DNA from: Agrobacterium fabrum str. C58
Lineage (GTDB): Bacteria > Pseudomonadota > Alphaproteobacteria > Rhizobiales > Rhizobiaceae
Assembly: GCF_000092025.1 (NCBI RefSeq)
Contig: NC_003064.2
Coordinates: forward strand, 186,001 to 250,000
DNA: 64,000 nucleotides
Direction: 5' to 3'
The notes beneath the pieces were generated by a model. It was not told the origin of the DNA, made no database searches, and worked only from the letters and a program-made list of their open reading frames with translations. Of the stretch, positions 1-64,000 are shown piece after piece; position 1 is the stretch's first letter; the number at the start of each line of letters is the position of its first letter. Position numbers and translations under genes: made by a program.

Positions 1-249
1 ATTCTCGCACTTTACCGTTCCGCAATCGGGGTAGGGGCGGAGTGGAAGCCGGGTCTGAGCAGCATAACCGCGCCAGCGCTGGTGATCTGGGGCCTGGACG
101 ATCCGTTTCTGCCGCACCGCTTCGCCGACGAGCTCGGCAATGCCACACACGCACGCGCCGTCGTTAAGCTGCGCACCTCGCATTGGCCGATGATAGAGCG
201 TCCGGCCGATGTCGCGCGCGAACTCGAGGCCCATTGGGCTCACGGTTAA
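1..249 (+). CDS. Alpha/beta hydrolase, C-terminal part only
   Basis: The window opens inside a reading frame that encodes 82 residues and stops at 247-249. It contains the typical end of the alpha/beta-hydrolase fold: a strand followed by GLDDPFLP, which holds the usual catalytic acid, and later TSHWPMIERP, which holds the catalytic histidine close to the C-terminus. The nucleophile elbow lies outside the window, so substrate and subfamily cannot be judged. The next gene starts 160 bases downstream on the same strand. Confidence 0.8.
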   Translation: MLALYRSAIGVGAEWKPGLSSITAPALVIWGLDDPFLPHRFADELGNATHARAVVKLRTSHWPMIERPADVARELEAHWAHG

Positions 250-409
250 CGCCCTACGCTTGCGTCACTTGGGCTCAAACCCACGCAGCCGCAACGTGAA
301 CGGCAATGCTTGGTCTCTCGCTATGTGCCCAAGCATTTGTCCGGAAACGAAACCATGTGACGCAGCACGGCGAGCATTGCCGGGCTGCACCAGACAGGAG
401 CACGCCTAC

Positions 410-1534
410 ATGACCAATTCAGCAAACTCCCGGATCGGCGTCGGCATCGTCGGCGCCAGTGCCGATCGAGGCTGGGGCGGAATTGCTCACGTCCCGGCAC
501 TGCGGGCGCTCGATGCGTTCCAGATCCGCGCCGTCAGCACAACTCGTATGGAGAGTGCGAGCCGACTGGGCGCCGATCTCGCCTTTGACACACATCAGGC
601 GCTGGTCGTTCGGCCGGAGGTCGACTTGGTGGTGGTTGCGGTCAAGGTGCCGGATCACAAGCAGATCGTTTCGGACGCGCTCGCCGCGGGCAAGATGGTC
701 TATTGCGAATGGCCGCTCGCGCGAAATCTATCGGAAGCCGAAGCGCTGGAGGGGCTTGCCCGCGAACGGCGGCTGCGTACGGTTATTGGCCTGCAGGGCG
801 GCCTGCACCCGCCGATCCGCTACCTTCACGACCTCGTCCGGCAAGGCGTGATCGGCAGGCCGCTCAGCACGAGCATCCGAGCGCATCTGAACGACGACAT
901 GTGGGTCGGCCGATATGACCCGCCATTCGAGTACATGGCTCGTGCAGAGAATGGCGCGACGCTTCAAAGCATCATGCTCGGCCACGCGCTCCAACCACTG
1001 GCCCACGTACTCGGCGGATTCGAGAGCCTGTCCGCCATCGTCGCCAATCAGCGCGGCGACGGCGTTCGCCTTTCGGATGGCTCGTCCCACCCGAAGGATG
1101 CGCCCGACGAGATCATCGTCGCCGGCGTTCTCAAAGGCGGGATCGTTACTTCGCTGCATTACAGTGCCGGACAGTCCGTCGGCTTGGTGTGGGAGATCCA
1201 GGGCACGGAAGGCAGTCTGCGCGTGGAGACGGCGTCGGGCTACATCCACTTCGGTGATATGACCATCACGTTGCGCCGCGGCAGCGAGCCTGTCCGGCAC
1301 CTACGGGTCCCAACAGCATATGCGGCTCCCGACCTGCAACTCGAAGCGCCCGCGGCGGGTGTCGCCCGGCTCTACGCCCAACTCGCCGCCGACCTCCGCG
1401 ACGGAACCGCAGATGCGCCAGACTTCGCGGTCGCGCTCGATCGTCACCGGGTGCTCGAGGCGATTACACAGGCCAATCTAACGGGTCATCGCCAGCATCT
1501 GTCCCTCCGCGTTACAGGCAACCCAAATCCCTAA
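410..1534 (+). CDS. Gfo/Idh/MocA-family protein, Gal80-like
   Basis: 374 residues. The N-terminus is a Rossmann fold with the dinucleotide loop GIVGASADRGWG, and the C-terminal half is the alpha/beta domain of the Gfo/Idh/MocA family. I chose the ATG at 410 because CAGGAG lies about nine bases upstream; the open frame extends to 209 but that part overlaps the preceding hydrolase. The family motif EKP, whose lysine is catalytic in the oxidoreductases, reads EWPL here. This resembles Gal80-like members, which bind NAD(P) and act as sensors rather than enzymes. Whether this protein turns over a sugar substrate is therefore doubtful. A second protein of the same subtype lies at 9232-10332. Confidence 0.85.
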   Translation: MTNSANSRIGVGIVGASADRGWGGIAHVPALRALDAFQIRAVSTTRMESASRLGADLAFDTHQALVVRPEVDLVVVAVKVPDHKQIVSDALAAGKMVYCEWPLARNLSEAEALEGLARERRLRTVIGLQGGLHPPIRYLHDLVRQGVIGRPLSTSIRAHLNDDMWVGRYDPPFEYMARAENGATLQSIMLGHALQPLAHVLGGFESLSAIVANQRGDGVRLSDGSSHPKDAPDEIIVAGVLKGGIVTSLHYSAGQSVGLVWEIQGTEGSLRVETASGYIHFGDMTITLRRGSEPVRHLRVPTAYAAPDLQLEAPAAGVARLYAQLAADLRDGTADAPDFAVALDRHRVLEAITQANLTGHRQHLSLRVTGNPNP

Positions 1535-1903
1535 AAACCCAGGAAGGGCTCCAGTTCGCGCGCCGTCGCTCGTCTCTGCGCGTGCAACCGAAAGGCCGAG
1601 CAACCGCGTAAGCACCCGGCCTGCTTTCGCAGTACGCTCCAGGTCGACGTGTTGAAACGCCCCAGGAATGCAATCGAAGTCTGACTTCGGTACAGTTGTG
1701 CGGCCGGGTTCCAGCGTGTGTCCGGCGTTAGAAAGCGGCTTCAACACGTCGCGGGCCTTTATGGAATACGAAGATCAGATCCAATTGAGCCACCACTTTC
1801 CGATATTGTGGCTTTGACTAGATCCGGTTTACATAAAGGGGCGCATCATTGGTGAGAGGCCAGGCGCAAACGTCTCCGCTCAAGCCTCACACCAAACTCG
1901 AAA
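1535..1903. other. Intergenic, no confident gene
   Basis: No recognisable gene. A leftward frame (about 1478-1747) is open for 89 codons and begins with TTG after an AAGG, but it runs into the end of the upstream gene, has no family resemblance that I can name, and may be a relic or chance. No terminator-like hairpin with a T run is evident. Confidence 0.4.
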
Positions 1904-2209
1904 CTAGTCCCGTCGTCTCTCTCTTCTCATGCGCTCATGCTGCCGGCGTGCGTCTTCTGCCATGATCTGGCTTAGCCTTGCTGACTCAAGGGTCCGCAGT
2001 TGTGCGTCGTCACGACGCTGCTGCTGCTGGAGCATACATGCGGTATGAGACGATGATCCATATTGTGCGCCCATTCCCGAGCAGGTGTCGAGATCGGCGT
2101 AGCGTTCCTGTTCCGGTGTCTGGCAACCGGTCAGGATAAGGAGGCCTGCGAACATTGTTCCGGCAGACAGGCGTCGGATGACGATGTGATCTTGGGGGGC
2201 TTTGCTCAT
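1904..2209 (-). CDS. Small lipoprotein, function unknown
   Basis: 101 residues from the ATG at 2209, which has AGAAGG about seven bases upstream; an upstream in-frame ATG at 2242 would add 11 residues. After a short basic segment there is a hydrophobic stretch ending in the lipobox LILTGC, so the mature protein should be lipid-anchored at the cysteine. The mature part is short, rich in Gln, Arg and Asp, and ends in a strongly basic helix (RRQHERMRRERRRD) that could contact peptidoglycan, RNA or lipid. I do not recognise a named family. It stands alone, divergent from the S9 peptidase gene. Confidence 0.65.
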   Translation of the reverse strand: MSKAPQDHIVIRRLSAGTMFAGLLILTGCQTPEQERYADLDTCSGMGAQYGSSSHTACMLQQQQRRDDAQLRTLESARLSQIMAEDARRQHERMRRERRRD

Positions 2210-2428
2210 TTGATGTACCTTCTTTTTAGGCAAGTCAGTCAATTGCGAGAGCGAAGCGCGATCCCGCCAAAGCCATATGGAATCTCACAGTTACGCAGAA
2301 ATTACGTGATTCCGGACCAAGCTGGCTTTCACGGTTGACCCCGACGCGACGTCATAGTTCAGGCAGTGTGTCGATATTGTTTGATTGTGGCGGCCCGCGT
2401 TGGCGCCGTCGACGATGCGAGGTTCGAC

Positions 2429-4330
2429 ATGACTGCACCTGATCTCATCCCGATTGAAACGCTTTTTGGAATGCCAGAATTTTCGCGGGCGCAGATTTCG
2501 CCCGATGGCCGGCTGGTGGCCTATCTGGCCCCTTGGCGTGGACGGTTGAATATCTGGGTGCGGCCAGTCGGACAAGGCACGGCGCGGCGACTAACGGGCG
2601 ATGACACGCGCAATATCGACGGCTTTAGTTGGACGCGAGATACTCGCTACCTTCTCTTCATACAAGACACTCAGGGCGACGAGAACTGGCACCTTCATCG
2701 TGTGGAGGTGGATGGGGCAGAGGCCGTGGGTGGGAAGGCTAGGACTGTCGACTTGACGCCTTATTCCGGCGTGCGGGTAATGGGACTGGAGTTGTCCGCC
2801 GCGTTTCCAAGCAAGGCTTTCGTGCAGATGAACCTTAGAACTCCGGATCTGATCGACCTGTACGAGGTCGATATCGAAAGCGCTGAAACCAGGGTCGCGG
2901 CCTTGAATCCTGGTCGGTTCGTACGCTGGATCGTTACGCCGAACGGACCGATGCATGCCTTCATCATCAACGACGTGGGTGACCACGAACTGGCTCGTTA
3001 CGAAAACGGTGTTTTCACCACGTTGGCGAAGCTGAGCGGACGCGACCAGCCAATCGGACCGATGCCGCTGATGGTTGCGGCGGATGGAGAGAGCGTCTTG
3101 GTTGGCTGCAACGCGGGCAGCGACCATACCTATCTTGCTGCCATTGACCTTGCGACGGGCAAGTGCAGGGTAATCGACAGCCAGCCAGATTGCAGCCTCG
3201 ATACGCCACGGCCCGAGGCCGACCCGCGCTTTCCCTCCAGCCTAATCACCAATCCTGTGACAGGCGAGCTGCTGGCAGTGCGTTACCTTGGCAAAAGACA
3301 GCAGATACGGCCGCTAAACCTGCGTTTCGCCGCCGTTCTAAACAGCTTACAGCGTCTGTCAGACGGGGAAATAGGCTACATTTCCTGCGATGCCGGTGGG
3401 CGACAATGGGTGGCAGAATTTTGGGATGACCGGCATCCCGGTACAACATGGTTTTACGAACATGAGAGCGGCGAAGCGCATGTGCTTGGCGAGCGATTCT
3501 CAGCGCTCTCGGCTGAGCGGCTGGTGAGCGTGCGACCCATCGATGTGATTTCGCGTGACGGATTGACCTTGCCGTGCCATGTCACGCTGCCAGTCGGGTT
3601 CGATGCCAAGGATGAGCCGCGTGCGCTGCCCACCGTGCTTCTGGTACATGGCGGGCCGTGGTATCGCGACGCCTGCGTTTATGATCCTGAAGTGCAGTTC
3701 CTCGCCAACCGCGGCTATGCCGTGCTGCAGGTGAATTTTCGCGGCTCGACCGGTTATGGTAAGGCGTTCATGCAAGCCGCGATAGGGGAGTTCTCCGGGC
3801 GTATGCATGACGACCTGATCGACGGGCTCGACTGGCTAATCGGGCAGGGTATTGCCGACCCGGCGCGGGTGGCGATCTACGGCTGCTCCTATGGCGGTTA
3901 CGCCGCGCTGGTGGGCGCCAGCTTCACGCCGGAGCGTTTCACCGCAACCATCTCCTACTCCGGCATCTCCGATCTCCGGATGCTAGTGAATGGAGTGGTC
4001 CCGTTCGTACAGCCTACGCTGATCAACACCTACCTTTCTTACATGGGCGATCCGGACATCGAGACGCAGAACCGGGACATGCTTGCGCGCTCGCCGGTAA
4101 GCCGGCTTGATTGTATTTCCAAACCGCTTTTGGTGGTTCACGGCGCGAACGATGTGCGTGTCGCAAAGGCACAGGCGGATATGGTGGTGGAAAGGGTGCG
4201 TGCGAATGGTGTGGAGGTCGACTATCTTCTCAACGAGCGCGAAGGGCACTGGTTCATCAACGAGGATAGCAATATTGAGCTTTATCGGAAGATCGAGCGC
4301 TTTCTTGCACGGCATTTGAGGGGCGAGTAA
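2429..4330 (+). CDS. S9-family prolyl oligopeptidase-like serine peptidase
   Basis: 633 residues. The first 380 or so form WD/beta-propeller-like repeats (SPDGRLVAYLAP near residue 27 is the typical TolB/DPP-IV-like repeat), and the rest is an alpha/beta-hydrolase domain. The catalytic residues are visible: Ser487 in GCSYGGY, Asp575 in HGANDV and His607 in EGHWF. I chose the ATG at 2429 over the longer frame from 2366 because the protein begins there with the conserved family N-terminus and GCGAGG lies just upstream. No signal peptide is seen, so it is probably cytoplasmic and trims short or acylated peptides. A MerR regulator gene follows after 12 bases, and the two are likely cotranscribed. 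Confidence 0.9.
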   Translation: MTAPDLIPIETLFGMPEFSRAQISPDGRLVAYLAPWRGRLNIWVRPVGQGTARRLTGDDTRNIDGFSWTRDTRYLLFIQDTQGDENWHLHRVEVDGAEAVGGKARTVDLTPYSGVRVMGLELSAAFPSKAFVQMNLRTPDLIDLYEVDIESAETRVAALNPGRFVRWIVTPNGPMHAFIINDVGDHELARYENGVFTTLAKLSGRDQPIGPMPLMVAADGESVLVGCNAGSDHTYLAAIDLATGKCRVIDSQPDCSLDTPRPEADPRFPSSLITNPVTGELLAVRYLGKRQQIRPLNLRFAAVLNSLQRLSDGEIGYISCDAGGRQWVAEFWDDRHPGTTWFYEHESGEAHVLGERFSALSAERLVSVRPIDVISRDGLTLPCHVTLPVGFDAKDEPRALPTVLLVHGGPWYRDACVYDPEVQFLANRGYAVLQVNFRGSTGYGKAFMQAAIGEFSGRMHDDLIDGLDWLIGQGIADPARVAIYGCSYGGYAALVGASFTPERFTATISYSGISDLRMLVNGVVPFVQPTLINTYLSYMGDPDIETQNRDMLARSPVSRLDCISKPLLVVHGANDVRVAKAQADMVVERVRANGVEVDYLLNEREGHWFINEDSNIELYRKIERFLARHLRGE

Positions 4331-4342
4331 TGAGGGCGGCGC

Positions 4343-5092
4343 ATGCGCAGTAAGGAGATTGCAGGACTGGCGCGCGTGAGCATCCGCACGCTGCGGCACT
4401 ACCACCAGATCGGACTTTTGCCGGAGCCGCCAAGACAGAACAATGGGTATCGCATCTACAGCGTGCCGCATTTGATCCGACTGCTGCGTATCGGTCAATT
4501 GACAGCGCTCGGTTTCTCGCTCTCGCAAATCCCAGCGTTTCTCGACGGTCGTGCCGAGATGAGCGGGGACAGTTTGGACGCTCTTCTTGAGGGGCTCACG
4601 CGGCAGATCGAACTTCTGGAGCGTCAACGCCGGACTGTTACAGCCCTGCGTGACGGCAAAGGACACCCCGACATGGCGCCGGAATTTGCTGCGTCTCTGA
4701 TGGCGCTGGAGGTCGGGCGAGAGCCGAAAGCGGTGCGAGCCGGTCGGGAGCAATCTGTACTCCTGTCACACCTTTTGAATGAAGAGCAGCGCGCAGAACT
4801 GGCTCGGCTCTATGACGAACTAGCGGATATCGAACATGGTGTTACCCCAAGAGAACTGGGGCATCGATTCGATGCGTTGGGGCCCGGTAGCGACGACGTC
4901 GAGATTTCAGCCCTTGCCGAAGATTACATCGCCCATCTTGGATCATGGATGAGGGACTTCGACAACGCGTTGAGCGGCGGTAGGAGGCACCAGGCAGCAA
5001 CGCTGCTCTGGCTTCATGCCCTGGAGAATACGAACAACCAGCAGAAGCGCCTGCTGGTGGAGATCAACAGCGGGCTGGTGTCTGAGCGGTGA
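4343..5092 (+). CDS. MerR-family transcriptional regulator
   Basis: 249 residues. The N-terminal 70 residues are a winged helix of MerR type: LARVSIRTLRHYHQIGLL is the recognition helix and wing, followed by GYRIYS and a leucine-rich dimerisation helix. The C-terminal part is longer than in metal sensors and lacks a cysteine cluster, so a small-molecule or TipA-like ligand role is more likely than metal binding. It begins 12 bases after the S9 peptidase gene and probably belongs to the same transcript, perhaps controlling it. Start ATG at 4343. Confidence 0.88.
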   Translation: MRSKEIAGLARVSIRTLRHYHQIGLLPEPPRQNNGYRIYSVPHLIRLLRIGQLTALGFSLSQIPAFLDGRAEMSGDSLDALLEGLTRQIELLERQRRTVTALRDGKGHPDMAPEFAASLMALEVGREPKAVRAGREQSVLLSHLLNEEQRAELARLYDELADIEHGVTPRELGHRFDALGPGSDDVEISALAEDYIAHLGSWMRDFDNALSGGRRHQAATLLWLHALENTNNQQKRLLVEINSGLVSER

Positions 5093-5217
5093 TCGGTGGT
5101 TTGCGTCGGGCCGCTCGCAAAATGATTGATCGATTGCGGGGTCGAGCACAGTCGGCCCGGCGAGCTTGAAATTTTGCGCTGTCCTTACCCGGACATCATC
5201 AAGCCATATTCTATACA

Positions 5218-5249
5218 CTTGGTTATGACTGGATTCAGTTATAACCAAG
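5218..5249. promoter_or_regulatory. Inverted repeat upstream of LysR gene, putative operator
   Basis: Arms CTTGGTTAT (5218-5226) and ATAACCAAG (5241-5249) are perfect inverted repeats with a 14-base spacer, ending ten bases before the start codon of the LysR gene at 5259. The position suggests autoregulation: a protein bound here would block initiation. Binding by the adjacent LysR protein is inference. Confidence 0.6.
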
Positions 5250-5258
5250 AGCAATATC

Positions 5259-6176
5259 ATGGATATCAACGTTGCTTTAAAGGCATTCATCCGCACCGTC
5301 GAGAAGGGTTCTATTACTGCTGCGGCACGGGACCTCGGGGTAACGCAGCCGGCGGTCACAAAGCATATTTCGAACCTCGAACGGCACGTTCAAGCCAGGC
5401 TTCTGGAGCGCTCGTCGAAAATCGTTCGCCCGACGGCGCATGGACTCGAATTATACGAAGCCAGCCGCATTGCGATCGCATCAATCGACGCGGCGCTGGA
5501 GGGCGTCCGCATCAACACAGGTGAAATCGAAGGCAATCTAAGAATTCACGCCCCATCTTGCATTGGTGTTGGTCATCTCGAACGTATAGTCGGGGAATTT
5601 CAGGATGAGTATTGCGGGATCTCCGTCGAACTGGCTCTCGACGAGCGCACAGTCGACTTGGTCTATGATAATTTCGATTTGTCAGTCCACTACGGCAAAA
5701 TCGAGGATCAGGACGTCATCGCACGCCGCATCGGTTGGGTGGAGCGATTTCTTGTAGCGTCCCCTCTATATTTGGAACAGGTAGGGCAGATCAACGATAC
5801 GGGACGGCTTTCAGAGCTCGAGGTCATTGGCACTCCGAAGATGCTCGCTCAGCGCAACACTATTTCCCTATTGGGACCTAGTGCGCGCGCCGAAGACGTC
5901 GCCGTCAGGCCATTACTTATAACGAACAATGCGCATGTCATGATTGCAGCACTTTTACGGGGACGGGGTGTGGGACTGGTGCAGAAGAACCTCGTCTTGG
6001 ACTTGTTGGCCAGCGGCGAGCTGGTTAGGGTGCTTCCCGAGTATTGGCTGCGATCTACCGAAGCTTTTCTTGCTTATCCGTCCACAAAGTTCATGCGACC
6101 GGTCGTCCGGGCATTTACGGACTTCGTTATGCCGCGGCTCCGGAACATTGACGGGATCTCTCCGGAGCAGCGGTAG
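5259..6176 (+). CDS. LysR-family transcriptional regulator
   Basis: 305 residues. The N-terminal helix-turn-helix is clear (GSITAAARDLGVTQPAVTKH, followed by LERHVQARLLER), and residues 90-295 form the periplasmic-binding-protein-like effector domain. The gene stands alone on the plus strand, with a perfect inverted repeat immediately upstream that may be its own operator. Its target is not obvious; the L,D-transpeptidase gene downstream on the same strand is an unlikely metabolic target. Confidence 0.9.
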   Translation: MDINVALKAFIRTVEKGSITAAARDLGVTQPAVTKHISNLERHVQARLLERSSKIVRPTAHGLELYEASRIAIASIDAALEGVRINTGEIEGNLRIHAPSCIGVGHLERIVGEFQDEYCGISVELALDERTVDLVYDNFDLSVHYGKIEDQDVIARRIGWVERFLVASPLYLEQVGQINDTGRLSELEVIGTPKMLAQRNTISLLGPSARAEDVAVRPLLITNNAHVMIAALLRGRGVGLVQKNLVLDLLASGELVRVLPEYWLRSTEAFLAYPSTKFMRPVVRAFTDFVMPRLRNIDGISPEQR

Positions 6177-6300
6177 CCCTACATGGCATAGCCAACGGTT
6201 ATGACGGCTATCACTCATACAGATATGGAATATTCCGTCTGTTGAAGGATACCGTGCGACTCAAGCACGTGTGCCAGCCGCAACCCGAAAGTCGCCTTCC

Positions 6301-7017
6301 ATGATGCAGAACCGAAACAGTTTCATATCCCGTCGTACGTTCATAGTCGGCTCTTTAGCCGCGCCTGTCATACTCGGCGGATGCACAACAGTCCAAGAAA
6401 GATCGGCCTCGTCCCAGCCCATTGCCACTCCGCAGCCTTCACCGGTCGGCCCGGATCTTGCTTCCCGTTACGCTGCATTTGAAGACGGTGGACATTTCGT
6501 TCCTGCAGTTCCTTTTGAGCGAATGAACCCGGAATATCTCAGGCAGCGCGTTGCTGACCCGACCGGGGAGGCGCCGGGAACTGTTGTCGTCGATACGCCA
6601 AGGCGATTTCTCTATCTGGTGGAAAACGGCGGAACTGCGTTACGATACGGCGTTGGCATCGGGCGGGACGGATTTTCATGGGAAGGGAACGGATATATCC
6701 ACTGGCGTCAGCATTGGCCAAGATGGAAGCCGCCAAGCGAGATGATTGCCCGGCAACCCGAACTGGAAAAATACTCTGTCGCAAACGGAGGGATGGATCC
6801 TGGTCTTCATAACCCGCTCGGCGCTCGGGCCCTTTATATTTTCCAGAACGGAGAAGATACGCTGTATCGTCTCCACGGCAATCCCGAATGGCAATCCATC
6901 GGCAAGGCCGTTTCATCCGGCTGCGTCCGCCTCATGAACCAAGACATCGTTGACCTTTATGACCGCGTTCCGTTCCATGCCCCAATCGTCGTGCATCAGA
7001 CGCCGATGGCGGTGTGA
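6301..7017 (+). CDS. L,D-transpeptidase (YkuD domain) lipoprotein
   Basis: 238 residues from the ATG at 6301; the frame is open from a GTG at 6271, but the signal sequence fits the later start. The N-terminus has twin arginines (SRRTF), a hydrophobic core and a lipobox LGGC, suggesting an exported, lipid-anchored protein. The YkuD catalytic region is complete, with His192 in RLHGNPEW and Cys208 in SSGCVRLMNQD. Such enzymes make 3-3 cross-links in peptidoglycan or attach proteins to it, and alphaproteobacteria commonly encode many copies. It lies on its own between two LysR genes. Confidence 0.92.
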   Translation: MMQNRNSFISRRTFIVGSLAAPVILGGCTTVQERSASSQPIATPQPSPVGPDLASRYAAFEDGGHFVPAVPFERMNPEYLRQRVADPTGEAPGTVVVDTPRRFLYLVENGGTALRYGVGIGRDGFSWEGNGYIHWRQHWPRWKPPSEMIARQPELEKYSVANGGMDPGLHNPLGARALYIFQNGEDTLYRLHGNPEWQSIGKAVSSGCVRLMNQDIVDLYDRVPFHAPIVVHQTPMAV

Positions 7018-7077
7018 TGGTAAATTGAGTGTTACGCGTTCCGAGATGCTTGGCGGCGATACGATTGCGATGGTCGC

Positions 7078-8034
7078 CTAATAATACTGCGGGGCAAGAT
7101 CGCTGCAGATATTTTCTGAAGAGAGCCACACATGGGGAAACGCGGCGAGCAGACCGTTTCTCAGCCATTGCTGTGCCGGGTGCCCGTCATTGCGACGATG
7201 CCAGGACAGCACGAATGGTACCGGGTTTAGGGGGAGCGGGAAATCGAAGACTGCAAGACGCTCCGCAAAGCCTGAATGAGCAACGACGCTTTCGATGACG
7301 GTCGCGACCATATCCGACGATGCAACCAATGCCGGTGCGACGTGCATATGAGGAATAGTCACGGCCGCCCGCCTCCTGAAATTCTTCGAAGCCAGTGCGG
7401 CATCAGCAACATCCAGACCCTCATTATCGGGCGCGACCAGGATATGCGTCAGAGACAGAAAAGTCTCGGGATCGAAAGGGCGGCCGAGGATTGGATGATC
7501 CTTCCTAAGGATACAAACGAACCGCTCCTGGAAAAGCCGGGCACTCAGGATCCGGCTCGTGGGCGTGGGAGGAATGCCGACCGTCAGATCGACGCCGCCA
7601 CTGTCGAGCAGGGAAACCGCGTCATCACGGCTGCTATAATCCCTGACCTTGATATCAATTCCGGGGGCTTTTTCCTCAAGCAGCGACAGGAGGCGCGGCA
7701 ATATGACTGAACCAGCATGTGCCGAAACGGCAATGGAAAAAGATATGGTCGATTTGTCGGGATCAAAACCCTGCGTGAATTGCAATGTCCGCTGAATTTC
7801 CCGCAGAGCAAGTGAGATCGGTTCGGCAAGTTCTACCGCTCGCGGTGTAGGCTGAAGTCCGTTCGGCCCGCGAACGAATAATTCGTCACGCAGGAGAAAC
7901 CGCAATCTCGACAAAGCCGCGCTCATGGCCGGCTGGGTCCGCCCAATACGGCTTCCGGCGCGTGTGACATTGCGCTCGGAATTGAGAGCGTCAAAGGCAA
8001 CGAGAAGATTGAGATCGATACCGTGTAAATTCAT
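7078..8034 (-). CDS. LysR-family transcriptional regulator, NodD-like subgroup
   Basis: 318 residues from the ATG at 8034; seven residues more if the ATG at 8055 is used. The start MNLHGIDLNLLVAFDAL and the segment TRAGSRIGRTQPAMSAALSRLR are typical of the NodD/SyrM/NahR-like branch of LysR proteins, followed by the effector domain. It is the last gene of a leftward run that includes an aldo/keto reductase 51 bases upstream, a Gal80-like protein and an MFS transporter, so it may regulate that set. No nod-box-like sequence was identified. Confidence 0.9.
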   Translation of the reverse strand: MNLHGIDLNLLVAFDALNSERNVTRAGSRIGRTQPAMSAALSRLRFLLRDELFVRGPNGLQPTPRAVELAEPISLALREIQRTLQFTQGFDPDKSTISFSIAVSAHAGSVILPRLLSLLEEKAPGIDIKVRDYSSRDDAVSLLDSGGVDLTVGIPPTPTSRILSARLFQERFVCILRKDHPILGRPFDPETFLSLTHILVAPDNEGLDVADAALASKNFRRRAAVTIPHMHVAPALVASSDMVATVIESVVAHSGFAERLAVFDFPLPLNPVPFVLSWHRRNDGHPAQQWLRNGLLAAFPHVWLSSENICSDLAPQYY

Positions 8035-8085
8035 GGGATGGATAATTAAACTCATCCTTCATCGATCTCAAGCATCTTTTCCGTG

Positions 8086-9102
8086 TCAGCGCGAGTGTCC
8101 GTTTCCGTCATTCAGCAACCAACCCGGATACTCGACGGGTAGACGACTGACCTCATCGAGCTTCGCCATGTCGTTATCGTCCAGCTCAATCGATGCGGAC
8201 CGAATGTTTTCCTGCAATTGCTCGACGCGCTTCGCACCGATGATGACGGTCGAGACGACCTTTTGCTTCAGCAGCCAGGCGATCGCGATTTGCGCCGGGC
8301 TGGAGCCGTGTTTCTCCGCGACAGCTTTCAGGACCGCGATCAGGGGCTCTCCCCGTATGCGATCGATGGGTGGAAAATCCAATTCCGTCTGTCGACCGCC
8401 TGCGGCATTGCCCCCAGCTGAATACTTTCCGGTGAGATAGCCGCCGGCAAGCGGACTCCAGACCATGAGGCCAACACGTTCCGATGAGAGCAGCGGGCCG
8501 ATCTCGCGCTCGAGATCGCGCCCGACAAGCGTGTAGTATGCCTGCAGTGACGTGATTGGTGCGAGGGCTCTGGCGCGTGTTATCCCGATCGCCTTCATGA
8601 TCTGCCACGCGGCCCAGTTCGAAAGGCCGATGTAGCGAACGTCGCCGGCCCGCACGAGTGTGTCGAGCGCCTCCAGCGTTTCCTCGATCGGTGTCGCGGA
8701 ATCGAATGCGTGGATCTGGTATAGATCGATGTGGTCCAGACCCAGCCGGCCGAGGCTTGCCCGGCATTCGGAAATTATGTGCCCCCGCGACGCGCCGCGA
8801 TGGTTTGGTCCGTCACCCATGGCGGAGGCGACTTTGGTGGCGATCACGACATCGCTGCGCGACACTCCAAGGTTCTTCAGTGAACGTCCCAGTATTTCTT
8901 CGCTGCGTCCGTGCGCATAGACGTTTGCCGTATCGAACAGGTTTATGCCGGCCTCGAGAGCGGCCTTGACCAGTGCATCGGCATCCTCCTGGTCAAGTCT
9001 CCCCACCTTTCCCCATAGCCCGTCAGTTCCGCCGAATGTCATGGCGCCGAAACACAATTCGGACACGAACAACCCGCTTTCACCCAGCTTGCGCATTTGC
9101 AT
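8086..9102 (-). CDS. Aldo/keto reductase
   Basis: 338 residues from the ATG at 9102, which is preceded by AAGGACGACATC; the frame extends to 9171 but without a better start. The AKR (beta/alpha)8 barrel motifs are present: Asp and Tyr in LFDTANVYAHGRSEE, Lys in VIATKVA and His in LYQIHAFDS, which together form the catalytic tetrad. The length and the MxxRKLGxSGL start fit the YajO/PhdYeHH-type NADP-dependent reductases with sugar or aldehyde substrates. It lies between the Gal80-like gene and a LysR gene on the same strand. Confidence 0.92.
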   Translation of the reverse strand: MQMRKLGESGLFVSELCFGAMTFGGTDGLWGKVGRLDQEDADALVKAALEAGINLFDTANVYAHGRSEEILGRSLKNLGVSRSDVVIATKVASAMGDGPNHRGASRGHIISECRASLGRLGLDHIDLYQIHAFDSATPIEETLEALDTLVRAGDVRYIGLSNWAAWQIMKAIGITRARALAPITSLQAYYTLVGRDLEREIGPLLSSERVGLMVWSPLAGGYLTGKYSAGGNAAGGRQTELDFPPIDRIRGEPLIAVLKAVAEKHGSSPAQIAIAWLLKQKVVSTVIIGAKRVEQLQENIRSASIELDDNDMAKLDEVSRLPVEYPGWLLNDGNGHSR

Positions 9103-9231
9103 GATGTCGTCCTTCTTTTTGAATTTCCGAGATTGACCGGCGGCGATAGATTTTGTTGAGCGTATTCCCAATTGATTGCGCTAACGGCCGGCTCGACATC
9201 CGGTGCGAACGCCGAGCCATTCTGCGATACC

Positions 9232-10332
9232 TCAAACGAGGTGCTGCCGTTCGCCAGTTCTTGCCGCAAGCTCGACGGCCGCGATCAAACGGCTGTTATG
9301 GCGGGCATGGTCGAAACCGGGAGTGGTATATGTACCATTCCTCAAATCGCGCCCCAGGGACGCATAGACCTCCCCGACATTGATAGCGGCGCCTGACCAG
9401 AATTCGGCCGCGGTCGGACCGACACCGTTGGCGACCGGTCTATCGGGCGCAGCGAATTCCACGCTCGATGAAAGTAAAATGTCTCCGACTTGTACGCCTG
9501 CCAGATGATTGCCGGTTAGCTTCAGCCAGCCCCGGGAACCACGGATCTCGAATACAACACTCGCCTCATCTGCAGGCACGCCCGCCAGAACCTGCACAGA
9601 TACAGGCGCACCGCTTGCCGTCTTGGCGATCAGATCGAGATGATCCGGAATTTCTCGCTGTGAAGTTTCGCCTGTATCGACGATCTCGATCTCCGGCCAG
9701 AGCAACTCCGTGCGCGCATCGACCTCGGTAATGTTGCCGAGCACAGCCTCGATGACGTCCAGCACGTGGCCTGCCGTGATCGTCATGAAACTGGCGCCAG
9801 AAGCGGCCTTGTTGAAATAGTCGTACATGCTCGGAGATTGCGGACCGTAGCCGAATGTGGTTGCGCCGACACGGGCGGACATCAAGCGACCCAGCTTTCC
9901 TGACGCGACTAGTTCCGCCGCTCGTCGGACGGCAGGATTATGCCGACCTTGCAAGCCGATCGCGGTATGCAAAGACCCGACCGCTGCGGCCATCTCGTTT
10001 GTTTCCGCCAGCGTTGCGCCTAGAGGCGCTTCGCAATAGACGGCTTTACCCGCGTGCAAGGCGGCCATCACGAGATTCTTGTGCGCCGGCACCTTCACGG
10101 CGACCGTGATGACGTCAATGGTTTTATCACTGATCATCGCGTAGGGATCGGCAAACCATAGCTCTGCGCCGAATGCTTCAGCCGCCGCCCTGGCGCTTTC
10201 CTCGCGCCGGGTCGCGACTGCCGCCAGCGTCAGGTGAGCTTGTGACGCCAGAGCTGGCACATGCGATGCGCCTGCCCAACTTGCGTGAGTGTCTGCTCCA
10301 ATAATACCCACACGAAATTTCTTATCCGACAT
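9232..10332 (-). CDS. Gfo/Idh/MocA-family protein, Gal80-like
   Basis: 366 residues from the ATG at 10332, eight bases after a GGAG; a TTG two codons earlier is an alternative. The Rossmann loop is GIIGADTHASWAG and the central segment VAVKVPAHKNLV matches the related gene at 410-1534 (VAVKVPDHKQIV). The EKP motif of catalytic members reads EAPLG here, so the catalytic lysine is absent. The C-terminal domain continues to a conserved GERQHL end shared in form with the other copy. Neighbours are an aldo/keto reductase and an exporter, which suggests sugar or polyol metabolism, with this protein as a possible sensor. Confidence 0.85.
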   Translation of the reverse strand: MSDKKFRVGIIGADTHASWAGASHVPALASQAHLTLAAVATRREESARAAAEAFGAELWFADPYAMISDKTIDVITVAVKVPAHKNLVMAALHAGKAVYCEAPLGATLAETNEMAAAVGSLHTAIGLQGRHNPAVRRAAELVASGKLGRLMSARVGATTFGYGPQSPSMYDYFNKAASGASFMTITAGHVLDVIEAVLGNITEVDARTELLWPEIEIVDTGETSQREIPDHLDLIAKTASGAPVSVQVLAGVPADEASVVFEIRGSRGWLKLTGNHLAGVQVGDILLSSSVEFAAPDRPVANGVGPTAAEFWSGAAINVGEVYASLGRDLRNGTYTTPGFDHARHNSRLIAAVELAARTGERQHLV

Positions 10333-10453
10333 CTGCAATGCTCCAAATCACGTTACGGAACGCTAACTGCGTCCTGAGCAATATCTAATCGACCCCGGCA
10401 CTGCGACGAAATCGATAAGTGGTATGAGCGAACATCCACGCCATGGATATCGC

Positions 10454-12132
10454 CTAGCGCCACTGCGGCGACACTGCGACCAAAACAAGTATTGCCCCCG
10501 CTGTAGCTATAGCGCTCAAGACCACACGTGCCTGAAACGAAAGGGTCGACGGGTGCCAAGGCGTTCCTGACTGCGGCTTGGTCGGACCGACCGGATCGAA
10601 AGGGGCTGCACCGCTAGCAGACACCTGTTTCTCCCGGCGGATTTCCACCAGCTTATGGCGGATACGAATTGCGAGGAGGACAGCCAGATACGCCGCCGTT
10701 AAGAAAGCCAACACTGCTGCCAAGCGCAAGGCGTTCTGGTGGGCAAGAATCCAATCTCGCGAAGCAGTCGCGCGCCGTCGATATAGGATCCGAACAAAGC
10801 CTGGCCGGTAAAGGCGCCAATCGAATTGATCGCTCCAAACAGCACGATAAAACTCAAGAGTTCTCGGCCGCCTTTCTGAAGCGCGCTCGTGATGCCTAAC
10901 ACCAGTGCCGGCCCGAGAAAGAACATGGCCGCGAATGAGATCACCGCTTGGGACAAATAAAACCAAGGCAGATGCTCAAGGCTCGTGGCGGAGCTTTCGG
11001 CAAGTGTCGCGGCAGCTATCGCAGTGACCGCCAGCATCATGGGCATCACCAGTTTTTCGACATTTACCGCGATAGCGCTCACGATCACGCCGGCAACAGC
11101 GCTGACAAAGGTGACGATCGAAAGTGCTCTGAGGTGTTCGTCGCTGCCTCCTAGCGCGCTTAGGAACTTGGTTGCAACATTCTGTTCGGCAAGGACGACC
11201 CTGGCCATAAGAATTGCAAAAGCAAGGCGGGCGATATCATCGCTCCCTAGCCAGCGCAGGTTGAGGAGAGGTACGGTCCGGCCTTTCTCGAGTATCAGCG
11301 CGGCGATGATCATCGGAAGCGCGAGCGACAGAAACCAAATGATCCAAGGCGCCTTGAACCATCCTTCCAGTCGTCCGAGCCCCAACACTGCTGCGATCAA
11401 CGCGAGGCTACTAGCCAAAAGTAGAAAGGTGAGGAAATCCGAAGGTTCGAACACTCGCTCTCGCTCGGCGGGTGGCAGCCGGAACGTCCCGACGGCGGCG
11501 AGAGAGAGAAATGCGAGACCGGCTTCGAGCAGAAATATCGACTGCCAATGCGAGCTGATAGACAGCCATGGCGAGATGACGGTCGCAAGCGGGAACGCGC
11601 ACTGCGAGATGCCAAGGCCAAGTATCAGCCCCCTGACACGCCAACGGCCCGGAAGGGCCTGCATCACGTAGAACAAAGACAACGGCGTTAGCGCCGCCGC
11701 AACAAAGCCGCTTGCAGCCCTAATTGCGAGTGTGAGCCAGTGATCTGCGGTCAACAAATAGGTAAGGGAGAGGAGGGCATACAGGCCAAGGGCAACCAGC
11801 GTGAATACACACAGACCATACTGCTGTCGGAACTTGATCAGCAGCAGATTGGCGGAAATATTGGTCATGGCATAGGCCGTTGGCAGCCAGGCCGCCTGAA
11901 CGGAGCTCAACGCCAAGCCCGTTTTTAACTCCGTAATGTTGACCATGACGAGTGCGTTGCCCAGTCCGCCTATCAGACCGACCAGAATTGCGACGAGGGC
12001 ATAGGCGATCCGCAGCGTCAGGGCATGCTCTGGCGTCGCCGGCGACCCAGCGACCACTGGTCTTTCATGCTCGGGAAAGTCCCATGCTTCCTCACGAAAA
12101 AAGCTACGAACCCGCTGCGTCAGTCTCATCAT
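10454..12132 (-). pseudogene. MFS transporter gene with a frameshift
   Basis: The upstream frame (12132 to 10699) encodes a hydrophobic 477-residue protein with the membrane helices of a major-facilitator drug/proton antiporter, about 12 visible. After FGSYIDGARLLR it loses its membrane character (FLPTRTPCAW) and stops. The neighbouring frame resumes exactly there with DWILAHQNALRLAAV, a membrane segment, IRIRHKLVEIRREK and one more hydrophobic segment, ending at 10454. The frames join if one base is restored near 10756-10762. The gene is therefore either inactivated by a one-base loss or carries a sequence error; the full product would be about 559 residues. It is the first gene of the leftward run that includes the Gal80-like protein and the aldo/keto reductase. 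Confidence 0.75.
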
Positions 12133-12329
12133 CGTGCTCTCGTCGTTGGTTTGTCGGGATCAATCCGCAGCACCGTAACGCAATTTCGGTGGCCTGAGGC
12201 GTTGCTGGTTTTGCAACATAGGGTTCGGGGGATCGTGACTTGTTGCGAGCGGTGCCTCGTTCAAAATCACTGCACATCCGTTGACAGAGCGGACAGGTTT
12301 CACCTCTTAACTTCACGAGGGCAGCAAAG

Positions 12330-13184
12330 ATGTTTCAAAGGTCTATCGACAGCATTACAACCACACCGCCTCTCGGCCCCGGCTTTGCGGGCGAGAGACA
12401 CAAAGCAGCCCTCGTCGTTGCACCGGGAAATTTTTCCGCAACCGACCCGTTCTTTTTGATGGCGGACGATCACGTGACCGGCGAGGGGCAATTCGGTGAG
12501 GCCCACCCTCATGCCGGCCTGGAGACCGTTACGTTCATGCTTCACGGCACGATGGAGGATGCCGGCGGACGCCTGGGCGAAGGCGACGTGGAATGGATGA
12601 CTGCCGGAAGCGGCATCGTGCATTCGGAAGATGCCCAGGTTTCGACAGGCATGCGTCTGTTTCAGCTATGGCTGGTTCTCCCTGAGTGGGACCGCAACAT
12701 GGCGCCAAGGGTACAGATCCTGAGACGGGACGAAATGCCGGTACACTGCGGCGTCGGTTTCGAGGCGACCGTCTACAGCGGTCGTTCGGCAGGGATCATC
12801 GCATCGACGAAGAATGCCGTGCCTGTAACCTTGGTCGAAATTCGGCTTGAGGCAGGCGCCGAGTTTGAGCAGGTTCTGCCGTCATCATATAATGGCTTCG
12901 TCGTGGTCATCGCGGGCGAAATCGAGGCAGGCACCGGTGCGACGGCTCTAACTACGGATAAGGTCGGCTGGACCAGTCCGTTGGCGGTTCACGGTGACAG
13001 CTTTATGCGGCTGAGGGCGGGGAAGGACGGTGCTCGGGTGCTTTTGTATGCAGGCCAACCTCAAAACATCCATGTCGTGGCACAAGGACCATTTATCGCA
13101 GGCTCCAAAGAGGAGCTTGCCGGCTACTATGCCGCATACCGCCAAGGCAAATTCCCCAATGCCGGCACTATGCGACCTGTCTGA
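12330..13184 (+). CDS. Pirin-family protein
   Basis: 284 residues. The N-terminal cupin domain carries the pirin signature HPHAGLETVTFMLHGTMEDAGG and then GDVEWMTAGSGIVHSE, which supplies the metal-binding histidines and glutamate. A second, degenerate cupin follows, as usual in this family. Pirins of this type bind Fe(II) and some act as quercetin 2,3-dioxygenases or as regulators; which applies here is unknown. The gene diverges from the MFS gene and precedes an alcohol dehydrogenase, MBL-fold hydrolase and aldehyde dehydrogenase on the same strand, though 260 bases separate it from the next gene. Confidence 0.92.
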   Translation: MFQRSIDSITTTPPLGPGFAGERHKAALVVAPGNFSATDPFFLMADDHVTGEGQFGEAHPHAGLETVTFMLHGTMEDAGGRLGEGDVEWMTAGSGIVHSEDAQVSTGMRLFQLWLVLPEWDRNMAPRVQILRRDEMPVHCGVGFEATVYSGRSAGIIASTKNAVPVTLVEIRLEAGAEFEQVLPSSYNGFVVVIAGEIEAGTGATALTTDKVGWTSPLAVHGDSFMRLRAGKDGARVLLYAGQPQNIHVVAQGPFIAGSKEELAGYYAAYRQGKFPNAGTMRPV

Positions 13185-13445
13185 TCTGACTGTCCAGCTG
13201 CCATGAAACCACAAAGGGTTTCGTTATCAGCAACCCGACGTTCCGCCATTGCTGTCTTTAGCCGTTCGACAGCACGGATATGTTCGCGAACAGCAGGCCC
13301 GCAAACGGGCTGAGAAAACCAGCCGCTTCACCACCGCTCGTTCAAAACTCAAGCGGATCGGATCAAGCCTTTCCGAACACGGATCGCGTGGTCCGTGAGC
13401 AGGATCACTCGTCCCGGTATGCGAAATCAGCCCTTGGAGGAAAAG

Positions 13446-14564
13446 ATGACCCAACCCGCCACCGCAGCCGTACTGGAAGAAAAAAACGGCCGTTTCATTC
13501 TTCGTGAAGTGAAGCTTGAGGCGCCGCGCCCCGACGAAGTGCTGATTCGCATGGTTGCTACGGGTATTTGCGCGACCGATGCTCATGTCAGGCAACAGCT
13601 CATGCCAACTCCGCTGCCGGCGATCTTGGGCCATGAAGGCGCCGGCATCGTCGAACGCGTTGGATCGACCGTATCGCATCTCAAGCCCGGCGATCATGTC
13701 GTTCTTTCCTATCACTCCTGCGGCCACTGCAAGCCCTGCATGTCTTCCCATGCGGCCTACTGCGACCACGTCTGGGAAACGAATTTCGCAGGCGCCAGGC
13801 TCGATGGAACGATCGGCGTTGCGGCGCCTGATGGGAACACGCTCCATGCGCACTTCTTTGGTCAGTCTTCATTCTCCACCTATGCGCTCGCTCATCAGCG
13901 CAATGCCGTCAAGGTCCCGGACGATGTTCCGCTCGAGCTCCTCGGACCGCTCGGTTGCGGGTTCCAGACCGGAGCCGGCTCGGTCTTGAACGCGCTCAAA
14001 GTGCCGGTAGGCGCCTCTATCGCCATTTTCGGGGTAGGGGCAGTGGGGTTGTCGGCGATCATGGCTGCCAAGGTCGCCGATGCCGCCGTCATTATCGCCA
14101 TTGATGTCAATACCGAACGGCTGAAGCTCGCTTCCGAGCTCGGCGCGACGCATTGCGTCAACCCGCGTGAACAAGCCGATGTTGCCTCGGCGATCAGGGA
14201 TATCGCGCCTCGCGGCGTCGAATACGTTCTCGACACGAGCGGTCGGAAGGAGAACCTCGACGGCGGCATCGGCGCTCTTGCTCCGATGGGGCAGTTCGGT
14301 TTTGTCGCCTTCAACGACCATTCGGGCGCGGTTGTCGATGCCTCCCGGCTCACGGTAGGGCAAAGCCTCATCGGGATTATCCAGGGCGATGCCATTTCCG
14401 GCCTGATGATTCCGGAACTGGTCGGTCTCTATCGAAGCGGCCGTTTCCCGTTCGACAGGCTGCTCACCTTCTACGACTTCGCCGACATCAATGAGGCATT
14501 TGACGATGTCGCGGCAGGACGGGTGATCAAGGCCGTCCTGCGCTTTCCCCCGCAAGCTGCTTAA
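13446..14564 (+). CDS. Zinc-dependent aryl/allyl alcohol dehydrogenase (MDR family)
   Basis: 372 residues from the ATG at 13446, which has a perfect GGAGGAAAAG just before it; the frame is open from 13395. Catalytic zinc ligands are seen in TGICATD and LGHEGAG, and four cysteines for a structural zinc in CGHCKPCMSSHAAYC. The NAD loop is GVGAVGLSAIMAAK. The overall pattern, including FFGQSSFSTYA, matches the benzyl/aryl-alcohol dehydrogenase group. With the aldehyde dehydrogenase at 15811 it would give a two-step oxidation of an alcohol to an acid. Confidence 0.92.
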   Translation: MTQPATAAVLEEKNGRFILREVKLEAPRPDEVLIRMVATGICATDAHVRQQLMPTPLPAILGHEGAGIVERVGSTVSHLKPGDHVVLSYHSCGHCKPCMSSHAAYCDHVWETNFAGARLDGTIGVAAPDGNTLHAHFFGQSSFSTYALAHQRNAVKVPDDVPLELLGPLGCGFQTGAGSVLNALKVPVGASIAIFGVGAVGLSAIMAAKVADAAVIIAIDVNTERLKLASELGATHCVNPREQADVASAIRDIAPRGVEYVLDTSGRKENLDGGIGALAPMGQFGFVAFNDHSGAVVDASRLTVGQSLIGIIQGDAISGLMIPELVGLYRSGRFPFDRLLTFYDFADINEAFDDVAAGRVIKAVLRFPPQAA

Positions 14565-14612
14565 CCACCTACTTTTCTTTCGATATCGCAAACACCATGG
14601 AGGATTGATCAT

Positions 14613-15692
14613 ATGTGCGACCGACACCAGAAGCTCATTAGAGCAACCGACAAACCGAACTTTTTCGGGATCGACCATTACGGCTTTCCGGAGGCCGGGG
14701 AACACCCCGCAGATCCGCCGGGATATTATCCCGAGTATTTCTCTTCCGAACGCTTCCAGCGGCTCGGCTACCATGTCGAGGAGCTTCGCGGCGGTTTCTA
14801 CTGGGTCACCAGCGGCGGCTATGACGCTGCCTTCGTCGTAACCAGCGACGGCGTCGTCGCCATCGACGCACCGCCGACGATCGGTGAGAACATGCTGGCC
14901 GCGATCGAAGACGTCACGGACAAACCGGTAACGCATTTGATCTACAGCCACTGGCACACCGATCACATCGGCGCCGCCTCTGTTTTCGGACCGAATGTCG
15001 AGATCGTCGCGCACGATATCACCAAGGAGTTGCTGGAGCGGTTCCCCGACCCGAACCGACCGGTGCCAACCGTGACATTCGACAAGGACCACCTTCTTGT
15101 CGTCGGAGGCGTGACGCTAGAGCTATCTTACAAGGGCGAAAATCACTGCCCCGGCAACATTTTCATCTATGCCCCGGCGCAAAAAGTCCTGACCGTCATC
15201 GACATCGTCAGCCCCGGCAGCGCCACCTTCATGCATTGCGACGCATCGCAGAATATTACCGGCTGGTACGAAGCCCAGAAGCAACTGATGGAATATGAGT
15301 TCGATTTCCTCGTCGCCGGCCATCACATGAAATACGGGACGCCGGAAACGGTCGCAGCTTCAATCGAGTATTTCCAGGACGTCCTCGACGGAGCACAGGC
15401 AGCGGTGGATCGATTCAGCCGGTCGGATGCGCTCGTCAGCATCCTGGAGGGCGCCGGCTGGGACCAGGTGTTTTCCGGGACCGAGAACTGGATCAATTCG
15501 ATGGCCAATTTTGCCACGAAATATGTCCTGGAAAAGAAGAGCAGCAATGGCCAGCTCTGGTCCGAGCGGCTTGCGGGCGTGACGACCCAGACGAAATACC
15601 ACGCCTATACCGTGCTGGAGTCGATCCGCCTGGAAAGGCCGCGGCCGAACTACCGCCTGCGCGGCGAAAATCCGCCACCGTTCCTGACCTGA
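14613..15692 (+). CDS. Metallo-beta-lactamase-fold hydrolase
   Basis: 359 residues, ATG at 14613 after GGAGGATTGATCAT. The MBL metal site is SHWHTDHIGA (His113, His115, Asp117, His118), with further candidate ligands in NHCPGN and AGHHMKYG. A C-terminal helical extension of about 120 residues follows the fold. There is no signal peptide. It lies 48 bases after the alcohol dehydrogenase gene and precedes the aldehyde dehydrogenase gene, so it probably acts on an ester, lactone or thioester of the same pathway. The substrate cannot be read from the sequence. Confidence 0.85.
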   Translation: MCDRHQKLIRATDKPNFFGIDHYGFPEAGEHPADPPGYYPEYFSSERFQRLGYHVEELRGGFYWVTSGGYDAAFVVTSDGVVAIDAPPTIGENMLAAIEDVTDKPVTHLIYSHWHTDHIGAASVFGPNVEIVAHDITKELLERFPDPNRPVPTVTFDKDHLLVVGGVTLELSYKGENHCPGNIFIYAPAQKVLTVIDIVSPGSATFMHCDASQNITGWYEAQKQLMEYEFDFLVAGHHMKYGTPETVAASIEYFQDVLDGAQAAVDRFSRSDALVSILEGAGWDQVFSGTENWINSMANFATKYVLEKKSSNGQLWSERLAGVTTQTKYHAYTVLESIRLERPRPNYRLRGENPPPFLT

Positions 15693-15810
15693 ACTGGCAT
15701 TGTCCTCTGGCATACCTCGAAATCGAGTGGGCATTACCGTCGTGTCCGGAGGCCGCCGGAGAGCGCGGGCCGGATCTCGCGCGCCCTTGCAAAATCAGAA
15801 AGGCAAGTCA

Positions 15811-17265
15811 ATGACGACGTTTTCCGCAAGCAACTGGATCGACGGCACCTTTGTCTCGTCTTCCAAACGCGGCCGCTCCATCGATCCGGCGACATATGAG
15901 ACGATCGGAGATTATCCGGACGATGGCGGAGCGGCCGCGCAGTCTGCCATCGAAGCCGCAAAACGCGCATTCCGCGGAACCGCTTGGCGCGACGATGCTG
16001 AGCTTCGGGCAAGGGTGCTCGACCAGATGGCTTCGGCAATCGAGCGAAATCGCGAGCGCCTGATCGACATCCTCTCGCTTGAGAACGGCAAACTGCTCGG
16101 CGAGGCGGCGCTGGAGATCGACGGTAGTCCGAGCAAGCTTCGATACTGGGCTGCTATGGCGCGTACGGAGGCAGGGCGAGCGAAATCGCCCAAGCCCGGC
16201 AGCCTCTCCGTGATTCTGCGACAGCCGATGGGAGTGGCGGGGATCATCGTCCCTTGGAATTCTCCCGTCATATTGTCGGTTCGTTCATTCGCTCCAGCGC
16301 TCGCCGCCGGCTGCACGGTCGTCGTCAAGATGCCCGGTCAGACGGCGCAGGTCGGCAGTGTTATAACCGAGGTCCTTGCGGAAGCGACAGACCTGCCGGA
16401 AGGCGTCGTGAACATGTTCGTCGAGAGCGGTGCGGACGGCGCTGCGCTTCTGGTTGAAAGTCCCGATGTGCCGACGATCAGCTTCACTGGAAGCACACAG
16501 ACCGGGCGAACCATCGGGGCTATCGGTGCAAAGAGAATGAAACGGTTCGGGCTCGAACTCGGCGGCAAGACCCCAATGATCGTGTTTGACGATGCCGACC
16601 TTGAAGCCATGCTGCCTGTTCTCGAAAAGGCTCTCACCATCTTTGCTGGTCAGTTCTGCATGACCGGCTCACGGCTACTGGTGCACAGTTCGATCTACGA
16701 ACTGGTGCGCGACCGCCTCGCCGAAAGGCTGCGTGCCGTCAAAGTCGGGCCGGCATCGGACCCAGCGAGCGATATGGGGCCACTCATTGACAAGGAGAAC
16801 GTCGCCCGTGTCGACAGCGTAGTGAAAGATGCGCTGTCGAAGGGTGCAACTGTGGTCGTTCGAGGCGGTCCCGTGCCAGAAGGCCCTTTGGCAAAAGGTG
16901 CTTTTTTCCGTCCTTCGATGCTGGAGGTATTCGACAACAGCCTTCCGATCGTGCAGCAAGAAACGTTCGGTCCCGTCATAACGATCCAGCGGTTCTCAGA
17001 TGAGCGGGAAGCCGTCGTGCTAGCAAACGATAACGACTATGGCCTGTCCGCCTCGGTCTGGACGCGGGATCTGGATCGCTCGTTACGGGTCGCACAGGCG
17101 CTTGAAGCGGGAAGCGTATTCGTCAACGACTGGGCCAAGGTGTACGACGGGACAGAGGAGGGTGGCTTTAAGCAATCCGGTCTCGGGAGGCTGAACGGCG
17201 TTGCCGCCATCGAGGACTTTATCGAGTACAAGCAAGTCGCTCTTAAGCCGGGTTTGTTGCGATAA
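15811..17265 (+). CDS. NAD(P)-dependent aldehyde dehydrogenase
   Basis: 484 residues from the ATG at 15811 with AGAAAGGC upstream; the frame is open from 15700 but the family N-terminus (NWIDGTF) starts here. Catalytic features are FTGSTQTGR (cofactor loop), the glutamate in LELGGKTP, and the cysteine in AGQFCMTGSRLLV. C-terminal YGLSASVWTRD and the GGFKQSGLGR segment complete the family pattern. It is the likely last step of the alcohol to aldehyde to acid set at 13.4-17.3 kb. Confidence 0.93.
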   Translation: MTTFSASNWIDGTFVSSSKRGRSIDPATYETIGDYPDDGGAAAQSAIEAAKRAFRGTAWRDDAELRARVLDQMASAIERNRERLIDILSLENGKLLGEAALEIDGSPSKLRYWAAMARTEAGRAKSPKPGSLSVILRQPMGVAGIIVPWNSPVILSVRSFAPALAAGCTVVVKMPGQTAQVGSVITEVLAEATDLPEGVVNMFVESGADGAALLVESPDVPTISFTGSTQTGRTIGAIGAKRMKRFGLELGGKTPMIVFDDADLEAMLPVLEKALTIFAGQFCMTGSRLLVHSSIYELVRDRLAERLRAVKVGPASDPASDMGPLIDKENVARVDSVVKDALSKGATVVVRGGPVPEGPLAKGAFFRPSMLEVFDNSLPIVQQETFGPVITIQRFSDEREAVVLANDNDYGLSASVWTRDLDRSLRVAQALEAGSVFVNDWAKVYDGTEEGGFKQSGLGRLNGVAAIEDFIEYKQVALKPGLLR

Positions 17266-17461
17266 AAGGAGCCAGTTGGCCTTAAGGTGTTCTTTTACGC
17301 GGCTGAGATTACTGGAGGTTAAACGGAAATTTGCATGCGGTCTTGCGACGTAATTTCCACTTAATGTTACAAATCCAATCTAGCTGACCAATGGAGATAT
17401 CCGATCAAACCGGTTGGCATCTCCTCTAGTTGGATGCAGCACCTTTCGAAAGGATAGTAAT

Positions 17462-18022
17462 TTGCAGGACAAGGTCGACGCCTTGAAGCAGGCGGAAATA
17501 ACTATGATGGATGCGATACATGCAGCTGTCACCCAGGCGGCAAAGGAATCGGAGGCTGCATTTCAGTCACTTGGACCGCGCACCACCGCCCAAACTTACT
17601 TCGCGGACGTCGCCATGCGTCGGCTATTTTTGCACCTGTGTGGTGCTGATGCGGATACGGCCAAGGGTGGTGATCCAGAGCACGCCTGGGACATACTCTA
17701 TGTGGGGCGCGGTACAGCCCGCTATTGGGAAAAAGAACAAGGACTTCGGTCTAGGCGCCGAAAGACGGAGAGTCATGCGGAGCTTGAAAGGGAGACGCGC
17801 GACAAATCCGCCCTTGCGCAGAGTGCTCAGAAGCTGGCAACCGACACTGCCATCCGCGCACTGATCGAACATGCGAGCATTTCCGACCCGGACCTGCGTG
17901 CTCGCTTGCTGGCCACGATTGAAGAGCGGTTCAGCACCGCCGATCCACTTTCGCAAGTTCACCACGAATTCGCCGATTTGGCTAAGGTTTCGCTCGCTCG
18001 CCTTATCGGAAAAGTCACTTGA
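17462..18022 (+). CDS. Hypothetical helical protein
   Basis: 186 residues if the TTG at 17462 is the start; it has AAAGGA about ten bases upstream, whereas the frame-opening TTG at 17414 has no such signal and the first ATG is 14 codons further in. The predicted protein is charged and mostly helical, with the segment HAWDILYVGRGTARYW in the middle and an RSRRRK patch, and no signal peptide or membrane segment. I do not recognise the family. It is isolated between the aldehyde dehydrogenase gene and a convergent LysR gene. Confidence 0.55.
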   Translation: MQDKVDALKQAEITMMDAIHAAVTQAAKESEAAFQSLGPRTTAQTYFADVAMRRLFLHLCGADADTAKGGDPEHAWDILYVGRGTARYWEKEQGLRSRRRKTESHAELERETRDKSALAQSAQKLATDTAIRALIEHASISDPDLRARLLATIEERFSTADPLSQVHHEFADLAKVSLARLIGKVT

Positions 18023-18296
18023 AAACCTCGGTTGGCCCCGCTCGTCGATGACTGCATCTGGCCTTGCGGTTCTCATCGCAGGTCGTGACCTTTAGAGAAC
18101 GGCAACGGGATCGCCGCCAGTCGCCTTCTGAGCAAATGATCGTGTAGGCGTGCTATCGTGCGTGGCTGCTATTATCAGCGAAACGCTCCGATCCATGGCA
18201 GCGCCAATCGCTTTCTAAGGCTCAGGCTCGTTGCTCGAAAGGGTGACTCGTCTTTAGTATCCGTCGCCATATCGACCTCGAAGGACTGCGAACGCG

Positions 18297-19196
18297 TCAG
18301 ATTTCACGTTCGAATTTCTCATACAAGAAGTTCACCAGCGCGCGCACTCGAGCAATACCCGCGCGGGCTGGCGGCATCAATATGTGCAGATCTGCTCCCG
18401 CGTGACTATAGCCCGGGACTACCTCTTCGAGGTCGCCGCTGGCGAGCGACTCTTGAACCATGAAGACAGGCAGGACCACGATACCAAGTCCGGCGCGCGC
18501 AGCGGAAAGCATCATTTGACCATTGTCTGAGCGGAATTGTGAGTTCACGCGGACTTGTTCCCATCCATCCGGACCTTGAAAACGCCAGCCGAACGTATCA
18601 AAGGAGTAGAGGATCGCGTTATGCGCCGCCAGTTCAGAAGGCTTTGAGGGGCGCCCTCTTGCTTCCAGATAGGAAGGACTGGCGACGACAGCCCAGCGGA
18701 CCTTTGCAAGCTTGCGCGTAATTAGCACGGAATCAGGGATACTTCCGATTCTTACCGCCAAGTCATACGCCTCGGCTACTAGATCCGGCTGACGATCTTC
18801 AAAGCGTACATCAAAGTGGATCCGCGGATGGAGCAGGGCGAACTCTGCCAATAGTGGAGCGAGACAGAACTCTCCGAAAGCTACGGGAACGGAAACTCTG
18901 ACCTGACCGGATGCTTCGGTCGTTGACCTCACAACCATTTCCTGCGCGGACTCTAACTCGGCCAGCCCAGAAGCTGCTCGCAGATGATACTCGCGGCCAA
19001 CATCTGTGAGAGCTGTTCCCTTTTGGGAACGTGTGAGCAGTGTTGCACCTAGGAAATTTTCTAGACGACTGATGCGGCGGCTGACGATCGATTTGGCAAT
19101 CCCCAAACGGCTGGCCGCACCCGCGATACTACCGGTTTCAACCACCCGAATGAAAGAGATTAGATCCAGTATCTCAACAGACTCGGGTTCCGCCAT
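18297..19196 (-). CDS. LysR-family transcriptional regulator
   Basis: 299 residues from the ATG at 19196; an ATG at 19205 would add three residues. The winged-helix domain reads GSIAGAASRLGIAKSIVSRRISRLE, and the LTRSQKGTALTDVGREYH segment is typical of the AaeR/DmlR-like group. The effector-binding domain follows. It is divergent from the nitroreductase gene, its likely target, across about 390 bases. Confidence 0.92.
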   Translation of the reverse strand: MAEPESVEILDLISFIRVVETGSIAGAASRLGIAKSIVSRRISRLENFLGATLLTRSQKGTALTDVGREYHLRAASGLAELESAQEMVVRSTTEASGQVRVSVPVAFGEFCLAPLLAEFALLHPRIHFDVRFEDRQPDLVAEAYDLAVRIGSIPDSVLITRKLAKVRWAVVASPSYLEARGRPSKPSELAAHNAILYSFDTFGWRFQGPDGWEQVRVNSQFRSDNGQMMLSAARAGLGIVVLPVFMVQESLASGDLEEVVPGYSHAGADLHILMPPARAGIARVRALVNFLYEKFEREI

Positions 19197-19584
19197 CAAC
19201 AACACTCCCCTCTAGTAATTGCAGCTACTGCAACACGGGGCATGAAAAATTGTCAAGTTCCCAGATCGTTCTTCGGTCGTACTCATGACATTCAGAACAT
19301 AAGGCCGAGCTGAATTAACGGTCCGCGCAAGTTACAGTCTTGGCGAAGATCACCCTCAACCGCCGCGATAGGAGACGAGGTTGACCCGGCATTATGATCG
19401 ACTTTGGGAAGGCAGGTGGCCCTCTGCCTCGGAATTCTGCCGCATTAGCCGCCCGAACTTTATCCACGCAGTAAGGGCGTGTCGCGTCGTTCGTAATTCC
19501 GCAACAACGGGTTTCGCCTTGACGGGCTATTGCGTCGGCGATCCAGGCCTCATGCTTGTTTTGACAGAAAACCAGGAGATTGAA
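19197..19584. other. Divergent promoter region between LysR and nitroreductase genes
   Basis: About 390 bases without a supportable gene. The nitroreductase frame is open back to 19381, but that segment does not match the family. A leftward frame at 19315-19632 has no recognisable content. Promoters for both flanking genes should lie here; no clear palindrome was found. Confidence 0.4.
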
Positions 19585-20214
19585 TTGGAGCTGCCAAACG
19601 AAAAATCCGCTAGCCGCATCATGGTGGCGCAACTTCTTGCAAAACGTCGGACGCAGTATTCACTTGGCAAAAACATCGTGCTTCCCGACGAGGAGATCGA
19701 TGCACTTATTCGCGAGGCGGTTCGCCTATCCCCCTCGGCGTTTAACTCGCAGAGTTCGCGGGTTGTGATCCTGCATCGCGACGAAAATCAAAAACTCTGG
19801 GATATTGTGAAGTCTGAGCTAAGTCATATCGTCGAAGGAGAAGCTAAGAAGCACTCCTTTAGAAAGATCGACAGCTTCGCAGCTGGAGCAGGAGCTGTTT
19901 TATTCTTCGAGGACCGGAATGTGATCAGAATCTTACAAGATCAGTGGCCCCTATACGCTGATCACTTCCCAGATTGGTCAGAGCAAGCCTCTGGAATGGC
20001 TCAACTTTCGGTCTGGATCGCGCTCGCGGGCATCGGAATTGGTGCAAGCCTTCAGCACTACAACCCTTTGGTTGATGCAAAGATCAAAAGGCATTGGAAC
20101 ATACCTGATACCTGGAGATTACGCGCGCAGATGCCGTTCGGCTCCAACGAGGCGCCTTTTCCCCCAAAGACAATCATTTCCGACGGTGACCGCTTTCGAA
20201 GCTTCTTTCGCTAG
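19585..20214 (+). CDS. Nitroreductase-family protein (Hbn1/Frm2-like)
   Basis: 209 residues from the TTG at 19585, which has AGGAG six bases upstream; an ATG at 19552 and one at 19621 are alternatives. The start of the domain, MVAQLLAKRRTQYSLGKN, and the segment LSPSAFNSQSSRVVIL are diagnostic of the fungal-type nitroreductase subfamily, which binds FMN and reduces nitroaromatics, quinones or fatty-acid-derived compounds. GIGASLQHYNPL near the C-terminus is also conserved. Control by the divergent LysR protein is likely. Confidence 0.88.
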   Translation: MELPNEKSASRIMVAQLLAKRRTQYSLGKNIVLPDEEIDALIREAVRLSPSAFNSQSSRVVILHRDENQKLWDIVKSELSHIVEGEAKKHSFRKIDSFAAGAGAVLFFEDRNVIRILQDQWPLYADHFPDWSEQASGMAQLSVWIALAGIGIGASLQHYNPLVDAKIKRHWNIPDTWRLRAQMPFGSNEAPFPPKTIISDGDRFRSFFR

Positions 20215-20377
20215 ACCTGCGGGGAAATCCCACATATCTTTATTCCGTATATTCAATGAGTTAGAAGAATTAAAGCGTAGGCTCAAGGTTCACATCCCTT
20301 CAAGGCGTCGTAATGGCCGCCAATGCACGTCGATCTTAAGTATTTGATCTCGCGCAGGGTGCCACGATATATTGAGG

Positions 20378-21277
20378 CTATCCCCCATTCGCAAAATTGC
20401 GGGCAGCTTGGATGAACGCGCTAAAGGCGGCTGGTGGGTTTTTTCTACCGGGGTAGTACAGCGCTAGCGGGGCCAAAGCAGGTGTCCAGTCTTCGAGAAC
20501 ACGGACCAGTCGACCGGCAGCAATATCTTCGCGTACATCGGCCTCCATAACGTACCCGAGCCCAACGCCATTTTGAGCTGCGATCCTGACCAGGCTTGAC
20601 TCGTCGAGGGTGATCGAGCCTTGCACATCGATCTGCATGGCGTCCCCGTCCTTTTCAAATTTCCACCGAAACAAGGCGTTGTTTGGCAGACGCGCGCGGA
20701 TGCAGCGAAACCGGTACAGGTCGGCTGGTACCGTTGGTATGCCATGAATGCGCAGGAAATCTGGTGATGCGACAACGGCGTTGCTTCGCTTTAAACCAAG
20801 TGACACGGCGATCATGTCGGCCGGCACCAGATCGGCCGGCCTCAAACCCAGGTCGAAGCCCGCCGCAACGATGTCAACGATACGTCCTTCCGTGACCAGA
20901 TCGATATGGACCTGCGGATAGCGCTGCATGAACGACAGGATGAGCGGTTCCATCACCTCGCGTGCTGCCGTCGCGAACGCGTTGATGCGCAATGTCCCTG
21001 CCGGGGTTTCCTGAAGAGATTGGACCGAGAGCATGGCATCGTGGATGTCCATCATTGCCGGTCCAACCCGCTCGGCAAAGGTTTTTCCCGCGTCGGTGAG
21101 CGAGACGCTACGCGTTGTTCGATTGAACAGGCGAACCCCGAGACGCTGCTCAAGCTTTGCAATAGCATTGCTGAGTGCTGTGGTGGACATGCCAAGGTCG
21201 AGCGCGGCGGCCCGAAACGAACCAAGGCGCGCGATGCTGAGAACGGCGTCCAGATCGACGAGAACAGAACGTGTCAT
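20378..21277 (-). CDS. LysR-family transcriptional regulator
   Basis: 299 residues. The helix-turn-helix reads [22 protein letters not shown], followed by [18 protein letters not shown], the pattern of the common AaeR/DmlR-like group. It is divergent from the NTF2-like/SDR gene pair that begins at 21416, which is its likely target. The closely related gene at 51445-52386 has the same [15 protein letters not shown] segment and also faces an oxidoreductase gene. Confidence 0.93.
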
Positions 21278-21415
21278 TATCCCTCTTTTCGCAATTCCTC
21301 ATCCTCTTTTATCCCCGTTATCGTGTCAACCTGTTCGTCTTAGATTACCGTCATCGTCGTCCAAAGGGGGGCGGCGCCCTCAGCTGGTAGAGCCTGAAAC
21401 CAGGAATGGTGGAAC

Positions 21416-21745
21416 ATGACACTCAATTTACCCAAGGCCATCGAGGCGTATTTCGAGGCCGACCGGACAAGCAGCCCGGATGCGATCGCTGCCACATTCA
21501 CCGAGAACGGCATTGTGAAGGATAAGGGCAAGACCCACAGGGGCCGAGCTGCCATCCTTGCATGGATGGCTGATGAAGCTCAGCAATACAGCTACACGGT
21601 GGAGCCCTTCCTCATGACCACCAAAAACGGGAAAACCCAGGTAACGGCCCACGCCGCCGGCGACTTCCCGGGCAGCCCCATTGATCTGCGCTTCTTCTTC
21701 GTCCTCGCGGGCGAAAAGGTCGCTGAACTGGAGATCACCGTATGA
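21416..21745 (+). CDS. NTF2-like (SnoaL-type) small protein
   Basis: 109 residues. The pattern [36 protein letters not shown], in parts, is characteristic of the cone-shaped NTF2/SnoaL fold, with a helical start, then strands ending in [15 protein letters not shown]. Members include isomerases, hydrolases and non-catalytic pocket proteins, so the function stays open. The stop overlaps the start of the SDR gene by four bases, so translation of the two is coupled. Confidence 0.85.
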
Positions 21746-22521
21746 CACAGTTCCTCACGCTGCAGGGCCGTCGCGCCCTCATCACTGGCGGCACTTCGGG
21801 GGCCGGCGCTGCAACCGTGGCGCTGTTCAAGGATCTCGGTGCCAGCGTATTGACCACCGCTCGTAAGAAGCCTGCCGACTTCGCGGGAGCGGCGTTCGTC
21901 GAGGCCGACCTGACCACCACGGCGGGGGTAAAGACTGTCGTCGATGCGGTGCAGAGAGAACTCGGCGGCCTCGACATTCTCGTCAACGTGCTGGGCGGCT
22001 CTTCGGCGCCTTCAGGTGGTTTTGCTGCCCTCACGGACGAGGAATGGGAGAAAGAGTTCAACCTTAACTTTTTCCCCGCGGTCCGGTTGGATCGGGCTCT
22101 CGTCCCCGGAATGATCGCTCAGGGAAGCGGTGTCGTCATCCACGTGACTTCGATCCAGAGAAACCTTCCGCTACCGGAGGCGACGACTGGCTATGCTTCG
22201 GCCAAGGGAGCCCTCAACACCTACAGCAAAAGCGTCTCCAAAGAGGTTTCTCCGAAGGGTGTGCGAGTGGTGCGCGTCTCTCCCGGCTGGATCGCCGATC
22301 CGGGGGCAAACGGTCTGGCGCTGCGCATCGCCGAGGAAGCGGGTATCGACTACGCCGCCGCAGTGCAGGTGATCATGAACTCGCTCGGCGGCATACCGCT
22401 CGGACGACCGGCAAAACCGGAAGAGGTTGCCGATCTGATTGCGTTTCTTGCATCGGATCGAGCAGCGTCTATCACCGGGACCGAGCATGTGATTGATGGC
22501 GGGACGGTTCCGACCGCTTGA
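21742..22521 (+). CDS. Short-chain dehydrogenase/reductase
   Basis: 259 residues. The cofactor loop is [14 protein letters not shown] and the catalytic Tyr-Lys pair lies in [10 protein letters not shown], with VNVLGGSS as the NNAG equivalent. C-terminal [12 protein letters not shown] is the normal SDR end. The gene overlaps the NTF2-like gene by ATGA. The pair is widely seen in proteobacteria next to LysR regulators, usually with unknown substrate; NADPH preference cannot be decided safely from the sequence. Confidence 0.92.
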
Positions 22522-22546
22522 TCTGGCCATCGACTACTCTTGCAGG

Positions 22547-23014
22547 TCAGGCGGGTGCATCCCACCCGCCGATCTGCGAGTAGATCGCGTCACGAAGATG
22601 CCGCACGTCACGGTTCAAGGCAGCCAGTTCCGGGGGTGTCTGGGTAGAGGCTGCCAGCAAGGTATCGCTGAGACAGCCTGCCTTGTGCTGCAACGCACGA
22701 CCCTGGTCTGTCAGCGCCACCAGGACCTGCCGTTCGTTGTTCAGGTTGCGCGTCCGACTTAGGTGTCCTGCTGCTTCAAGCCGCTTTAAGAGCGGGGTGA
22801 GCGTGCTGGATTCCAAAGCTAGCTGATCTGCAATCGACACTACCGTCTGCTCGTCTTCCGCCCAGAGCACGTTCAGAACGAGATATTGCGGATAGGTCAG
22901 TCCGAGCTCGTCAAGCAGCGGCTTGTATGCGCGCTGGATAGCGATGCCTGCGGTATAAATAGCATAGCAGAGCTGGTCGCGCAGGGGCGGGGGATCATTA
23001 TCGCGTTTGGTCAT
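22547..23014 (-). CDS. MarR-family regulator, OhrR-like
   Basis: 155 residues. The helix-turn-helix region (QTVVSIADQLALESSTLTPLLKRLEAAG) and the basic wing (RTRNLNNERQVLVALT) are clear. The N-terminal segment RDQLCYAIYTA places a cysteine at residue 16, the position of the peroxide-sensing cysteine in OhrR proteins, so oxidative sensing is plausible. It is divergent from an exported alpha/beta hydrolase and the gap between them holds two TATCGCGATA palindromes that are good operator candidates. Confidence 0.9.
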   Translation of the reverse strand: MTKRDNDPPPLRDQLCYAIYTAGIAIQRAYKPLLDELGLTYPQYLVLNVLWAEDEQTVVSIADQLALESSTLTPLLKRLEAAGHLSRTRNLNNERQVLVALTDQGRALQHKAGCLSDTLLAASTQTPPELAALNRDVRHLRDAIYSQIGGWDAPA

Positions 23015-23063
23015 TCTGAACTCCTGTAGACACCAATATAACCTAAATTATCACGAAAACCAA

Positions 23064-23128
23064 TATCGCGATAAGAATCATATTGACGCGTGTCCGAAGA
23101 TATGAAAACCTATAGTTATCGCGATAAC
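23064..23128. promoter_or_regulatory. Two palindromes between MarR and hydrolase genes, putative MarR operators
   Basis: TATCGCGATA occurs at 23064-23073 and, inside the 14-base perfect palindrome GTTATCGCGATAAC, at 23115-23128, followed by a further GTTATCGC at 23130-23137. Repetition of one palindromic core in a divergent promoter next to a MarR gene is the usual arrangement for MarR operators. Binding is inference. Confidence 0.7.
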
Positions 23129-23158
23129 AGTTATCGCATTAAGAGAGAGGAGAGCATC

Positions 23159-23956
23159 ATGTCACGCAAGTCCATCACTACCATTTCCGCAATCGCAACT
23201 GCAGCCTCGCTGTCGGTTGCCCTGCCGGCAGCGAATGCAGCCGACACCATTCCGAAAGATCAAGCCGTGAAAAACGTCGTTCTGGTGCACGGTGCGTTTG
23301 CTGACGGTTCCGGCTGGAAGGGTGTTTATGACAACCTGACGAAGCGTGGCTATCGCGTCACCGTCGTGCAGAACCCGCTGACGTCGCTTGCAGACGATGT
23401 CGCCGCCACCAAGCGTGCGCTTGAGCGGCAGGACGGCCCGGTTATTCTCGTCGGACATTCCTGGGGCGGAACCGTCATCACGGAAGCTGGTAGCGATGAG
23501 AAGGTCGCGGGTCTTGTCTATGTCTCCGCTCTTTCTCCGGACGCCGGCGAGACGACAGCTCAACAGTACGAAGGATTTGCGCCGGCGTCCGAGTTCGTTA
23601 TCGAGACCACGAAGGACGGTTTTGGCTATGTCAGCCCGGCAAAGTTCAAGTCAGGCTTTGCACACGACGTCAGCGATGCCGATGTCGCGTTCATGAGTTC
23701 GTCTCAAGTGCCGATCAACATGTCTGCGTTCGGCACCAAGCTCGAAAATGCTGCATGGCGCACTAAGCCCAGTTGGGCCGTTATTGCGACCGAAGACAAG
23801 GCCTTCGATCAGGCAATGCTGATTCACATGGCTGAGCGCATCAAAGCGAAGATCACCAAGGTCTCCGCAAGCCACGCCCTCTTCATGACGCAGCCAGCGG
23901 TCATCGCCGATACCATCGATAAAGCCGCCAAGACCGTGTCAGCAAAAAAGCAATGA
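23159..23956 (+). CDS. Exported alpha/beta hydrolase
   Basis: 265 residues from the ATG at 23159, with GAGGAGAG upstream. A signal peptide with basic start, hydrophobic core and cleavage near ANAAD is present. The hydrolase fold shows VVLVHGAFADGSGW (oxyanion loop), Ser101 in GHSWGG, and a histidine in SHALFMTQP near the end; an aspartate in ATEDKAFD fits the third position. This subgroup resembles salicylate-esterase/hydroxynitrile-lyase-like proteins. Control by the divergent MarR protein is likely. A 12-bp inverted repeat follows the stop. Confidence 0.9.
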   Translation: MSRKSITTISAIATAASLSVALPAANAADTIPKDQAVKNVVLVHGAFADGSGWKGVYDNLTKRGYRVTVVQNPLTSLADDVAATKRALERQDGPVILVGHSWGGTVITEAGSDEKVAGLVYVSALSPDAGETTAQQYEGFAPASEFVIETTKDGFGYVSPAKFKSGFAHDVSDADVAFMSSSQVPINMSAFGTKLENAAWRTKPSWAVIATEDKAFDQAMLIHMAERIKAKITKVSASHALFMTQPAVIADTIDKAAKTVSAKKQ

Positions 23957-23964
23957 TCGACGTC

Positions 23965-24001
23965 GCGCCATCGGGACGGTTGATGACCCTCCCGATGGCG
24001 C
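23965..24001. terminator. Hairpin after the hydrolase gene
   Basis: GCGCCATCGGGA (23965-23976) and TCCCGATGGCGC (23990-24001) form a perfect 12-bp stem with a 13-base loop, ten bases after the hydrolase stop. No T run follows on the plus strand, so it is either a weak terminator or an mRNA-stabilising end. Confidence 0.5.
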
Positions 24002-24147
24002 CGACAAAATTAACTTAAAGGCTCGGCTTTGCCCAAGTGAGATACCGGCGGGACACGTATGCCTCACGCAAATCCATCGGCGTTTCCGCGCCTCTCCAAC
24101 CCGAACTTCCAGCCAATTCATCTGAAACAATTCATGGAGGAACTCAC

Positions 24148-24303
24148 GTGAAACTACCTACCCATGACAAAAATGCACCCGCGAATCCGTTTTTCCCGCA
24201 TAACTTCGCCGGCGACGTCTTTGACTTCATCGTCTGCGGCACCGGGTCCAGCGGCTTAGTCGTCGCGGCCCGACTGGCAGGGGATGGAAACGCGAGCGTA
24301 TGA
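24148..24303 (+). pseudogene. GMC oxidoreductase, N-terminal fragment
   Basis: A GTG at 24148 is preceded by GGAGG at the right distance. The 51 codons include FDFIVCGTGSSGLVVAARLAG, the ADP-binding Rossmann start of glucose-methanol-choline oxidoreductases, but the frame stops directly after it instead of continuing to the usual 500 or more residues. It is a remnant left by deletion or rearrangement. A leftward truncated frame starting at 24397 faces it. Confidence 0.7.
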
Positions 24304-24397
24304 ATGCGGCAAATGCAGCGGTGGCAAATGTAACAGGGCGCAAGATCACTTCAGATCTGGTTATGTTCGTCGGCAGTGTCTTTTCATGGTCGGCCAT
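24280..24397 (-). pseudogene. Truncated leftward gene start
   Basis: An ATG at 24397 has an AGGAG and an AAGG immediately upstream and begins MADHEKTLPTNITRSEVIL, a plausible protein start that resembles the beginning of some acetyl-xylan-esterase-like alpha/beta hydrolases. It then runs antisense into the GMC fragment without continuing the family. The exact end of homology cannot be set from the sequence alone; 24280 is approximate. It lies 51 bases after the quinone reductase gene on the same strand. Confidence 0.35.
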
Positions 24398-24447
24398 GGC
24401 CTTTTACTCCTCTGGCTGGCTGATAGTGTTTATCGGTTCCACGGCGC

Positions 24448-25449
24448 CTAGCGTGACGCGATCAGAATCGTCCCGGATTTGCCGGGCCTCTCCACGAGGG
24501 CGGCAGCCTTGCCCACATCCGCGAGATCGAACGCCTGCTCGACCTGGAAGAGCTCCGGCCTGCTGGCTGCGAGCTCAAGCGCCAGCTTGATATCGGCCTT
24601 GCGGATTTCGACAGGCAGGCCCGCCCACCGCCCGACCGTCACGCCCGATAAGCGAATGTCGCGCGTCGAAAAGTAAAGCGCAGGGACCGAGATCGGCTGT
24701 CCGGAAAGGTCGCCGTAGGACACAAGGCTCCCTCCTTGGGCGAGCAGGCCGATCACCGCACTGGCCGTCTCGCCGCCAACAGGGTCGAGCACGACGCCGA
24801 TGGGATGGCCGTCGGCTGCCGCAACGACCTTGTCCTGCCAGCCCGGTTTGTCGGTAGAAACAACCGGTAAATCCGGAAACACCACATTGATCTCGTTCAC
24901 GCCGGCTTCGCGCCGGACGATCCCGACCACGTCGAAGCCGCGATCGAGCAGCAGTCCGATCACCAGCCTGGCGACCGCTGATCCGGCAGCCGTGAGAACG
25001 ACGACGTCGCGACCCGGTTTCGCGCCGGATGCCTCGACGGCCCGCAAGAGAAGCGCCGCTGTCAGCGGATTGATGTGAAGCTGCGCTGCGGCTTCATCTG
25101 ATACTTTATCGGGGATTTCGGTAACATATTCAGCAGAGACTATTGCCTTCTCGCTCCACGCGCCGCGGCCCGGAAAGAAGGCGACGCGGGTGCCTTGCCT
25201 CAGATCGACGCCATCGCCGGCTTCCTCGACGAGGCCGTAGCCTTCAAAGCCGACGCGCACGCCCTCTCTCGAAACCACTGCTCCGGGCTGGTAGCGCCCG
25301 GATATGCCGAGAAGGTCGCCGTGGTGGACCGGCCGGAGAAGTACCCGGATCAGCACTTCGTTGTGTGCCGGACGCTTCAGATCTTCGACTTCGACCGCCT
25401 GAAGAACGTCCTCAGGCCTCCCATGCTTGAAATAGACTGCAGCACGCAT
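24448..25449 (-). CDS. Zinc-independent MDR oxidoreductase (quinone reductase-like)
   Basis: 333 residues. The GroES-like N-terminal domain and a Rossmann domain with the modified loop LTAAGSAVARLVIGLLL are present; the cysteine cluster of zinc alcohol dehydrogenases is absent. This fits the quinone oxidoreductase / enoyl reductase branch (ETR-like), which reduces quinones or enones with NADPH. It follows an SDR gene (53 bases) and a LysR gene on the same strand, probably one transcript. Confidence 0.9.
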   Translation of the reverse strand: MRAAVYFKHGRPEDVLQAVEVEDLKRPAHNEVLIRVLLRPVHHGDLLGISGRYQPGAVVSREGVRVGFEGYGLVEEAGDGVDLRQGTRVAFFPGRGAWSEKAIVSAEYVTEIPDKVSDEAAAQLHINPLTAALLLRAVEASGAKPGRDVVVLTAAGSAVARLVIGLLLDRGFDVVGIVRREAGVNEINVVFPDLPVVSTDKPGWQDKVVAAADGHPIGVVLDPVGGETASAVIGLLAQGGSLVSYGDLSGQPISVPALYFSTRDIRLSGVTVGRWAGLPVEIRKADIKLALELAASRPELFQVEQAFDLADVGKAAALVERPGKSGTILIASR

Positions 25450-25502
25450 CGCTGGCTCTCCATTAAGAGGTGGAGCGGCTGTCGGCCGCTCCTGTTATTG
25501 GG

Positions 25503-26258
25503 TTAGACCTGGGCCTGGCCGCCGTCGGCGAAGAGTTCGGCGCCGTTGACGAAGCTCGCGTCGTCAGAGGCGAGGAACAGGGTTGCCTTGGCGATCTCCT
25601 CGGATTCACCAACGCGGCCGAGTGGGATGCGCGAGGCGAGATAGTCGAGCAGGCCCTGCTGCTGTTCCTTGTCGTCACCGGCAAGCTCGACGAGGCCAGG
25701 CGTACGTGTCGCACCGGGCGAGACGACGTTGACGCGGATGCCGGTGCCTTTCAGGTCAAGCGCCCAGGAGCGGGCCAGGTTGCGGACGGCGGCCTTGGAG
25801 GCGGAGTAAACGGAGAAGGCGGCCGTGCCTTCGGTGCCTGCGGTCGAACCGGTCAGCACGATGGATGCGCCCTTGCCCATCAACGGAAGCGCCTTCTGCA
25901 CCGTGAAGATGACAGCCTTCACGTTGCGGCCGAAGGTGTGGTCGATCTGCTCCTCGGTGATCTGGCCGAGCGGAAGCATGCTGCCGCCACCGGCGTTCAC
26001 AACGAGGGCGTCGAGGCGGCCTTGCTCCGCCTTCACCTGGGCGAACAGCTTGTCGAGATTTTCGTTACTTGCGGAGTCGGCCTGTACGCCGACAGCGCCA
26101 TGGCCGATCTCGGCCACCGCCTTGTCCAGGGCATCCTTGCGCCGGCCGGTGATGTAGACGCGTGCACCTTCGACAGCGAAAAGTTTGGCCGTTGCAAGGC
26201 CGATGCCGCTGGTTGCTCCGGTGACGACGGCGATCTTGTTTTGAAGTCTGTTGGTCAT
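25503..26258 (-). CDS. Short-chain dehydrogenase/reductase
   Basis: 251 residues. Cofactor loop [17 protein letters not shown] segment, catalytic serine in LTGSTAG and YSASKAA for Tyr/Lys, and the C-terminal [14 protein letters not shown]. An arginine after the second strand (TGRRKDAL) suggests NADPH preference. It lies between a quinone-reductase-like gene and a LysR gene, all leftward; this trio often responds to electrophiles or quinones, which is inference here. Confidence 0.93.
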
Positions 26259-26425
26259 TTTACTTTCCTGATGCTGGGCGCGCGAAAGGGTTCAGCCCGA
26301 ATGCGCGGCCTGTTGAAATTTTGAAACTGTACGGGAGGTGGCGTTGGTTGTTGGCCTCGTCGCCGTCCGATGAGGAGAAGTTAGTTTGTCAGGCTGGCGA
26401 CGAGAAGCTGCTCAGGATGGAGACA

Positions 26426-27367
26426 TTATCCATGGGGATGGATGGTGCGCATCTTCACATCGCGTCTGGCATCTACCGCTTCGAATATCTTCGCTGCCCA
26501 TTCTGTGAAAGCGCGCAGCCGCGGGTTCGGAAATCGATCGGCCGGGTAGACGAGATGCAGCGGATGATTATCCGGCGTCCAGTCGGGTAGGAGTTCGACA
26601 AGCGCACCGCTCTTGAAATGGGGCCGCGCGAGAAATCCGAAGCTTTGGCCAATTCCCAGTCCCGACAGCAGCGCGTTCAGATGCGCGGTGCTTTCGTTGA
26701 CAGAAACGCCGCCAGAGGTCGGGAAATATTCGCTTCGCTCTGCACCGCGCTGAAAGCGCAATGGAAACCTCTTTCCAGAAGACGCGGAGAAGTAGGAGAC
26801 GATCCGAAACTTCTCGATATCGTCAGGTCGCTCCGGCAACTGCAGACCATCCAGATAGGTGGGCGACGCGCAAATGACGTAGTCCAGCTCGCACAGCTTC
26901 CGCGCCTTCATCGAGGAGTCACCCAGCGCCCCGCCGCGAATGACGCAATCGATACCCTCACTGATGAGGTCGGCGGGGCGGTCGCTGACGCCGAGCATGA
27001 GATCGATATCGGGGTACTGGTGCTGAAAGTCTGGGAGCGCGGGAATGAGGATCTGGTTCGCCAGCACGGAGCCGATGTCGACACGCAGCTTTCCCTTTGG
27101 CGCGCTGCGGGAACCGGCGACAGTGCCGTCCATGTCATCGAGATCTGCGAGCAGCTTCAGCGCACGCTCGTGATAGGCGATGCCCTCGGTTGTCATCGTG
27201 ACCGACCGCGTGGTGCGCTCCACCAGTTTTGTCCCGAGATGCGACTCAAGATCCTGCACAAGTTTACTGACAGATGACCGGGGCAGGTTAAGCGTATCCG
27301 CCGCCTTGGCGAAGGACCCAGCTTCGGCAACGCGGACAAATGTTCGAATGGCGAGTATCTGATCCAA
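26426..27367 (-). CDS. LysR-family transcriptional regulator
   Basis: 313 residues starting with TTG at 27367. The DNA-binding domain reads GSFAKAADTLNLPRSSVSKLVQDLE and LVERTTRSVTMTTEG, with a standard effector domain after residue 90. It is upstream of and codirectional with the SDR and quinone-reductase genes. The ribosome binding site before the TTG is weak (GAGCCTG). Confidence 0.9.
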   Translation of the reverse strand: MDQILAIRTFVRVAEAGSFAKAADTLNLPRSSVSKLVQDLESHLGTKLVERTTRSVTMTTEGIAYHERALKLLADLDDMDGTVAGSRSAPKGKLRVDIGSVLANQILIPALPDFQHQYPDIDLMLGVSDRPADLISEGIDCVIRGGALGDSSMKARKLCELDYVICASPTYLDGLQLPERPDDIEKFRIVSYFSASSGKRFPLRFQRGAERSEYFPTSGGVSVNESTAHLNALLSGLGIGQSFGFLARPHFKSGALVELLPDWTPDNHPLHLVYPADRFPNPRLRAFTEWAAKIFEAVDARRDVKMRTIHPHG

Positions 27368-28211
27368 GACAGGCTCAACAAGCAGATGGAGATAATCTAC
27401 ATCTACACTTGGTCGGTGAGCCCGGCCATGCAGGTTCTTGCAAAAGGTGGATAAATCTGCGCCATATCGATGATATCTGAACGTTAATTCACGGAGAAGG
27501 CTCTAATTTTCGTGAGGGCCAAAGGTTGACAGCCCATCAAGAGCAAGGCCATGGAGGCCGCGCGCTTATTGCCAGTCCTTTGGCCAATATTGCGCTGATT
27601 CCGCAAGCTGACGCATCGGCAAGCTTGCGCTGGCACGCCAGCGACAGTGCTCGCATCTTCGTCATGCAAACAATGAGCACCTCACCTTTGTCAAACGGCG
27701 GAAGTATTGCTGCCGCAATCGCGGCTACGTTACGCCCGAATAGACGATAGAGCAGGTAATAGTGGTGAGCATCAGGCCGGCGCGGCGGCGTTCCGTCCCC
27801 ACCAGCGGCTCGTGTGTCGCCGCACCCAGCCCATCATGTACTGCGCGGTGGCCTCGGCAAGTTGGGATTGTCGTGACGCAGGGACTGGCCAATCTCACTG
27901 CTCTCGCAGGCAATTTAGCCGATGAGACGAAGATTTTCCTGGAGATTGGAAAGCGCGAGGAGGCGGACAAGGTCGCGCATGCTATCGTGGAGTAATCGAA
28001 AGTAGCCAGTGATGCTGCGCGGAGTGCCATGTCGCCATCGACACGCCAGGCGGCTTGGCCTACCACCCTTCATAGGGAGGGGAAGATCAAATTTCCTCTT
28101 TTTCGTCGGAAGACGTCGCGGCGTCGTGGATGCCTAAATCTCAGACTATAATAAAAGAAAATTCGGGGGTGAGGATCATCCTAACGATCGGGAACAACTT
28201 GGGAGCTACCA
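27368..28211. other. Long intergenic region with decayed coding sequence
   Basis: About 840 bases with no intact gene. The middle (27.77-28.03 kb) looks like decayed leftward coding sequence, listed separately. The rest contains short frames on both strands without recognisable content. The promoter of the ProV-ProW-ProX operon must lie in the AT-rich stretch around 28.14-28.19 kb. Confidence 0.45.
27772..28030 (-). pseudogene. Possible degraded gene for a helical protein
   Basis: On the minus strand one frame reads RSITGYFRLLHDSMRDLV and NLQENLRLIG before a stop at 27915-27917, continues as IACESSEIGQSL, and a shifted frame carries LAEATAQYMMGWVRRH and ends at 27772. The residue choice is that of a real amphipathic helical protein, reminiscent of phasins, but it needs one stop and one frame change to be read through. 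No start codon could be set. The assignment is tentative. Confidence 0.3.
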
Positions 28212-29417
28212 TTGAACGAACGACTTCGGATCGAAAACCTCTACAAGGTTTTTTCGGATAGACCGGAAAAGGCTATGGACCTCTTGAAGGCGGGAGCCGG
28301 AAAAGAGCAGGTCCTGGCCGAGACCATGGCCGTTGTGGGGCTGAACGACGTGTCACTGAGCGTGCCAGCAGGCGCGATGTACATGATCATGGGGCTTTCC
28401 GGCTCGGGCAAGTCCACCCTGGCGCGCTGCATCAACCGCCTCAACGAGCCCACTGCCGGCAAAATCCTGCTTGACGGACGTGATATCGTGCCGCTGAAAC
28501 CGGCCGAGTTGCGCGACATCCGCCGACGCCGCGTTTCCATGGTTTTCCAGCATTTTGCTCTGCTGCCGAACAAGACGGTAATCGAAAACGCCGAATTCGG
28601 CCTGAAGATGCGCGGCGTGCCGCTCCAGCAGCGTCGCGAGCGGGCTGAGGAAATCCTGTCCATCGTCGGACTTGCCAAATGGGCCAAGCATTATCCGCAT
28701 GAACTTTCCGGTGGCATGCGGCAGCGTGTTGGCCTTGCGCGGGCGCTCGCCACTGACGCGGATCTCTTGATCATGGACGAGGCGTTCAGCGCGCTCGATC
28801 CGTTGATCCGTTCCGAAATGCAGGATGAGTTGCTGCGTCTGCAGCGAACCCTCAACAAGACCATCGTCTTCATCACCCACGATTTCCAGGAGGCCCTCAA
28901 GCTCGGCACACGGATCGCGATCATGAAAGACGGTGCCGTGGTCCGCGAAGGCACGCCACAGGCGATCGTCGCCGATCCGCGCAATGACTATGTGAGCGCT
29001 TTCACGCGCGATATTGACCGCTCGCGGGTTTTTGAAGCTCGGGCCGTGATGCAGCACTGCGAGGCGCTCGGTCGCTCTGGCGAAATCCAGATTGTGGGGC
29101 AGACAGCCGGCAAGACGAAAAGGGCAGGCTTCGCGCTCGACCCCTCGGGCCGCGTCGTCGGCTTGCTCGATCAAGCCGCTCTATTGCAACTCGATTCCGG
29201 GTCATCCTGCGAAAGCCTGATGTCGCGCGATTTTGTCAAGATACGGGAAAATACGAAGTTGATCGATGCTGCCCGCATGAACCGGCCGCAGCAGCCGATG
29301 GCCGTTGTCGATGAGGACGATCGGTTTGTCGGCCTGCTCGAGTCTGACCAGATCCTCGCCTGTATCGCTTCTTCTTCCTCCCCGGCCGCGTCAGCGCATG
29401 GTGAAAAAAATGTTTGA
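28212..29417 (+). CDS. Glycine betaine/proline ABC transporter ATPase (ProV-like)
   Basis: 401 residues, TTG start at 28212 after GGGAG. Walker A is GLSGSGKST, the signature LSGGMRQRVGLARA, Walker B LLIMDEAFSALD and the H-loop ITHD. The early segment ENLYKVFSDRPEKAMDLL and the C-terminal pair of CBS-like repeats (FAIDPSGRVVGLLD-type and DDRFVGLLES) are typical of ProV/OpuAA/ChoV ATPases, where the CBS part senses ionic strength. It is followed by ProW- and ProX-type genes and completes an importer for quaternary ammonium osmolytes or proline betaine. Choice among glycine betaine, choline and proline cannot be made from the ATPase. Confidence 0.92.
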   Translation: MNERLRIENLYKVFSDRPEKAMDLLKAGAGKEQVLAETMAVVGLNDVSLSVPAGAMYMIMGLSGSGKSTLARCINRLNEPTAGKILLDGRDIVPLKPAELRDIRRRRVSMVFQHFALLPNKTVIENAEFGLKMRGVPLQQRRERAEEILSIVGLAKWAKHYPHELSGGMRQRVGLARALATDADLLIMDEAFSALDPLIRSEMQDELLRLQRTLNKTIVFITHDFQEALKLGTRIAIMKDGAVVREGTPQAIVADPRNDYVSAFTRDIDRSRVFEARAVMQHCEALGRSGEIQIVGQTAGKTKRAGFALDPSGRVVGLLDQAALLQLDSGSSCESLMSRDFVKIRENTKLIDAARMNRPQQPMAVVDEDDRFVGLLESDQILACIASSSSPAASAHGEKNV

Positions 29418-30333
29418 TGCCAACGATCTTGCCGTCTTTCCGATCGATGCCTGGATTGCCGATGGCGTCCAGTGGATCGCTCTTAATCTTCGCCCTTTGT
29501 TTGTTGCCATCAAGTGGCCGATCGAAAACCTGTTGGCGTTCAACGACCACATTCTGCATGCCATCCCGTTCCCGATCTTCCTGGTCCTGTCGTTTTTGAT
29601 CGCCTATCGCCTAGCCTCGCTCGGCATCGCCATTTTTACCGCGATCTCTTTCGTCGTCATCGCGTCGCTTGGGGTTTGGGATGAATCGATGACAACGCTG
29701 TCGCTGATAAGCACCGCAATCGTCATATCGACAGTGATCGGCATTCCGGTCGGCATATGGTGCGCGATCAACAACAGCGTATGGCAGGTCGTCCGGCCAG
29801 TCTTGGATATCATGCAGACCACGCCAACCTTCGTTTATCTCGTGCCTGTTGTCATGCTGTTCGGTGTTGGTACGGTGCCCGGCGAAGTGGCCGTCGTGAT
29901 TGCCGCTGCGCCGCCGCTCATCCGGTTCACCAATCTCGGTATTCGCATGGTGGAGACGGAAATGGTTGAAGCAGGTCTCGCCTTCGGTGCCGACCGGCGC
30001 CAACTCCTCTGGGAAATCCAGTTTCCGCTGGCTATCCCGACGATTCTTGGTGGCCTTAACCAGACGGTTCTGACGGCGATGGTCATGTCTGTCGTGGTGG
30101 CGATGATCGGAGCCGAAGGGCTCGGGCTTGTCGTGTTGCAGGGGCTTGGGCGTCTTGATGTGGGTCGAGCGGCTGTTGGCGGTATCGCAATTATTCTTCT
30201 TGCCATGATCCTCGACCGGATCACGCAAAAGCTCGCCATGCCCGCGACGTCAAAGGCGAAGCGTTCGTTTCGGACGACGCTCAGCACGGTTCTGATGGGA
30301 GCCCGCTCGAAACCTTCGGCCGGAACTGCCTGA
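29410..30333 (+). CDS. Glycine betaine/proline ABC transporter permease (ProW-like)
   Basis: 307 residues from the ATG at 29410, which overlaps the end of the ATPase gene by eight bases; the ATG at 29398 is an alternative. An N-terminal segment precedes about six membrane helices. The EAA-type coupling loop lies in EMVEAGLAFGADRRQLLWEI, and IGAEGLGLVV is the conserved ProW segment. It forms the membrane channel with the ATPase before it and the binding protein after it. Confidence 0.92.
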   Translation: MFDANDLAVFPIDAWIADGVQWIALNLRPLFVAIKWPIENLLAFNDHILHAIPFPIFLVLSFLIAYRLASLGIAIFTAISFVVIASLGVWDESMTTLSLISTAIVISTVIGIPVGIWCAINNSVWQVVRPVLDIMQTTPTFVYLVPVVMLFGVGTVPGEVAVVIAAAPPLIRFTNLGIRMVETEMVEAGLAFGADRRQLLWEIQFPLAIPTILGGLNQTVLTAMVMSVVVAMIGAEGLGLVVLQGLGRLDVGRAAVGGIAIILLAMILDRITQKLAMPATSKAKRSFRTTLSTVLMGARSKPSAGTA

Positions 30334-30480
30334 GCTGCTCGGCTTCCCATGGAAAGCGCGGCACCATTCCTGAAATCCATGTGACTGAAAATCCACCTAG
30401 TCCGCCTACCGGCCTGAAACCGAAGGGTAAGGCGAAAATGCGCCCCTTCAGACGTCAAACTAAAACATATAGAGGGAACT

Positions 30481-31518
30481 ATGACACTGAATTTCAAATC
30501 ATTCGCCTTGCTGGCCTCGACAATCGTCGCAGCCTCTCTTCCAGTCTTGTCGTCCGCTTCTGCCGCGGAACTGCCAGGTGATGGCAAAACCATTCGCTTT
30601 GCGCAGTCAGACAGTCTCGGCGCCAACTATGTCGTCGCCAAGATCGTGACCAAGGGCTTTGAAGCGCTTGGCTACAAAGTTAAGCTCAGCACGGTCAACA
30701 CGACCTTGTTTTTCCAGGCCGTGGCCCAGGGAGATCTCGATATCGCGACCGACATCAATTTCCCTCAGCGCGAGCCCGGTTTCCGCAAGGTGGCCGACAA
30801 GGCGGACATGATCGGCAAGGGCCTGATCGAGGGCGGTGGCATCAACGGCTACCTGATCGATAAAAAAACGGCCGATGCCTACAACATAAAGACACTCGAC
30901 CAGATGAAAGATCCCAAGATAGCAGCACTGTTCGGAACGGATGGTAAGGCTGATCTCATCAACTGCGATCCCGGCTGGAGCTGCGGCGACGTGGTCGAAT
31001 ACCAGCTCGATAAGTTCGGCCTCAAGGATACGGTGAAGTCTGTTCGCGGTAAGTACGAAGCCTTGATGGTCGAGGCCGTCGCCCGCGCGAAACGAGGCGA
31101 ACCGGTATTTTTCTATGCCTGGAGCCCCTCTTGGATGAACAAGGCGCTGCAGCCAGGCAAGGATGTCGTATGGTTGCCGACACCGTTCGATGCGCTTCCG
31201 CCAAGTGTACCAAGCTCGGGAACGAACGCTGTTGCGAACGTCGAGGGTTGCGCTGGCGCTGCAAATCCGTGCCGCATGGCAATGGCTGCCTGGAATTGGA
31301 CGGCGGTCGGCAATAAAGAATTCCTGAAAGAGAACCCGGAAGTGAAGTCCTTCGTCGAAAACATGTCTTTCCCTCTGTCGACATGGTCGAGCTGGGAGCA
31401 GGCGATTAGCCAGAAGGGCGGCAGTGACGCAACGGTTCGTGGCCTTTCGGATGCGTGGCTGAGTGAGAACAAGGCTCTGCTTGACGGTTGGATTACGGCG
31501 GCCAAATCCGCGAATTAA
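30481..31518 (+). CDS. Glycine betaine/proline-binding periplasmic protein (ProX-like)
   Basis: 345 residues with a cleavable signal peptide ending near ASAAE and AGAGGGA before the ATG. The mature part has the ProX pattern: RFAQSDSLGANYVVAKIV, then DIATDINFPQREPGF and LINCDPGWSCGDVVEYQLDKFGL, with tryptophans that form the aromatic cage for quaternary ammonium groups (PGWSCG, AWSPSWMN). The two cysteine pairs suggest disulfides. The gene is last in the operon and is followed by a strong terminator. Confidence 0.93.
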   Translation: MTLNFKSFALLASTIVAASLPVLSSASAAELPGDGKTIRFAQSDSLGANYVVAKIVTKGFEALGYKVKLSTVNTTLFFQAVAQGDLDIATDINFPQREPGFRKVADKADMIGKGLIEGGGINGYLIDKKTADAYNIKTLDQMKDPKIAALFGTDGKADLINCDPGWSCGDVVEYQLDKFGLKDTVKSVRGKYEALMVEAVARAKRGEPVFFYAWSPSWMNKALQPGKDVVWLPTPFDALPPSVPSSGTNAVANVEGCAGAANPCRMAMAAWNWTAVGNKEFLKENPEVKSFVENMSFPLSTWSSWEQAISQKGGSDATVRGLSDAWLSENKALLDGWITAAKSAN

Positions 31519-31554
31519 ACCTAAGCCGATTGAGTTACTATACCAAGTATGAAT

Positions 31555-31588
31555 GGCGGAGGTGCGCCGGAACCTCCGCCGTTTTTCT
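31555..31588 (+). terminator. Rho-independent terminator of the ProVWX-type operon
   Basis: GGCGGAGGT (31555-31563) pairs perfectly with ACCTCCGCC (31572-31580), and GTTTTTCTT follows directly. It lies 37 bases after the binding-protein gene. Confidence 0.92.
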
Positions 31589-32040
31589 TGAGTTTTCCAA
31601 TTATCAGATGAAAGCGCAGAGTTTTCTGCGGATTAAGATGGTCCTGGCTGTATTGCACGCACCAGGTGGTGTTGCAGGTTTTTGCCTTTCAACCGATATC
31701 GGCGGACAGGCAGGTGCCTCGCATCGTCGCACAGCGGGCGGTTCCTGCCCATCGGCGAAGCTTTCTTCTGAAAACTGTTACGTCCTGCATGACTGTAGGG
31801 TGATGCAATGGGGCACCCAGACGCGCCAACCCTACACAGGGCCGCCCGGATTTCGCAAAATACGGTTAGCATTATTTCCGGTCAGCCGAGTATACCGAAC
31901 CTCCCGACGGGCGCCATCTCGTAACGAAAAGACGGATCGTCCATCCGCTGCATCATTACGGTTTTCGCATCGACAAGGCGGCAATGTCGCTTGAAATGGT
32001 GTTGATCGCCGATACCACACTGGCATGCGAGGAGTTGACA
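31589..32040. other. Gap between two converging terminators
   Basis: About 450 bases bounded by a rightward and a leftward terminator. No gene is supported. A rightward frame after 31873 (with RSAEYTEPPDGRHLVTKR and HPLHHYGFRIDKAAMSL) has plausible residue choice but runs antisense through the leftward terminator and has no start signal; it may be a relic. Confidence 0.4.
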
Positions 32041-32042
32041 TC

Positions 32043-32066
32043 AAAAGTGCGGGCTTTCGCCCGCAC
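32043..32066 (-). terminator. Rho-independent terminator of the leftward catabolic operon
   Basis: Read leftward, GTGCGGGC, a GAAA loop and GCCCGCAC form a perfect 8-bp stem followed by TTTTGA. It ends the transcript that runs left from the flavin reductase gene at 39065. Confidence 0.9.
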
Positions 32067-32102
32067 CGGAAATCCAGCTTTAATAGCCGCAGGCGACCGA
32101 GG

Positions 32103-32222
32103 TCAGAGTTTCGCGGCGATGGCTCCGGCTACATCCGACGTAGACGCGGTACCGCCCTGATCGTTAGGCTTCGTCGGAAACAGCATCCCGCCATTCTCCA
32201 CCGACATAGGCTTTCTCGATAA
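32103..32222 (-). pseudogene. C-terminal remnant of an isocitrate/isopropylmalate dehydrogenase-like gene
   Basis: Leftward, a frame ends in NDQGGTASTSDVAGAIAAKL and stops at 32103-32105, 37 bases before the terminator. The pattern D-x-GGTA-T-(S/D)-V resembles the C-terminus of isocitrate/isopropylmalate/tartrate dehydrogenases. No upstream body of that enzyme is present; instead the same DNA overlaps, in another frame, the start of an aldehyde dehydrogenase. The limit at 32222 is approximate. Confidence 0.5.
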
Positions 32223-32256
32223 AAAGCGAAGGGTCTTTCAAACCGTGCCTGGTCAT
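32164..32256 (-). pseudogene. Aldehyde dehydrogenase N-terminal remnant
   Basis: The ATG at 32256 has AAAGGAC upstream and begins a 30-residue frame containing LKDPSLFIEKAYVGGEWRD, the usual start of succinate-semialdehyde-type dehydrogenases, before it stops at 32164. The rest of the enzyme is missing, so the gene was cut and joined to an unrelated 3' end. It is 18 bases after the 2-hydroxyacid dehydrogenase gene and would be translated as a short peptide. Confidence 0.65.
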
Positions 32257-32274
32257 GGTCGTCCTTTAAAGTGT

Positions 32275-33201
32275 TCAGTAAAGAGAGTTGCGGTCGACGA
32301 GGCCGACCATCGTCTTGCCCGCGCGGTGACGGCGGATGTTGTCGATGATGGCATCGACCGCCGTATCCGGCTGGGTCATGCTGGCGGTATGAGGCGTGAG
32401 GAAGATCTTCTCGTTTCTCCAGAACGGATGCCCCGGCTCCAAAGGCTCGGGCTCGGTGACATCAAGGATCGCGCGTGAGAGTTGCCCCGTTGCCAGGGCG
32501 GCGAGAAGGTCGTTGTGGACAAGGTGCTGGCCGCGTCCGCAGTTGATGAGGGCGGCACCCTTCGGAAGCTTCGAAAACAGCGCATCGTTCAACATGCCGC
32601 GCGTCTCCGGTGTCAACGGCAAAAGGCAGACGAGGATGTCGCATTGCGGCAGGAAGGCGTTCAGCCCGTCTTCTCCGTGATAACAAGTAACGCCTTCGAT
32701 CGTCTTTTCGCTGCGGCTCCAGGCGCTGAGCGTAAACCCGAACGGCCACAGTCTGGCAATGGCCGCCTGGGCAAGCATGCCGGCGCCCAGAAAACCCACC
32801 CGCAGGCGGGAGGACGGATGAAAACGCTTCAGCTTCCAGACCTCAGCCCGTTGCTGACCGACATAATCCAGAAAATGCCGGTGCAGCAGCATGACGGAAA
32901 GCGAGACATATTCCGCCATCCCCTCGGCAATGCCGGGTTCAATCATGCGCACCAACGGTAAGTCTTGCGGAATGTCGCCGAGATCGAACTGATCGACGCC
33001 GGCGCCCAGCGAAAAAAGAACTTCCAGATTGCTGTAGCGCTGCAGCATGCCCGCCGGCGGATGCCAGACGGCAAGGAAACGCACAGCATCCGGTGCGATT
33101 GCATCCGGACGATACTCGAACGGGATTTCTGGCGCCCTTTCGGCAAACAACTGAGCCCATTCGGCGCCGCGCTCGGGATCTGCGTGATATAGGAGGGTCA
33201 T
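32275..33201 (-). CDS. D-2-hydroxyacid dehydrogenase (GhrA-like glyoxylate/hydroxypyruvate reductase)
   Basis: 308 residues, ATG after AAGG. The NAD loop is GFLGAGMLAQAA, and the catalytic residues lie in NCGRGQHL (Arg), DVTEPEPL (Glu) and TPHTAS (His). The short N-terminal domain and PFGFTLSAWSRS place it with the GhrA branch rather than lactate or phosphoglycerate dehydrogenases. As the last intact gene of the 32-39 kb operon it may reduce a glyoxylate-like end product of the pathway. Confidence 0.9.
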   Translation of the reverse strand: MTLLYHADPERGAEWAQLFAERAPEIPFEYRPDAIAPDAVRFLAVWHPPAGMLQRYSNLEVLFSLGAGVDQFDLGDIPQDLPLVRMIEPGIAEGMAEYVSLSVMLLHRHFLDYVGQQRAEVWKLKRFHPSSRLRVGFLGAGMLAQAAIARLWPFGFTLSAWSRSEKTIEGVTCYHGEDGLNAFLPQCDILVCLLPLTPETRGMLNDALFSKLPKGAALINCGRGQHLVHNDLLAALATGQLSRAILDVTEPEPLEPGHPFWRNEKIFLTPHTASMTQPDTAVDAIIDNIRRHRAGKTMVGLVDRNSLY

Positions 33202-33275
33202 CTAATGGGCCTTGAGGCTGTCTCGCCGACCCCTTCAAGGGGCCGGCTAGTATGTCGCAGGGACGCTTGTCGAGA

Positions 33276-33875
33276 TCAGGATGCCTTGGCGGCGGCATCC
33301 TTCGCCATTTCTTCCATGTCCTGGAAACGGTCCGAAATACGCGGATGCGCGCGCGAGCCGTCACTGGCACCGATCGCGACGAGGATTTCGTCGGGAGCGG
33401 GCGCATCGACCATCTGGAAGGTGGCTGTAAGAAAATGCGAGCGCTTGCCGGTCTCGCTCTTGTGGATCATCGGCAGCGAAACGAGTGCACCCGGTGCGGT
33501 GCGGATATTGGTAAAGCTCAAAAAGGCCGTGCCATTCACCGCCTCGCGGAACATGTTGCCGAACCGCAGCGTATGGATCAGGCCGGATGCGTGCTCGATC
33601 TCGCCATTGACGCCGACGACGGCGGCCTTGCCGTAGGCTTCCACCTGATCGGCGGACATCAGCGCGGTCAGGCGGTCCGTCAGTTCGCGACCGAGCGGAG
33701 GGGCAAGCGAGAGGATTTCAGGGCGCAGGTTCTCGACCCAGCCACGGCCAGCCCAGGGATTGCGCAACACTGCTGCGACGACGACCGAGCGGATCGGCCT
33801 GTCGGCTGCCTTCCCGCCCTCGATCAGCGTTTCTTCCACGAAGGTTGCATATTTGCGGACATTGAGTTCGACCAT
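33276..33875 (-). CDS. PF06684 (amino acid synthesis/DUF1185) family protein
   Basis: 199 residues from the ATG at 33875, nine bases after AAGGA; the ATG at 33884 is too close to that site. The pattern VRKYATFVEETLIEGG, VAAVLRNPWAG near residue 36 and GEIEHASGLIHTLRFGNMFRE matches this family, whose structures show a variant chorismate-mutase-like fold and whose biochemical role is not settled. It is encoded in an operon with a luciferase-like monooxygenase, a carboxymuconolactone-decarboxylase-like protein and an aldehyde dehydrogenase, so here a catabolic enzyme role is more likely than biosynthesis. Confidence 0.8.
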   Translation of the reverse strand: MVELNVRKYATFVEETLIEGGKAADRPIRSVVVAAVLRNPWAGRGWVENLRPEILSLAPPLGRELTDRLTALMSADQVEAYGKAAVVGVNGEIEHASGLIHTLRFGNMFREAVNGTAFLSFTNIRTAPGALVSLPMIHKSETGKRSHFLTATFQMVDAPAPDEILVAIGASDGSRAHPRISDRFQDMEEMAKDAAAKAS

Positions 33876-33945
33876 CTCGGTCATTCCTTTGTTAGATGTT
33901 GGGCAGGGATGGCAAGCCAGGTTGCGGTGGTGACTGCACTTCGGT

Positions 33946-34260
33946 TCACCGCAGCGGCGAAAAATCGGTTGGTAGCAGGATGCGGTTTTCTGAGCTTTCG
34001 ATCAGGACCGAGAGCCGCGGGATGAAGGCCTGCCAGCGCTGATCCTCCGCCAGCTTGCCGCGGCGTTCTGCTCGATCGTCGAGGCTTGCATAACCCCACA
34101 TGTGGATCACTTGGCTGAGCGGACCGATATCCGTGACGAAATAGCCGATAAGGTTACCGAGGATCGGCGCCTGAATGGCGATACCTTCCTCGCGCACGAG
34201 TTTCAGATATTCCTGCATCTTGCCGCCACGAATGCGATAGATGCGCTCCTCGACGATCAT
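33946..34260 (-). CDS. NIPSNAP-family small protein
   Basis: 104 residues from the ATG at 34260, which overlaps the stop of the preceding gene as ATGA. The protein is a ferredoxin-like alpha+beta fold, with the start IVEERIYRIRGGKMQEYLKL and the segment QVIHMWGYASLDDRAERR typical of NIPSNAP proteins, which occur in many degradation operons and may act as isomerases or monooxygenase-like enzymes. Translation is coupled to the gene before it. Confidence 0.85.
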   Translation of the reverse strand: MIVEERIYRIRGGKMQEYLKLVREEGIAIQAPILGNLIGYFVTDIGPLSQVIHMWGYASLDDRAERRGKLAEDQRWQAFIPRLSVLIESSENRILLPTDFSPLR

Positions 34261-34646
34261 GCCTGAGCTTCCTTCTGCATTTCCGCGCGCACTTCCTGAG
34301 CGGCGCGAAAGGCTTCGACGCCGGCCGGAATGCCGCAATAGACCGCGATCTGGGTGAGCGCTGCGCGCAGTTCCGCCTCGGTCAGACCGTTGCGAAGGGC
34401 GCCGCGGAAATGGATGCGGAATTCATGCATGCGCCCAAGCGCGGCCAACATGCCGAGATTGAGCAGGCTGCGCTGCTTCAGGTCGAGAGCATCATCCGTC
34501 CAGGCCATGCCCCAGCAATATTCGTTGAGAATGTCCTGGAAAGGCCGCGAGAAGTCGTCGGCCTTTTCTAGCGCGCGGTCGACGTAGCTGTCGCCGAGAA
34601 CCTTACGACGAACGGCTTCGCCTGCCTGCTGCAGGGGCTTATCCAT
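34257..34646 (-). CDS. Carboxymuconolactone decarboxylase-family protein
   Basis: 129 residues, all helical, with the family pattern VDRALEKADDFSRPFQDILNEY, RSLLNLGMLAALGR and LTQIAVYCGIPAG. It lacks the CxxC of AhpD peroxidases, so decarboxylase or isomerase chemistry fits better. The start overlaps the alpha/beta hydrolase gene by eight bases and has GAGGAAAGC upstream. With the neighbouring hydrolase it mimics the PcaC/PcaD pair of the beta-ketoadipate pathway, although the substrate is likely different. Confidence 0.9.
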   Translation of the reverse strand: MDKPLQQAGEAVRRKVLGDSYVDRALEKADDFSRPFQDILNEYCWGMAWTDDALDLKQRSLLNLGMLAALGRMHEFRIHFRGALRNGLTEAELRAALTQIAVYCGIPAGVEAFRAAQEVRAEMQKEAQA

Positions 34647-35451
34647 GAGCTTTCCTCGTTTTGTTCAGAAAATCACGCATGATGGACGCAACGAGTTCGG
34701 GCGCTTCCGTCAGGATCGAATGACGCAGACCCGGAAGGATCCTGAGCATAGAGTTCGCGATCTTGCTATGGAGGAAGCCGGCCATGCGCGGATTGGAGCC
34801 GCTATCGTCTTCGCCGGTTGCGATCAGCGTCGGCACGCCAATCTGCGATAATTCCTCGCCAAGGTCTGTTTCCGCAAGCACCCGATAGGCGGCGGCGTAA
34901 CAATCCGGGTCGTTTTCGGCATTTCGCGCCCGCAGGCGGGCGATCTTGTCGGGATTGTTTTGCTGGAACTCTTCGGTCAGCCAGCGCGATAGTGATGCGT
35001 CGTAGTGAGAACCGGGTTCGCCTGCCGTCAATGCCGCAAGACGGCCTGCCACGCGGTCCTTTTCCTCCTGTGTGCGACCGGCGACGGTCGACAGCAGGAT
35101 AAGGTGGTCGACGCGCTCCTGATGGGTCAGCGCCAGTTTCTGGGCAATGAGGCCGCCGAGAGAAAAGCCGGCAAGCGAGAAGGTTTTGAACCCCACATGG
35201 TTGGCGAGCGCAATCACCTCCCGCACGAAGTCCTCGATTTCGTAGCGACCCTTGATGCGAGACGATGCGCCATGGCCGCGCAGGTCGAAGGTCAAGATCG
35301 TGAAGTCGTTCTTCAATGGGTCCACCACACCGTCCCACGCCTCCTTATAGGAGCCGACACCGTGAATGCAGATGAGCGGCCTGCTACCTTCGCCATCGAG
35401 CCGGTAGGCGAGTTGCACCTCGCCTACTTTCAAAGTTCCAACGTAGCCCAT
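34639..35451 (-). CDS. Alpha/beta hydrolase (enol-lactonase-like)
   Basis: 270 residues from the ATG at 35451, two bases after the stop of the monooxygenase gene; the longer frame from 35583 overlaps that gene and is not the start. Motifs are CIHGVGSYKEAWD (oxyanion loop), the nucleophile in AGFSLGG, aspartate in ATGEDDSG and histidine in GLRHSILTEAP. It resembles PcaD-like lactonases and is followed by a CMD-family gene, as in PcaD-PcaC. Confidence 0.9.
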   Translation of the reverse strand: MGYVGTLKVGEVQLAYRLDGEGSRPLICIHGVGSYKEAWDGVVDPLKNDFTILTFDLRGHGASSRIKGRYEIEDFVREVIALANHVGFKTFSLAGFSLGGLIAQKLALTHQERVDHLILLSTVAGRTQEEKDRVAGRLAALTAGEPGSHYDASLSRWLTEEFQQNNPDKIARLRARNAENDPDCYAAAYRVLAETDLGEELSQIGVPTLIATGEDDSGSNPRMAGFLHSKIANSMLRILPGLRHSILTEAPELVASIMRDFLNKTRKAHG

Positions 35452-35453
35452 AG

Positions 35454-36530
35454 TCAGCCCACCGATGCCGTGCGCTTCATTTCCTTTTCGCGCGCAGCGA
35501 AAACCGGCATGACCTCGTCGATAAAGAGGCGGAGCGTCTGACGCTGTAACTCGAAGGGTTGATTGAAGGAAAGACCAAGGCAATATTGGTCAACGCCGGC
35601 CGCCTCGTAATCCATCAGCTTTTCGATGACCTCATCCGGCGTACCGAACATCAGGTTCTTGCGAATGCTTTCGGGGTTGTAGTTGTCCTTGTTGCGGACG
35701 AGTTCATATGGCACGGCCTCAGGGAAACCGTCTTTCACTGTGCCGATGTTCTGCATCAGGTTTTCGAAGGTGCGGCCATAGTCGATACTGTGACGGACCG
35801 GAATTTCCCAATCGTCCGCCTTTGCATAGACCGAGGTGCGTCGCTGCATCATGAAGCGTGGGCGTGGCACTTCCGGATGGTCGGAGATCGCTTTGCGGAA
35901 TTTCTCGGCCAGCACGTAGATTTCCGCGGCAGGTGACGAGAGTGGCGTCGACATAATATTGGCGCCGATGCTGACCGCCCAGTCGAACGTGCCCGGGTCG
36001 CGTGCCGCGACCCAGATCGGCGGCAGCTGTTTTTGCAGCGGCTTTGGCACGGCGGCAGTCTTCGGGAATTTCCAGTAATGGCCGTCATGGGCATAGTCGC
36101 CCTGCCAGAGCTTTTGGACCGCCGGCACAAGCTCCTTCATGTAGCCGACACCTTCCTGCTGCTGGATGCCCGGCAGCATACGGTCGAACTCGTATTGATA
36201 TGCGCCGCGGGCGATGCCGAATTCCAGGCGGCCACCGATCAGGTGGTCGCAGAAAGCGGATTCGCCGGCAAGCCGGATCGGATTCCAGTAGGCGGCAGCG
36301 AGCGTTCCCGTGCCGAGCCGGATACGGTCCGTGTGCTGGCCGAGCCAGACCAGCGTCTGGAACGGGTTCGGTGCGATCGTTGCTTCGATCGTATGGTGTT
36401 CCGAGGTCCATAGCGTCTCAAACCCGCCTTCGTCAGCCATCTTGGCGATCTCGAGCATGTTGTTCTTGACGGTGTGCATCGAGGCATCGGGCGATCCGCG
36501 CTCCATGCTAATGGCAACTGCAAATTTCAT
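35454..36530 (-). CDS. LLM-class FMN-dependent monooxygenase (bacterial luciferase-like)
   Basis: 358 residues, ATG after GGGAGACACAC. The luciferase-like TIM barrel is clear: FETLWTSEHHTIEATIAPNP near residue 37, RIRLGTGTLAAAYWNP, GRLEFGIARGAYQYEFDRM and WVAARDPGTFDWAV. Such enzymes need reduced FMN from a partner reductase; the first gene of this operon encodes a flavin reductase, giving a complete two-component monooxygenase. Likely reaction: oxygenation or ring/C-N cleavage of the operon's substrate, which is not known. Confidence 0.9.
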   Translation of the reverse strand: MKFAVAISMERGSPDASMHTVKNNMLEIAKMADEGGFETLWTSEHHTIEATIAPNPFQTLVWLGQHTDRIRLGTGTLAAAYWNPIRLAGESAFCDHLIGGRLEFGIARGAYQYEFDRMLPGIQQQEGVGYMKELVPAVQKLWQGDYAHDGHYWKFPKTAAVPKPLQKQLPPIWVAARDPGTFDWAVSIGANIMSTPLSSPAAEIYVLAEKFRKAISDHPEVPRPRFMMQRRTSVYAKADDWEIPVRHSIDYGRTFENLMQNIGTVKDGFPEAVPYELVRNKDNYNPESIRKNLMFGTPDEVIEKLMDYEAAGVDQYCLGLSFNQPFELQRQTLRLFIDEVMPVFAAREKEMKRTASVG

Positions 36531-36560
36531 GTGTGTCTCCCGAAATCTGTTCTGAATGAA

Positions 36561-38072
36561 TTAGCGAAGACGGATCACGAAGGGGTCCTGCATGGCGCCC
36601 GAGTAGTCGATGACGACATTCTTGGCGCGAGAGAATTCGCGCATCACGTCGAAGCCGCCGCGGCGGCCGTAACCGCTTTCCTTGAAGCCGCCATTGGCGG
36701 ACATGTAAGCGGCCGACCGATAGGTGTTGATCCACACGGTGCCGGCGTCGATCTGGTTGGCGAACCGCATGGCGCGATCGATGTTCTGCGTCCAGATGCC
36801 CGATGCCAGGCCGTAATTCGTATCGTTGGCAAGCGAGATCATTTCCTCTTCGGAGGAAAAGGGCATGACCCCGACCATCGGGCCAAACAACTCATGGCGC
36901 ATGAAGCTCATGTCGTTGGTTGCATCCGCCATCACCGTCGGCTCGAAGTACCAGCCCCTCGACAGTTCCTCCGATTGCGGACGTTTGCCACCGATTGCGA
37001 TGCGCGAACCTTCGCGGACGCCGGAGGCAACGTACCCCTCGAGCTTTGATAGCTGGCTTTCGAGTGCGAGCGGGCCGATGTCGGTCGCGTCATCCATCGG
37101 GTCGCCGAGCTTGATGTTGCGGGTGCGCTCCACCAGCGCTTCGATGAACCGATCATAGATATTGGCTTCAACGAAGCAGCGTGATCCCGCAACGCAGGTC
37201 TGTCCAGCTGCAGCGAAGACACCCGAGACGACCCCGTTAACCGTCTTTTCAATGTCGACGTCCGAGAACACGACATGCGGAGATTTGCCGCCCAGTTCCA
37301 TCTGGCATGGCACCAGGTTGGCCGCCGCGTTCGCGGCGATGCGCCGACCAGTCGCGGTGCTACCTGTGAAGACGAATTTGGCAATACCGTTGTGGCGGGT
37401 CAAAGCCTCACCGGTTACCGCGCCACCGCCAGTGACAACATTGACCACACCGGCCGGGAACCCCGCCTCTACGATCAGTTCCGCAAGCGCGAGTGTGGAG
37501 GCAGTCGCGTGTTCGGAAGGCTTGATTACCACCGTGTTGCCGATTGCAAGGCACGGGGCGAGCGTTCCGGTAAGCAGCATCAAAGGTGAGTTCCACGGGG
37601 TCACCATGCCGATGACACCGAGCGGCTCGCGCATGTTGAAGTTCAGCTGGTCGAGCTTGTTGACGGGGATCGTGTCGCCCTGCAGCTTATCGGCCATGCC
37701 GGCAAAATAGAGGTAGGAGTCTGGAATTGCCCGCATTTGCGCGCGCATTTCCTTGATCAGCTTGCCATTGTCGCGCGTCTCGAGCAAAGCGAGATCTTCA
37801 GCATGTTCCAGCACGAGATCGGCCAGCCGGCGAACTAGCTTACCGCGGGCGGTCTGCGTCATGCGCCGCCAGGACGGATCACGGAAGGCACGCTGTGCAG
37901 AGGATATCGCCAGATCGACGTCGTCGGCACCGCCTTCTGCAAATTGGTACCAGGCTTCGCCCGTGGTTGGATCGTAGCTATCGACGAATTTGCCGCTTCG
38001 GGGCTCGACGAAACGGCCATCAATGAACAGGCCAAGGCGTTTGCCCTTGATGGCTTCGGCAGTCGTTTGCAT
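36561..38072 (-). CDS. NAD(P)-dependent aldehyde dehydrogenase
   Basis: 503 residues from the ATG at 38072, six bases after GGAG; the in-frame ATG at 38084 precedes that site. Catalytic glutamate lies in MELGGKSPHVVF, cysteine in AGQTCVAGSRCFVE, and the cofactor loop is FTGSTATGRR. The C-terminal FKESGYGRRGG is standard. It is the second gene of the leftward operon and probably oxidises an aldehyde released by the monooxygenase. Confidence 0.93.
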   Translation of the reverse strand: MQTTAEAIKGKRLGLFIDGRFVEPRSGKFVDSYDPTTGEAWYQFAEGGADDVDLAISSAQRAFRDPSWRRMTQTARGKLVRRLADLVLEHAEDLALLETRDNGKLIKEMRAQMRAIPDSYLYFAGMADKLQGDTIPVNKLDQLNFNMREPLGVIGMVTPWNSPLMLLTGTLAPCLAIGNTVVIKPSEHATASTLALAELIVEAGFPAGVVNVVTGGGAVTGEALTRHNGIAKFVFTGSTATGRRIAANAAANLVPCQMELGGKSPHVVFSDVDIEKTVNGVVSGVFAAAGQTCVAGSRCFVEANIYDRFIEALVERTRNIKLGDPMDDATDIGPLALESQLSKLEGYVASGVREGSRIAIGGKRPQSEELSRGWYFEPTVMADATNDMSFMRHELFGPMVGVMPFSSEEEMISLANDTNYGLASGIWTQNIDRAMRFANQIDAGTVWINTYRSAAYMSANGGFKESGYGRRGGFDVMREFSRAKNVVIDYSGAMQDPFVIRLR

Positions 38073-38093
38073 TCCCGTCTCCAATATCCGATT

Positions 38094-39065
38094 TCACTTG
38101 TTGATTGCGTTGGACCAGGGCCGTGCCTGACCGTCGATGGTCGCAAATCGACCGCCGTCGCCCGAGTCCATGTAGATGCCGAAAGATCGGTCCTGCCTTT
38201 CGCGCGTGTAGCGGCGCAGCACGGCCTGCAGTTCCCGTGTCGGGATGAGGTCGTAGGGGATCTCGTCTATCGGGAAGAAGCGATAGCCTTCCGGAAGCTC
38301 CGGGACTGACGTATGGCTCGATAGCTCGGCGCGGTAGATCAGGTGCCCCGGATCGGTGTCTGCAACGTCATAGACCGAATAGAGAAAGGTTGCGTCAGGG
38401 TGCAGGGAGATCGCGCTGTCCTCCCTAAGCTTCAGTTCCGTGTCCGCCTTGCGCTTGCGACCGACGGGCAATACCCAGCCGCCCTTACCATCCGCGCGCA
38501 GCAGCACGGAATTATTGGCCTCGACCAGATAACCGATCACCATGCCCTGCGCTTCCAGCCAGCCTTCCGGCAGCGGATCCTTCACGCTGGCATAGCGGCC
38601 ACGGCAAAAGCCGAGAGGGGCTTGCGGGCTCGTTCCAAAGGCCCGGACTTCGCCGATCAGGATAACGTGGTCGCCAGCCTCAACGCGGTTGAAGACGGTG
38701 CAGTCGAACCACGACAGGCTGTCGGCGAGGATCGGCGCGCCTGTATGTACCCGGTGGTGGCGCACTGAGCCAAATTTGTCGGCAGTTTTGGACGCGAAGA
38801 TTCCGGAAACATCGACCTGTCCTTCATGCAGGAAGTTCACCGCGAAACTTTCCGTCTGGCAGAAGGCTTCATAGCTCGCTGCCGATTTTCCAACACAGAT
38901 GAGGAGCAAGGGAGGATCGAGCGAAACCGATGTGAACGAATTTGCCGTCATGCCGCGCGGATTGCCATCGGCGTCATAGGTGGTAACGATCGTCACACCG
39001 GTGACGAATGTTCCAAACGCCTTTCGCAGGGCAATGGGGTCGATGGCTGGGTGAGTCTCGGTCAT
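38094..39065 (-). CDS. Flavin reductase with C-terminal NUDIX-like domain
   Basis: 323 residues, ATG with AGAGGA eleven bases upstream. Residues 1-165 form the FMN-binding flavin reductase domain (FVTGVTIVTTYDADGNPRGMTANSF, then FAVNFLHEGQVDVSGIFAS). Residues 165-323 resemble a NUDIX hydrolase fold (LLRADGKGGWVLPVGRKRK), but the full catalytic GX5EX7REUXEEXGU box is not present, so it may be a binding or sensing domain. Family reductases are about 170 residues, so this is a fusion. It should supply reduced FMN to the LLM monooxygenase encoded two genes downstream. Confidence 0.85.
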   Translation of the reverse strand: MTETHPAIDPIALRKAFGTFVTGVTIVTTYDADGNPRGMTANSFTSVSLDPPLLLICVGKSAASYEAFCQTESFAVNFLHEGQVDVSGIFASKTADKFGSVRHHRVHTGAPILADSLSWFDCTVFNRVEAGDHVILIGEVRAFGTSPQAPLGFCRGRYASVKDPLPEGWLEAQGMVIGYLVEANNSVLLRADGKGGWVLPVGRKRKADTELKLREDSAISLHPDATFLYSVYDVADTDPGHLIYRAELSSHTSVPELPEGYRFFPIDEIPYDLIPTRELQAVLRRYTRERQDRSFGIYMDSGDGGRFATIDGQARPWSNAINK

Positions 39066-39618
39066 AGACGGATAATTCCTCTTGTTCTGCCATTCACCGT
39101 AGATGCTGGAGTCCGGGCGATCTTCCGTCTTAGAATAGTAAAAGGACGGGAGGTTTTTACTGCGGTTCGACGGAGCAGTCGGGCAACGTCAACGGTATCG
39201 CGAAGGATTATCGGCGTAGGCGTCACGATGAGGCGCGAGCCGATTTAGAGCTCGGGTACACCAAAGCGGTGTAGGAGCTGAAAGAGCTAGAGACTCAATT
39301 GTCGGCCGCACGGGGACAGCGAGCACAGTGATGCGGAGGACCTAATTTTCCGAACCGCGCCACTTTCGTGAGACGAACCTGCCGCTCCACCAAGTCGAGG
39401 CCATGAAAGTCGATTGCATAGAGTCTCATCGCATATCGCGTCGCGAGCAGAGATTTCCCGGTGAACTCGTTCAACGCCCAACATCGCACGAAGCGCTCCA
39501 GAGCGACCTTTCTTCCAGGGAAACGGAGGATTAGATGTTCATCTCTTCCGTCGAGTGATAGTAGACAGGCACAATCGCCCGGCGCATTATCCGGCTTCAA
39601 CTTGAGTGGACCCGAGGC
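39066..39618. other. Divergent promoter region of the catabolic operon and its regulator
   Basis: About 550 bases. The leftward part near 39080-39130 (AT-rich, TAGAATAGTAAAA) is the likely operon promoter. A leftward frame between 39295 and 39618 has protein-like residue choice (LILRFPGRKVALERFVRCW) but continues only as antisense of the regulator gene and was not recognised; it may be a relic. Confidence 0.4.
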
Positions 39619-41424
39619 TTGGATCAGAAATCGAAGATACTTTCCCTTCGCGAGGTTGCAAGCCAGATCAACAGTGGCGGCGATATCGTTACGATCCTGA
39701 CGGAGCTTGTCGCCGCGTCCTGCAGACACGGCAACTGGACGCTCGGTTCGATCATGGGCATCGATGCGGCGAACGGTTATGCCTACGTCATCGCTCGCCA
39801 CGATCCCGGGATCATCCCGCGCAATCTCACCGAACGCTGGGAGCTGGCAACCAGCCCCTCGCTTATCGCCCTGCAACGCAACGAGCCTGTCTACATTCGC
39901 GACGTGCGGGAATCGGAAGAATTCCCGGGCTATCGTAAGGAGTCCTTCGAGCGAGACTACCGCACGGTTCTGGTCATGCCGATGAATTGTATCGACGAAC
40001 AAAACCGGCCGATGGTGTTGAGCGTGGTCTCGCGTTCCATCACCGAAATCACCGAAGAAGAGCTCGCTTTCATGGGCACGATCGTCCATCTCGGTGCTAT
40101 CGCCGTGGAAAAGCAGCGTCGCCTTGCGGCGGAAGAGAAGACTGCAGGGCGACTTGACAGGGCGCTGGCGGCCCACACGTCTATGCTGGAACATGTGCTG
40201 AGCGACGGCTCTGTTTCCTCGCTTGCCTCGATGGCTGGAAGGCTTTTGCCCGACCCCCTGATAGTTGTGGACTTTACAACGAACCAGATCATCGCTGGTC
40301 GTTCACCGCTTCCCGATACTATTGATGATGATGCCTGGCAGGCTGCAGCAAGTGGCGCATTCGCCAAGGCGCTGACAAAGGCCGCGCGGGAAAGTCTCAG
40401 CACCGTCGCTTCCCAGATGGTACCGATCCTTCTTGATACCGGTTCAATACGGCTGAAGGTGGCGGCTCGAATGGAGACGCTGATGGTGGACAAACAGCAC
40501 GTTGGTGCGCTCATTATCTTTTCCAATCCGGCGACGTCGGGCGAGCTGGACCAGATCATGTTGGATAGCGCGAAATTCGCGCTTAGCGTTCAGATGATGC
40601 GCAGCTTCTTGCGCTTCCGCTTCGAGACGAGGACGCAGAGCGAACTGTTTTTCGAGGTTGTGGAACGGCGCTGGCGCGACCCGGCCGACATATCCCAGCG
40701 CGCCACGCGGCTTGGGTTGGATTTTTCCTCATCACAACAGATGATCGTGGTGGATTTTCCCCAAAAGGCCAAAGCTTTCGGCGGAGGCTCGGTTGATGTC
40801 CAGCACACAATTTCCCGGGTGATGCAGCAGGTCGGGCTTGCAGCCAATCTCGTGGCGATAGAGGGCGGACTCGTTTGCCTGATGCCGTACGAAACGACGC
40901 GACGGCGGGAAAAGACCGGTAAAATCATGCAGCGGATCGCTGACGAACTGAAGCGCTATTTCGAGGAAGCGCCGATCGTCGTTGCAAGCACGCGCTGCGC
41001 CGGGTTGGATGACTATCCGTCTGCTTGGGACCGCTGCAATCGGATGATCAGCATTGGACGTTCGTTTGGTTTGACCGGCGCGGTTTCGACGCAGGATTTC
41101 GGTCCGCTTCCAATGCTGGTATCGGCTGCGGATGTGAGTGATGTCAGGAGCTTCGTCCGCGAAAGCATCGGTGCGATGGCCGAGCATGACCGCGAGCACC
41201 AGACGCCCTACCTAGAGACGCTCTCGGTCTATCTGCAGGAATCCTGCCGGGCGCAGGCCTGCGCAGACCGGATGGGCTTGCACGTGACGACGCTTCGTTA
41301 CCGGTTGGCGCGTATCCAGGAGTTGTTCGGCATCGATGTGGAAACGCCCGACAAGCGGTTCGCGGTAGAATTGGCGATCCGTCTGCACCGAGTCATCGAT
41401 AATCCGGTCTTTGGTGAGAAGTAA
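39619..41424 (+). CDS. GAF/PucR-type transcriptional activator
   Basis: 601 residues. A stop at 39562 and the lack of ATG in the first 45 codons leave the TTG at 39619 as the best start, though its ribosome binding site (GAGG) is very close. The first 170 residues form a GAF-like sensor, a middle helix follows, and the C-terminus carries the PucR helix-turn-helix (LSVYLQESCRAQACADRMGLHVTTLRYRLARIQE in parts) near residue 540. Proteins of this type activate purine, aromatic or amine degradation operons. It diverges from the 32-39 kb operon and is its most likely regulator. Confidence 0.88.
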   Translation: MDQKSKILSLREVASQINSGGDIVTILTELVAASCRHGNWTLGSIMGIDAANGYAYVIARHDPGIIPRNLTERWELATSPSLIALQRNEPVYIRDVRESEEFPGYRKESFERDYRTVLVMPMNCIDEQNRPMVLSVVSRSITEITEEELAFMGTIVHLGAIAVEKQRRLAAEEKTAGRLDRALAAHTSMLEHVLSDGSVSSLASMAGRLLPDPLIVVDFTTNQIIAGRSPLPDTIDDDAWQAAASGAFAKALTKAARESLSTVASQMVPILLDTGSIRLKVAARMETLMVDKQHVGALIIFSNPATSGELDQIMLDSAKFALSVQMMRSFLRFRFETRTQSELFFEVVERRWRDPADISQRATRLGLDFSSSQQMIVVDFPQKAKAFGGGSVDVQHTISRVMQQVGLAANLVAIEGGLVCLMPYETTRRREKTGKIMQRIADELKRYFEEAPIVVASTRCAGLDDYPSAWDRCNRMISIGRSFGLTGAVSTQDFGPLPMLVSAADVSDVRSFVRESIGAMAEHDREHQTPYLETLSVYLQESCRAQACADRMGLHVTTLRYRLARIQELFGIDVETPDKRFAVELAIRLHRVIDNPVFGEK

Positions 41425-41567
41425 ACGGAGTGCGGGGATGGGATGCCGAACCTGTGTTCGTTTCAGCAAAATGTTGCCCGGCTCCATAGATCTTGAGCAA
41501 AATCTGCGGGACGGTGGGCTTATGGTGGACCGACTGTCCGCACCCACGGGTGCAGGATGTTGGGAAA

Positions 41568-42488
41568 ATGATCGAGGACATGCGTGTGGATGAGATACTC
41601 AAGCCCGGCGAAAGAATCCAGATTGACGCCTTCGCAATGCAGCTCGGTGATGTTGCGGGAGCGGACCTTGAGCAGCTTCATGCGCTGTCGATTTCGGTCG
41701 GCTGGCCGCACCGCGCGGAGGACTGGCAGTTCTTACGCAACGTCGGCAATGGCGTCGTTGCGACCGATGACATCGGTCGCATCATGAGCTCAGCCATGTG
41801 GTTCCGCCAATCGCCCGAGCTCGCAACGATCGGCATGGTTATCACCTCGCCGCGCCTGCAGACGCATGGCACCGGTCTCTGGCTGATGGAACACGCGCTT
41901 CGAGAACTTGAGGGCGTGAACCTGCGTCTCAATGCGACGCGGGCTGCTCAGAGGCTCTATCTGTCACTCAACTTCATGCCGGAAAAGACGGTCTATCAAT
42001 GCCAAGGCATCGTCACCGAAGCGCCCAACGAGCGGGATTTGTCAGGCGAGTTGAGGGTCCTGGGGCCTGATGATCTTATCGCGGTGACGGCGCTCGACAC
42101 TGCGGCCTTCGGTGTCGTGCGCGCAGTTGTCATCGAAAAGCTCATGTCCACTTCAAGAGGCTACGGCCTTTTCCGCGATGGCGTGCTGAAGGCCTTTGCC
42201 CTTTGTCGTCGGTTCGGCCGCGGCCATGTCGTCGGCCCGATTGTGGCATCGGATGACGAGGAGGCCATCGCTGTCCTTTCGCCGCATATACGCGATCGTC
42301 AGGGCCGGTTCCTGCGTCTCGATACCCACTTCGAAACCGGTGACTTCGCACTCTTTGTGCTGCGCAACGGCCTCACCGTCTACGATACCGTGCTCACCAT
42401 GTCGCGCGGCAAGCGGCTCGCGGATTTTGCGACGGGCGAGACCCGTGCGCCGCTGACCTACTCACTTGCCAGCCAGACACTAGGCTGA
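41568..42488 (+). CDS. Two-domain GNAT N-acetyltransferase
   Basis: 306 residues from the ATG at 41568; an ATG at 41580 is nearly equal. The first 145 residues are a GNAT fold with the acetyl-CoA loop in VITSPRLQTHGTGLWLMEHAL and LNATRAAQRLYLSLNFMPE. The second half matches the YitH/HolE-type acetyltransferase C-terminal domain (FGVVRAVVIEKL, GYGLFRDGVLKAFALCRRFGRG in part). Such proteins acetylate small amines or amino acids. It follows the PucR-type regulator on the same strand and precedes the D-amino-acid module that encodes a deacylase. Confidence 0.88.
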   Translation: MIEDMRVDEILKPGERIQIDAFAMQLGDVAGADLEQLHALSISVGWPHRAEDWQFLRNVGNGVVATDDIGRIMSSAMWFRQSPELATIGMVITSPRLQTHGTGLWLMEHALRELEGVNLRLNATRAAQRLYLSLNFMPEKTVYQCQGIVTEAPNERDLSGELRVLGPDDLIAVTALDTAAFGVVRAVVIEKLMSTSRGYGLFRDGVLKAFALCRRFGRGHVVGPIVASDDEEAIAVLSPHIRDRQGRFLRLDTHFETGDFALFVLRNGLTVYDTVLTMSRGKRLADFATGETRAPLTYSLASQTLG

Positions 42489-42770
42489 TCATGCCGAGGC
42501 GGTCCCAAAAGTAGGCAGGATACTACGCTGGTCGCGACGCGGGCCTCTTGCTGCTTTCGAACTTTTTTAGGCAATCAAGCGCAACACCCGGCTCTGTCGA
42601 AAATTCCAGGTGGTTGGGCAGAGGGACCGTAGGTTTTTCCGTTCTGCAGGATGACGCGCACAATCGGCACTGACTGATCATCATAGATAGATGGATAGCT
42701 TCTGAAGCGACAGGCTAGTCAGTTCGATTCGTTTCAACGCAATGGAGAGCCGCTTTTATTTTCCTACTCA

Positions 42771-43163
42771 TTAGATCGGCTTGTAGGCGATCACGTCCAT
42801 TTCAACTTTGACATCAACCATCATCGGAGATTGAACGGTAGAACGCGCCGGTGGGTGATCGATGAAATGCTTCTGAAAAACTGCATTGAAGCTGGAGAAA
42901 TCGCGCGCGTCGTCAAGCCAAGCATTGACCTTGACGACATCGGCCAATGTGCATTCGGCTAGCGCCAGCACTTCGATGATATTCGCGATCACTCGTTCTG
43001 TCTGAGCAACGATATTGCCGACGATGATCTCGCCATCGAATGTGGGAACCTGACCCGAGACGTAGACGAAGTCGCCTGCTCTCACGGCTTTGGCGAAGGG
43101 GCGCCGCTGGCCGCCGGCTTGAGCGTCGGCGACAGCGTAGCGAATCAGTTTCTCGCAATTCAT
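42771..43163 (-). CDS. RidA-family enamine/imine deaminase
   Basis: 130 residues, ATG after GAGGCAAAT. The YjgF/RidA trimer pattern is clear: FVYVSGQVP, QTERVIANI, VKVNAWLDDARDF and PPARSTVQSPMMVDVKVEMDVIAY, which includes the conserved arginine that binds the carboxylate and the glutamate of the active site. RidA proteins hydrolyse 2-aminoacrylate and related imines released by PLP-dependent dehydratases. It is divergent from a DSD1-like PLP enzyme gene, which produces exactly such intermediates if it is a dehydratase. Confidence 0.92.
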   Translation of the reverse strand: MNCEKLIRYAVADAQAGGQRRPFAKAVRAGDFVYVSGQVPTFDGEIIVGNIVAQTERVIANIIEVLALAECTLADVVKVNAWLDDARDFSSFNAVFQKHFIDHPPARSTVQSPMMVDVKVEMDVIAYKPI

Positions 43164-43234
43164 GTCATTTGCCTCTCGTTACTGTTCCCGGCAGCGCGCT
43201 CCGAAATTCGCAACCGGTTTCCAAGAAAATCTAA

Positions 43235-43285
43235 TGACAACGTTACCATCAGATGCTACGAGCATTGTCAATGACAACGATACCA
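43235..43285. promoter_or_regulatory. Two LacI-type operators in the RidA/DSD1 promoter region
   Basis: AATGACAACGTTACCATC (43233-43250) and AATGACAACGATACCATC (43270-43287) are near-identical repeats 37 bp apart. Their core TGACAAC-GTTACCA is a palindrome of TG..AAC/GTT..CA form with a central CG, as expected for LacI-family proteins. A LacI-type gene closes the operon at 48567-49679. The 37-bp distance is 3.5 turns. Binding is inference. Confidence 0.75.
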
Positions 43286-43295
43286 TCGGGAACAG

Positions 43296-44567
43296 ATGCA
43301 GTCTTCTTCAGCTCTTCGGCAATCAACCGGCGATCAGTCGGAATACCATGCCCAGTCGAATATGATCGGCTCTAGCCCGGCGGACGGTTTGCTCGCATTG
43401 CCGCTTCTGACCGTCGATCTTGCCGTCTATCGCGGTAATCGGGATCGCTTTCTTGCGCTTGTCTCGGCCCATGGAGCGAAGGCGGCTCCACATGCCAAGA
43501 CGCCGATGTGCCCGGAGATCGCGATCGATCTGATTGAAGCCGGTGCCTGGGGCGCGACGGTCGCCGATCTCTTCCAGGCGGAAGTCCTGCTCAAGGCCGG
43601 CGTGTCGAACATATTGATCGCCAACCAGATCGGCGGATTGACATCCGCCAGACGCCTACGCATGCTCGCAGATGCTTTTCCGAAAGCCGAGATTATCTGC
43701 TGTGTCGATTCTGTTCAGGCCTCGGCCAATCTGGTTCAGGCCTTTCAAGGGCGTGTGGATGCCCCATTCAAGGTCTTCATCGAAGTCGGTGTCGGCCGCA
43801 CTGGCGCCCGTACGTTGAATGTTGCAAAGGATATCATCGACACCATCTCGACAAGTGCAGAAATCGTACTGGCCGGTGTGTCGACCTATGAAGGCTCCGT
43901 CTCCGGGGAAACGTCGGAAGCACTCGATGCAAACATGGCGGCCCTGTTCGATCTCCTGACCGACAGTCTTGCATCGATACGCGAAAAAGATCCCGGGCGC
44001 CCGCTAACGGTTTCAGCCGGCGGTTCGATCCATTTCGACCGCGTGCTCGCGGCGCTTGTGCCCGTTTGCGAGGCGGATGGCAATGCGACGTTGTTGCTGC
44101 GCAGCGGCGCCATCTTCTTCTCTGATCACGGTGTATATCAGCGCGGTTTCCAGGCAGTCGACGCCCGCAACCTACTCGCATCCGGCAAGGTTGTCTTCAA
44201 GGCATCCGAGGCATTTCAGCCCTCAATGCGAATCTGGGCGGAGGTCATCTCCGTTCCTGAGCCGGGGCTGGCGATCGTCGGCATGGGCATGCGGGATGTA
44301 TCGTTCGATCAGGACCTGCCCGTGGCGCTTCGGCTCCATAGGGACGGACATCTGGTCGAAGCTGATCTCTCTTCATCCGCGAAGGTCGGCAAGCTCAATG
44401 ACCAGCATGCCTTCTTGTCCTTCGGGAACGGCAGCAGTCTGGCAATCGGCGATGTCATAGAATTCGGCATCTCGCATCCCTGCACGTGCTTCGATCGCTG
44501 GCGCGTCTTTCACGGAATCGATGGATCAGGCCGGATCCAGCGCATCTACACAACCTTCTTTCACTAG
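43296..44567 (+). CDS. DSD1/D-threonine aldolase-like PLP enzyme
   Basis: 423 residues from the ATG at 43296 (GGGA four bases upstream); the family-like sequence begins at the ATG at 43362, so the shorter start is possible. The N-terminal alanine-racemase-like barrel has the PLP lysine in HAKTPMCPEIA. The C-terminal beta domain ends with HPCTCFDRW, the His/Cys pair that binds zinc in eukaryotic-type D-serine dehydratase and D-threonine aldolase. It therefore acts on a D-amino acid by dehydration or aldol cleavage. It heads an operon with an amino-acid importer and is divergent from RidA, which favours dehydration. Confidence 0.85.
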   Translation: MQSSSALRQSTGDQSEYHAQSNMIGSSPADGLLALPLLTVDLAVYRGNRDRFLALVSAHGAKAAPHAKTPMCPEIAIDLIEAGAWGATVADLFQAEVLLKAGVSNILIANQIGGLTSARRLRMLADAFPKAEIICCVDSVQASANLVQAFQGRVDAPFKVFIEVGVGRTGARTLNVAKDIIDTISTSAEIVLAGVSTYEGSVSGETSEALDANMAALFDLLTDSLASIREKDPGRPLTVSAGGSIHFDRVLAALVPVCEADGNATLLLRSGAIFFSDHGVYQRGFQAVDARNLLASGKVVFKASEAFQPSMRIWAEVISVPEPGLAIVGMGMRDVSFDQDLPVALRLHRDGHLVEADLSSSAKVGKLNDQHAFLSFGNGSSLAIGDVIEFGISHPCTCFDRWRVFHGIDGSGRIQRIYTTFFH

Positions 44568-44575
44568 GACCGGCA

Positions 44576-45244
44576 ATGCCCAGCTTCAATTTTCGCCCGC
44601 TCTGGCGCTACGAAGACCAGTTCATCGATGGTGTGCTGACCACGCTGCTGCTTACGGTTTCTGCAACAGCGATCGGGCTCATCATCGGGATTATCGGCGC
44701 TGTCGTGCTGCGCAGCGGACCGAAGCCCGCTCGCATTGGAGTGCGCGCTTATATTGAGATCATCCGCAATACGCCGGCACTGCTGCAGATCTTCATTATC
44801 TTCTTCGTGTTGCCCACTATCGGCCTGAAGTTCTCGCCGATCCATGCTTCGATTGTGGCCTTGTCGATCTATTTCGGCGCCTATGCCAGCGAGATCCTGC
44901 GATCCGGCCTGAATTCCATTCCGCCGAGCCAGATCGAGGCGGGCGTCTGCCTCGGTTTAACCCGCTGGCAGGTTCTGTCGCGTATCGTGCTGCCGCCGGC
45001 CATCCGCAACATTTATCCGTCGATGACCTCGCAATTCGTGCTGCTTTTGCTCGGCACTTCGATCGCCTCGCAGGTTTCGACCGATGAGTTGTTTCATGCG
45101 GCCGGCTTCATCGACAGTCGCACCTATCGCAGCTTTGAAGTCTATGCGCTGACCTGCGGCATCTATTTCACTCTCGTTGTTTTCTTCAAGATTGTCTTCG
45201 CGCTTGTCGGGCGGGCCGTCTTCCGCTGGCCAACGCGCCGATAG
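44576..45244 (+). CDS. Polar amino-acid ABC transporter permease
   Basis: 222 residues from the ATG at 44576, after AGGACCGGCA and eight bases after the PLP enzyme gene. The HisM/GltK-like pattern is present: GVLTTLLLTVSATAIGLIIG, IRNTPALLQIF and the EAA loop IEAGVCLGLTRWQVLSRIVLPPAIR. About five membrane helices. It pairs with the second permease gene just downstream. Confidence 0.93.
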   Translation: MPSFNFRPLWRYEDQFIDGVLTTLLLTVSATAIGLIIGIIGAVVLRSGPKPARIGVRAYIEIIRNTPALLQIFIIFFVLPTIGLKFSPIHASIVALSIYFGAYASEILRSGLNSIPPSQIEAGVCLGLTRWQVLSRIVLPPAIRNIYPSMTSQFVLLLLGTSIASQVSTDELFHAAGFIDSRTYRSFEVYALTCGIYFTLVVFFKIVFALVGRAVFRWPTRR

Positions 45245-45253
45245 GTTTCGACC

Positions 45254-45904
45254 ATGCGTCAGTTTTCATTTTCCGACCTGCTCTTCCTCGCAACCGCTCT
45301 CGAGTGGACCTTTCTAATGGCAGCGATTGCGCTTGCCTTTGGAGTTCCTCTGGGGCTGGCACTTGCTATCGCTCGTACTAGCGGATCTACGGTTCTGCGC
45401 GTCATCGCCTCGGCGTTTGTCGAACTCATCCAGGGCATCCCGCTGTTGGGCCTGCTGATGTTCTTCTATTTCGGCATTCCCGTGCTCGCCGGCAAGGATG
45501 TGCCAACCGTCGTCGCCGTCGGTGCTGCCTACACGATCTACACGGCCGTCTTTCTCGGTGACATCTGGCGCGGCGGCATTCAGGCTGTTCGCCAGGCTCA
45601 ATGGGAAGCGGGAGCCTGCCTCGGTCTCTCCTGGTTGCAGCAATTCGTCCATATCATCGGCCCGCAGGCATTTCGCATCGCGCTACCGGCGACGGTCGGG
45701 TTCCTGGTTCAGCTTATCAAGAACACCTCGCTTGCCTCCGTCGTCGGTCTGGTCGAACTGGCCCGAGCCGGGCAAATGATCAGCGCCGGGACCTTTCAGC
45801 CGCTTCTCGTCTACACATTGGTGGCGGCCATCTACTTCACCATCTGTTTCCCACTGACCACCTGGTCCCGGACCCTGGAGGCGCGGCTCAATGGCGCTCG
45901 TTGA
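45254..45904 (+). CDS. Polar amino-acid ABC transporter permease
   Basis: 216 residues. Same family as the previous gene: IQGIPLLGLLMFFYFGIP, the EAA loop WEAGACLGLSWLQQFVHIIGPQAFR, and helices on both sides. The two permeases form a heterodimer in the membrane. Its end overlaps the ATPase gene by 14 bases. Confidence 0.93.
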   Translation: MRQFSFSDLLFLATALEWTFLMAAIALAFGVPLGLALAIARTSGSTVLRVIASAFVELIQGIPLLGLLMFFYFGIPVLAGKDVPTVVAVGAAYTIYTAVFLGDIWRGGIQAVRQAQWEAGACLGLSWLQQFVHIIGPQAFRIALPATVGFLVQLIKNTSLASVVGLVELARAGQMISAGTFQPLLVYTLVAAIYFTICFPLTTWSRTLEARLNGAR

Positions 45905-46622
45905 AATCAAGAACGTTCGTAAGAATTACGGACCGCTGGAAGTTCTCAAGGGCGTTTCGCTCGATGTCGAGAAAGGCGAGATCGTCACCATCATCGGGCG
46001 CAGCGGATCGGGAAAAAGCACGCTCCTGAGATGCATCAATGCGCTCGAAACAATCAATTCGGGCGAGATCCTGCTCGAGGGACAGCCCGTCTCCGCTAAC
46101 ATGGATGGTCTCCGACAGATGCGGCAGAAGGTTGGCATCGTCTTCCAAGCCTTCAATCTCTTCCCGCACATGACGATCGAGAAAAACGTCACGCTTGCGC
46201 CGGTCCTGACTGGAAGGACCGACAAGCGCGGGGCAAGGGAACTTGCCCTCTCGGTTCTCGAACGCGTCGGCCTTGCCGACAAGCTGAAGGCCTATCCGGA
46301 GCAGCTCTCCGGCGGGCAGCAGCAGCGCGTTGCGATTGCCCGCTGTCTGGCAATGTCGCCTCACCTGATGCTCTTCGACGAAGTAACTTCGGCACTCGAT
46401 CCGGAACTTGTCGGTGAGGTGCTGAAGGTGATGGAGGAAATGGCGGCGCAGGGCATGACCATGGTTCTCGTCACCCATGAGATGAGCTTCGCCCGCAATG
46501 TCGCGACGAAACTGGTCTTCATGCACCAAGGACGCGTCTGGGAGCAGGGCGACCCAAAGAGGCTTTTCGCCGATCCGCAAACACCGGAACTCAAGAGTTT
46601 CATCGGTCACCACGCGCGGTGA
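45891..46622 (+). CDS. Polar amino-acid ABC transporter ATPase
   Basis: 243 residues, GGAGG before the ATG. Walker A GRSGSGKST, signature LSGGQQQR, Walker B LMLFDEVTSALD and the H-loop THEM are complete, and the length is that of GlnQ/HisP-type subunits. It overlaps the second permease and is followed by the binding-protein gene. Confidence 0.95.
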   Translation: MALVEIKNVRKNYGPLEVLKGVSLDVEKGEIVTIIGRSGSGKSTLLRCINALETINSGEILLEGQPVSANMDGLRQMRQKVGIVFQAFNLFPHMTIEKNVTLAPVLTGRTDKRGARELALSVLERVGLADKLKAYPEQLSGGQQQRVAIARCLAMSPHLMLFDEVTSALDPELVGEVLKVMEEMAAQGMTMVLVTHEMSFARNVATKLVFMHQGRVWEQGDPKRLFADPQTPELKSFIGHHAR

Positions 46623-46661
46623 CCGGTCGAGAGAATTTAAGCGCAACAAAAGGGGAATAAC

Positions 46662-47441
46662 ATGAAACTATTCAAGCGCATTATCGCTGCGGCCACCATT
46701 GCCGCGGCTCTTTCCGCTCCGGCTTTTGCTGATACGCTGGCTGACGTCACATCGAACGGCAAGCTTCGCGTTGGTGTTCTGCTGGATGCGGCACCGTGGG
46801 GTTACAAGGATGCGGAAGGCAAGGACACCGGGCTCGATGTTGAACTCGCACGCATAATGGCCAAGGATCTCAATGCTGAGCTGGAAATCGTGCCGCTGAC
46901 CGGTGCAAGCCGCATTCCGAGCCTGCTCGCCGACAAGGTCGACGTTCTCATCGCCGCCGCTGGTGCAACACCGGAGCGCGCCCAGCAGGTCATGTTTTCG
47001 CAGCCCTACGCCGCTGTCAGCCTCGGCGTTTTCGGTGGTGATGGCGAGAAGATTGATGATGTCTCCGGCCTTGCCGGCAAGCAGATCGCCGTCGCCAAGG
47101 GCTCCACCCTCGACACATGGCTGACCGACAACGCACCCGAGGTAAAGCTCGTTCGCTTCGAAGACACGCCATCCGCGATTGCCGCGTTCTTGGCCGGACA
47201 GGCTGATTATTTTGCTGAAAACAGCGCGATCGCGGTCAAGGTGGCAGACGACAATCCAGGAAAGAACGTCGCCATAGTCTACCGCATCCGCCTGTCGCCG
47301 GCACATGTCGGCGTGAAGCAGGGCGAGCAGAACTTCCTGAACTGGATCAACACCTTTCTGTTTTTCCATAACATGAACGGTGATCTCGCTAAACTGCAGA
47401 TGACCTTCTTCAAGGAAAAGCAGACCCTCCCGCATATGTGA
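46662..47441 (+). CDS. Polar amino-acid-binding periplasmic protein
   Basis: 259 residues with signal peptide cleaved near FADTLAD; AGGGGA precedes the ATG. The mature fold shows VTSNGKLRVGVLLDAAPWGYKD in parts, GLDVELARIMAKDL and ASRIPSLLADKVDVLIA, the SBP_bac_3 pattern. The usual ligand arginine/aspartate pair is not obvious, so the ligand may differ from the common L-amino acids. It is the solute receptor of the importer encoded at 44576-46622. Confidence 0.93.
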   Translation: MKLFKRIIAAATIAAALSAPAFADTLADVTSNGKLRVGVLLDAAPWGYKDAEGKDTGLDVELARIMAKDLNAELEIVPLTGASRIPSLLADKVDVLIAAAGATPERAQQVMFSQPYAAVSLGVFGGDGEKIDDVSGLAGKQIAVAKGSTLDTWLTDNAPEVKLVRFEDTPSAIAAFLAGQADYFAENSAIAVKVADDNPGKNVAIVYRIRLSPAHVGVKQGEQNFLNWINTFLFFHNMNGDLAKLQMTFFKEKQTLPHM

Positions 47442-47468
47442 TCTGAATAAAACCGGGGCTCGCCGGAA

Positions 47469-47481
47469 GGCGGGTCCCGCC
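47469..47481. other. Small intercistronic hairpin
   Basis: GGCGGG-T-CCCGCC lies in the 94-base gap between the binding-protein gene and the deacylase gene. Stacked GC pairs without a T run suggest an mRNA-stability element that keeps binding-protein levels high, as often seen in importer operons, not a full terminator. Confidence 0.4.
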
Positions 47482-47535
47482 CAGAATTGAGATTTAGAAC
47501 GCGCAGGATGAAACCAGCGCACCATAAGGTGTTTC

Positions 47536-48543
47536 ATGCATACTGGATTATTCCATTCGATCGACTTCAATGCTGAGGGCAAGCAATTCGGCTGGTTATC
47601 TGCGCCATTCTCGGTCGATCGTTCTCCATATTTTCATGTCCGGACACCCATATGCACGATCCGCAACGGTGACGGTCCGTCGATCCTGCTGATGGCGGGA
47701 AACCATGGCGACGAGTATGAGGGGGAGATAAATCTCAAGCGTCTCATCCGCAGCATCGAGCCTGCCGACATTACCGGCAGGCTGACGATCATACCATTCG
47801 CAAACATGCCGGCCGTCATGGCCGCACGCCGCTGCTCGCCGCTCGACGGCGGAAATCTCAACCGCGCCTTTCCGGGTAGCATGGAAGGCAATCCGACCAG
47901 CCGAATTGCGAATTTCCTCGAGCGCGAACTCTTCCCCGGCTACGATATCGTCTTCGACATGCATTCAGGTGGAACCTCGATGGCGCATCTGGCGACCGGG
48001 CTGATCGAGGAAAACGACGATCCGGAGCGGCATGCCAAGGCTGTGGCACTCCTCAACGCGCTCGGCATGCCCTACGCATTCATCGCCCGGAATGGCATCG
48101 ATGCACCGACTTCGATGGCTGCTGTAGCCAGAGCAGGAGCAATCGGCATCAGCGGTGAATTTGGCGGCGGTGGGAGCGTGACGCCGGAGACAATGTCGAT
48201 CACAGCGCTTGCGATCAACAATCTCTTGATCGCCTCGGGTATGGCCACGAAACCCCTTCTGCCCAGCAAGTCAAAGTCGCAAAAGACCCGGTTGCTTAGC
48301 CTCAACTCTCATGACCAGGCGATCTACGCCACGCGTACAGGCTGGTTCGAACCAGCCGTTGATATCGGCATCGAAGTCCAGGCCGGAGATATTGCCGGCT
48401 GGTATCATAATTTCGAGCAGCTTACGGAGACGGAAGAGGAGTTGCGGTTCGCAGTTCCCGGCGTTGTGATCTCCAGGCGCCTGCATACGCAAAGTCAAAA
48501 CGGCGATTGCCTGATTCAGGTCGGCAGACTAATCAGAGACTAA
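47536..48543 (+). CDS. Succinylglutamate desuccinylase/aspartoacylase-family deacylase (DoeB-like)
   Basis: 335 residues. The M14-like zinc site is present: NHGDEYEGE gives His and Glu ligands and FDMHSGG the second histidine. GNLNRAFPGS binds the substrate carboxylate. The organisation matches N-alpha-acetyl-diaminobutyrate deacetylase (DoeB/EutE) of ectoine breakdown, but the other ectoine genes (ectoine hydrolase, the Ehu binding protein) are not here, so another N-acyl amino acid is likely. It belongs to the importer operon. Confidence 0.88.
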   Translation: MHTGLFHSIDFNAEGKQFGWLSAPFSVDRSPYFHVRTPICTIRNGDGPSILLMAGNHGDEYEGEINLKRLIRSIEPADITGRLTIIPFANMPAVMAARRCSPLDGGNLNRAFPGSMEGNPTSRIANFLERELFPGYDIVFDMHSGGTSMAHLATGLIEENDDPERHAKAVALLNALGMPYAFIARNGIDAPTSMAAVARAGAIGISGEFGGGGSVTPETMSITALAINNLLIASGMATKPLLPSKSKSQKTRLLSLNSHDQAIYATRTGWFEPAVDIGIEVQAGDIAGWYHNFEQLTETEEELRFAVPGVVISRRLHTQSQNGDCLIQVGRLIRD

Positions 48544-48566
48544 GGGTTGATGCAAAGCGGGGCGAG

Positions 48567-49679
48567 ATGATGCGTATGGCTAAGGCGGCAGAGAACGAGA
48601 CCGGGGGCATCATCTACGACGAGGTGGTGCGTATTCCGGCCCGGTCGCCGCGGGCCGCCGCCACTGCTCTGTTAGAAGACAATGCGCCGCTCGAAACGGC
48701 CAGCATCGGTGATGTTGCTCGCCTTGCAGGGGTCGCGCCGATCACGGTGTCTAGGGCGTTGCGCAATCCGGAAAAGGTAAGCGCGGAAAAGCGCGCCCGG
48801 ATTGAGGCTGCCGTCGAGCGTACCGGGTACAGGGTCAACCCCTTCGCCAGTGCGTTGAAAAGCGGCCGTTCGAATGTCGTCATGGCCTTTGCGTCCAATA
48901 TGTTCAGCGAGCAGTTCGCGCTTGCTCTGCATGCCTGCGCGAATGTGCTTGAGGAAGCCGGCTATCTTTTCCTCGTGGGTCAGACATCCTACTCATATGA
49001 TCGCGAAACGGCGGCGATCCGCTCGCTTCAGGCCCTCAAGCCCGCAGCAGTGATGTTTACCGGTGTCATCGAACTCGAACAAAACCGCGAAACACTTCGC
49101 AACCTCGGTATTCCGATCATGGAGACATGGGCGTTTCCGCGTGATCCCATCGACATGCTTGTTGGTTTTTCGAATACCGAAGCTGGCCGACTAGCGGCGG
49201 AGGCTCTCGCGGATGGCGGGTACAAAAAGGTTGGCTTTATTGGTAGAAGGGGAGGGCGTGGCGCCCTTCGCCTCAAGGGTTTTCGCGATAGTTGCAGGGA
49301 TTTGGGGCTCGAATTCGTTGGAGAATTCCTTAGCGATGAGGTCGCCGGCCCCTCGGACGGGCGACGCTGCCTGTCCACGCTTCTGGAAAGCGGAGCGAGC
49401 GTGGACGCGGTCTTCTGCGCAAATGACCTCCTTGCATTGGGAACCCTGATGGAGGCTCGTCGCCGTAAGCTTTCCATTCCCAAGGATTTCGGTGTTATCG
49501 GCTTCGGTGAGAGTGACATTGCCGCCGAAATACCCCCCGGTCTGACGACTGTCGGAATAGATAGCGCCCAACTGGGAAAGATCGTAGGCGAAATGCTGTT
49601 AAATCGTTTGTCGAAGGGCGAGATCGCCGCTCCAATTCGACGTGTAGACCTATTGGTCACGCATCGAGGAAGCGTATAA
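48567..49679 (+). CDS. LacI-family transcriptional repressor
   Basis: 370 residues from the ATG at 48567 (GGGGCGAG upstream); an ATG at 48576 is possible and the frame extends to 48507 inside the deacylase gene. An unusual 40-residue leader precedes the DNA-binding segment SIGDVARLAGVAPITVSRALRNPEKVS. The C-terminal sugar-binding-protein fold follows with VGFSNTEAGRLAAEAL and AVFCANDLLALG. The GntR/PurR-like operator repeats at 43235-43285 lie upstream of the operon that this gene closes, so autoregulated repression of the whole unit is likely. Confidence 0.92.
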   Translation: MMRMAKAAENETGGIIYDEVVRIPARSPRAAATALLEDNAPLETASIGDVARLAGVAPITVSRALRNPEKVSAEKRARIEAAVERTGYRVNPFASALKSGRSNVVMAFASNMFSEQFALALHACANVLEEAGYLFLVGQTSYSYDRETAAIRSLQALKPAAVMFTGVIELEQNRETLRNLGIPIMETWAFPRDPIDMLVGFSNTEAGRLAAEALADGGYKKVGFIGRRGGRGALRLKGFRDSCRDLGLEFVGEFLSDEVAGPSDGRRCLSTLLESGASVDAVFCANDLLALGTLMEARRRKLSIPKDFGVIGFGESDIAAEIPPGLTTVGIDSAQLGKIVGEMLLNRLSKGEIAAPIRRVDLLVTHRGSV

Positions 49680-50264
49680 GCAATTTGAACTGTTAGATTT
49701 TCAGTCGGATATCGAGTGTTGCCTGTTCGATTCCAGTCAAGAGCGAAGACTGCGACCGCCTTGCGCCTTCATCTCAGTCATTGTTTGCGGACGCTATTGA
49801 CCAGAAACGGGACGTTTGCACAACAGCTGATAAACGGCTGCCAAACCTGCGGAGAATGGCCGGTCCGATCGGACCTGAAATGATTAGTATCGCCACCCAC
49901 CCTGTGACGTCGCTGAAATCGGTTTCTCTCGAATTGAACCATTCGGTCCTCCGACCGTTCAAGAGGTACCACGAACTAAGGGCTGCTCAATTCAATGACG
50001 GACGAAGGCGGTAGCTGCGACCTCGATAGGGTGATCATCAGCATGTCATTGACCATCTTAAGGTTGAGTATAAACCGGAAATACATTCATGCGGTGTGAT
50101 CGATGATTTCGGCGAGGCACCGACGCCGGCGGTAAAGAGTTCGCGGTCAGTCATGGCCAAGCGTCCAAAATTCCAATACACGCTTCGTTGGGTTGACGAT
50201 GCCTGAGCCGGGGCGGCTGCCTGGAGGCCCGCTCCCACCACAGGAATCCCCCCGGTATAAATCC
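49680..50264. other. Intergenic region, possible relics only
   Basis: About 585 bases without a supportable gene. A rightward frame ending near 50206 (VEYKPEIHSCGVIDDFGEAP followed by KRPKFQYTLRWVDDA) has protein-like composition but no start signal and no recognisable family. Other frames are short. Confidence 0.4.
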
Positions 50265-51296
50265 TCAAGCGCCGTGCGGAAGGAACACGCCCCGGAAGCG
50301 CATCTTCCCGGTGGATAGCCGCTCATATGCCTCGGTTGCCTGCTCGAGGGCGAAGGTCTCGACAATCGGCTTGACCTTGCCCTTGGCGGCGAGATCGAGG
50401 ATTTCGGCGAGATAGTGCTGTCCGCCATGCGTGGACCCAACCACGCGTTGGCGCATCATGTGGAACGGCTTGCCGTCGGACGGGATCGAGAACGGCTTGC
50501 TGAAGTCGAGCGCGCAAAGAACGATGCGCCCGTCAGGCCTTACGCCCGCCATCGCTTTTTCGGCGGTGTCGAAGTCGTTGGTCGTAACCAGAAGAACGTC
50601 CGCACCGCCGGCCTCCAATAACTCTTTGCCATCGGCGACGACGATGTCTGCACCAAGATCGGTGGCCAACTTGTGCTTGTCGGGTGAATGCGTGATCGCG
50701 ATGGTCTCAAACCCCAAGGCTTTGGAGAACTGCACGGCGACGTGCCCCAGCCCGCCGATGCCAAGTACCGCAATTCTGTCACCAGGTTTGGGCTCGGCGT
50801 CGCGCAAGCCGCTCCAGGTCGTGTAGCCTGCGCACATCATGGGTGCGGCATCCGTGTAGTCGAGCCCGTCGGGTAATAACACTGTGCCTTCAGCAGAGAT
50901 CGCGATGTACTCTGCGTGCCCGCCTTGCGTCGCGAACCCCGTTGTCCTGGGTGAATCGCAGTTCATGGCTGTCTGGCCGGTCAACGGACGGTTCTGGCGG
51001 CAGTAGGAGCATCGTCCACAAGAGGACTGCACCCAGGTGGTGCCGACCCGGTCTCCCACCTTGCGCGTATGAACGCCCGCGCCGACCTCGATGATCTCGC
51101 CGACAACCTCATGGCCGGGGGTCTGCGGATAGATGTCGCCACCGGCACCCTGCGTCGCCCACACGTCCGTGTAGCACATGCCGGAGGCGTGGATTTTAAC
51201 AAGGACAAGTCCTGGCTCTGCCTTCGGAACGGGAACCTCTTGAACCTCCCAAGGCTGGTTCGCCCCGGTCATGACAACAGCTTTCATCTTCATCAA
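50265..51296 (-). CDS. Zinc-dependent alcohol dehydrogenase (AdhP-like)
   Basis: 343 residues; the ATGs at 51296, 51293 and 51287 are all possible starts. Catalytic zinc ligands lie in SGMCYTD and PGHEVVG, the structural zinc cysteines in CGRCSYCRQNRPLTGQTAMNC, of which three or four are conserved, and the NAD loop in GIGGLGHVAVQ. This is the pattern of the class that oxidises primary alcohols such as ethanol. It faces a LysR gene across 150 bases, which likely controls it. Confidence 0.92.
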   Translation of the reverse strand: MMKMKAVVMTGANQPWEVQEVPVPKAEPGLVLVKIHASGMCYTDVWATQGAGGDIYPQTPGHEVVGEIIEVGAGVHTRKVGDRVGTTWVQSSCGRCSYCRQNRPLTGQTAMNCDSPRTTGFATQGGHAEYIAISAEGTVLLPDGLDYTDAAPMMCAGYTTWSGLRDAEPKPGDRIAVLGIGGLGHVAVQFSKALGFETIAITHSPDKHKLATDLGADIVVADGKELLEAGGADVLLVTTNDFDTAEKAMAGVRPDGRIVLCALDFSKPFSIPSDGKPFHMMRQRVVGSTHGGQHYLAEILDLAAKGKVKPIVETFALEQATEAYERLSTGKMRFRGVFLPHGA

Positions 51297-51444
51297 CTTT
51301 TCCTCTCTTCGGCGGGCCGATCGCTGGATAGGTGGTCTGGGGACCTGCCAGCGAACAGCAAGGAGCCTGGTCCCTCATGCTGCTCCCCTACGCTCAATCT
51401 ATGCCGCATTGACTATCTGAACAATCTGATCAATTCTTGATGTC

Positions 51445-52386
51445 ATGATGAAAGCAATTCACCAATCAAAGGGCAATGATCTGGCTGCCTTTTCCGCATT
51501 CCTGGCGGTAGCGACCCATCGCAGTTTTCGGAGCGCCGCTGACGAGCTCAACATGACGCCCTCGGCGATCAGCCATTCGATTAAGGTTCTCGAAGAGCGG
51601 TTGAATGTCCGCCTCTTCAACCGAACGACTCGCAGCGTCTCGTTGACGGAGGCGGGTGAACGCCTTGCGTCCAAACTCAAGCCGGCAATGGCTTCAATCG
51701 AAGAAGCCGTCCAGGAGTTGGAGGGAAATGGTCCCGTCCCCAGTGGCACGGTGCGGATCAATGCCAGCGAAGGGGCTATCCGCTTAGTACTGCGGCCGGT
51801 GCTTGCACCCTTCTTGCGCGAGTATCCTCAAGTCCATCTCGACATAGTCAGCGATGGCAGACTGAGTGACATCGTTGCTGATGGTTTCGATGCCGGCATC
51901 CGATTGGCGGAGGCAGTACCAAAAGACATGGTGGCCATCCCGGTGATGGGAGAGGTTCGCTTTGCGGCTGTTGCGTCGCCTGAGTACTTCGAGCGTCGCG
52001 GATATCCGCTCATACCGCAGGATTTACACAGCCACGATTGCATCCGCTTCCGGTTTGAAAGTGGAGCAATCTATCGTTGGGAATTTGAACGCATGGGCGC
52101 TTCAGAAAGAATCAACGTTTCCGGGCCTCTCACATTGAGTGACCAGCCGCTCATGGTGGAGGCTGCAATCGATGGGATAGGTATTGCTTTCGTGCCTGAC
52201 CATCTTGCGACGGAAGCACTCGAACACGGTCGCCTGGAGCGAGTTCTGGAAGACTGGTGTCCGGCGCTTCCAGGATTATGTCTTTATTACTCTGGGCGTC
52301 GCCACGTATCATCTGGCCTCAGAGCGCTGATCAACATGCTGACTCACCGCCCTATGATACCGAGATCGGGATCGACGCCTTGTTGA
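51445..52386 (+). CDS. LysR-family transcriptional regulator
   Basis: 313 residues; ATG at 51445 or the next codon. The DNA-binding domain reads [26 protein letters not shown] and [15 protein letters not shown]. The effector domain follows ([25 protein letters not shown] in parts). Related in pattern to the gene at 20378-21277. Divergent from the alcohol dehydrogenase gene at 50265-51296. Confidence 0.93.
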
Positions 52387-52500
52387 CTGTCAGGATAAGG
52401 CATCGAATTGCGCAATGCTGTCGATCCTGGCCAGCGCCACCAGATCAAAACTGAGCTCGATCTCGCAAGGCGGAACCGACGCTGGCGACTGCCGAGCTGA

Positions 52501-52665
52501 ACGGTCGCGTCGATTCTGAGCCTCCGTTCTGACGGGATTGCTGAAAACGGGCTGCCCTGCGGTGTCCAGCTTGTCGGGTCACCACGCGCGGACCGGAAAC
52601 CGCTCGAATTTGCGCGCTCCTATGAGGAGGCCGCCAACATCAGGACCGGCAATGCCTTCGACTAA
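52501..52665 (+). pseudogene. Amidase C-terminal remnant
   Basis: After a stop at 52498-52500 the plus strand encodes ILSLRSDGIAENGLPCGVQLVG followed by FARSYEEAANIRTGNAFD and a stop at 52663-52665. NGLPxGVQLVG and the final helix are the C-terminus of amidase-signature enzymes (GatA/AtzF type). The remaining 400 or so residues, with the Ser-Ser-Lys centre, are absent upstream, so this is the tail of a lost gene. Confidence 0.75.
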
Positions 52666-52669
52666 ACAT

Positions 52670-53824
52670 CTAGATATCACGTCGCGGCGCCTGCGACCCT
52701 CGGTGAAGAGCCGTTACTGCAGCTAGAAGCCTGGCGACCTCGTTGCCGTCGATTGCCTCGATGCGATAGCGGTCATAGGGCGTACCGCCTGTCGTTTCTG
52801 CGGCGATCATCGCATTGACCACCGCCTCTTCTACGCTTTGCACCACGGCTTGATAGACCGGATCGAGCACATCGTCATTGACCATGACGATGCTCAACAG
52901 CGGTCCGGCTTTGTGGCGCATCGGATGGGGATTGGCAGTCGAGAAGGCTAGAAAAATGTCGCCGGAGTTACTTCCGCCTACTGTGCCGTTGCGGCCGATG
53001 CCGATCGCGCCGCGTCGCGCCAGCTTCTGCAATTGGTGCGGTGCGAGCGGCACGTCGGTGGCGATCACGACGATGATGGAGCCGCGCTCAGAAAGGTCTG
53101 GGTCGGTCTGTTGGAGGAGTTTGCCAACGGGTAAGCCGCCGATCGACAGCCAATCCCGTTGACCGTGGTTAGCCTGCACCAACGCCGCTACGGTAAATTC
53201 CTCACCACCGACGGCGATCCTTCGCGAGGCGGTGCCCGTGCCGCCCTTGAAGCCGTAGGCGATCATGCCCGTGCCACCGCCAACGCTACCCTCGGCGACT
53301 GGGCCGGTGTTCGCCCCGTTCAATGCCTCGAAAACGTGATCGACCGTTACATGCTGGCCATTGATGTCATTGAGTAAGCCGTCATAGGTTTCCGCCACCA
53401 CCGGCATGATCCACAATTGTTCATCGCCCTCGTAGGTCGCGCTATAGCGATCAATCATCCAGCGCGCGGCGCTATGATGGGCAATGCCAACGCTATGGGT
53501 GTTGGTAATCAGGACAGGGCCGACAAAGTAGCCTCCGTCGTCGATCCAGTGCGAGCCTGTCATCTCGCCATTTCCATTGAAACGATGGATTCCGGCAAAC
53601 ACCGGTACCGGCTCGCTTGCCGTCGCATGCGGCAGGATCGCTGTCACGCCGGTGCGCACTGGCAGTTTGCGGCCGGGGCGGGGCACCTCCTCCCGGATCG
53701 TCGAAACGCCGACATGGATGCCAGCTATGTCGGTTATGGCGTTAAGCGGCCCGGGCATGCCGTCGAAGGCAATGCCGAAGTCGCGCGCGCGTTTTTGGCA
53801 CGCTTTGTTCGTCTCGTTGATCAT
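52670..53824 (-). CDS. P1-family aminopeptidase (DmpA-like)
   Basis: 384 residues. The DmpA/L-aminopeptidase-D-esterase pattern is clear: N-terminal DFGIAFDGMPGPLNAITDIAGIHVG in parts, GSHWIDDGGYFVGPVLITNTHSVG in parts, and ERGSIIVVIATDVPL, where self-cleavage before the serine creates the N-terminal nucleophile. Such enzymes remove N-terminal D- or L-residues or hydrolyse small amides and esters. It is the last gene of the leftward importer operon, 28 bases after the DeoR gene. Confidence 0.92.
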   Translation of the reverse strand: MINETNKACQKRARDFGIAFDGMPGPLNAITDIAGIHVGVSTIREEVPRPGRKLPVRTGVTAILPHATASEPVPVFAGIHRFNGNGEMTGSHWIDDGGYFVGPVLITNTHSVGIAHHSAARWMIDRYSATYEGDEQLWIMPVVAETYDGLLNDINGQHVTVDHVFEALNGANTGPVAEGSVGGGTGMIAYGFKGGTGTASRRIAVGGEEFTVAALVQANHGQRDWLSIGGLPVGKLLQQTDPDLSERGSIIVVIATDVPLAPHQLQKLARRGAIGIGRNGTVGGSNSGDIFLAFSTANPHPMRHKAGPLLSIVMVNDDVLDPVYQAVVQSVEEAVVNAMIAAETTGGTPYDRYRIEAIDGNEVARLLAAVTALHRGSQAPRRDI

Positions 53825-53852
53825 TGCGTTCTCCGGTTTCCAGCCGTCTCTT

Positions 53853-54614
53853 TCAGCAAACAGTCAGCTTCACGCCACTGCTATCCAGGCTTTCCGTTAA
53901 ATCCTCACCCGGTGCTTTGTCGGTAACGACATGGGCAATGTCACGCCAAGGTGCATAGCGCGCCGGAAACAAGCGGTCGTGCTTGGAATGATCGGCGACC
54001 ACGATGGTTCGCGCTGCGCGGGAGACCATCGCGCTATAGACAGCACCACATTCGAGCAGGGCGTCCGAGGGGCCATCGGGACCCAGACCGCTGGCGCCAA
54101 GTATGGTGAAATCGGCATAGAAGGAATTGAGGAACGACACCGCGTGCGCACCGACGGTCGCGCCCTCGGTGGCGTGATAATCGCCGGGAAGCATGACCAC
54201 CTTGATGGTCGGATTGATGGCGAGCACGGTTGCCACGCCGAAGGAATGCGTGAGTACGGTGATGTTCTTCATCTCGACTGCGATGCGCCGTGCGGTGTGC
54301 ACTGTCGTCGAGCCGGAGCCGATCATCAGGACCTGAGCACCTTTCAGGATTTGCACAGCCGCTTTGGCGATCCGTTCGCGCTCGCCGACAAAGAGCGTAT
54401 GGCGCTCGGTGACCGAAGGCTCGGTGGAAAGCGAACGCACAGCACCGCCATAGGTGCGGTTGAGTAGGCCTTGTTCGGTCATCTCGTCGAGATCGCGCCG
54501 GATCGTCTCGGTTGAGACGTCGAGTCGCCGGGCGAGTTCCGCAACGCGCAGGCTCGGCGCTTGGTTGAGTTCAGTCAGGATACGCTCCTGGCGCACGCTT
54601 TTTGGTTTTTTCAT
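53853..54614 (-). CDS. DeoR-family transcriptional repressor
   Basis: 253 residues from the ATG at 54614, which has AGGAG upstream and overlaps the stop of the preceding gene as ATGA. The N-terminal winged helix reads LRVAELARRLDVSTETIRRDLDEM, followed by LLNRTYGGAV, and the C-terminal sugar-phosphate-isomerase-like sensor has MIGSGSTTVH and TIVVADHSKHDR. DeoR proteins usually sense a phosphorylated metabolite. A phosphotransferase in the same region (62297-63286) could make the inducer. Confidence 0.92.
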   Translation of the reverse strand: MKKPKSVRQERILTELNQAPSLRVAELARRLDVSTETIRRDLDEMTEQGLLNRTYGGAVRSLSTEPSVTERHTLFVGERERIAKAAVQILKGAQVLMIGSGSTTVHTARRIAVEMKNITVLTHSFGVATVLAINPTIKVVMLPGDYHATEGATVGAHAVSFLNSFYADFTILGASGLGPDGPSDALLECGAVYSAMVSRAARTIVVADHSKHDRLFPARYAPWRDIAHVVTDKAPGEDLTESLDSSGVKLTVC

Positions 54615-55105
54615 CGCTCCTGGCTCCCCTGGCTTGTACAAGTCTGCTCCGCCATCCACGCCCGGCCGCCGGCCATCGTGCCTGATTGTCCCAAACGAGG
54701 CGTATCCGCGCCGACGGCCGGCATTGGCAAGGTCAACGGTCGCGAGGCAGAAAGCAATGGCGTCGCCGCATTGCCGTTTGGCGGATGATTTTTTGTAACG
54801 TCACGCAAGGTCATGAGCTGCGCGGCTTCGCCATAGTCAGCCCAGGTGAGACCTGCGCGAGGCAGGTCCACCGGAGCGATGTCGATCGGCGGGTCTGCAT
54901 CGGACACCTCAAGCCAGACAGCGGTATCGGCGCGAACGAAACCCGGCCGAGTGAGGGACCAACTCAGTACGGCCTGTTTAGCGGCGAAACGGACCCCGGG
55001 GCTCTTGTCGAGGCAAAGGACTTCAGGTGCTTTCATCGGCCAAGTTGTGTCAGGAACGTTCCGGGCGAACAAGTCCAGGCTGCAGTCCATCCCCGATTGT
55101 CTCAT
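54611..55105 (-). CDS. Unrecognised protein coupled to isochorismatase and DeoR genes
   Basis: 164 residues. The gene overlaps the isochorismatase gene upstream and the DeoR gene downstream by ATGA on both sides, which is strong evidence that it is translated. The sequence starts MRQSGMDCSLDLFARNVPD, holds WLEVSDADPPIDIAPVDLP in the middle and a proline/alanine-rich end. No signal peptide, membrane segment or motif that I can name is present. Confidence 0.6.
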   Translation of the reverse strand: MRQSGMDCSLDLFARNVPDTTWPMKAPEVLCLDKSPGVRFAAKQAVLSWSLTRPGFVRADTAVWLEVSDADPPIDIAPVDLPRAGLTWADYGEAAQLMTLRDVTKNHPPNGNAATPLLSASRPLTLPMPAVGADTPRLGQSGTMAGGRAWMAEQTCTSQGSQER

Positions 55106-55803
55106 GCCCCCGTCAGCGGCAGATAGCCGATCACCTCGTCCGTGGTCATTACGTTGGCATAGATCATGTGCAGCCGCTGGAGCTCGCTTTCATGTAGGTC
55201 CACCGAGCCGGCGGCGCAGGCATCATCGACAACGATGACGTCGAAGCTCTCATCGGCGAGGCTGCGTACGGTTGAGGAGACACACTGGTCGGTAAAAATG
55301 CCAACGCAAACGACGTGGGTGATCCCCATATTTGCCAGCAAAAGCCTGAGATTCGTGCCTGTCAGTGCGCTGTCGGTGGTTTTGGTGACAACGATCTCGC
55401 CGTCTCGCGGAGCGATTTGCGGTAGGATCTGCGAGGCTTCCTCATCCTTTGGGAGCAGAAGGTTATTCCACCCTGGTTTCCGCTGGCTGAGTGAACGGTC
55501 GCGTCCGTCGGCGCGAAGACAGGCAATTCGCGCGAAAAACACGTCGAGGCCGAGCGCGCGAAACCGTTCCAAGAGATGCTGGGTATTGGGAATGACAGTG
55601 CCGTGCATCCGCTCGTGGAACGGTGCCCAGGCATGGTAACGCACGAGATCGTTACCCGATAGAGCGTCGGGATCAGGGCGATCAAGATAAGTGTTCTGCA
55701 TGTCAATGACGAGGAGCGCCACCTTGCCCTTTTCGAGCACTGGGTCCTCGGGCTCCGGCGCGCCCTGGTAATAGAAGGAACGGCGTTCGGTTTTCCAGTT
55801 CAT
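55102..55803 (-). CDS. Isochorismatase-family cysteine hydrolase
   Basis: 233 residues from the ATG at 55803, six bases after GAGGAC; an ATG at 55821 overlaps the permease gene. The catalytic triad is visible: Asp in LLVIDMQNTY, Lys in VVTKTTDSALTGT and Cys in VGIFTDQCVSST. The family cleaves amides or vinyl ethers (ureidoacrylate, nicotinamide, carbamates). It follows the importer genes by ten bases and precedes an unrecognised gene, so it probably hydrolyses an amide derived from the imported compound. Confidence 0.92.
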   Translation of the reverse strand: MNWKTERRSFYYQGAPEPEDPVLEKGKVALLVIDMQNTYLDRPDPDALSGNDLVRYHAWAPFHERMHGTVIPNTQHLLERFRALGLDVFFARIACLRADGRDRSLSQRKPGWNNLLLPKDEEASQILPQIAPRDGEIVVTKTTDSALTGTNLRLLLANMGITHVVCVGIFTDQCVSSTVRSLADESFDVIVVDDACAAGSVDLHESELQRLHMIYANVMTTDEVIGYLPLTGA

Positions 55804-55813
55804 CGCGGCGTCC

Positions 55814-56620
55814 TCATGCATCCGCCTGCCGGCGGCGAACCAGCATGATGGTAAGCCCGCCGGCCAGCAACAATGCGGCGGCGGAAAGCGTGCTCATCGT
55901 GCCAAGCGCCGGCACCATCGGCGAATAGCCGGCAACCATCTTCGAATAGAGCCATTTCGGGATCGTCGAGTCGACGCCTGCCGTATAGAGCGACAGCGGA
56001 AAATTGCCCCAGGAGAGCAGGAACGCGAACAGGGCGCCTGACCAGATGCCCGGCCAAAGGATTGGCAAGGTTATCTCGCGCAGAATGAACCAGCGGCTCG
56101 CTCCAAGGTCACGGGCGGCCTCCTCCAACGTCGGATCGAAGGAATAGACCTGAATGGCGATGACCAGTGTCACCACCGGAACGATCCAGACGAGATGAGC
56201 GACGACGGCCGTCTGCCAACTCGGATTGATGCCAAGTGCATTGAACCACAGGAGCAGCGCGAGCCCCAGCACGGGCTGCGGAAAGAACACAGGCAGAAGG
56301 ATGGCCTTCTGGAACAGCTTGCGTCCCTTCCACTCGTAGCGGGCAAAGGCGAGCGCGCCAAAGAAGGCGAGGATCACGGAGACCAGAGTGACGATGAAAG
56401 CGATAAGAATGGAGTTCTGTACCAGCGTCTGGATCTCGAGCGAGGCCAGGGTCTTGCCCCACCATTCCGTTGAAAAGACGCGGATCGGGAAGCCGAAATA
56501 GCGCCCCTTGGACAGGCCGGCCAATGCTCCGCAAAGGATCGGGAGGTATACGGCAAGGACGACGAAAGCGGTCCAGGCCTTGACGAAAGCGCGGGCGCGG
56601 ATTTGCGAGCGGGTTTCCAT
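55814..56620 (-). CDS. Spermidine/putrescine-type ABC transporter permease (PotC-like)
   Basis: 268 residues with six membrane helices. The EAA loop is LEEAARDLGASRWFILREITLPIL, and the overall pattern is that of PotC/YdcV subunits. It follows the PotB-like permease by three bases and forms the membrane heterodimer with it. Confidence 0.93.
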   Translation of the reverse strand: METRSQIRARAFVKAWTAFVVLAVYLPILCGALAGLSKGRYFGFPIRVFSTEWWGKTLASLEIQTLVQNSILIAFIVTLVSVILAFFGALAFARYEWKGRKLFQKAILLPVFFPQPVLGLALLLWFNALGINPSWQTAVVAHLVWIVPVVTLVIAIQVYSFDPTLEEAARDLGASRWFILREITLPILWPGIWSGALFAFLLSWGNFPLSLYTAGVDSTIPKWLYSKMVAGYSPMVPALGTMSTLSAAALLLAGGLTIMLVRRRQADA

Positions 56621-56623
56621 GTC

Positions 56624-57520
56624 TCACTTCTTTCCCAGAATGCGGTCGAGATCGAGCTTGGACAGGACGTAAAGGGCAAGCCCGCTGACGATGGCGACGA
56701 GCAGGAGGGCGAGCGCCGAGCCAAGCGGCCAATTCTGTGCATATGTGAAAGCAATCTCGATATCCTGCGCGATTGTGATAACCGACTGTCCGCCGAGGAT
56801 CTTGGATTCGGCGATCGCGCCTGCCCCGAGCACAAAGGTGAGCAACATGCCGATCAGGATACCGGGCATGGCGAGTGGCAACTCGATCTCCCGCCAGATC
56901 ATCAGCCGATCAGCCCCAAGATCGCGGGCCGCATCGACGAGGTCCCGGGGGATCATGGCAATGCCAAGCGACATTGGGAAAAGCATGAAAGGGAGATAGA
57001 CATAGATCATGCCGAAGAGGATGGCACCAGGTGTGTAAAGAAGCTCAGGTCCGCCTGAGAAGCCGAGCCACTTCAGCCCGCCGTCGAGTACGCCGTTCTT
57101 GATAAAAAAGAGCACCCAACCATAGAGGCGGACATTTTCCGACACGAACAGCGGAAAGACGAAGAGCACGCCGACAAGGCCAGACCACCTGCCAAACATT
57201 CGATTAAGTCCATAGGCGATCGGATAGGCGATTACTGCCAATAATATGACTGTGGCCAAGGCATAGGCGATCGACCAGGCAAATGACATCCAAACGGTGT
57301 TAGAGGCGTCAAAGATCACAGCAAAGTTGGCGAATGTGAATGAGCGAAATACCGTGAAGCTCTTCGGCGTGGCGAAGGCGTAGGCGGCCACCGTCAGCAG
57401 CGGAGCGAGAAAGCCAAGCAGCAGAAGGATCGTGACAGGCGCGGCGGCGCGCAACCCTGCAGAGAGGGATGGCAAAGGGCTTTTCCCGCCGGCCGTTTCG
57501 GCGTGGGTCATGGTTGCCAT
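56624..57520 (-). CDS. Spermidine/putrescine-type ABC transporter permease (PotB-like)
   Basis: 298 residues from the ATG at 57520 (GGGAG upstream); the frame extends to 57589 inside the ATPase gene. Six membrane helices after a short cytoplasmic segment; the EAA loop lies in VDAARDLGADRLMIWREIELPLAM. Located between the ATPase and PotC-like genes of the same operon. Confidence 0.92.
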   Translation of the reverse strand: MATMTHAETAGGKSPLPSLSAGLRAAAPVTILLLLGFLAPLLTVAAYAFATPKSFTVFRSFTFANFAVIFDASNTVWMSFAWSIAYALATVILLAVIAYPIAYGLNRMFGRWSGLVGVLFVFPLFVSENVRLYGWVLFFIKNGVLDGGLKWLGFSGGPELLYTPGAILFGMIYVYLPFMLFPMSLGIAMIPRDLVDAARDLGADRLMIWREIELPLAMPGILIGMLLTFVLGAGAIAESKILGGQSVITIAQDIEIAFTYAQNWPLGSALALLLVAIVSGLALYVLSKLDLDRILGKK

Positions 57521-57521
57521 A

Positions 57522-58652
57522 TCAGTCTCCCACCACGATGGCGTCGCTGGCATCCCAGCCGATGGTAACGAGGTCGCCTGAACTGACACCAGAGACGGCT
57601 GAGCGTGCGGCCTCGACCAGGTAGATACGGTCCCCCGAATGAACCTGGTACTGCATGCGCGAGCCGAGAGAGTATTCGTTGTAGATCGTACCGGAGATCA
57701 GATTGTCAGCGCTCGATGCGCCGGTGATGAAGCGCATGGTTTCGGGCCGGACGATGACAGTTGCCGTCTCGCCAATCGCTTCTGCGACCGGCGCAACGGT
57801 GATCGGCTTGCCGTCGGCAAGCGTCCAGGCGCCCTCACCCTTACGCTTGACTTCGAAACTGTTGACCTCGCCAAAAAACTCCGCGACGAAGCGCGTTGCC
57901 GGCTTGGTATAGATTTCCTCGGGCGTGCCAATCTGAACAAGGTGGCCACGGCTCATCACCCCGACGCGGTCAGACATGACCATGGCTTCCTCAAGCGAAT
58001 GGGTGATGTAGACAAAGGTCTTGCCGCTTTCGCGGTGCAGGTCCTTCAGCTCTTTTTCCAGAACTTTCTTCAGTTTGTAGTCGAGTGCCGATAGCGGCTC
58101 GTCGAAGAACAGAACGTCGGGATCGTAGGCAAAGGCGCGAGCGAGCGCCACGCGCTGTTTTTCGCCGCCGGAGCAACGCATCACGTTCTTGGAGTAATAG
58201 CTCTCGGGCAGGCGCACCATGCGCATGAATTCGAGCGCGCGGATTCTCCGTTCGGCAGCCGGCATTTTGCGGACCTTCAGCGGAAACTCGATGTTCTCGC
58301 CGACTGTCTTGTGCGGGAAAAGCGCAAGTGACTGGAAGACGAGACATGTTGGCCGCTTGTCGGCCGGCACGCTGTTGATCACCTCGCCACGCAGCGTGAT
58401 ATAGCCTTCTGATGGTGATTCCATGCCGGCCAGCATGCGCAGAAGTGTCGTCTTGCCGGACCCGGAGGGTCCGACAATGGTGACGAATTCGCCCTCCTTG
58501 ATATCGACACTGATGCCGTCAACCGCGGCAAAATCGCCGAAAATCTTTCGAACGTCGACCAGTTGCAGTACCGGTTTCGGCGCCGGTTGCACTTGGGCTT
58601 GGATTGTCGATGAGGTGTCGGGCAGGCTGGGCGAGATCATCGCAAGGCTCAT
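57522..58652 (-). CDS. Spermidine/putrescine-type ABC transporter ATPase (PotA-like)
   Basis: 376 residues from the ATG at 58652 (GGAGC upstream). Walker A GPSGSGKTT (61-69), signature CSGGEKQR (160-167), Walker B VLFFDEPLSALD and H-loop ITHS. The C-terminal 120 residues form the TOBE regulatory domain (VIVRPETMRFI). The signature starts with Cys in place of the common Leu and has E-K in place of Q-Q, a departure worth noting, though the rest looks intact. It lies 29 bases after the binding-protein gene. Confidence 0.92.
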   Translation of the reverse strand: MSLAMISPSLPDTSSTIQAQVQPAPKPVLQLVDVRKIFGDFAAVDGISVDIKEGEFVTIVGPSGSGKTTLLRMLAGMESPSEGYITLRGEVINSVPADKRPTCLVFQSLALFPHKTVGENIEFPLKVRKMPAAERRIRALEFMRMVRLPESYYSKNVMRCSGGEKQRVALARAFAYDPDVLFFDEPLSALDYKLKKVLEKELKDLHRESGKTFVYITHSLEEAMVMSDRVGVMSRGHLVQIGTPEEIYTKPATRFVAEFFGEVNSFEVKRKGEGAWTLADGKPITVAPVAEAIGETATVIVRPETMRFITGASSADNLISGTIYNEYSLGSRMQYQVHSGDRIYLVEAARSAVSGVSSGDLVTIGWDASDAIVVGD

Positions 58653-58681
58653 GTTCTTTGCTCCGTCGGGACAGGCTTGGC

Positions 58682-59821
58682 TCAACCGCGCAGTCGCTTG
58701 GCAGCGGTCATCAGTTCCAGTGCCTTGTCGTAGTCGGGTACGATGTCGTATTGCGCCGAGCGCGCCATGTCCTCCTCAACGGTATCCCACTGGATGGCTT
58801 CCATCTCGTCCTTTGTGAAGAGTTCAAAGCACTTGGGGTTGCCCATCTGCGTTACCGGATTGAATGTGCCTTCGGCAAAAGCGACGGTGTGGGCGACTTT
58901 CGGATCCTGGACGTATTTCAGGAACTCCACCGCAAGCGGCGAAAGCTCGGGATTGTTGACCGTCGAGGTGATCTCGATCCAGGAAATGCCGCCCTTGCCG
59001 TCCATCGGCCCCCTGAGTGGCGTGATCGCACGCAAGTTCGTATAGCCGTCGGCGCGCGCGGGAGAAACGGAATAGGTGCCACCGGTCATATAAAGGTCGA
59101 TCTCGCCCGAGACGAGAGCCTGATTGAGTGACGCCATGTCGCCGACCATTTTGGCGCCCTTGAACACCTTTTCAGCGGTTTCGGCGAAGACCTTGAACTG
59201 TTCCTGTGTGTGCTCCTTGAACGGGTCTATGCCGGCGATCAGGAAAATGTTGAACACGTTCCAGTCGTCGGATTCCTGTATTCCGTACTTGCCAGCGAGC
59301 GAGGCGTCATTGAACAGGTCCCAGCCCTGCTCCTCCGCCGTTGACTTGCTGATCTTGTCTGTGTTGACCACAAAGCTATAGGGCCCGAAGCGTTGCGCCA
59401 TACCGAGCAGGTCCCCGCCGTCGTCGCTCATCGCCCAACGATAGGGTGCCTTAAAGTTGGGGAGCATGGCATCGAAATAGGGTTCGAACTCGGCGCGCGG
59501 CAGCGGCTTGATCAGGCCGGCCGGCCCCATGACCTTGCGGGCCCAGGGATTATTGACGTTGATGAGGTCCCAGATTTTGGTTTCGCCCGCGCGTAGCCGG
59601 TTGATCATGGTCGGGTCGTTGGTCAGGCTCTCGGCCTTGACCGTAGCAGACTCGCTGGAGCGGAACGGATCCAGGACCTGCGCGGAATTGTAGCCCTCCC
59701 AGCACAGGATATTCAGCTCTTTTTCGCGGGCCGCGAAGGCACGCGTGGCGCTTGCCAGCGGACCAGCAAAAGCGGCCGCACCCATCATCTGCATCATATT
59801 GCGTCTGGAGATTTTCATCAT
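58682..59821 (-). CDS. PotD/PotF-like periplasmic binding protein
   Basis: 379 residues, GGGGAA before the ATG. The signal peptide carries SRRNMMQMM and a hydrophobic core ending near AFAARE, so Tat export is possible. The mature part begins LNILCWEGYNSAQVLDPF and shows VNNPWARKVM and YTNLRAITPLRG, the pattern of polyamine/aminoalkylphosphonate-binding proteins. An aspartate-rich segment (MSDDGGDLLG) may contact an amine. It is the first gene of the leftward operon that ends with the P1 peptidase. Confidence 0.92.
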   Translation of the reverse strand: MMKISRRNMMQMMGAAAFAGPLASATRAFAAREKELNILCWEGYNSAQVLDPFRSSESATVKAESLTNDPTMINRLRAGETKIWDLINVNNPWARKVMGPAGLIKPLPRAEFEPYFDAMLPNFKAPYRWAMSDDGGDLLGMAQRFGPYSFVVNTDKISKSTAEEQGWDLFNDASLAGKYGIQESDDWNVFNIFLIAGIDPFKEHTQEQFKVFAETAEKVFKGAKMVGDMASLNQALVSGEIDLYMTGGTYSVSPARADGYTNLRAITPLRGPMDGKGGISWIEITSTVNNPELSPLAVEFLKYVQDPKVAHTVAFAEGTFNPVTQMGNPKCFELFTKDEMEAIQWDTVEEDMARSAQYDIVPDYDKALELMTAAKRLRG

Positions 59822-60125
59822 CGTGGTTCCCCTTTTCTCGGCCGCGTGAATGGCTCACGGATCAATTATGTTGGAACTTTGTCGCAAAAATGTGTGATTT
59901 ACAACACGTATTTTCTGCTTCATGTTGGAAAGCGTAACAGGAGGCACAGCGTCCGTAGACCAATGTGATCGTCGCGGAATATGGCTGCTAACGATCTAAT
60001 ATTGCTTTGCATTTCTTTTGTGCAGAAGGAGCGTGATGCGTGCCGATGTTTTGATCTGACGCCTCGAATTGAGGCAATAGCGCCTCGTTAATTTGTGAAA
60101 GTTACAACAAAAAAGTGAGTGGAAC
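59822..60125. promoter_or_regulatory. Divergent promoter with candidate DeoR operators
   Basis: TGTGTGATTTACAACA (59891-59906), TGTTGGAAAGCGTAACA (59923-59939) and TGTGAAAGTTACAACA (60094-60109) share TGT..(C/T)AACA ends with 10-11 bases between. ATGTTGGAA occurs twice (59868 and 59922). Similar sequence lies upstream of the kinase gene at 63334. The region must hold promoters for both the importer operon and the SDR gene. Confidence 0.6.
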
Positions 60126-60899
60126 ATGTTGAAGTCATTGCAAGGCAAGACCGTCATCGTTACCGGCGCAAGCCGAGGAATTGGCAAGGGCATAGCACTG
60201 CGCTTCGGGGAGGCCGGCCTGAATGTCCTCGTCGTGTCGCGCAGCCAGGTCGATGCCGACAGGGTGGCATCCGAAATCGGAGTAAACGGTTCGGGGTTTG
60301 CGGCGGATGTCAGTACAGAGGAGGGCTGCAAGGCGATGGTCGATGCTGCCGTAACCCGCTATGGCGGGGTTAACGTGCTGTGCGCAAATGCCGGAATCTT
60401 CCCGGCGGCGAAGCTGGGGGAAATGTCGGCGGCCGATTTCGACCACGTGATCTCAACCAATCTCAAAAGTACCTTTCTCAGCGTTTCCGCGGTGTTGCCG
60501 GCGATGACCTCGGCCGGTGCGGGCCGTATCATCATCACCTCGTCGATCACTGGGCCGATCACCGGTTATCCGGGCTGGTCGCATTATGGGGCAAGCAAGG
60601 CCGGCCAGCTTGGCTTCATGCGTACTGCCGCGATTGAGCTGGCGCCAAAGAACATTACGGTCAATGCCGTTATGCCAGGCAATATCATGACTGAGGGGCT
60701 CGAGGGCAACGGTCCAGATTATATCGCCACGATGGAGGCCTCCGTGCCATTGCGTCGTCTGGGTATGCCGGCGGACATCGCGAACGCCGCGCTGTTTTTT
60801 GCATCGGAGGAGGCAGCCTATATCACCGGCCAGTCGATCGTCGTCGATGGCGGTCAGATCCTGCCGGAATCGCTCGGTGCGCTGGAGGTAATGGGCTGA
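60126..60899 (+). CDS. Short-chain dehydrogenase/reductase (FabG-like)
   Basis: 257 residues. Cofactor loop GASRGIGKGIALRF, NAGIFP, catalytic serine in ITSSITG and YGASKAGQLGFMR for Tyr/Lys, then GQSIVVDGGQILPES. It is divergent from the importer operon and convergent with the class-III PLP enzyme gene, sharing a hairpin with it. It may oxidise a hydroxyl or reduce a carbonyl of the imported compound. Confidence 0.92.
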   Translation: MLKSLQGKTVIVTGASRGIGKGIALRFGEAGLNVLVVSRSQVDADRVASEIGVNGSGFAADVSTEEGCKAMVDAAVTRYGGVNVLCANAGIFPAAKLGEMSAADFDHVISTNLKSTFLSVSAVLPAMTSAGAGRIIITSSITGPITGYPGWSHYGASKAGQLGFMRTAAIELAPKNITVNAVMPGNIMTEGLEGNGPDYIATMEASVPLRRLGMPADIANAALFFASEEAAYITGQSIVVDGGQILPESLGALEVMG

Positions 60900-60908
60900 A
60901 ATTGAAAG

Positions 60909-60935
60909 AAGCCGGGCGACATCATCGCCCGGCTT
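60909..60935. terminator. Shared hairpin between converging SDR and PLP-enzyme genes
   Basis: AAGCCGGGCG (60909-60918) and CGCCCGGCTT (60926-60935) form a perfect 10-bp stem with loop ACATCAT. It lies ten bases after the SDR stop and 14 bases before the end of the leftward gene, so it can end transcription in both directions, although the T tracts are short. Confidence 0.75.
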
Positions 60936-60948
60936 GCCTGCAATGTCT

Positions 60949-62286
60949 TCAGGCGGCTCGGCGCGCCTGGAGAATAATGTCCAGGGTGCCGGTGAAGAGG
61001 TCGACATCCTCGTTCGAAAAACACAGTGGCGGCCGGATCTTCAGCGTCGCGCCATATTTGCCCGCTGCCCCGATCAATATACTGTTGTGCCTCAACTGAT
61101 TGATCGCATGGGTAGCGCGTGTGCTGTCCGGCTCCCCCGTGGCGGGGTCGACAAAATCAAGACCGATGAAAAGGCCGGCGCCCCGCACATCGCCGATTTC
61201 CGAATGCCGACTTTGCAAAGCCTGGAGCGACTGCTTGAAGTAACCGCCGACAGTGGCCGAGCGTTCGATCAGACCTTCCTCCTCAATCACTCGCAGCACG
61301 GCATGGCCTGCGGCGGCAGCTACCGGATTGCCTCCGAAGGTATTGAAATAACCGGTTTCCTCGCAGAACCTCTGGAGCAGGTCAGGTCGTGTTACGACGC
61401 CGCCCATGGGGAAGCCATTGCCCATCGGCTTACCCATCGTGACAATGTCGGGCGTGACACCGTGACGCTCGAAGCCCCAAAGGCTGCCTCCCGTCCGGCC
61501 GAAGCCCGGTTGGACCTCATCGGCGATCAACAGGCCGCCGGCTCGGTGCACCACGTCAACCGCCTCCTTCAGGAAACCTGCAGGATCGGCATAGATGCCG
61601 TCACTGGAAAAGATTGTGTCAACGATCAACGCAGCGAATTTAATGCCTCGTGAATTGAGCTCGTTGATTGCCTGTTCCACGGACGCGGCGAAGTTTGAGG
61701 CCACGCTCATGCCATCACGAGCGGCGGGCGCTGGAATGATTGCCACAAATGCGGCGGGTTTGCGCTTGCGCAGCGACGAGGGGGAGACTTCCGTCACCAG
61801 CGCAGTGTTGCCGTGATAGGCTGCCTCGGTGACGATGAAGCCTTCGGCCCCGGTCCCAATGCGGGCGATGCGCAGGGCGAGGTCGTTACTCTCGCTGCCC
61901 GTACAGGTCAAAACGACATTGCTGAGGCCTGCCGGGAATTTGGATAGCAGATTTTCGGTGTAAGCCTCGACGACGCGGTTGAGATAGCGCGTGTGGATGT
62001 TGAGTTCGCCGACCTGTCGGGCGATGGCCTCGACCACCCGTGGATGGCAGTGGCCGACCGACGGTACGTTGTTGTAGACGTCGAGATACTTGCGTCCGCC
62101 GGCGTCATACAGATAGGCGCCCTGCGCGCTCACCATCTCGATCGGCTGCTCATAAAAGAGTACGGAGGAAGCTCCAAAAGTTGCCTGGCGCTTGGCAACG
62201 CGCTCTGCAAGTTCAGCGGGAAATCCCTCGGTACGGCTCGCATCAAAACGGTTGAGGTCGAGAATTTCCTTAGTGGTGGCGCTCAT
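60949..62286 (-). CDS. Class-III PLP enzyme (aminotransferase or phospho-lyase, AGXT2L-like)
   Basis: 445 residues from the ATG at 62286 with GAGGAGAG upstream; the longer frame overlaps the kinase gene. Class-III aminotransferase features: NVPSVGHCHPRVVEAI, TCTGSESNDLALRIAR, Asp256 in IADEVQPGFGRTG and the PLP lysine K286 in MGKPMGNGFPMGG. The pattern, with a 30-residue N-terminal extension and GHCHP, is close to ethanolamine-phosphate and 5-phosphohydroxylysine phospho-lyases, which eliminate phosphate and ammonia. The gene is 10 bases downstream of a hydroxylysine-kinase-like gene, which supports the lyase role over transamination. Confidence 0.88.
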   Translation of the reverse strand: MSATTKEILDLNRFDASRTEGFPAELAERVAKRQATFGASSVLFYEQPIEMVSAQGAYLYDAGGRKYLDVYNNVPSVGHCHPRVVEAIARQVGELNIHTRYLNRVVEAYTENLLSKFPAGLSNVVLTCTGSESNDLALRIARIGTGAEGFIVTEAAYHGNTALVTEVSPSSLRKRKPAAFVAIIPAPAARDGMSVASNFAASVEQAINELNSRGIKFAALIVDTIFSSDGIYADPAGFLKEAVDVVHRAGGLLIADEVQPGFGRTGGSLWGFERHGVTPDIVTMGKPMGNGFPMGGVVTRPDLLQRFCEETGYFNTFGGNPVAAAAGHAVLRVIEEEGLIERSATVGGYFKQSLQALQSRHSEIGDVRGAGLFIGLDFVDPATGEPDSTRATHAINQLRHNSILIGAAGKYGATLKIRPPLCFSNEDVDLFTGTLDIILQARRAA

Positions 62287-62296
62287 TGGGCTCTCC

Positions 62297-63286
62297 TCAA
62301 CGGTGCTCGGCCAGATAGCACTCGGCGAGCGCCACAGTGCCATCGGTGTAGGCCGTACCCATGGACTGGGCCGTCGGCGTTTCTGCGTGGGAAGCGATCC
62401 ATGCGGTGAGTTGCATGCGGCGAAGCATAATGAACATCGGCAGGGCAGCCTCGTGTTGCGCATCGAGAGGTGCGACGCGGCGATAGCCTTCGAGCCAGGC
62501 CGCCATCAGGTCTGGAATGAAGGGCTCATGTTCCATGAAGCTGATCGCGGCGGCAAAATCGTAAGCGAACCAGGACAGACCGCAATCGTCGAAATCGATC
62601 ACTCCAAGTCTGTCACCGTCGACCAGAAGGTTCGCGGCGCGCATGTCGCAGTGAACAAGGCCGAAGCGCTCCTCCCCATAGCCGTAGGCGGAGGTCTGTG
62701 TTTCGAGCAGCGCGTGCGTTCTTTCTAAAACGGACTTCCCATCGGGCTTCAGCCCAAGGGCGTCACGCCAGTCGCCCCAATAGGCGCCGTTCCCAAGGAT
62801 GCGGTTGAAGTTCCAGGTCTTTCGAATGAAATTCTCCGGACGCGTCCATCTGCGGCTATGCGCATGCAGTTTCGCGTTAATTTCGCCGAGCGTCCTGTAC
62901 CAGTGGACGAGGTCGGATTCAGCATCTGGTTCCTTGCCGGCCATGTATTCGAAGGCGACGGCGTGGCGCATGGTTTCGCCGTCTGAGAAGATTTGAAGGA
63001 GGCTGCCATCGTTCGCTGAGATCGGCCGGGGCGTGACAACCACCCCATCCTGCCTCAGCGCATCGATCCAAGCGAGCTCAGAAAGGATCTCTGCTTCAGT
63101 ATGGTAGTCGGGCCGATGCACTCGCACGATCAGGTTGCGCCCGCTGTTTTCGTCGGCGATCCGAAAAGTCGCGTTCTCGGAGATCGTCAAGAGCGTCAGT
63201 TTGGCCTCGGACGAGAGGCCCCACGCTGACGAAAGGTATTTCACGCCTTGTGTCAGCCGCGAAAGAAAATCTGTATTGTACAACAT
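62297..63286 (-). CDS. Aminoglycoside-phosphotransferase-fold kinase (hydroxylysine-kinase-like)
   Basis: 329 residues from the ATG at 63286; the frame is open to 63364, but the operator palindrome and leader lie there. Kinase residues are visible: His212 and Asp214 in LVHCDMRAANLL and Asp231/Asp233 in VIDFDDCGLSWFAYD. The pattern and length fit the AGPHD1/HYKK and homoserine-kinase-II-like branch. With the phospho-lyase-like enzyme downstream it would phosphorylate the hydroxyl of an amino alcohol or hydroxylated amino acid. The gene starts the operon. Confidence 0.88.
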   Translation of the reverse strand: MLYNTDFLSRLTQGVKYLSSAWGLSSEAKLTLLTISENATFRIADENSGRNLIVRVHRPDYHTEAEILSELAWIDALRQDGVVVTPRPISANDGSLLQIFSDGETMRHAVAFEYMAGKEPDAESDLVHWYRTLGEINAKLHAHSRRWTRPENFIRKTWNFNRILGNGAYWGDWRDALGLKPDGKSVLERTHALLETQTSAYGYGEERFGLVHCDMRAANLLVDGDRLGVIDFDDCGLSWFAYDFAAAISFMEHEPFIPDLMAAWLEGYRRVAPLDAQHEAALPMFIMLRRMQLTAWIASHAETPTAQSMGTAYTDGTVALAECYLAEHR

Positions 63287-63333
63287 CTGTGCTGCCTTAT
63301 CTGGGCGAATGTTTGGTGAATACAACAATAAAA

Positions 63334-63351
63334 ATGTTGGAAATGCAACAT
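63334..63351. promoter_or_regulatory. Perfect palindrome upstream of the kinase gene, putative DeoR operator
   Basis: ATGTTG-GAAATG-CAACAT is a perfect inverted repeat with six-base arms and six-base spacer, 48 bases upstream of the kinase start codon. It shares its form with the sites in the importer/SDR promoter. Confidence 0.7.
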
Positions 63352-63736
63352 TAATCGCAAGCACTCAACTCCGTCCCGAGGCGCGGCCAGCTGGTTTGGG
63401 GATTCATGTCGCGCTTGGAACATGCCTCGGCTTTCATACTGCGACACGGAGATGGGGCGGAGGTTGATTTGGAATGAGCGGTTATGGCGGATACCACGAG
63501 ATAATTGCTGACACCAAGCCCCGACAGGTATCGCCAGTTGTCTAACTAAAAGTGCGTTGAGATTGTCGACACACGCCTTTACGGCTTCCCAGTCAGCGAT
63601 GGTCAGCAAGGAGTGAACATGGGCGGCGAGAGCAAAGCGCTTCGAGCAAGGTGTGTAAATCCCGTCCACATGAGTCCGTCTATATCCATGAAAGAGGACA
63701 TTATCGCGGGCAATTAACGTAATGAGCTCGGCAGGC

Positions 63737-63785
63737 ATTAAGAGGTCGCGAGTTCGTTTCCGCTCAAGGCGGAGAACCTCTTAAT
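63737..63785. repeat. Nested perfect inverted repeat
   Basis: Outer arms ATTAAGAGGT (63737-63746) and ACCTCTTAAT (63776-63785) are perfect, and between them TCCGC-TCAAG-GCGGA (63759-63773) forms a second perfect hairpin. The element could be an RNA structure, a protein-binding site or the footprint of a mobile element; nothing around it decides. Confidence 0.6.
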
Positions 63786-64000
63786 CTGAACGACTGAACT
63801 GGAAGTCAGGCGGAAGCTTTTCACCCCAGCGTGGTGCTTACTTTCGTCAGATTTTCAAGGTTCGTGGGTTACCTCCTCGACATTCCATCATGTGCGCTCT
63901 TTCGTCGAGGAGTGATCCAGCATTTCTCGAACGATGGAAATTCGGGATGCAAGAGGAGCCATCCCAAAGTGCGTTATTCATGCCATGGATGAAGTAGGCA

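Follow-up and report, generated by a model that had tools for sequence, protein, structure and literature searches.

In the ethanolamine-phosphate and 5-phosphohydroxylysine pathways, a kinase and a PLP phospho-lyase yield an aldehyde, ammonia and phosphate. The PotABCD importer of spermidine and putrescine combines an ABC architecture with a binding protein of the PotD/PotF-type fold. According to the accessible parts of two reports, the RMM and Aut microcompartment loci handle aminoacetone or 1-amino-2-propanol and encode an APH-type kinase, an SDR and a class-III PLP enzyme (PMC4207490, PMC6620236). In Rhodobacter sphaeroides, the available portion of another source describes corrinoid remodelling by the amidohydrolase CbiZ (PMC7733943).

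The cluster analysed here lies at positions 52670-63351 of the window, by which we mean the whole stretch of 64,000 nt examined from a plasmid of Agrobacterium fabrum str. C58 (NC_003064.2, 186,001-250,000). All the genes claimed by an initial annotation were found, each with an intact frame, and the three transcription units proposed there are plausible as judged from the strands: one from importer to peptidase (-), one with the SDR (+) and one with the kinase-PLP pair (-). The features are as follows:

52670..53824, minus strand: S58/P1 peptidase of the DmpA type, an accessory amide hydrolase (PF03576, 368.7 bits)
53853..54614, minus strand: DeoR-family regulator (PF08220 and PF00455)
54611..55105, minus strand: decayed cbiZ (adenosylcobinamide amidohydrolase), tblastn pieces in two frames
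55102..55803, minus strand: isochorismatase-fold cysteine hydrolase (PF00857, 124 bits)
55814..56620, minus strand: ABC permease, PotC type (best NCBIfam match PotC, below cut-off)
56624..57520, minus strand: ABC permease, PotB type (best NCBIfam match PotB, below cut-off)
57522..58652, minus strand: ABC ATPase, PotA type (best NCBIfam match PotA, below cut-off)
58682..59821, minus strand: periplasmic binding protein, PotD/PotF fold
59866..60110, no strand: importer/SDR divergent promoter with TGTTG/CAACA half-sites
60126..60899, plus strand: SDR, probable 1-amino-2-propanol dehydrogenase/aminoacetone reductase
60949..62286, minus strand: class-III PLP enzyme of the phospho-lyase clade
62297..63286, minus strand: APH-fold amino-alcohol kinase, nearest solved kinase of the 6ef6 type
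63323..63350, no strand: operator-like double palindrome upstream of the kinase, overlapping TGTTG/CAACA dyads

Rfam gave nothing at gathering score in window positions 48000-64000, nor in seven of the eight related loci with cbiZ (all except L081). The gene combination had been put forward as a candidate undescribed one; the enzyme set is in fact known from microcompartments, where SDR, kinase and PLP enzyme have been described as a trio. In contrast to the RMM and Aut loci, as far as the accessible text of the two reports describes them, the A. fabrum cluster has neither shell proteins nor a CoA-acylating aldehyde dehydrogenase, an ABC importer instead of a permease, a DeoR instead of a GntR regulator, and extra amide hydrolases. 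The shell domain PF00936 had 0 matches in the strain's own genome, the controls E. coli and Synechococcus elongatus being detected, and tblastn at 1e-5 found no shell protein in the window or in loci L031-L110. Similarly, the window held no match of at least 35% identity to the CoA-acylating aldehyde dehydrogenase of locus L211, and no aldehyde dehydrogenase of any kind appears in the gene list of its cluster. Among relatives, RMM-like shell genomes carry the same Pot importer and SDR, some of them also the isochorismatase and DeoR; in these shell-bearing cousins no phospho-lyase of the window's clade turned up, and its place is taken by another kind of class-III enzyme.

The kinase, described initially as hydroxylysine-kinase-like, has the same fold as the aminopropanol kinase 6ef6, which is also its closest relative in sequence among solved kinases, so that by homology its predicted substrate is 1-amino-2-propanol (kinase set A3: 20 of 21 kinases plus that of the window). 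Ethanolamine is kept as a possible substrate because identity to 6ef6 is 42% and genes annotated as ethanolamine permeases occur in the neighbourhood of kinase relatives at about 40%. The PLP enzyme matched the phospholyase 5g4i (357 bits) and the ETNPPL 6tor (324) ahead of any other solved structure (next 192). Its separation from ordinary class-III enzymes, on which the original proposal depended, was recovered in a tree in which a phospho-lyase clade (support 96/96) excludes dialkylglycine decarboxylase and two class-III enzymes and also includes the enzyme of the R. jostii RHA1 shell locus; this tree carries a long-branch warning for its PDB rows and omits the L114 row, from which 5 residues were extracted. 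The best NCBIfam model of the enzyme, PRK06148, is a fused one of 1015 positions, and scores fell far below the cut-offs both of this model (440 bits against 1128) and of the likewise fused PRK06149 (374 against 973), because the kinase and the PLP enzyme are separate genes in the window. Homology supports the proposed kinase plus phospho-lyase chemistry, which would be like that of the ethanolamine-phosphate and 5-phosphohydroxylysine pathways; A. fabrum differs from these in its kinase subfamily, its added SDR and importer, and its separate rather than fused proteins.

For the SDR, the best solved matches were 6ci8 and 6ci9 (E 2e-90 and 3e-90), which we take to be aminopropanol dehydrogenase, and on this similarity the protein is probably a 1-amino-2-propanol dehydrogenase/aminoacetone reductase. 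Threonine dehydrogenase was dropped as a supplier of aminoacetone, none of 30 matches in the strain's own genome being above the Tdh cut-off. The importer shares its architecture and binding-protein fold with PotABCD but differs from it in that the binding protein is 13-18% identical to the best solved polyamine binders and that the NCBIfam equivalog cut-offs were unmet for PotA (312 against 482 bits), PotB (132 against 348) and PotC (122 against 326). A sequence search of solved structures at 1e-3 gave no match for the binding protein, in which aromatic and acidic residues are invariant (set A2: 28 of 34 binding proteins listed, plus that of the window).

The P1 peptidase has an S58 domain, its best solved match is 1b65 (540 bits), presumably DmpA, and it carries GGSNSG at 283, which we assume to be the Gly-Ser cleavage site of DmpA-type peptidases. 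In the isochorismatase-fold protein, D34, K141 and C174, in the motifs VIDMQN, VVTKT and TDQC, presumably fill the roles of the catalytic triad, and the protein is probably an amide or ureide hydrolase. R. jostii has an isochorismatase annotated close to its shell locus, but the search with the window's hydrolase gave no match at that site.

A decayed cbiZ between the isochorismatase and DeoR genes had been overlooked initially and lies where the LBA645 record annotates no gene. With the copy of L036 (Rhizobium terricola) as query, tblastn recovered 58% identity over 148 residues and a second piece in another frame; the remnant scores 15.9 bits with PF01955 (cut-off 27), compared with 173 and 163 for the L036 and L041 copies. 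Eight of 80 related loci carry cbiZ (tblastn matches of 205-248 residues, open frame of at least 220), in a setting of amino-alcohol catabolic genes that departs from the CbiZ remodelling system as described in the available portion of its source (PMC7733943). Such relatives tie the gene set to the side chain of B12-type molecules. At L140, a cbiZ gene stands side by side with uptake genes, judged Btu-like by eye, and with the gene of a phospho-lyase that the tree sets beside some members of the window's group (94/93).

The gene-order comparison comprised 80 kinase loci from relatives, 64 of them fully flanked, and ten of the eleven genomes with a kinase at 42-44% were fetched (all except G026). 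Co-localisation was conserved: among fully flanked loci the PLP enzyme accompanied the kinase in 60 (4 without), the SDR in 50 (14 without) and DeoR in 47 (17 without), the importer was missing from 27, and the isochorismatase-fold hydrolase occurred in 21. The S58 peptidase, found in 11/64 of these loci (in one case 8.7 kb away), was dropped as a core gene. Of 297 genomes of the family, 81 contain it, and its coordinates place it within the cluster in four of them (G000, G003, G171 and G009, where the cluster is split); it is accessory to the pathway. In favour of its belonging there, two other fetched genomes have a 65-66% relative immediately after another Pot-type importer, a kinase/phospho-lyase pair lying about 10-12 kb off. 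Proline-iminopeptidase-type (pip-type) hydrolase genes occur in 8/80 loci. They never share a locus with S58 genes, but mutual exclusion is unsupported, since 11 and 8 of 80 loci give a chance probability of 0.29.

Upstream of the kinase, CAACA-N7-TGTTG and TGTTG-N6-CAACA form two overlapping perfect dyads. Over the 80 loci and the window, a TGTTG/CAACA dyad was found upstream of the kinase in 46 of 81 regions, compared with a mean of 0.29 and a maximum of 2 in shuffles; of 1600 360-mers drawn at random from these loci, 32 had one. The similar palindromes reported initially are therefore exact at the kinase promoter but looser at the importer/SDR promoter, because there the window shows half-sites only (59869, 59902, 59923 and 60105) and the spaced dyad occurs in 2/34 importer-SDR regions; half-sites are enriched across these 34 regions (102 against 33.8 in shuffles). 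The presence of DeoR tracks the kinase-promoter dyad across loci (8/80 with short flanks and no DeoR left out; Fisher tests in this analysis ignore relatedness), which supports a link between the palindromes and DeoR.

Overall, the initial reading was partly supported: by homology for its chemistry, and also for co-localisation and DeoR-linked palindromes, but not for the kinase type or the role of the peptidase. We consider it probable, from sequence comparisons, that the cluster is a DeoR-controlled regulon for the use of 1-amino-2-propanol, and possibly of aminoacetone, ethanolamine or amides of these, as a carbon and nitrogen source without a microcompartment. The substrate of the PotABCD-type importer would be a small cationic amine or a conjugate of one, from which amide hydrolases (isochorismatase type and P1 peptidase, with CbiZ or the proline-iminopeptidase type in relatives) may free the amino-alcohol. 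That some amide may be cleaved as the first step gains indirect support from the presence of CbiZ, the proline-iminopeptidase type and the isochorismatase in the clusters. The SDR, judging from its nearest relative, would interconvert aminoacetone and 1-amino-2-propanol; by family and structure, the kinase would form aminopropanol O-phosphate, from which the phospho-lyase would release propionaldehyde along with ammonia and phosphate. Oxidation of the aldehyde to propionate, for later activation to propionyl-CoA, may fall to a general aldehyde dehydrogenase, for example the ExaC orthologue on the chromosome; PrpE neighbours were seen in 2 loci (the PrpE-like gene being below its curated cut-offs) and ExaC neighbours in 2. 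DeoR probably senses a phosphorylated intermediate and, by association, is the putative binder of the TGTTG/CAACA palindromes.

Rather unlikely, in our estimate, is an ancestral regulon with a working CbiZ that used the aminopropanol linker as a nutrient, taken from cobinamide or another corrinoid, and that was repurposed in A. fabrum after the decay of cbiZ. CbiZ would cut the corrinoid amide, and the kinase and phospho-lyase, or the lyase alone on aminopropanol phosphate, would give propionaldehyde; a close kinase is absent from 8/13 cbiZ genomes. The corrinoid aminopropanol linker is (R). A CbiZ feeding the kinase fits badly with this, because the characterised mycobacterial kinase, from M. 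smegmatis, is called (S)-specific in the title of its report (PMC6314145). Conversion of ethanolamine, freed from an amide, to acetaldehyde by the kinase and phospho-lyase is unlikely: it leaves the widely kept SDR (50/64 loci) to act on something else, a C3 compound is indicated by cbiZ and by the neighbouring gene resembling a propionate-CoA ligase, and the nearest kinase structure is that of an aminopropanol kinase, even though the second-best solved PLP match is an ethanolamine-phosphate phospho-lyase, ethanolamine permeases are annotated near kinase relatives, and ExaC is named an acetaldehyde dehydrogenase. The pip-type genes of the related loci also speak for it, a pip hydrolase gene being reported, in the accessible part of the source, to respond via PipR to the ethanolamine amide HEHEAA (PMC7301841).

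A larger hydroxylated amine such as hydroxylysine or hydroxyputrescine, as first proposed, would suit a polyamine-type importer whose PotD/PotF-fold binding protein has invariant aromatic and acidic residues, would involve the same chemistry, and would agree with PRK06148 as best model of the PLP enzyme; with both fused models far under their cut-offs, the kinase nearest to aminopropanol kinase, and the cbiZ linkage left unexplained, we regard it as very doubtful, and hydroxylysine was dropped as the favoured substrate on the first two grounds. It is equally improbable that two pathways adjoin, with the peptidase, isochorismatase and importer forming one and the kinase/PLP pair a mere neighbour. 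Isochorismatase orthologues (~60%) are also present in ABC clusters, judged by eye to be of the Liv type, that lack the kinase, the peptidase lies mostly elsewhere in family genomes, and in two genomes an S58 relative comes directly after another Pot-type importer; yet importer, SDR and kinase are kept together in two different arrangements, also in shell-bearing genomes, and two Salipiger loci with full flanks (L082, L084) have the isochorismatase gene beside SDR and kinase but no importer, while in two shell-bearing genomes (G010 and G048) it adjoins the kinase.

No paper on the shell-free cluster turned up in the searches, which covered an open-access subset of the literature. The 1-amino-2-propanol reading suggests that the aminopropanol pathway of microcompartments also runs shell-free, and the occurrence within one bacterial family of both forms, with and without a shell but sharing importer and dehydrogenase, would offer a natural experiment on the purpose of the shell. 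It also predicts substrates for genes among WP_010974502-512, named but uncharacterised as far as we found, suggests a context in which P1 peptidases and isochorismatase-like hydrolases may act in the cell, and ties the corrinoid amidohydrolase CbiZ to amino-alcohol catabolism; were the corrinoid reading true, part of the B12 molecule would be open to catabolism by this route.

Every gene that the initial annotation had named in the cluster was found intact in the window. Conservation of the set was assessed through a contig scan for the kinase (best 80 of 142 confirmed, of which 64 are flanked by 8 kb or more on each side), in which neighbours were called at identity thresholds of 35-60%, depending on the gene, and coverage of at least 40%. 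Among these 64 flanked loci from the best 80 of 142, the PLP enzyme was present in 60, the SDR in 50, DeoR in 47, each of the four importer parts in 37, the isochorismatase-fold hydrolase in 21, the S58 peptidase in 11 (the L058 copy lying 8.7 kb off) and a proline-iminopeptidase-type hydrolase in seven (eight of all 80). The proposal that the genes are conserved together is supported, with the peptidase as an accessory member. No PLP enzyme was found near the kinase orthologue in L076, L077, L090 and L098. Gene order also varied within the best 80 of 142: 33 loci share the window's arrangement of divergent SDR and importer, nine (L083, L085-L087, L091, L093, L095, L100 and L108) have the SDR downstream of the importer and co-directional with it, kinase-PLP diverging from them, and in five Thalassospira loci the SDR stands with kinase, PLP enzyme and DeoR, without importer. 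That the set is kept despite rearrangement argues for a single pathway. Clade membership, fold match and palindromes are likewise computational results on the cluster.

The window covers 186001-250000 of its contig. An annotated version of the locus is found on pAt, the 542,868-base plasmid of Agrobacterium fabrum LBA645, where the kinase is 99.7% identical. The kinase was matched at 1e-40 in 40 of the 297 family genomes listed; besides the window's own genome (5.67 Mb), none of the five same-genus genomes listed had such a match, which makes the cluster patchy. The pAt plasmid of A. tumefaciens CFBP5877 (L117) carries a more divergent copy (kinase 67%), in which searches for the isochorismatase and the peptidase gave no hits; genes for urea carboxylase and allophanate hydrolase lie immediately upstream of it. 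In Rhizobium sp. RU20A (L044, 8528-9820) kinase-PLP-DeoR adjoins a RepABC repC gene, so that a plasmid location is probable there as well.

A corrinoid link is suggested by a gene remnant in the window:

54611-55105, decayed cbiZ; PF01955 at 15.9 bits against a cut-off of 27, pieces in two frames, no gene in the LBA645 table

Matches to cbiZ of 205-248 residues, with an open frame of at least 220, occur in eight of the best 80 of 142 kinase loci (L033-L036, L040, L041, L046 and L081), PF01955 scoring 173 bits in L036 and 163 bits in L041. As in the window, L033, L034, L036 and L041 have the gene between isochorismatase and DeoR; it likewise precedes DeoR in L035, L040 and L046, and is elsewhere in the locus in L081; short pieces persist in L031, L032, L037 and L038. 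Across the 297 family genomes, a close kinase (1e-100) was found in 18, CbiZ in 13 and both in five (Fisher p 4e-4, relatedness ignored). CbiZ lies within the cluster in all five, that of G009 being split over two contigs, and the remaining eight CbiZ genomes are without a close kinase. One of the latter (L140) carries Btu-like uptake genes (assigned by eye), CbiZ and a phospho-lyase side by side, this phospho-lyase adjoining part of the window's group in the tree (94/93). CbiZ cleaves an amide beside the aminopropanol linker of corrinoids (PMC7733943). This line of evidence does not depend on the homology of the kinase, and it leads to the same molecule. A difficulty is that the mycobacterial kinase is reportedly (S)-specific, as the title of its study calls it, whereas the corrinoid linker is (R); the substrate of CbiZ in this setting may thus be a different amide of aminopropanol, or the kinase may be of different stereochemistry.

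Under shell-free use of 1-amino-2-propanol, our main reading, each enzymatic step is predicted, as are the imported compound and the binding and ligand of DeoR. That the cluster instead serves ethanolamine appears unlikely; in its favour, a proline-iminopeptidase-family gene is reported to be PipR-controlled and to respond to HEHEAA, an ethanolamine amide (PMC7301841), a case that is also a precedent for amino-alcohol amides in general. Two neighbourhoods of a window-type isochorismatase (L206 and L208) resemble PipR loci: by eye, a peptide-type ABC transporter lies nearby, as do genes of the pip type and of an autoinducer-binding-like type. Isochorismatase orthologues (about 60%) also occur without kinase in Liv-type ABC clusters (by eye), apparently another pathway; six of these (L198, L199, L200, L206, L207 and L209) include a class-III aminotransferase-like gene, and five of the six a second isochorismatase.

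The S58 peptidase is present in 81 of the 297 family genomes, and five hold a 65-66% relative 12-18 kb from a 33-35% kinase. In both of the two among these five whose neighbourhoods were covered, the relative directly follows another Pot-type importer, and a phospho-lyase-like PLP gene (46-50%) stands beside the 33% kinase:

L220, 2362-3441, S58 relative, about 10-12 kb from the 33% kinase
L221, 13475-14566, S58 relative, about 10-12 kb from the 33% kinase

The pairing of peptidase and importer remarked on in the initial annotation does recur, but outside this cluster.

As for downstream metabolism, the gene after the SDR in L093 and L100, the two Hyphomicrobium loci, is propionate-CoA ligase-like; it misses both propionate models (749 and 711 bits, cut-offs 955 and 827) and falls just under that for acetate-CoA ligase (652 bits, cut-off 657). 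An ExaC dehydrogenase exceeds its cut-off in L085, with a 90% relative in L091, and a different contig of the window's own genome encodes a single one above the cut-off.

The kinase/SDR/PLP trio and its link to aminopropanol are known from microcompartment loci, in accounts that treat the PLP enzyme as an aminotransferase (PMC4207490, PMC6620236). The window's cluster shares this trio but is importer-fed and without shell; we found no description of this form, or of the CbiZ link, in the open-access literature searched, and the available text of the 2021 microcompartment catalogue (PMC8217296) does not mention the shell-free form. Flanks were examined in ten of the eleven family genomes with a 42-44% identical kinase, and seven (G010, G048, G038, G293, G275, G210 and G043) carry BMC shell genes. 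Of four candidate shell proteins in G048, two matched PF00936 and one PF03319, a 209-residue candidate having no Pfam match; compared with Rhodococcus jostii RHA1, the BMC-H protein is 71%, the two larger ones 60-62% and the EutN type 45% identical. Five of the seven have the complete four-gene importer as well as the SDR, and G043, at a contig edge, has three importer genes and the SDR; neither importer nor SDR was found in G293. The isochorismatase adjoins the kinase in G010 and G048, and DeoR occurs at 41-45% in four shell genomes. Searches for shell, importer and SDR gave no match in the other three genomes (G282, G126 and G240). In place of the phospho-lyase, the seven shell genomes have a different class-III enzyme, whose best NCBIfam match is acetylornithine transaminase; this does not agree with one pathway that differs simply in the shell, it counts against the shell-free aminopropanol reading, and our confidence in that reading is slightly lowered. 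Shell proteins had no match in the window or in any of the 80 kinase loci L031-L110, nor had PF00936 in the window's own genome (Escherichia coli and Synechococcus controls positive). Importer, SDR and kinase thus occur in both encapsulated and shell-free forms, and the window holds the shell-free one.
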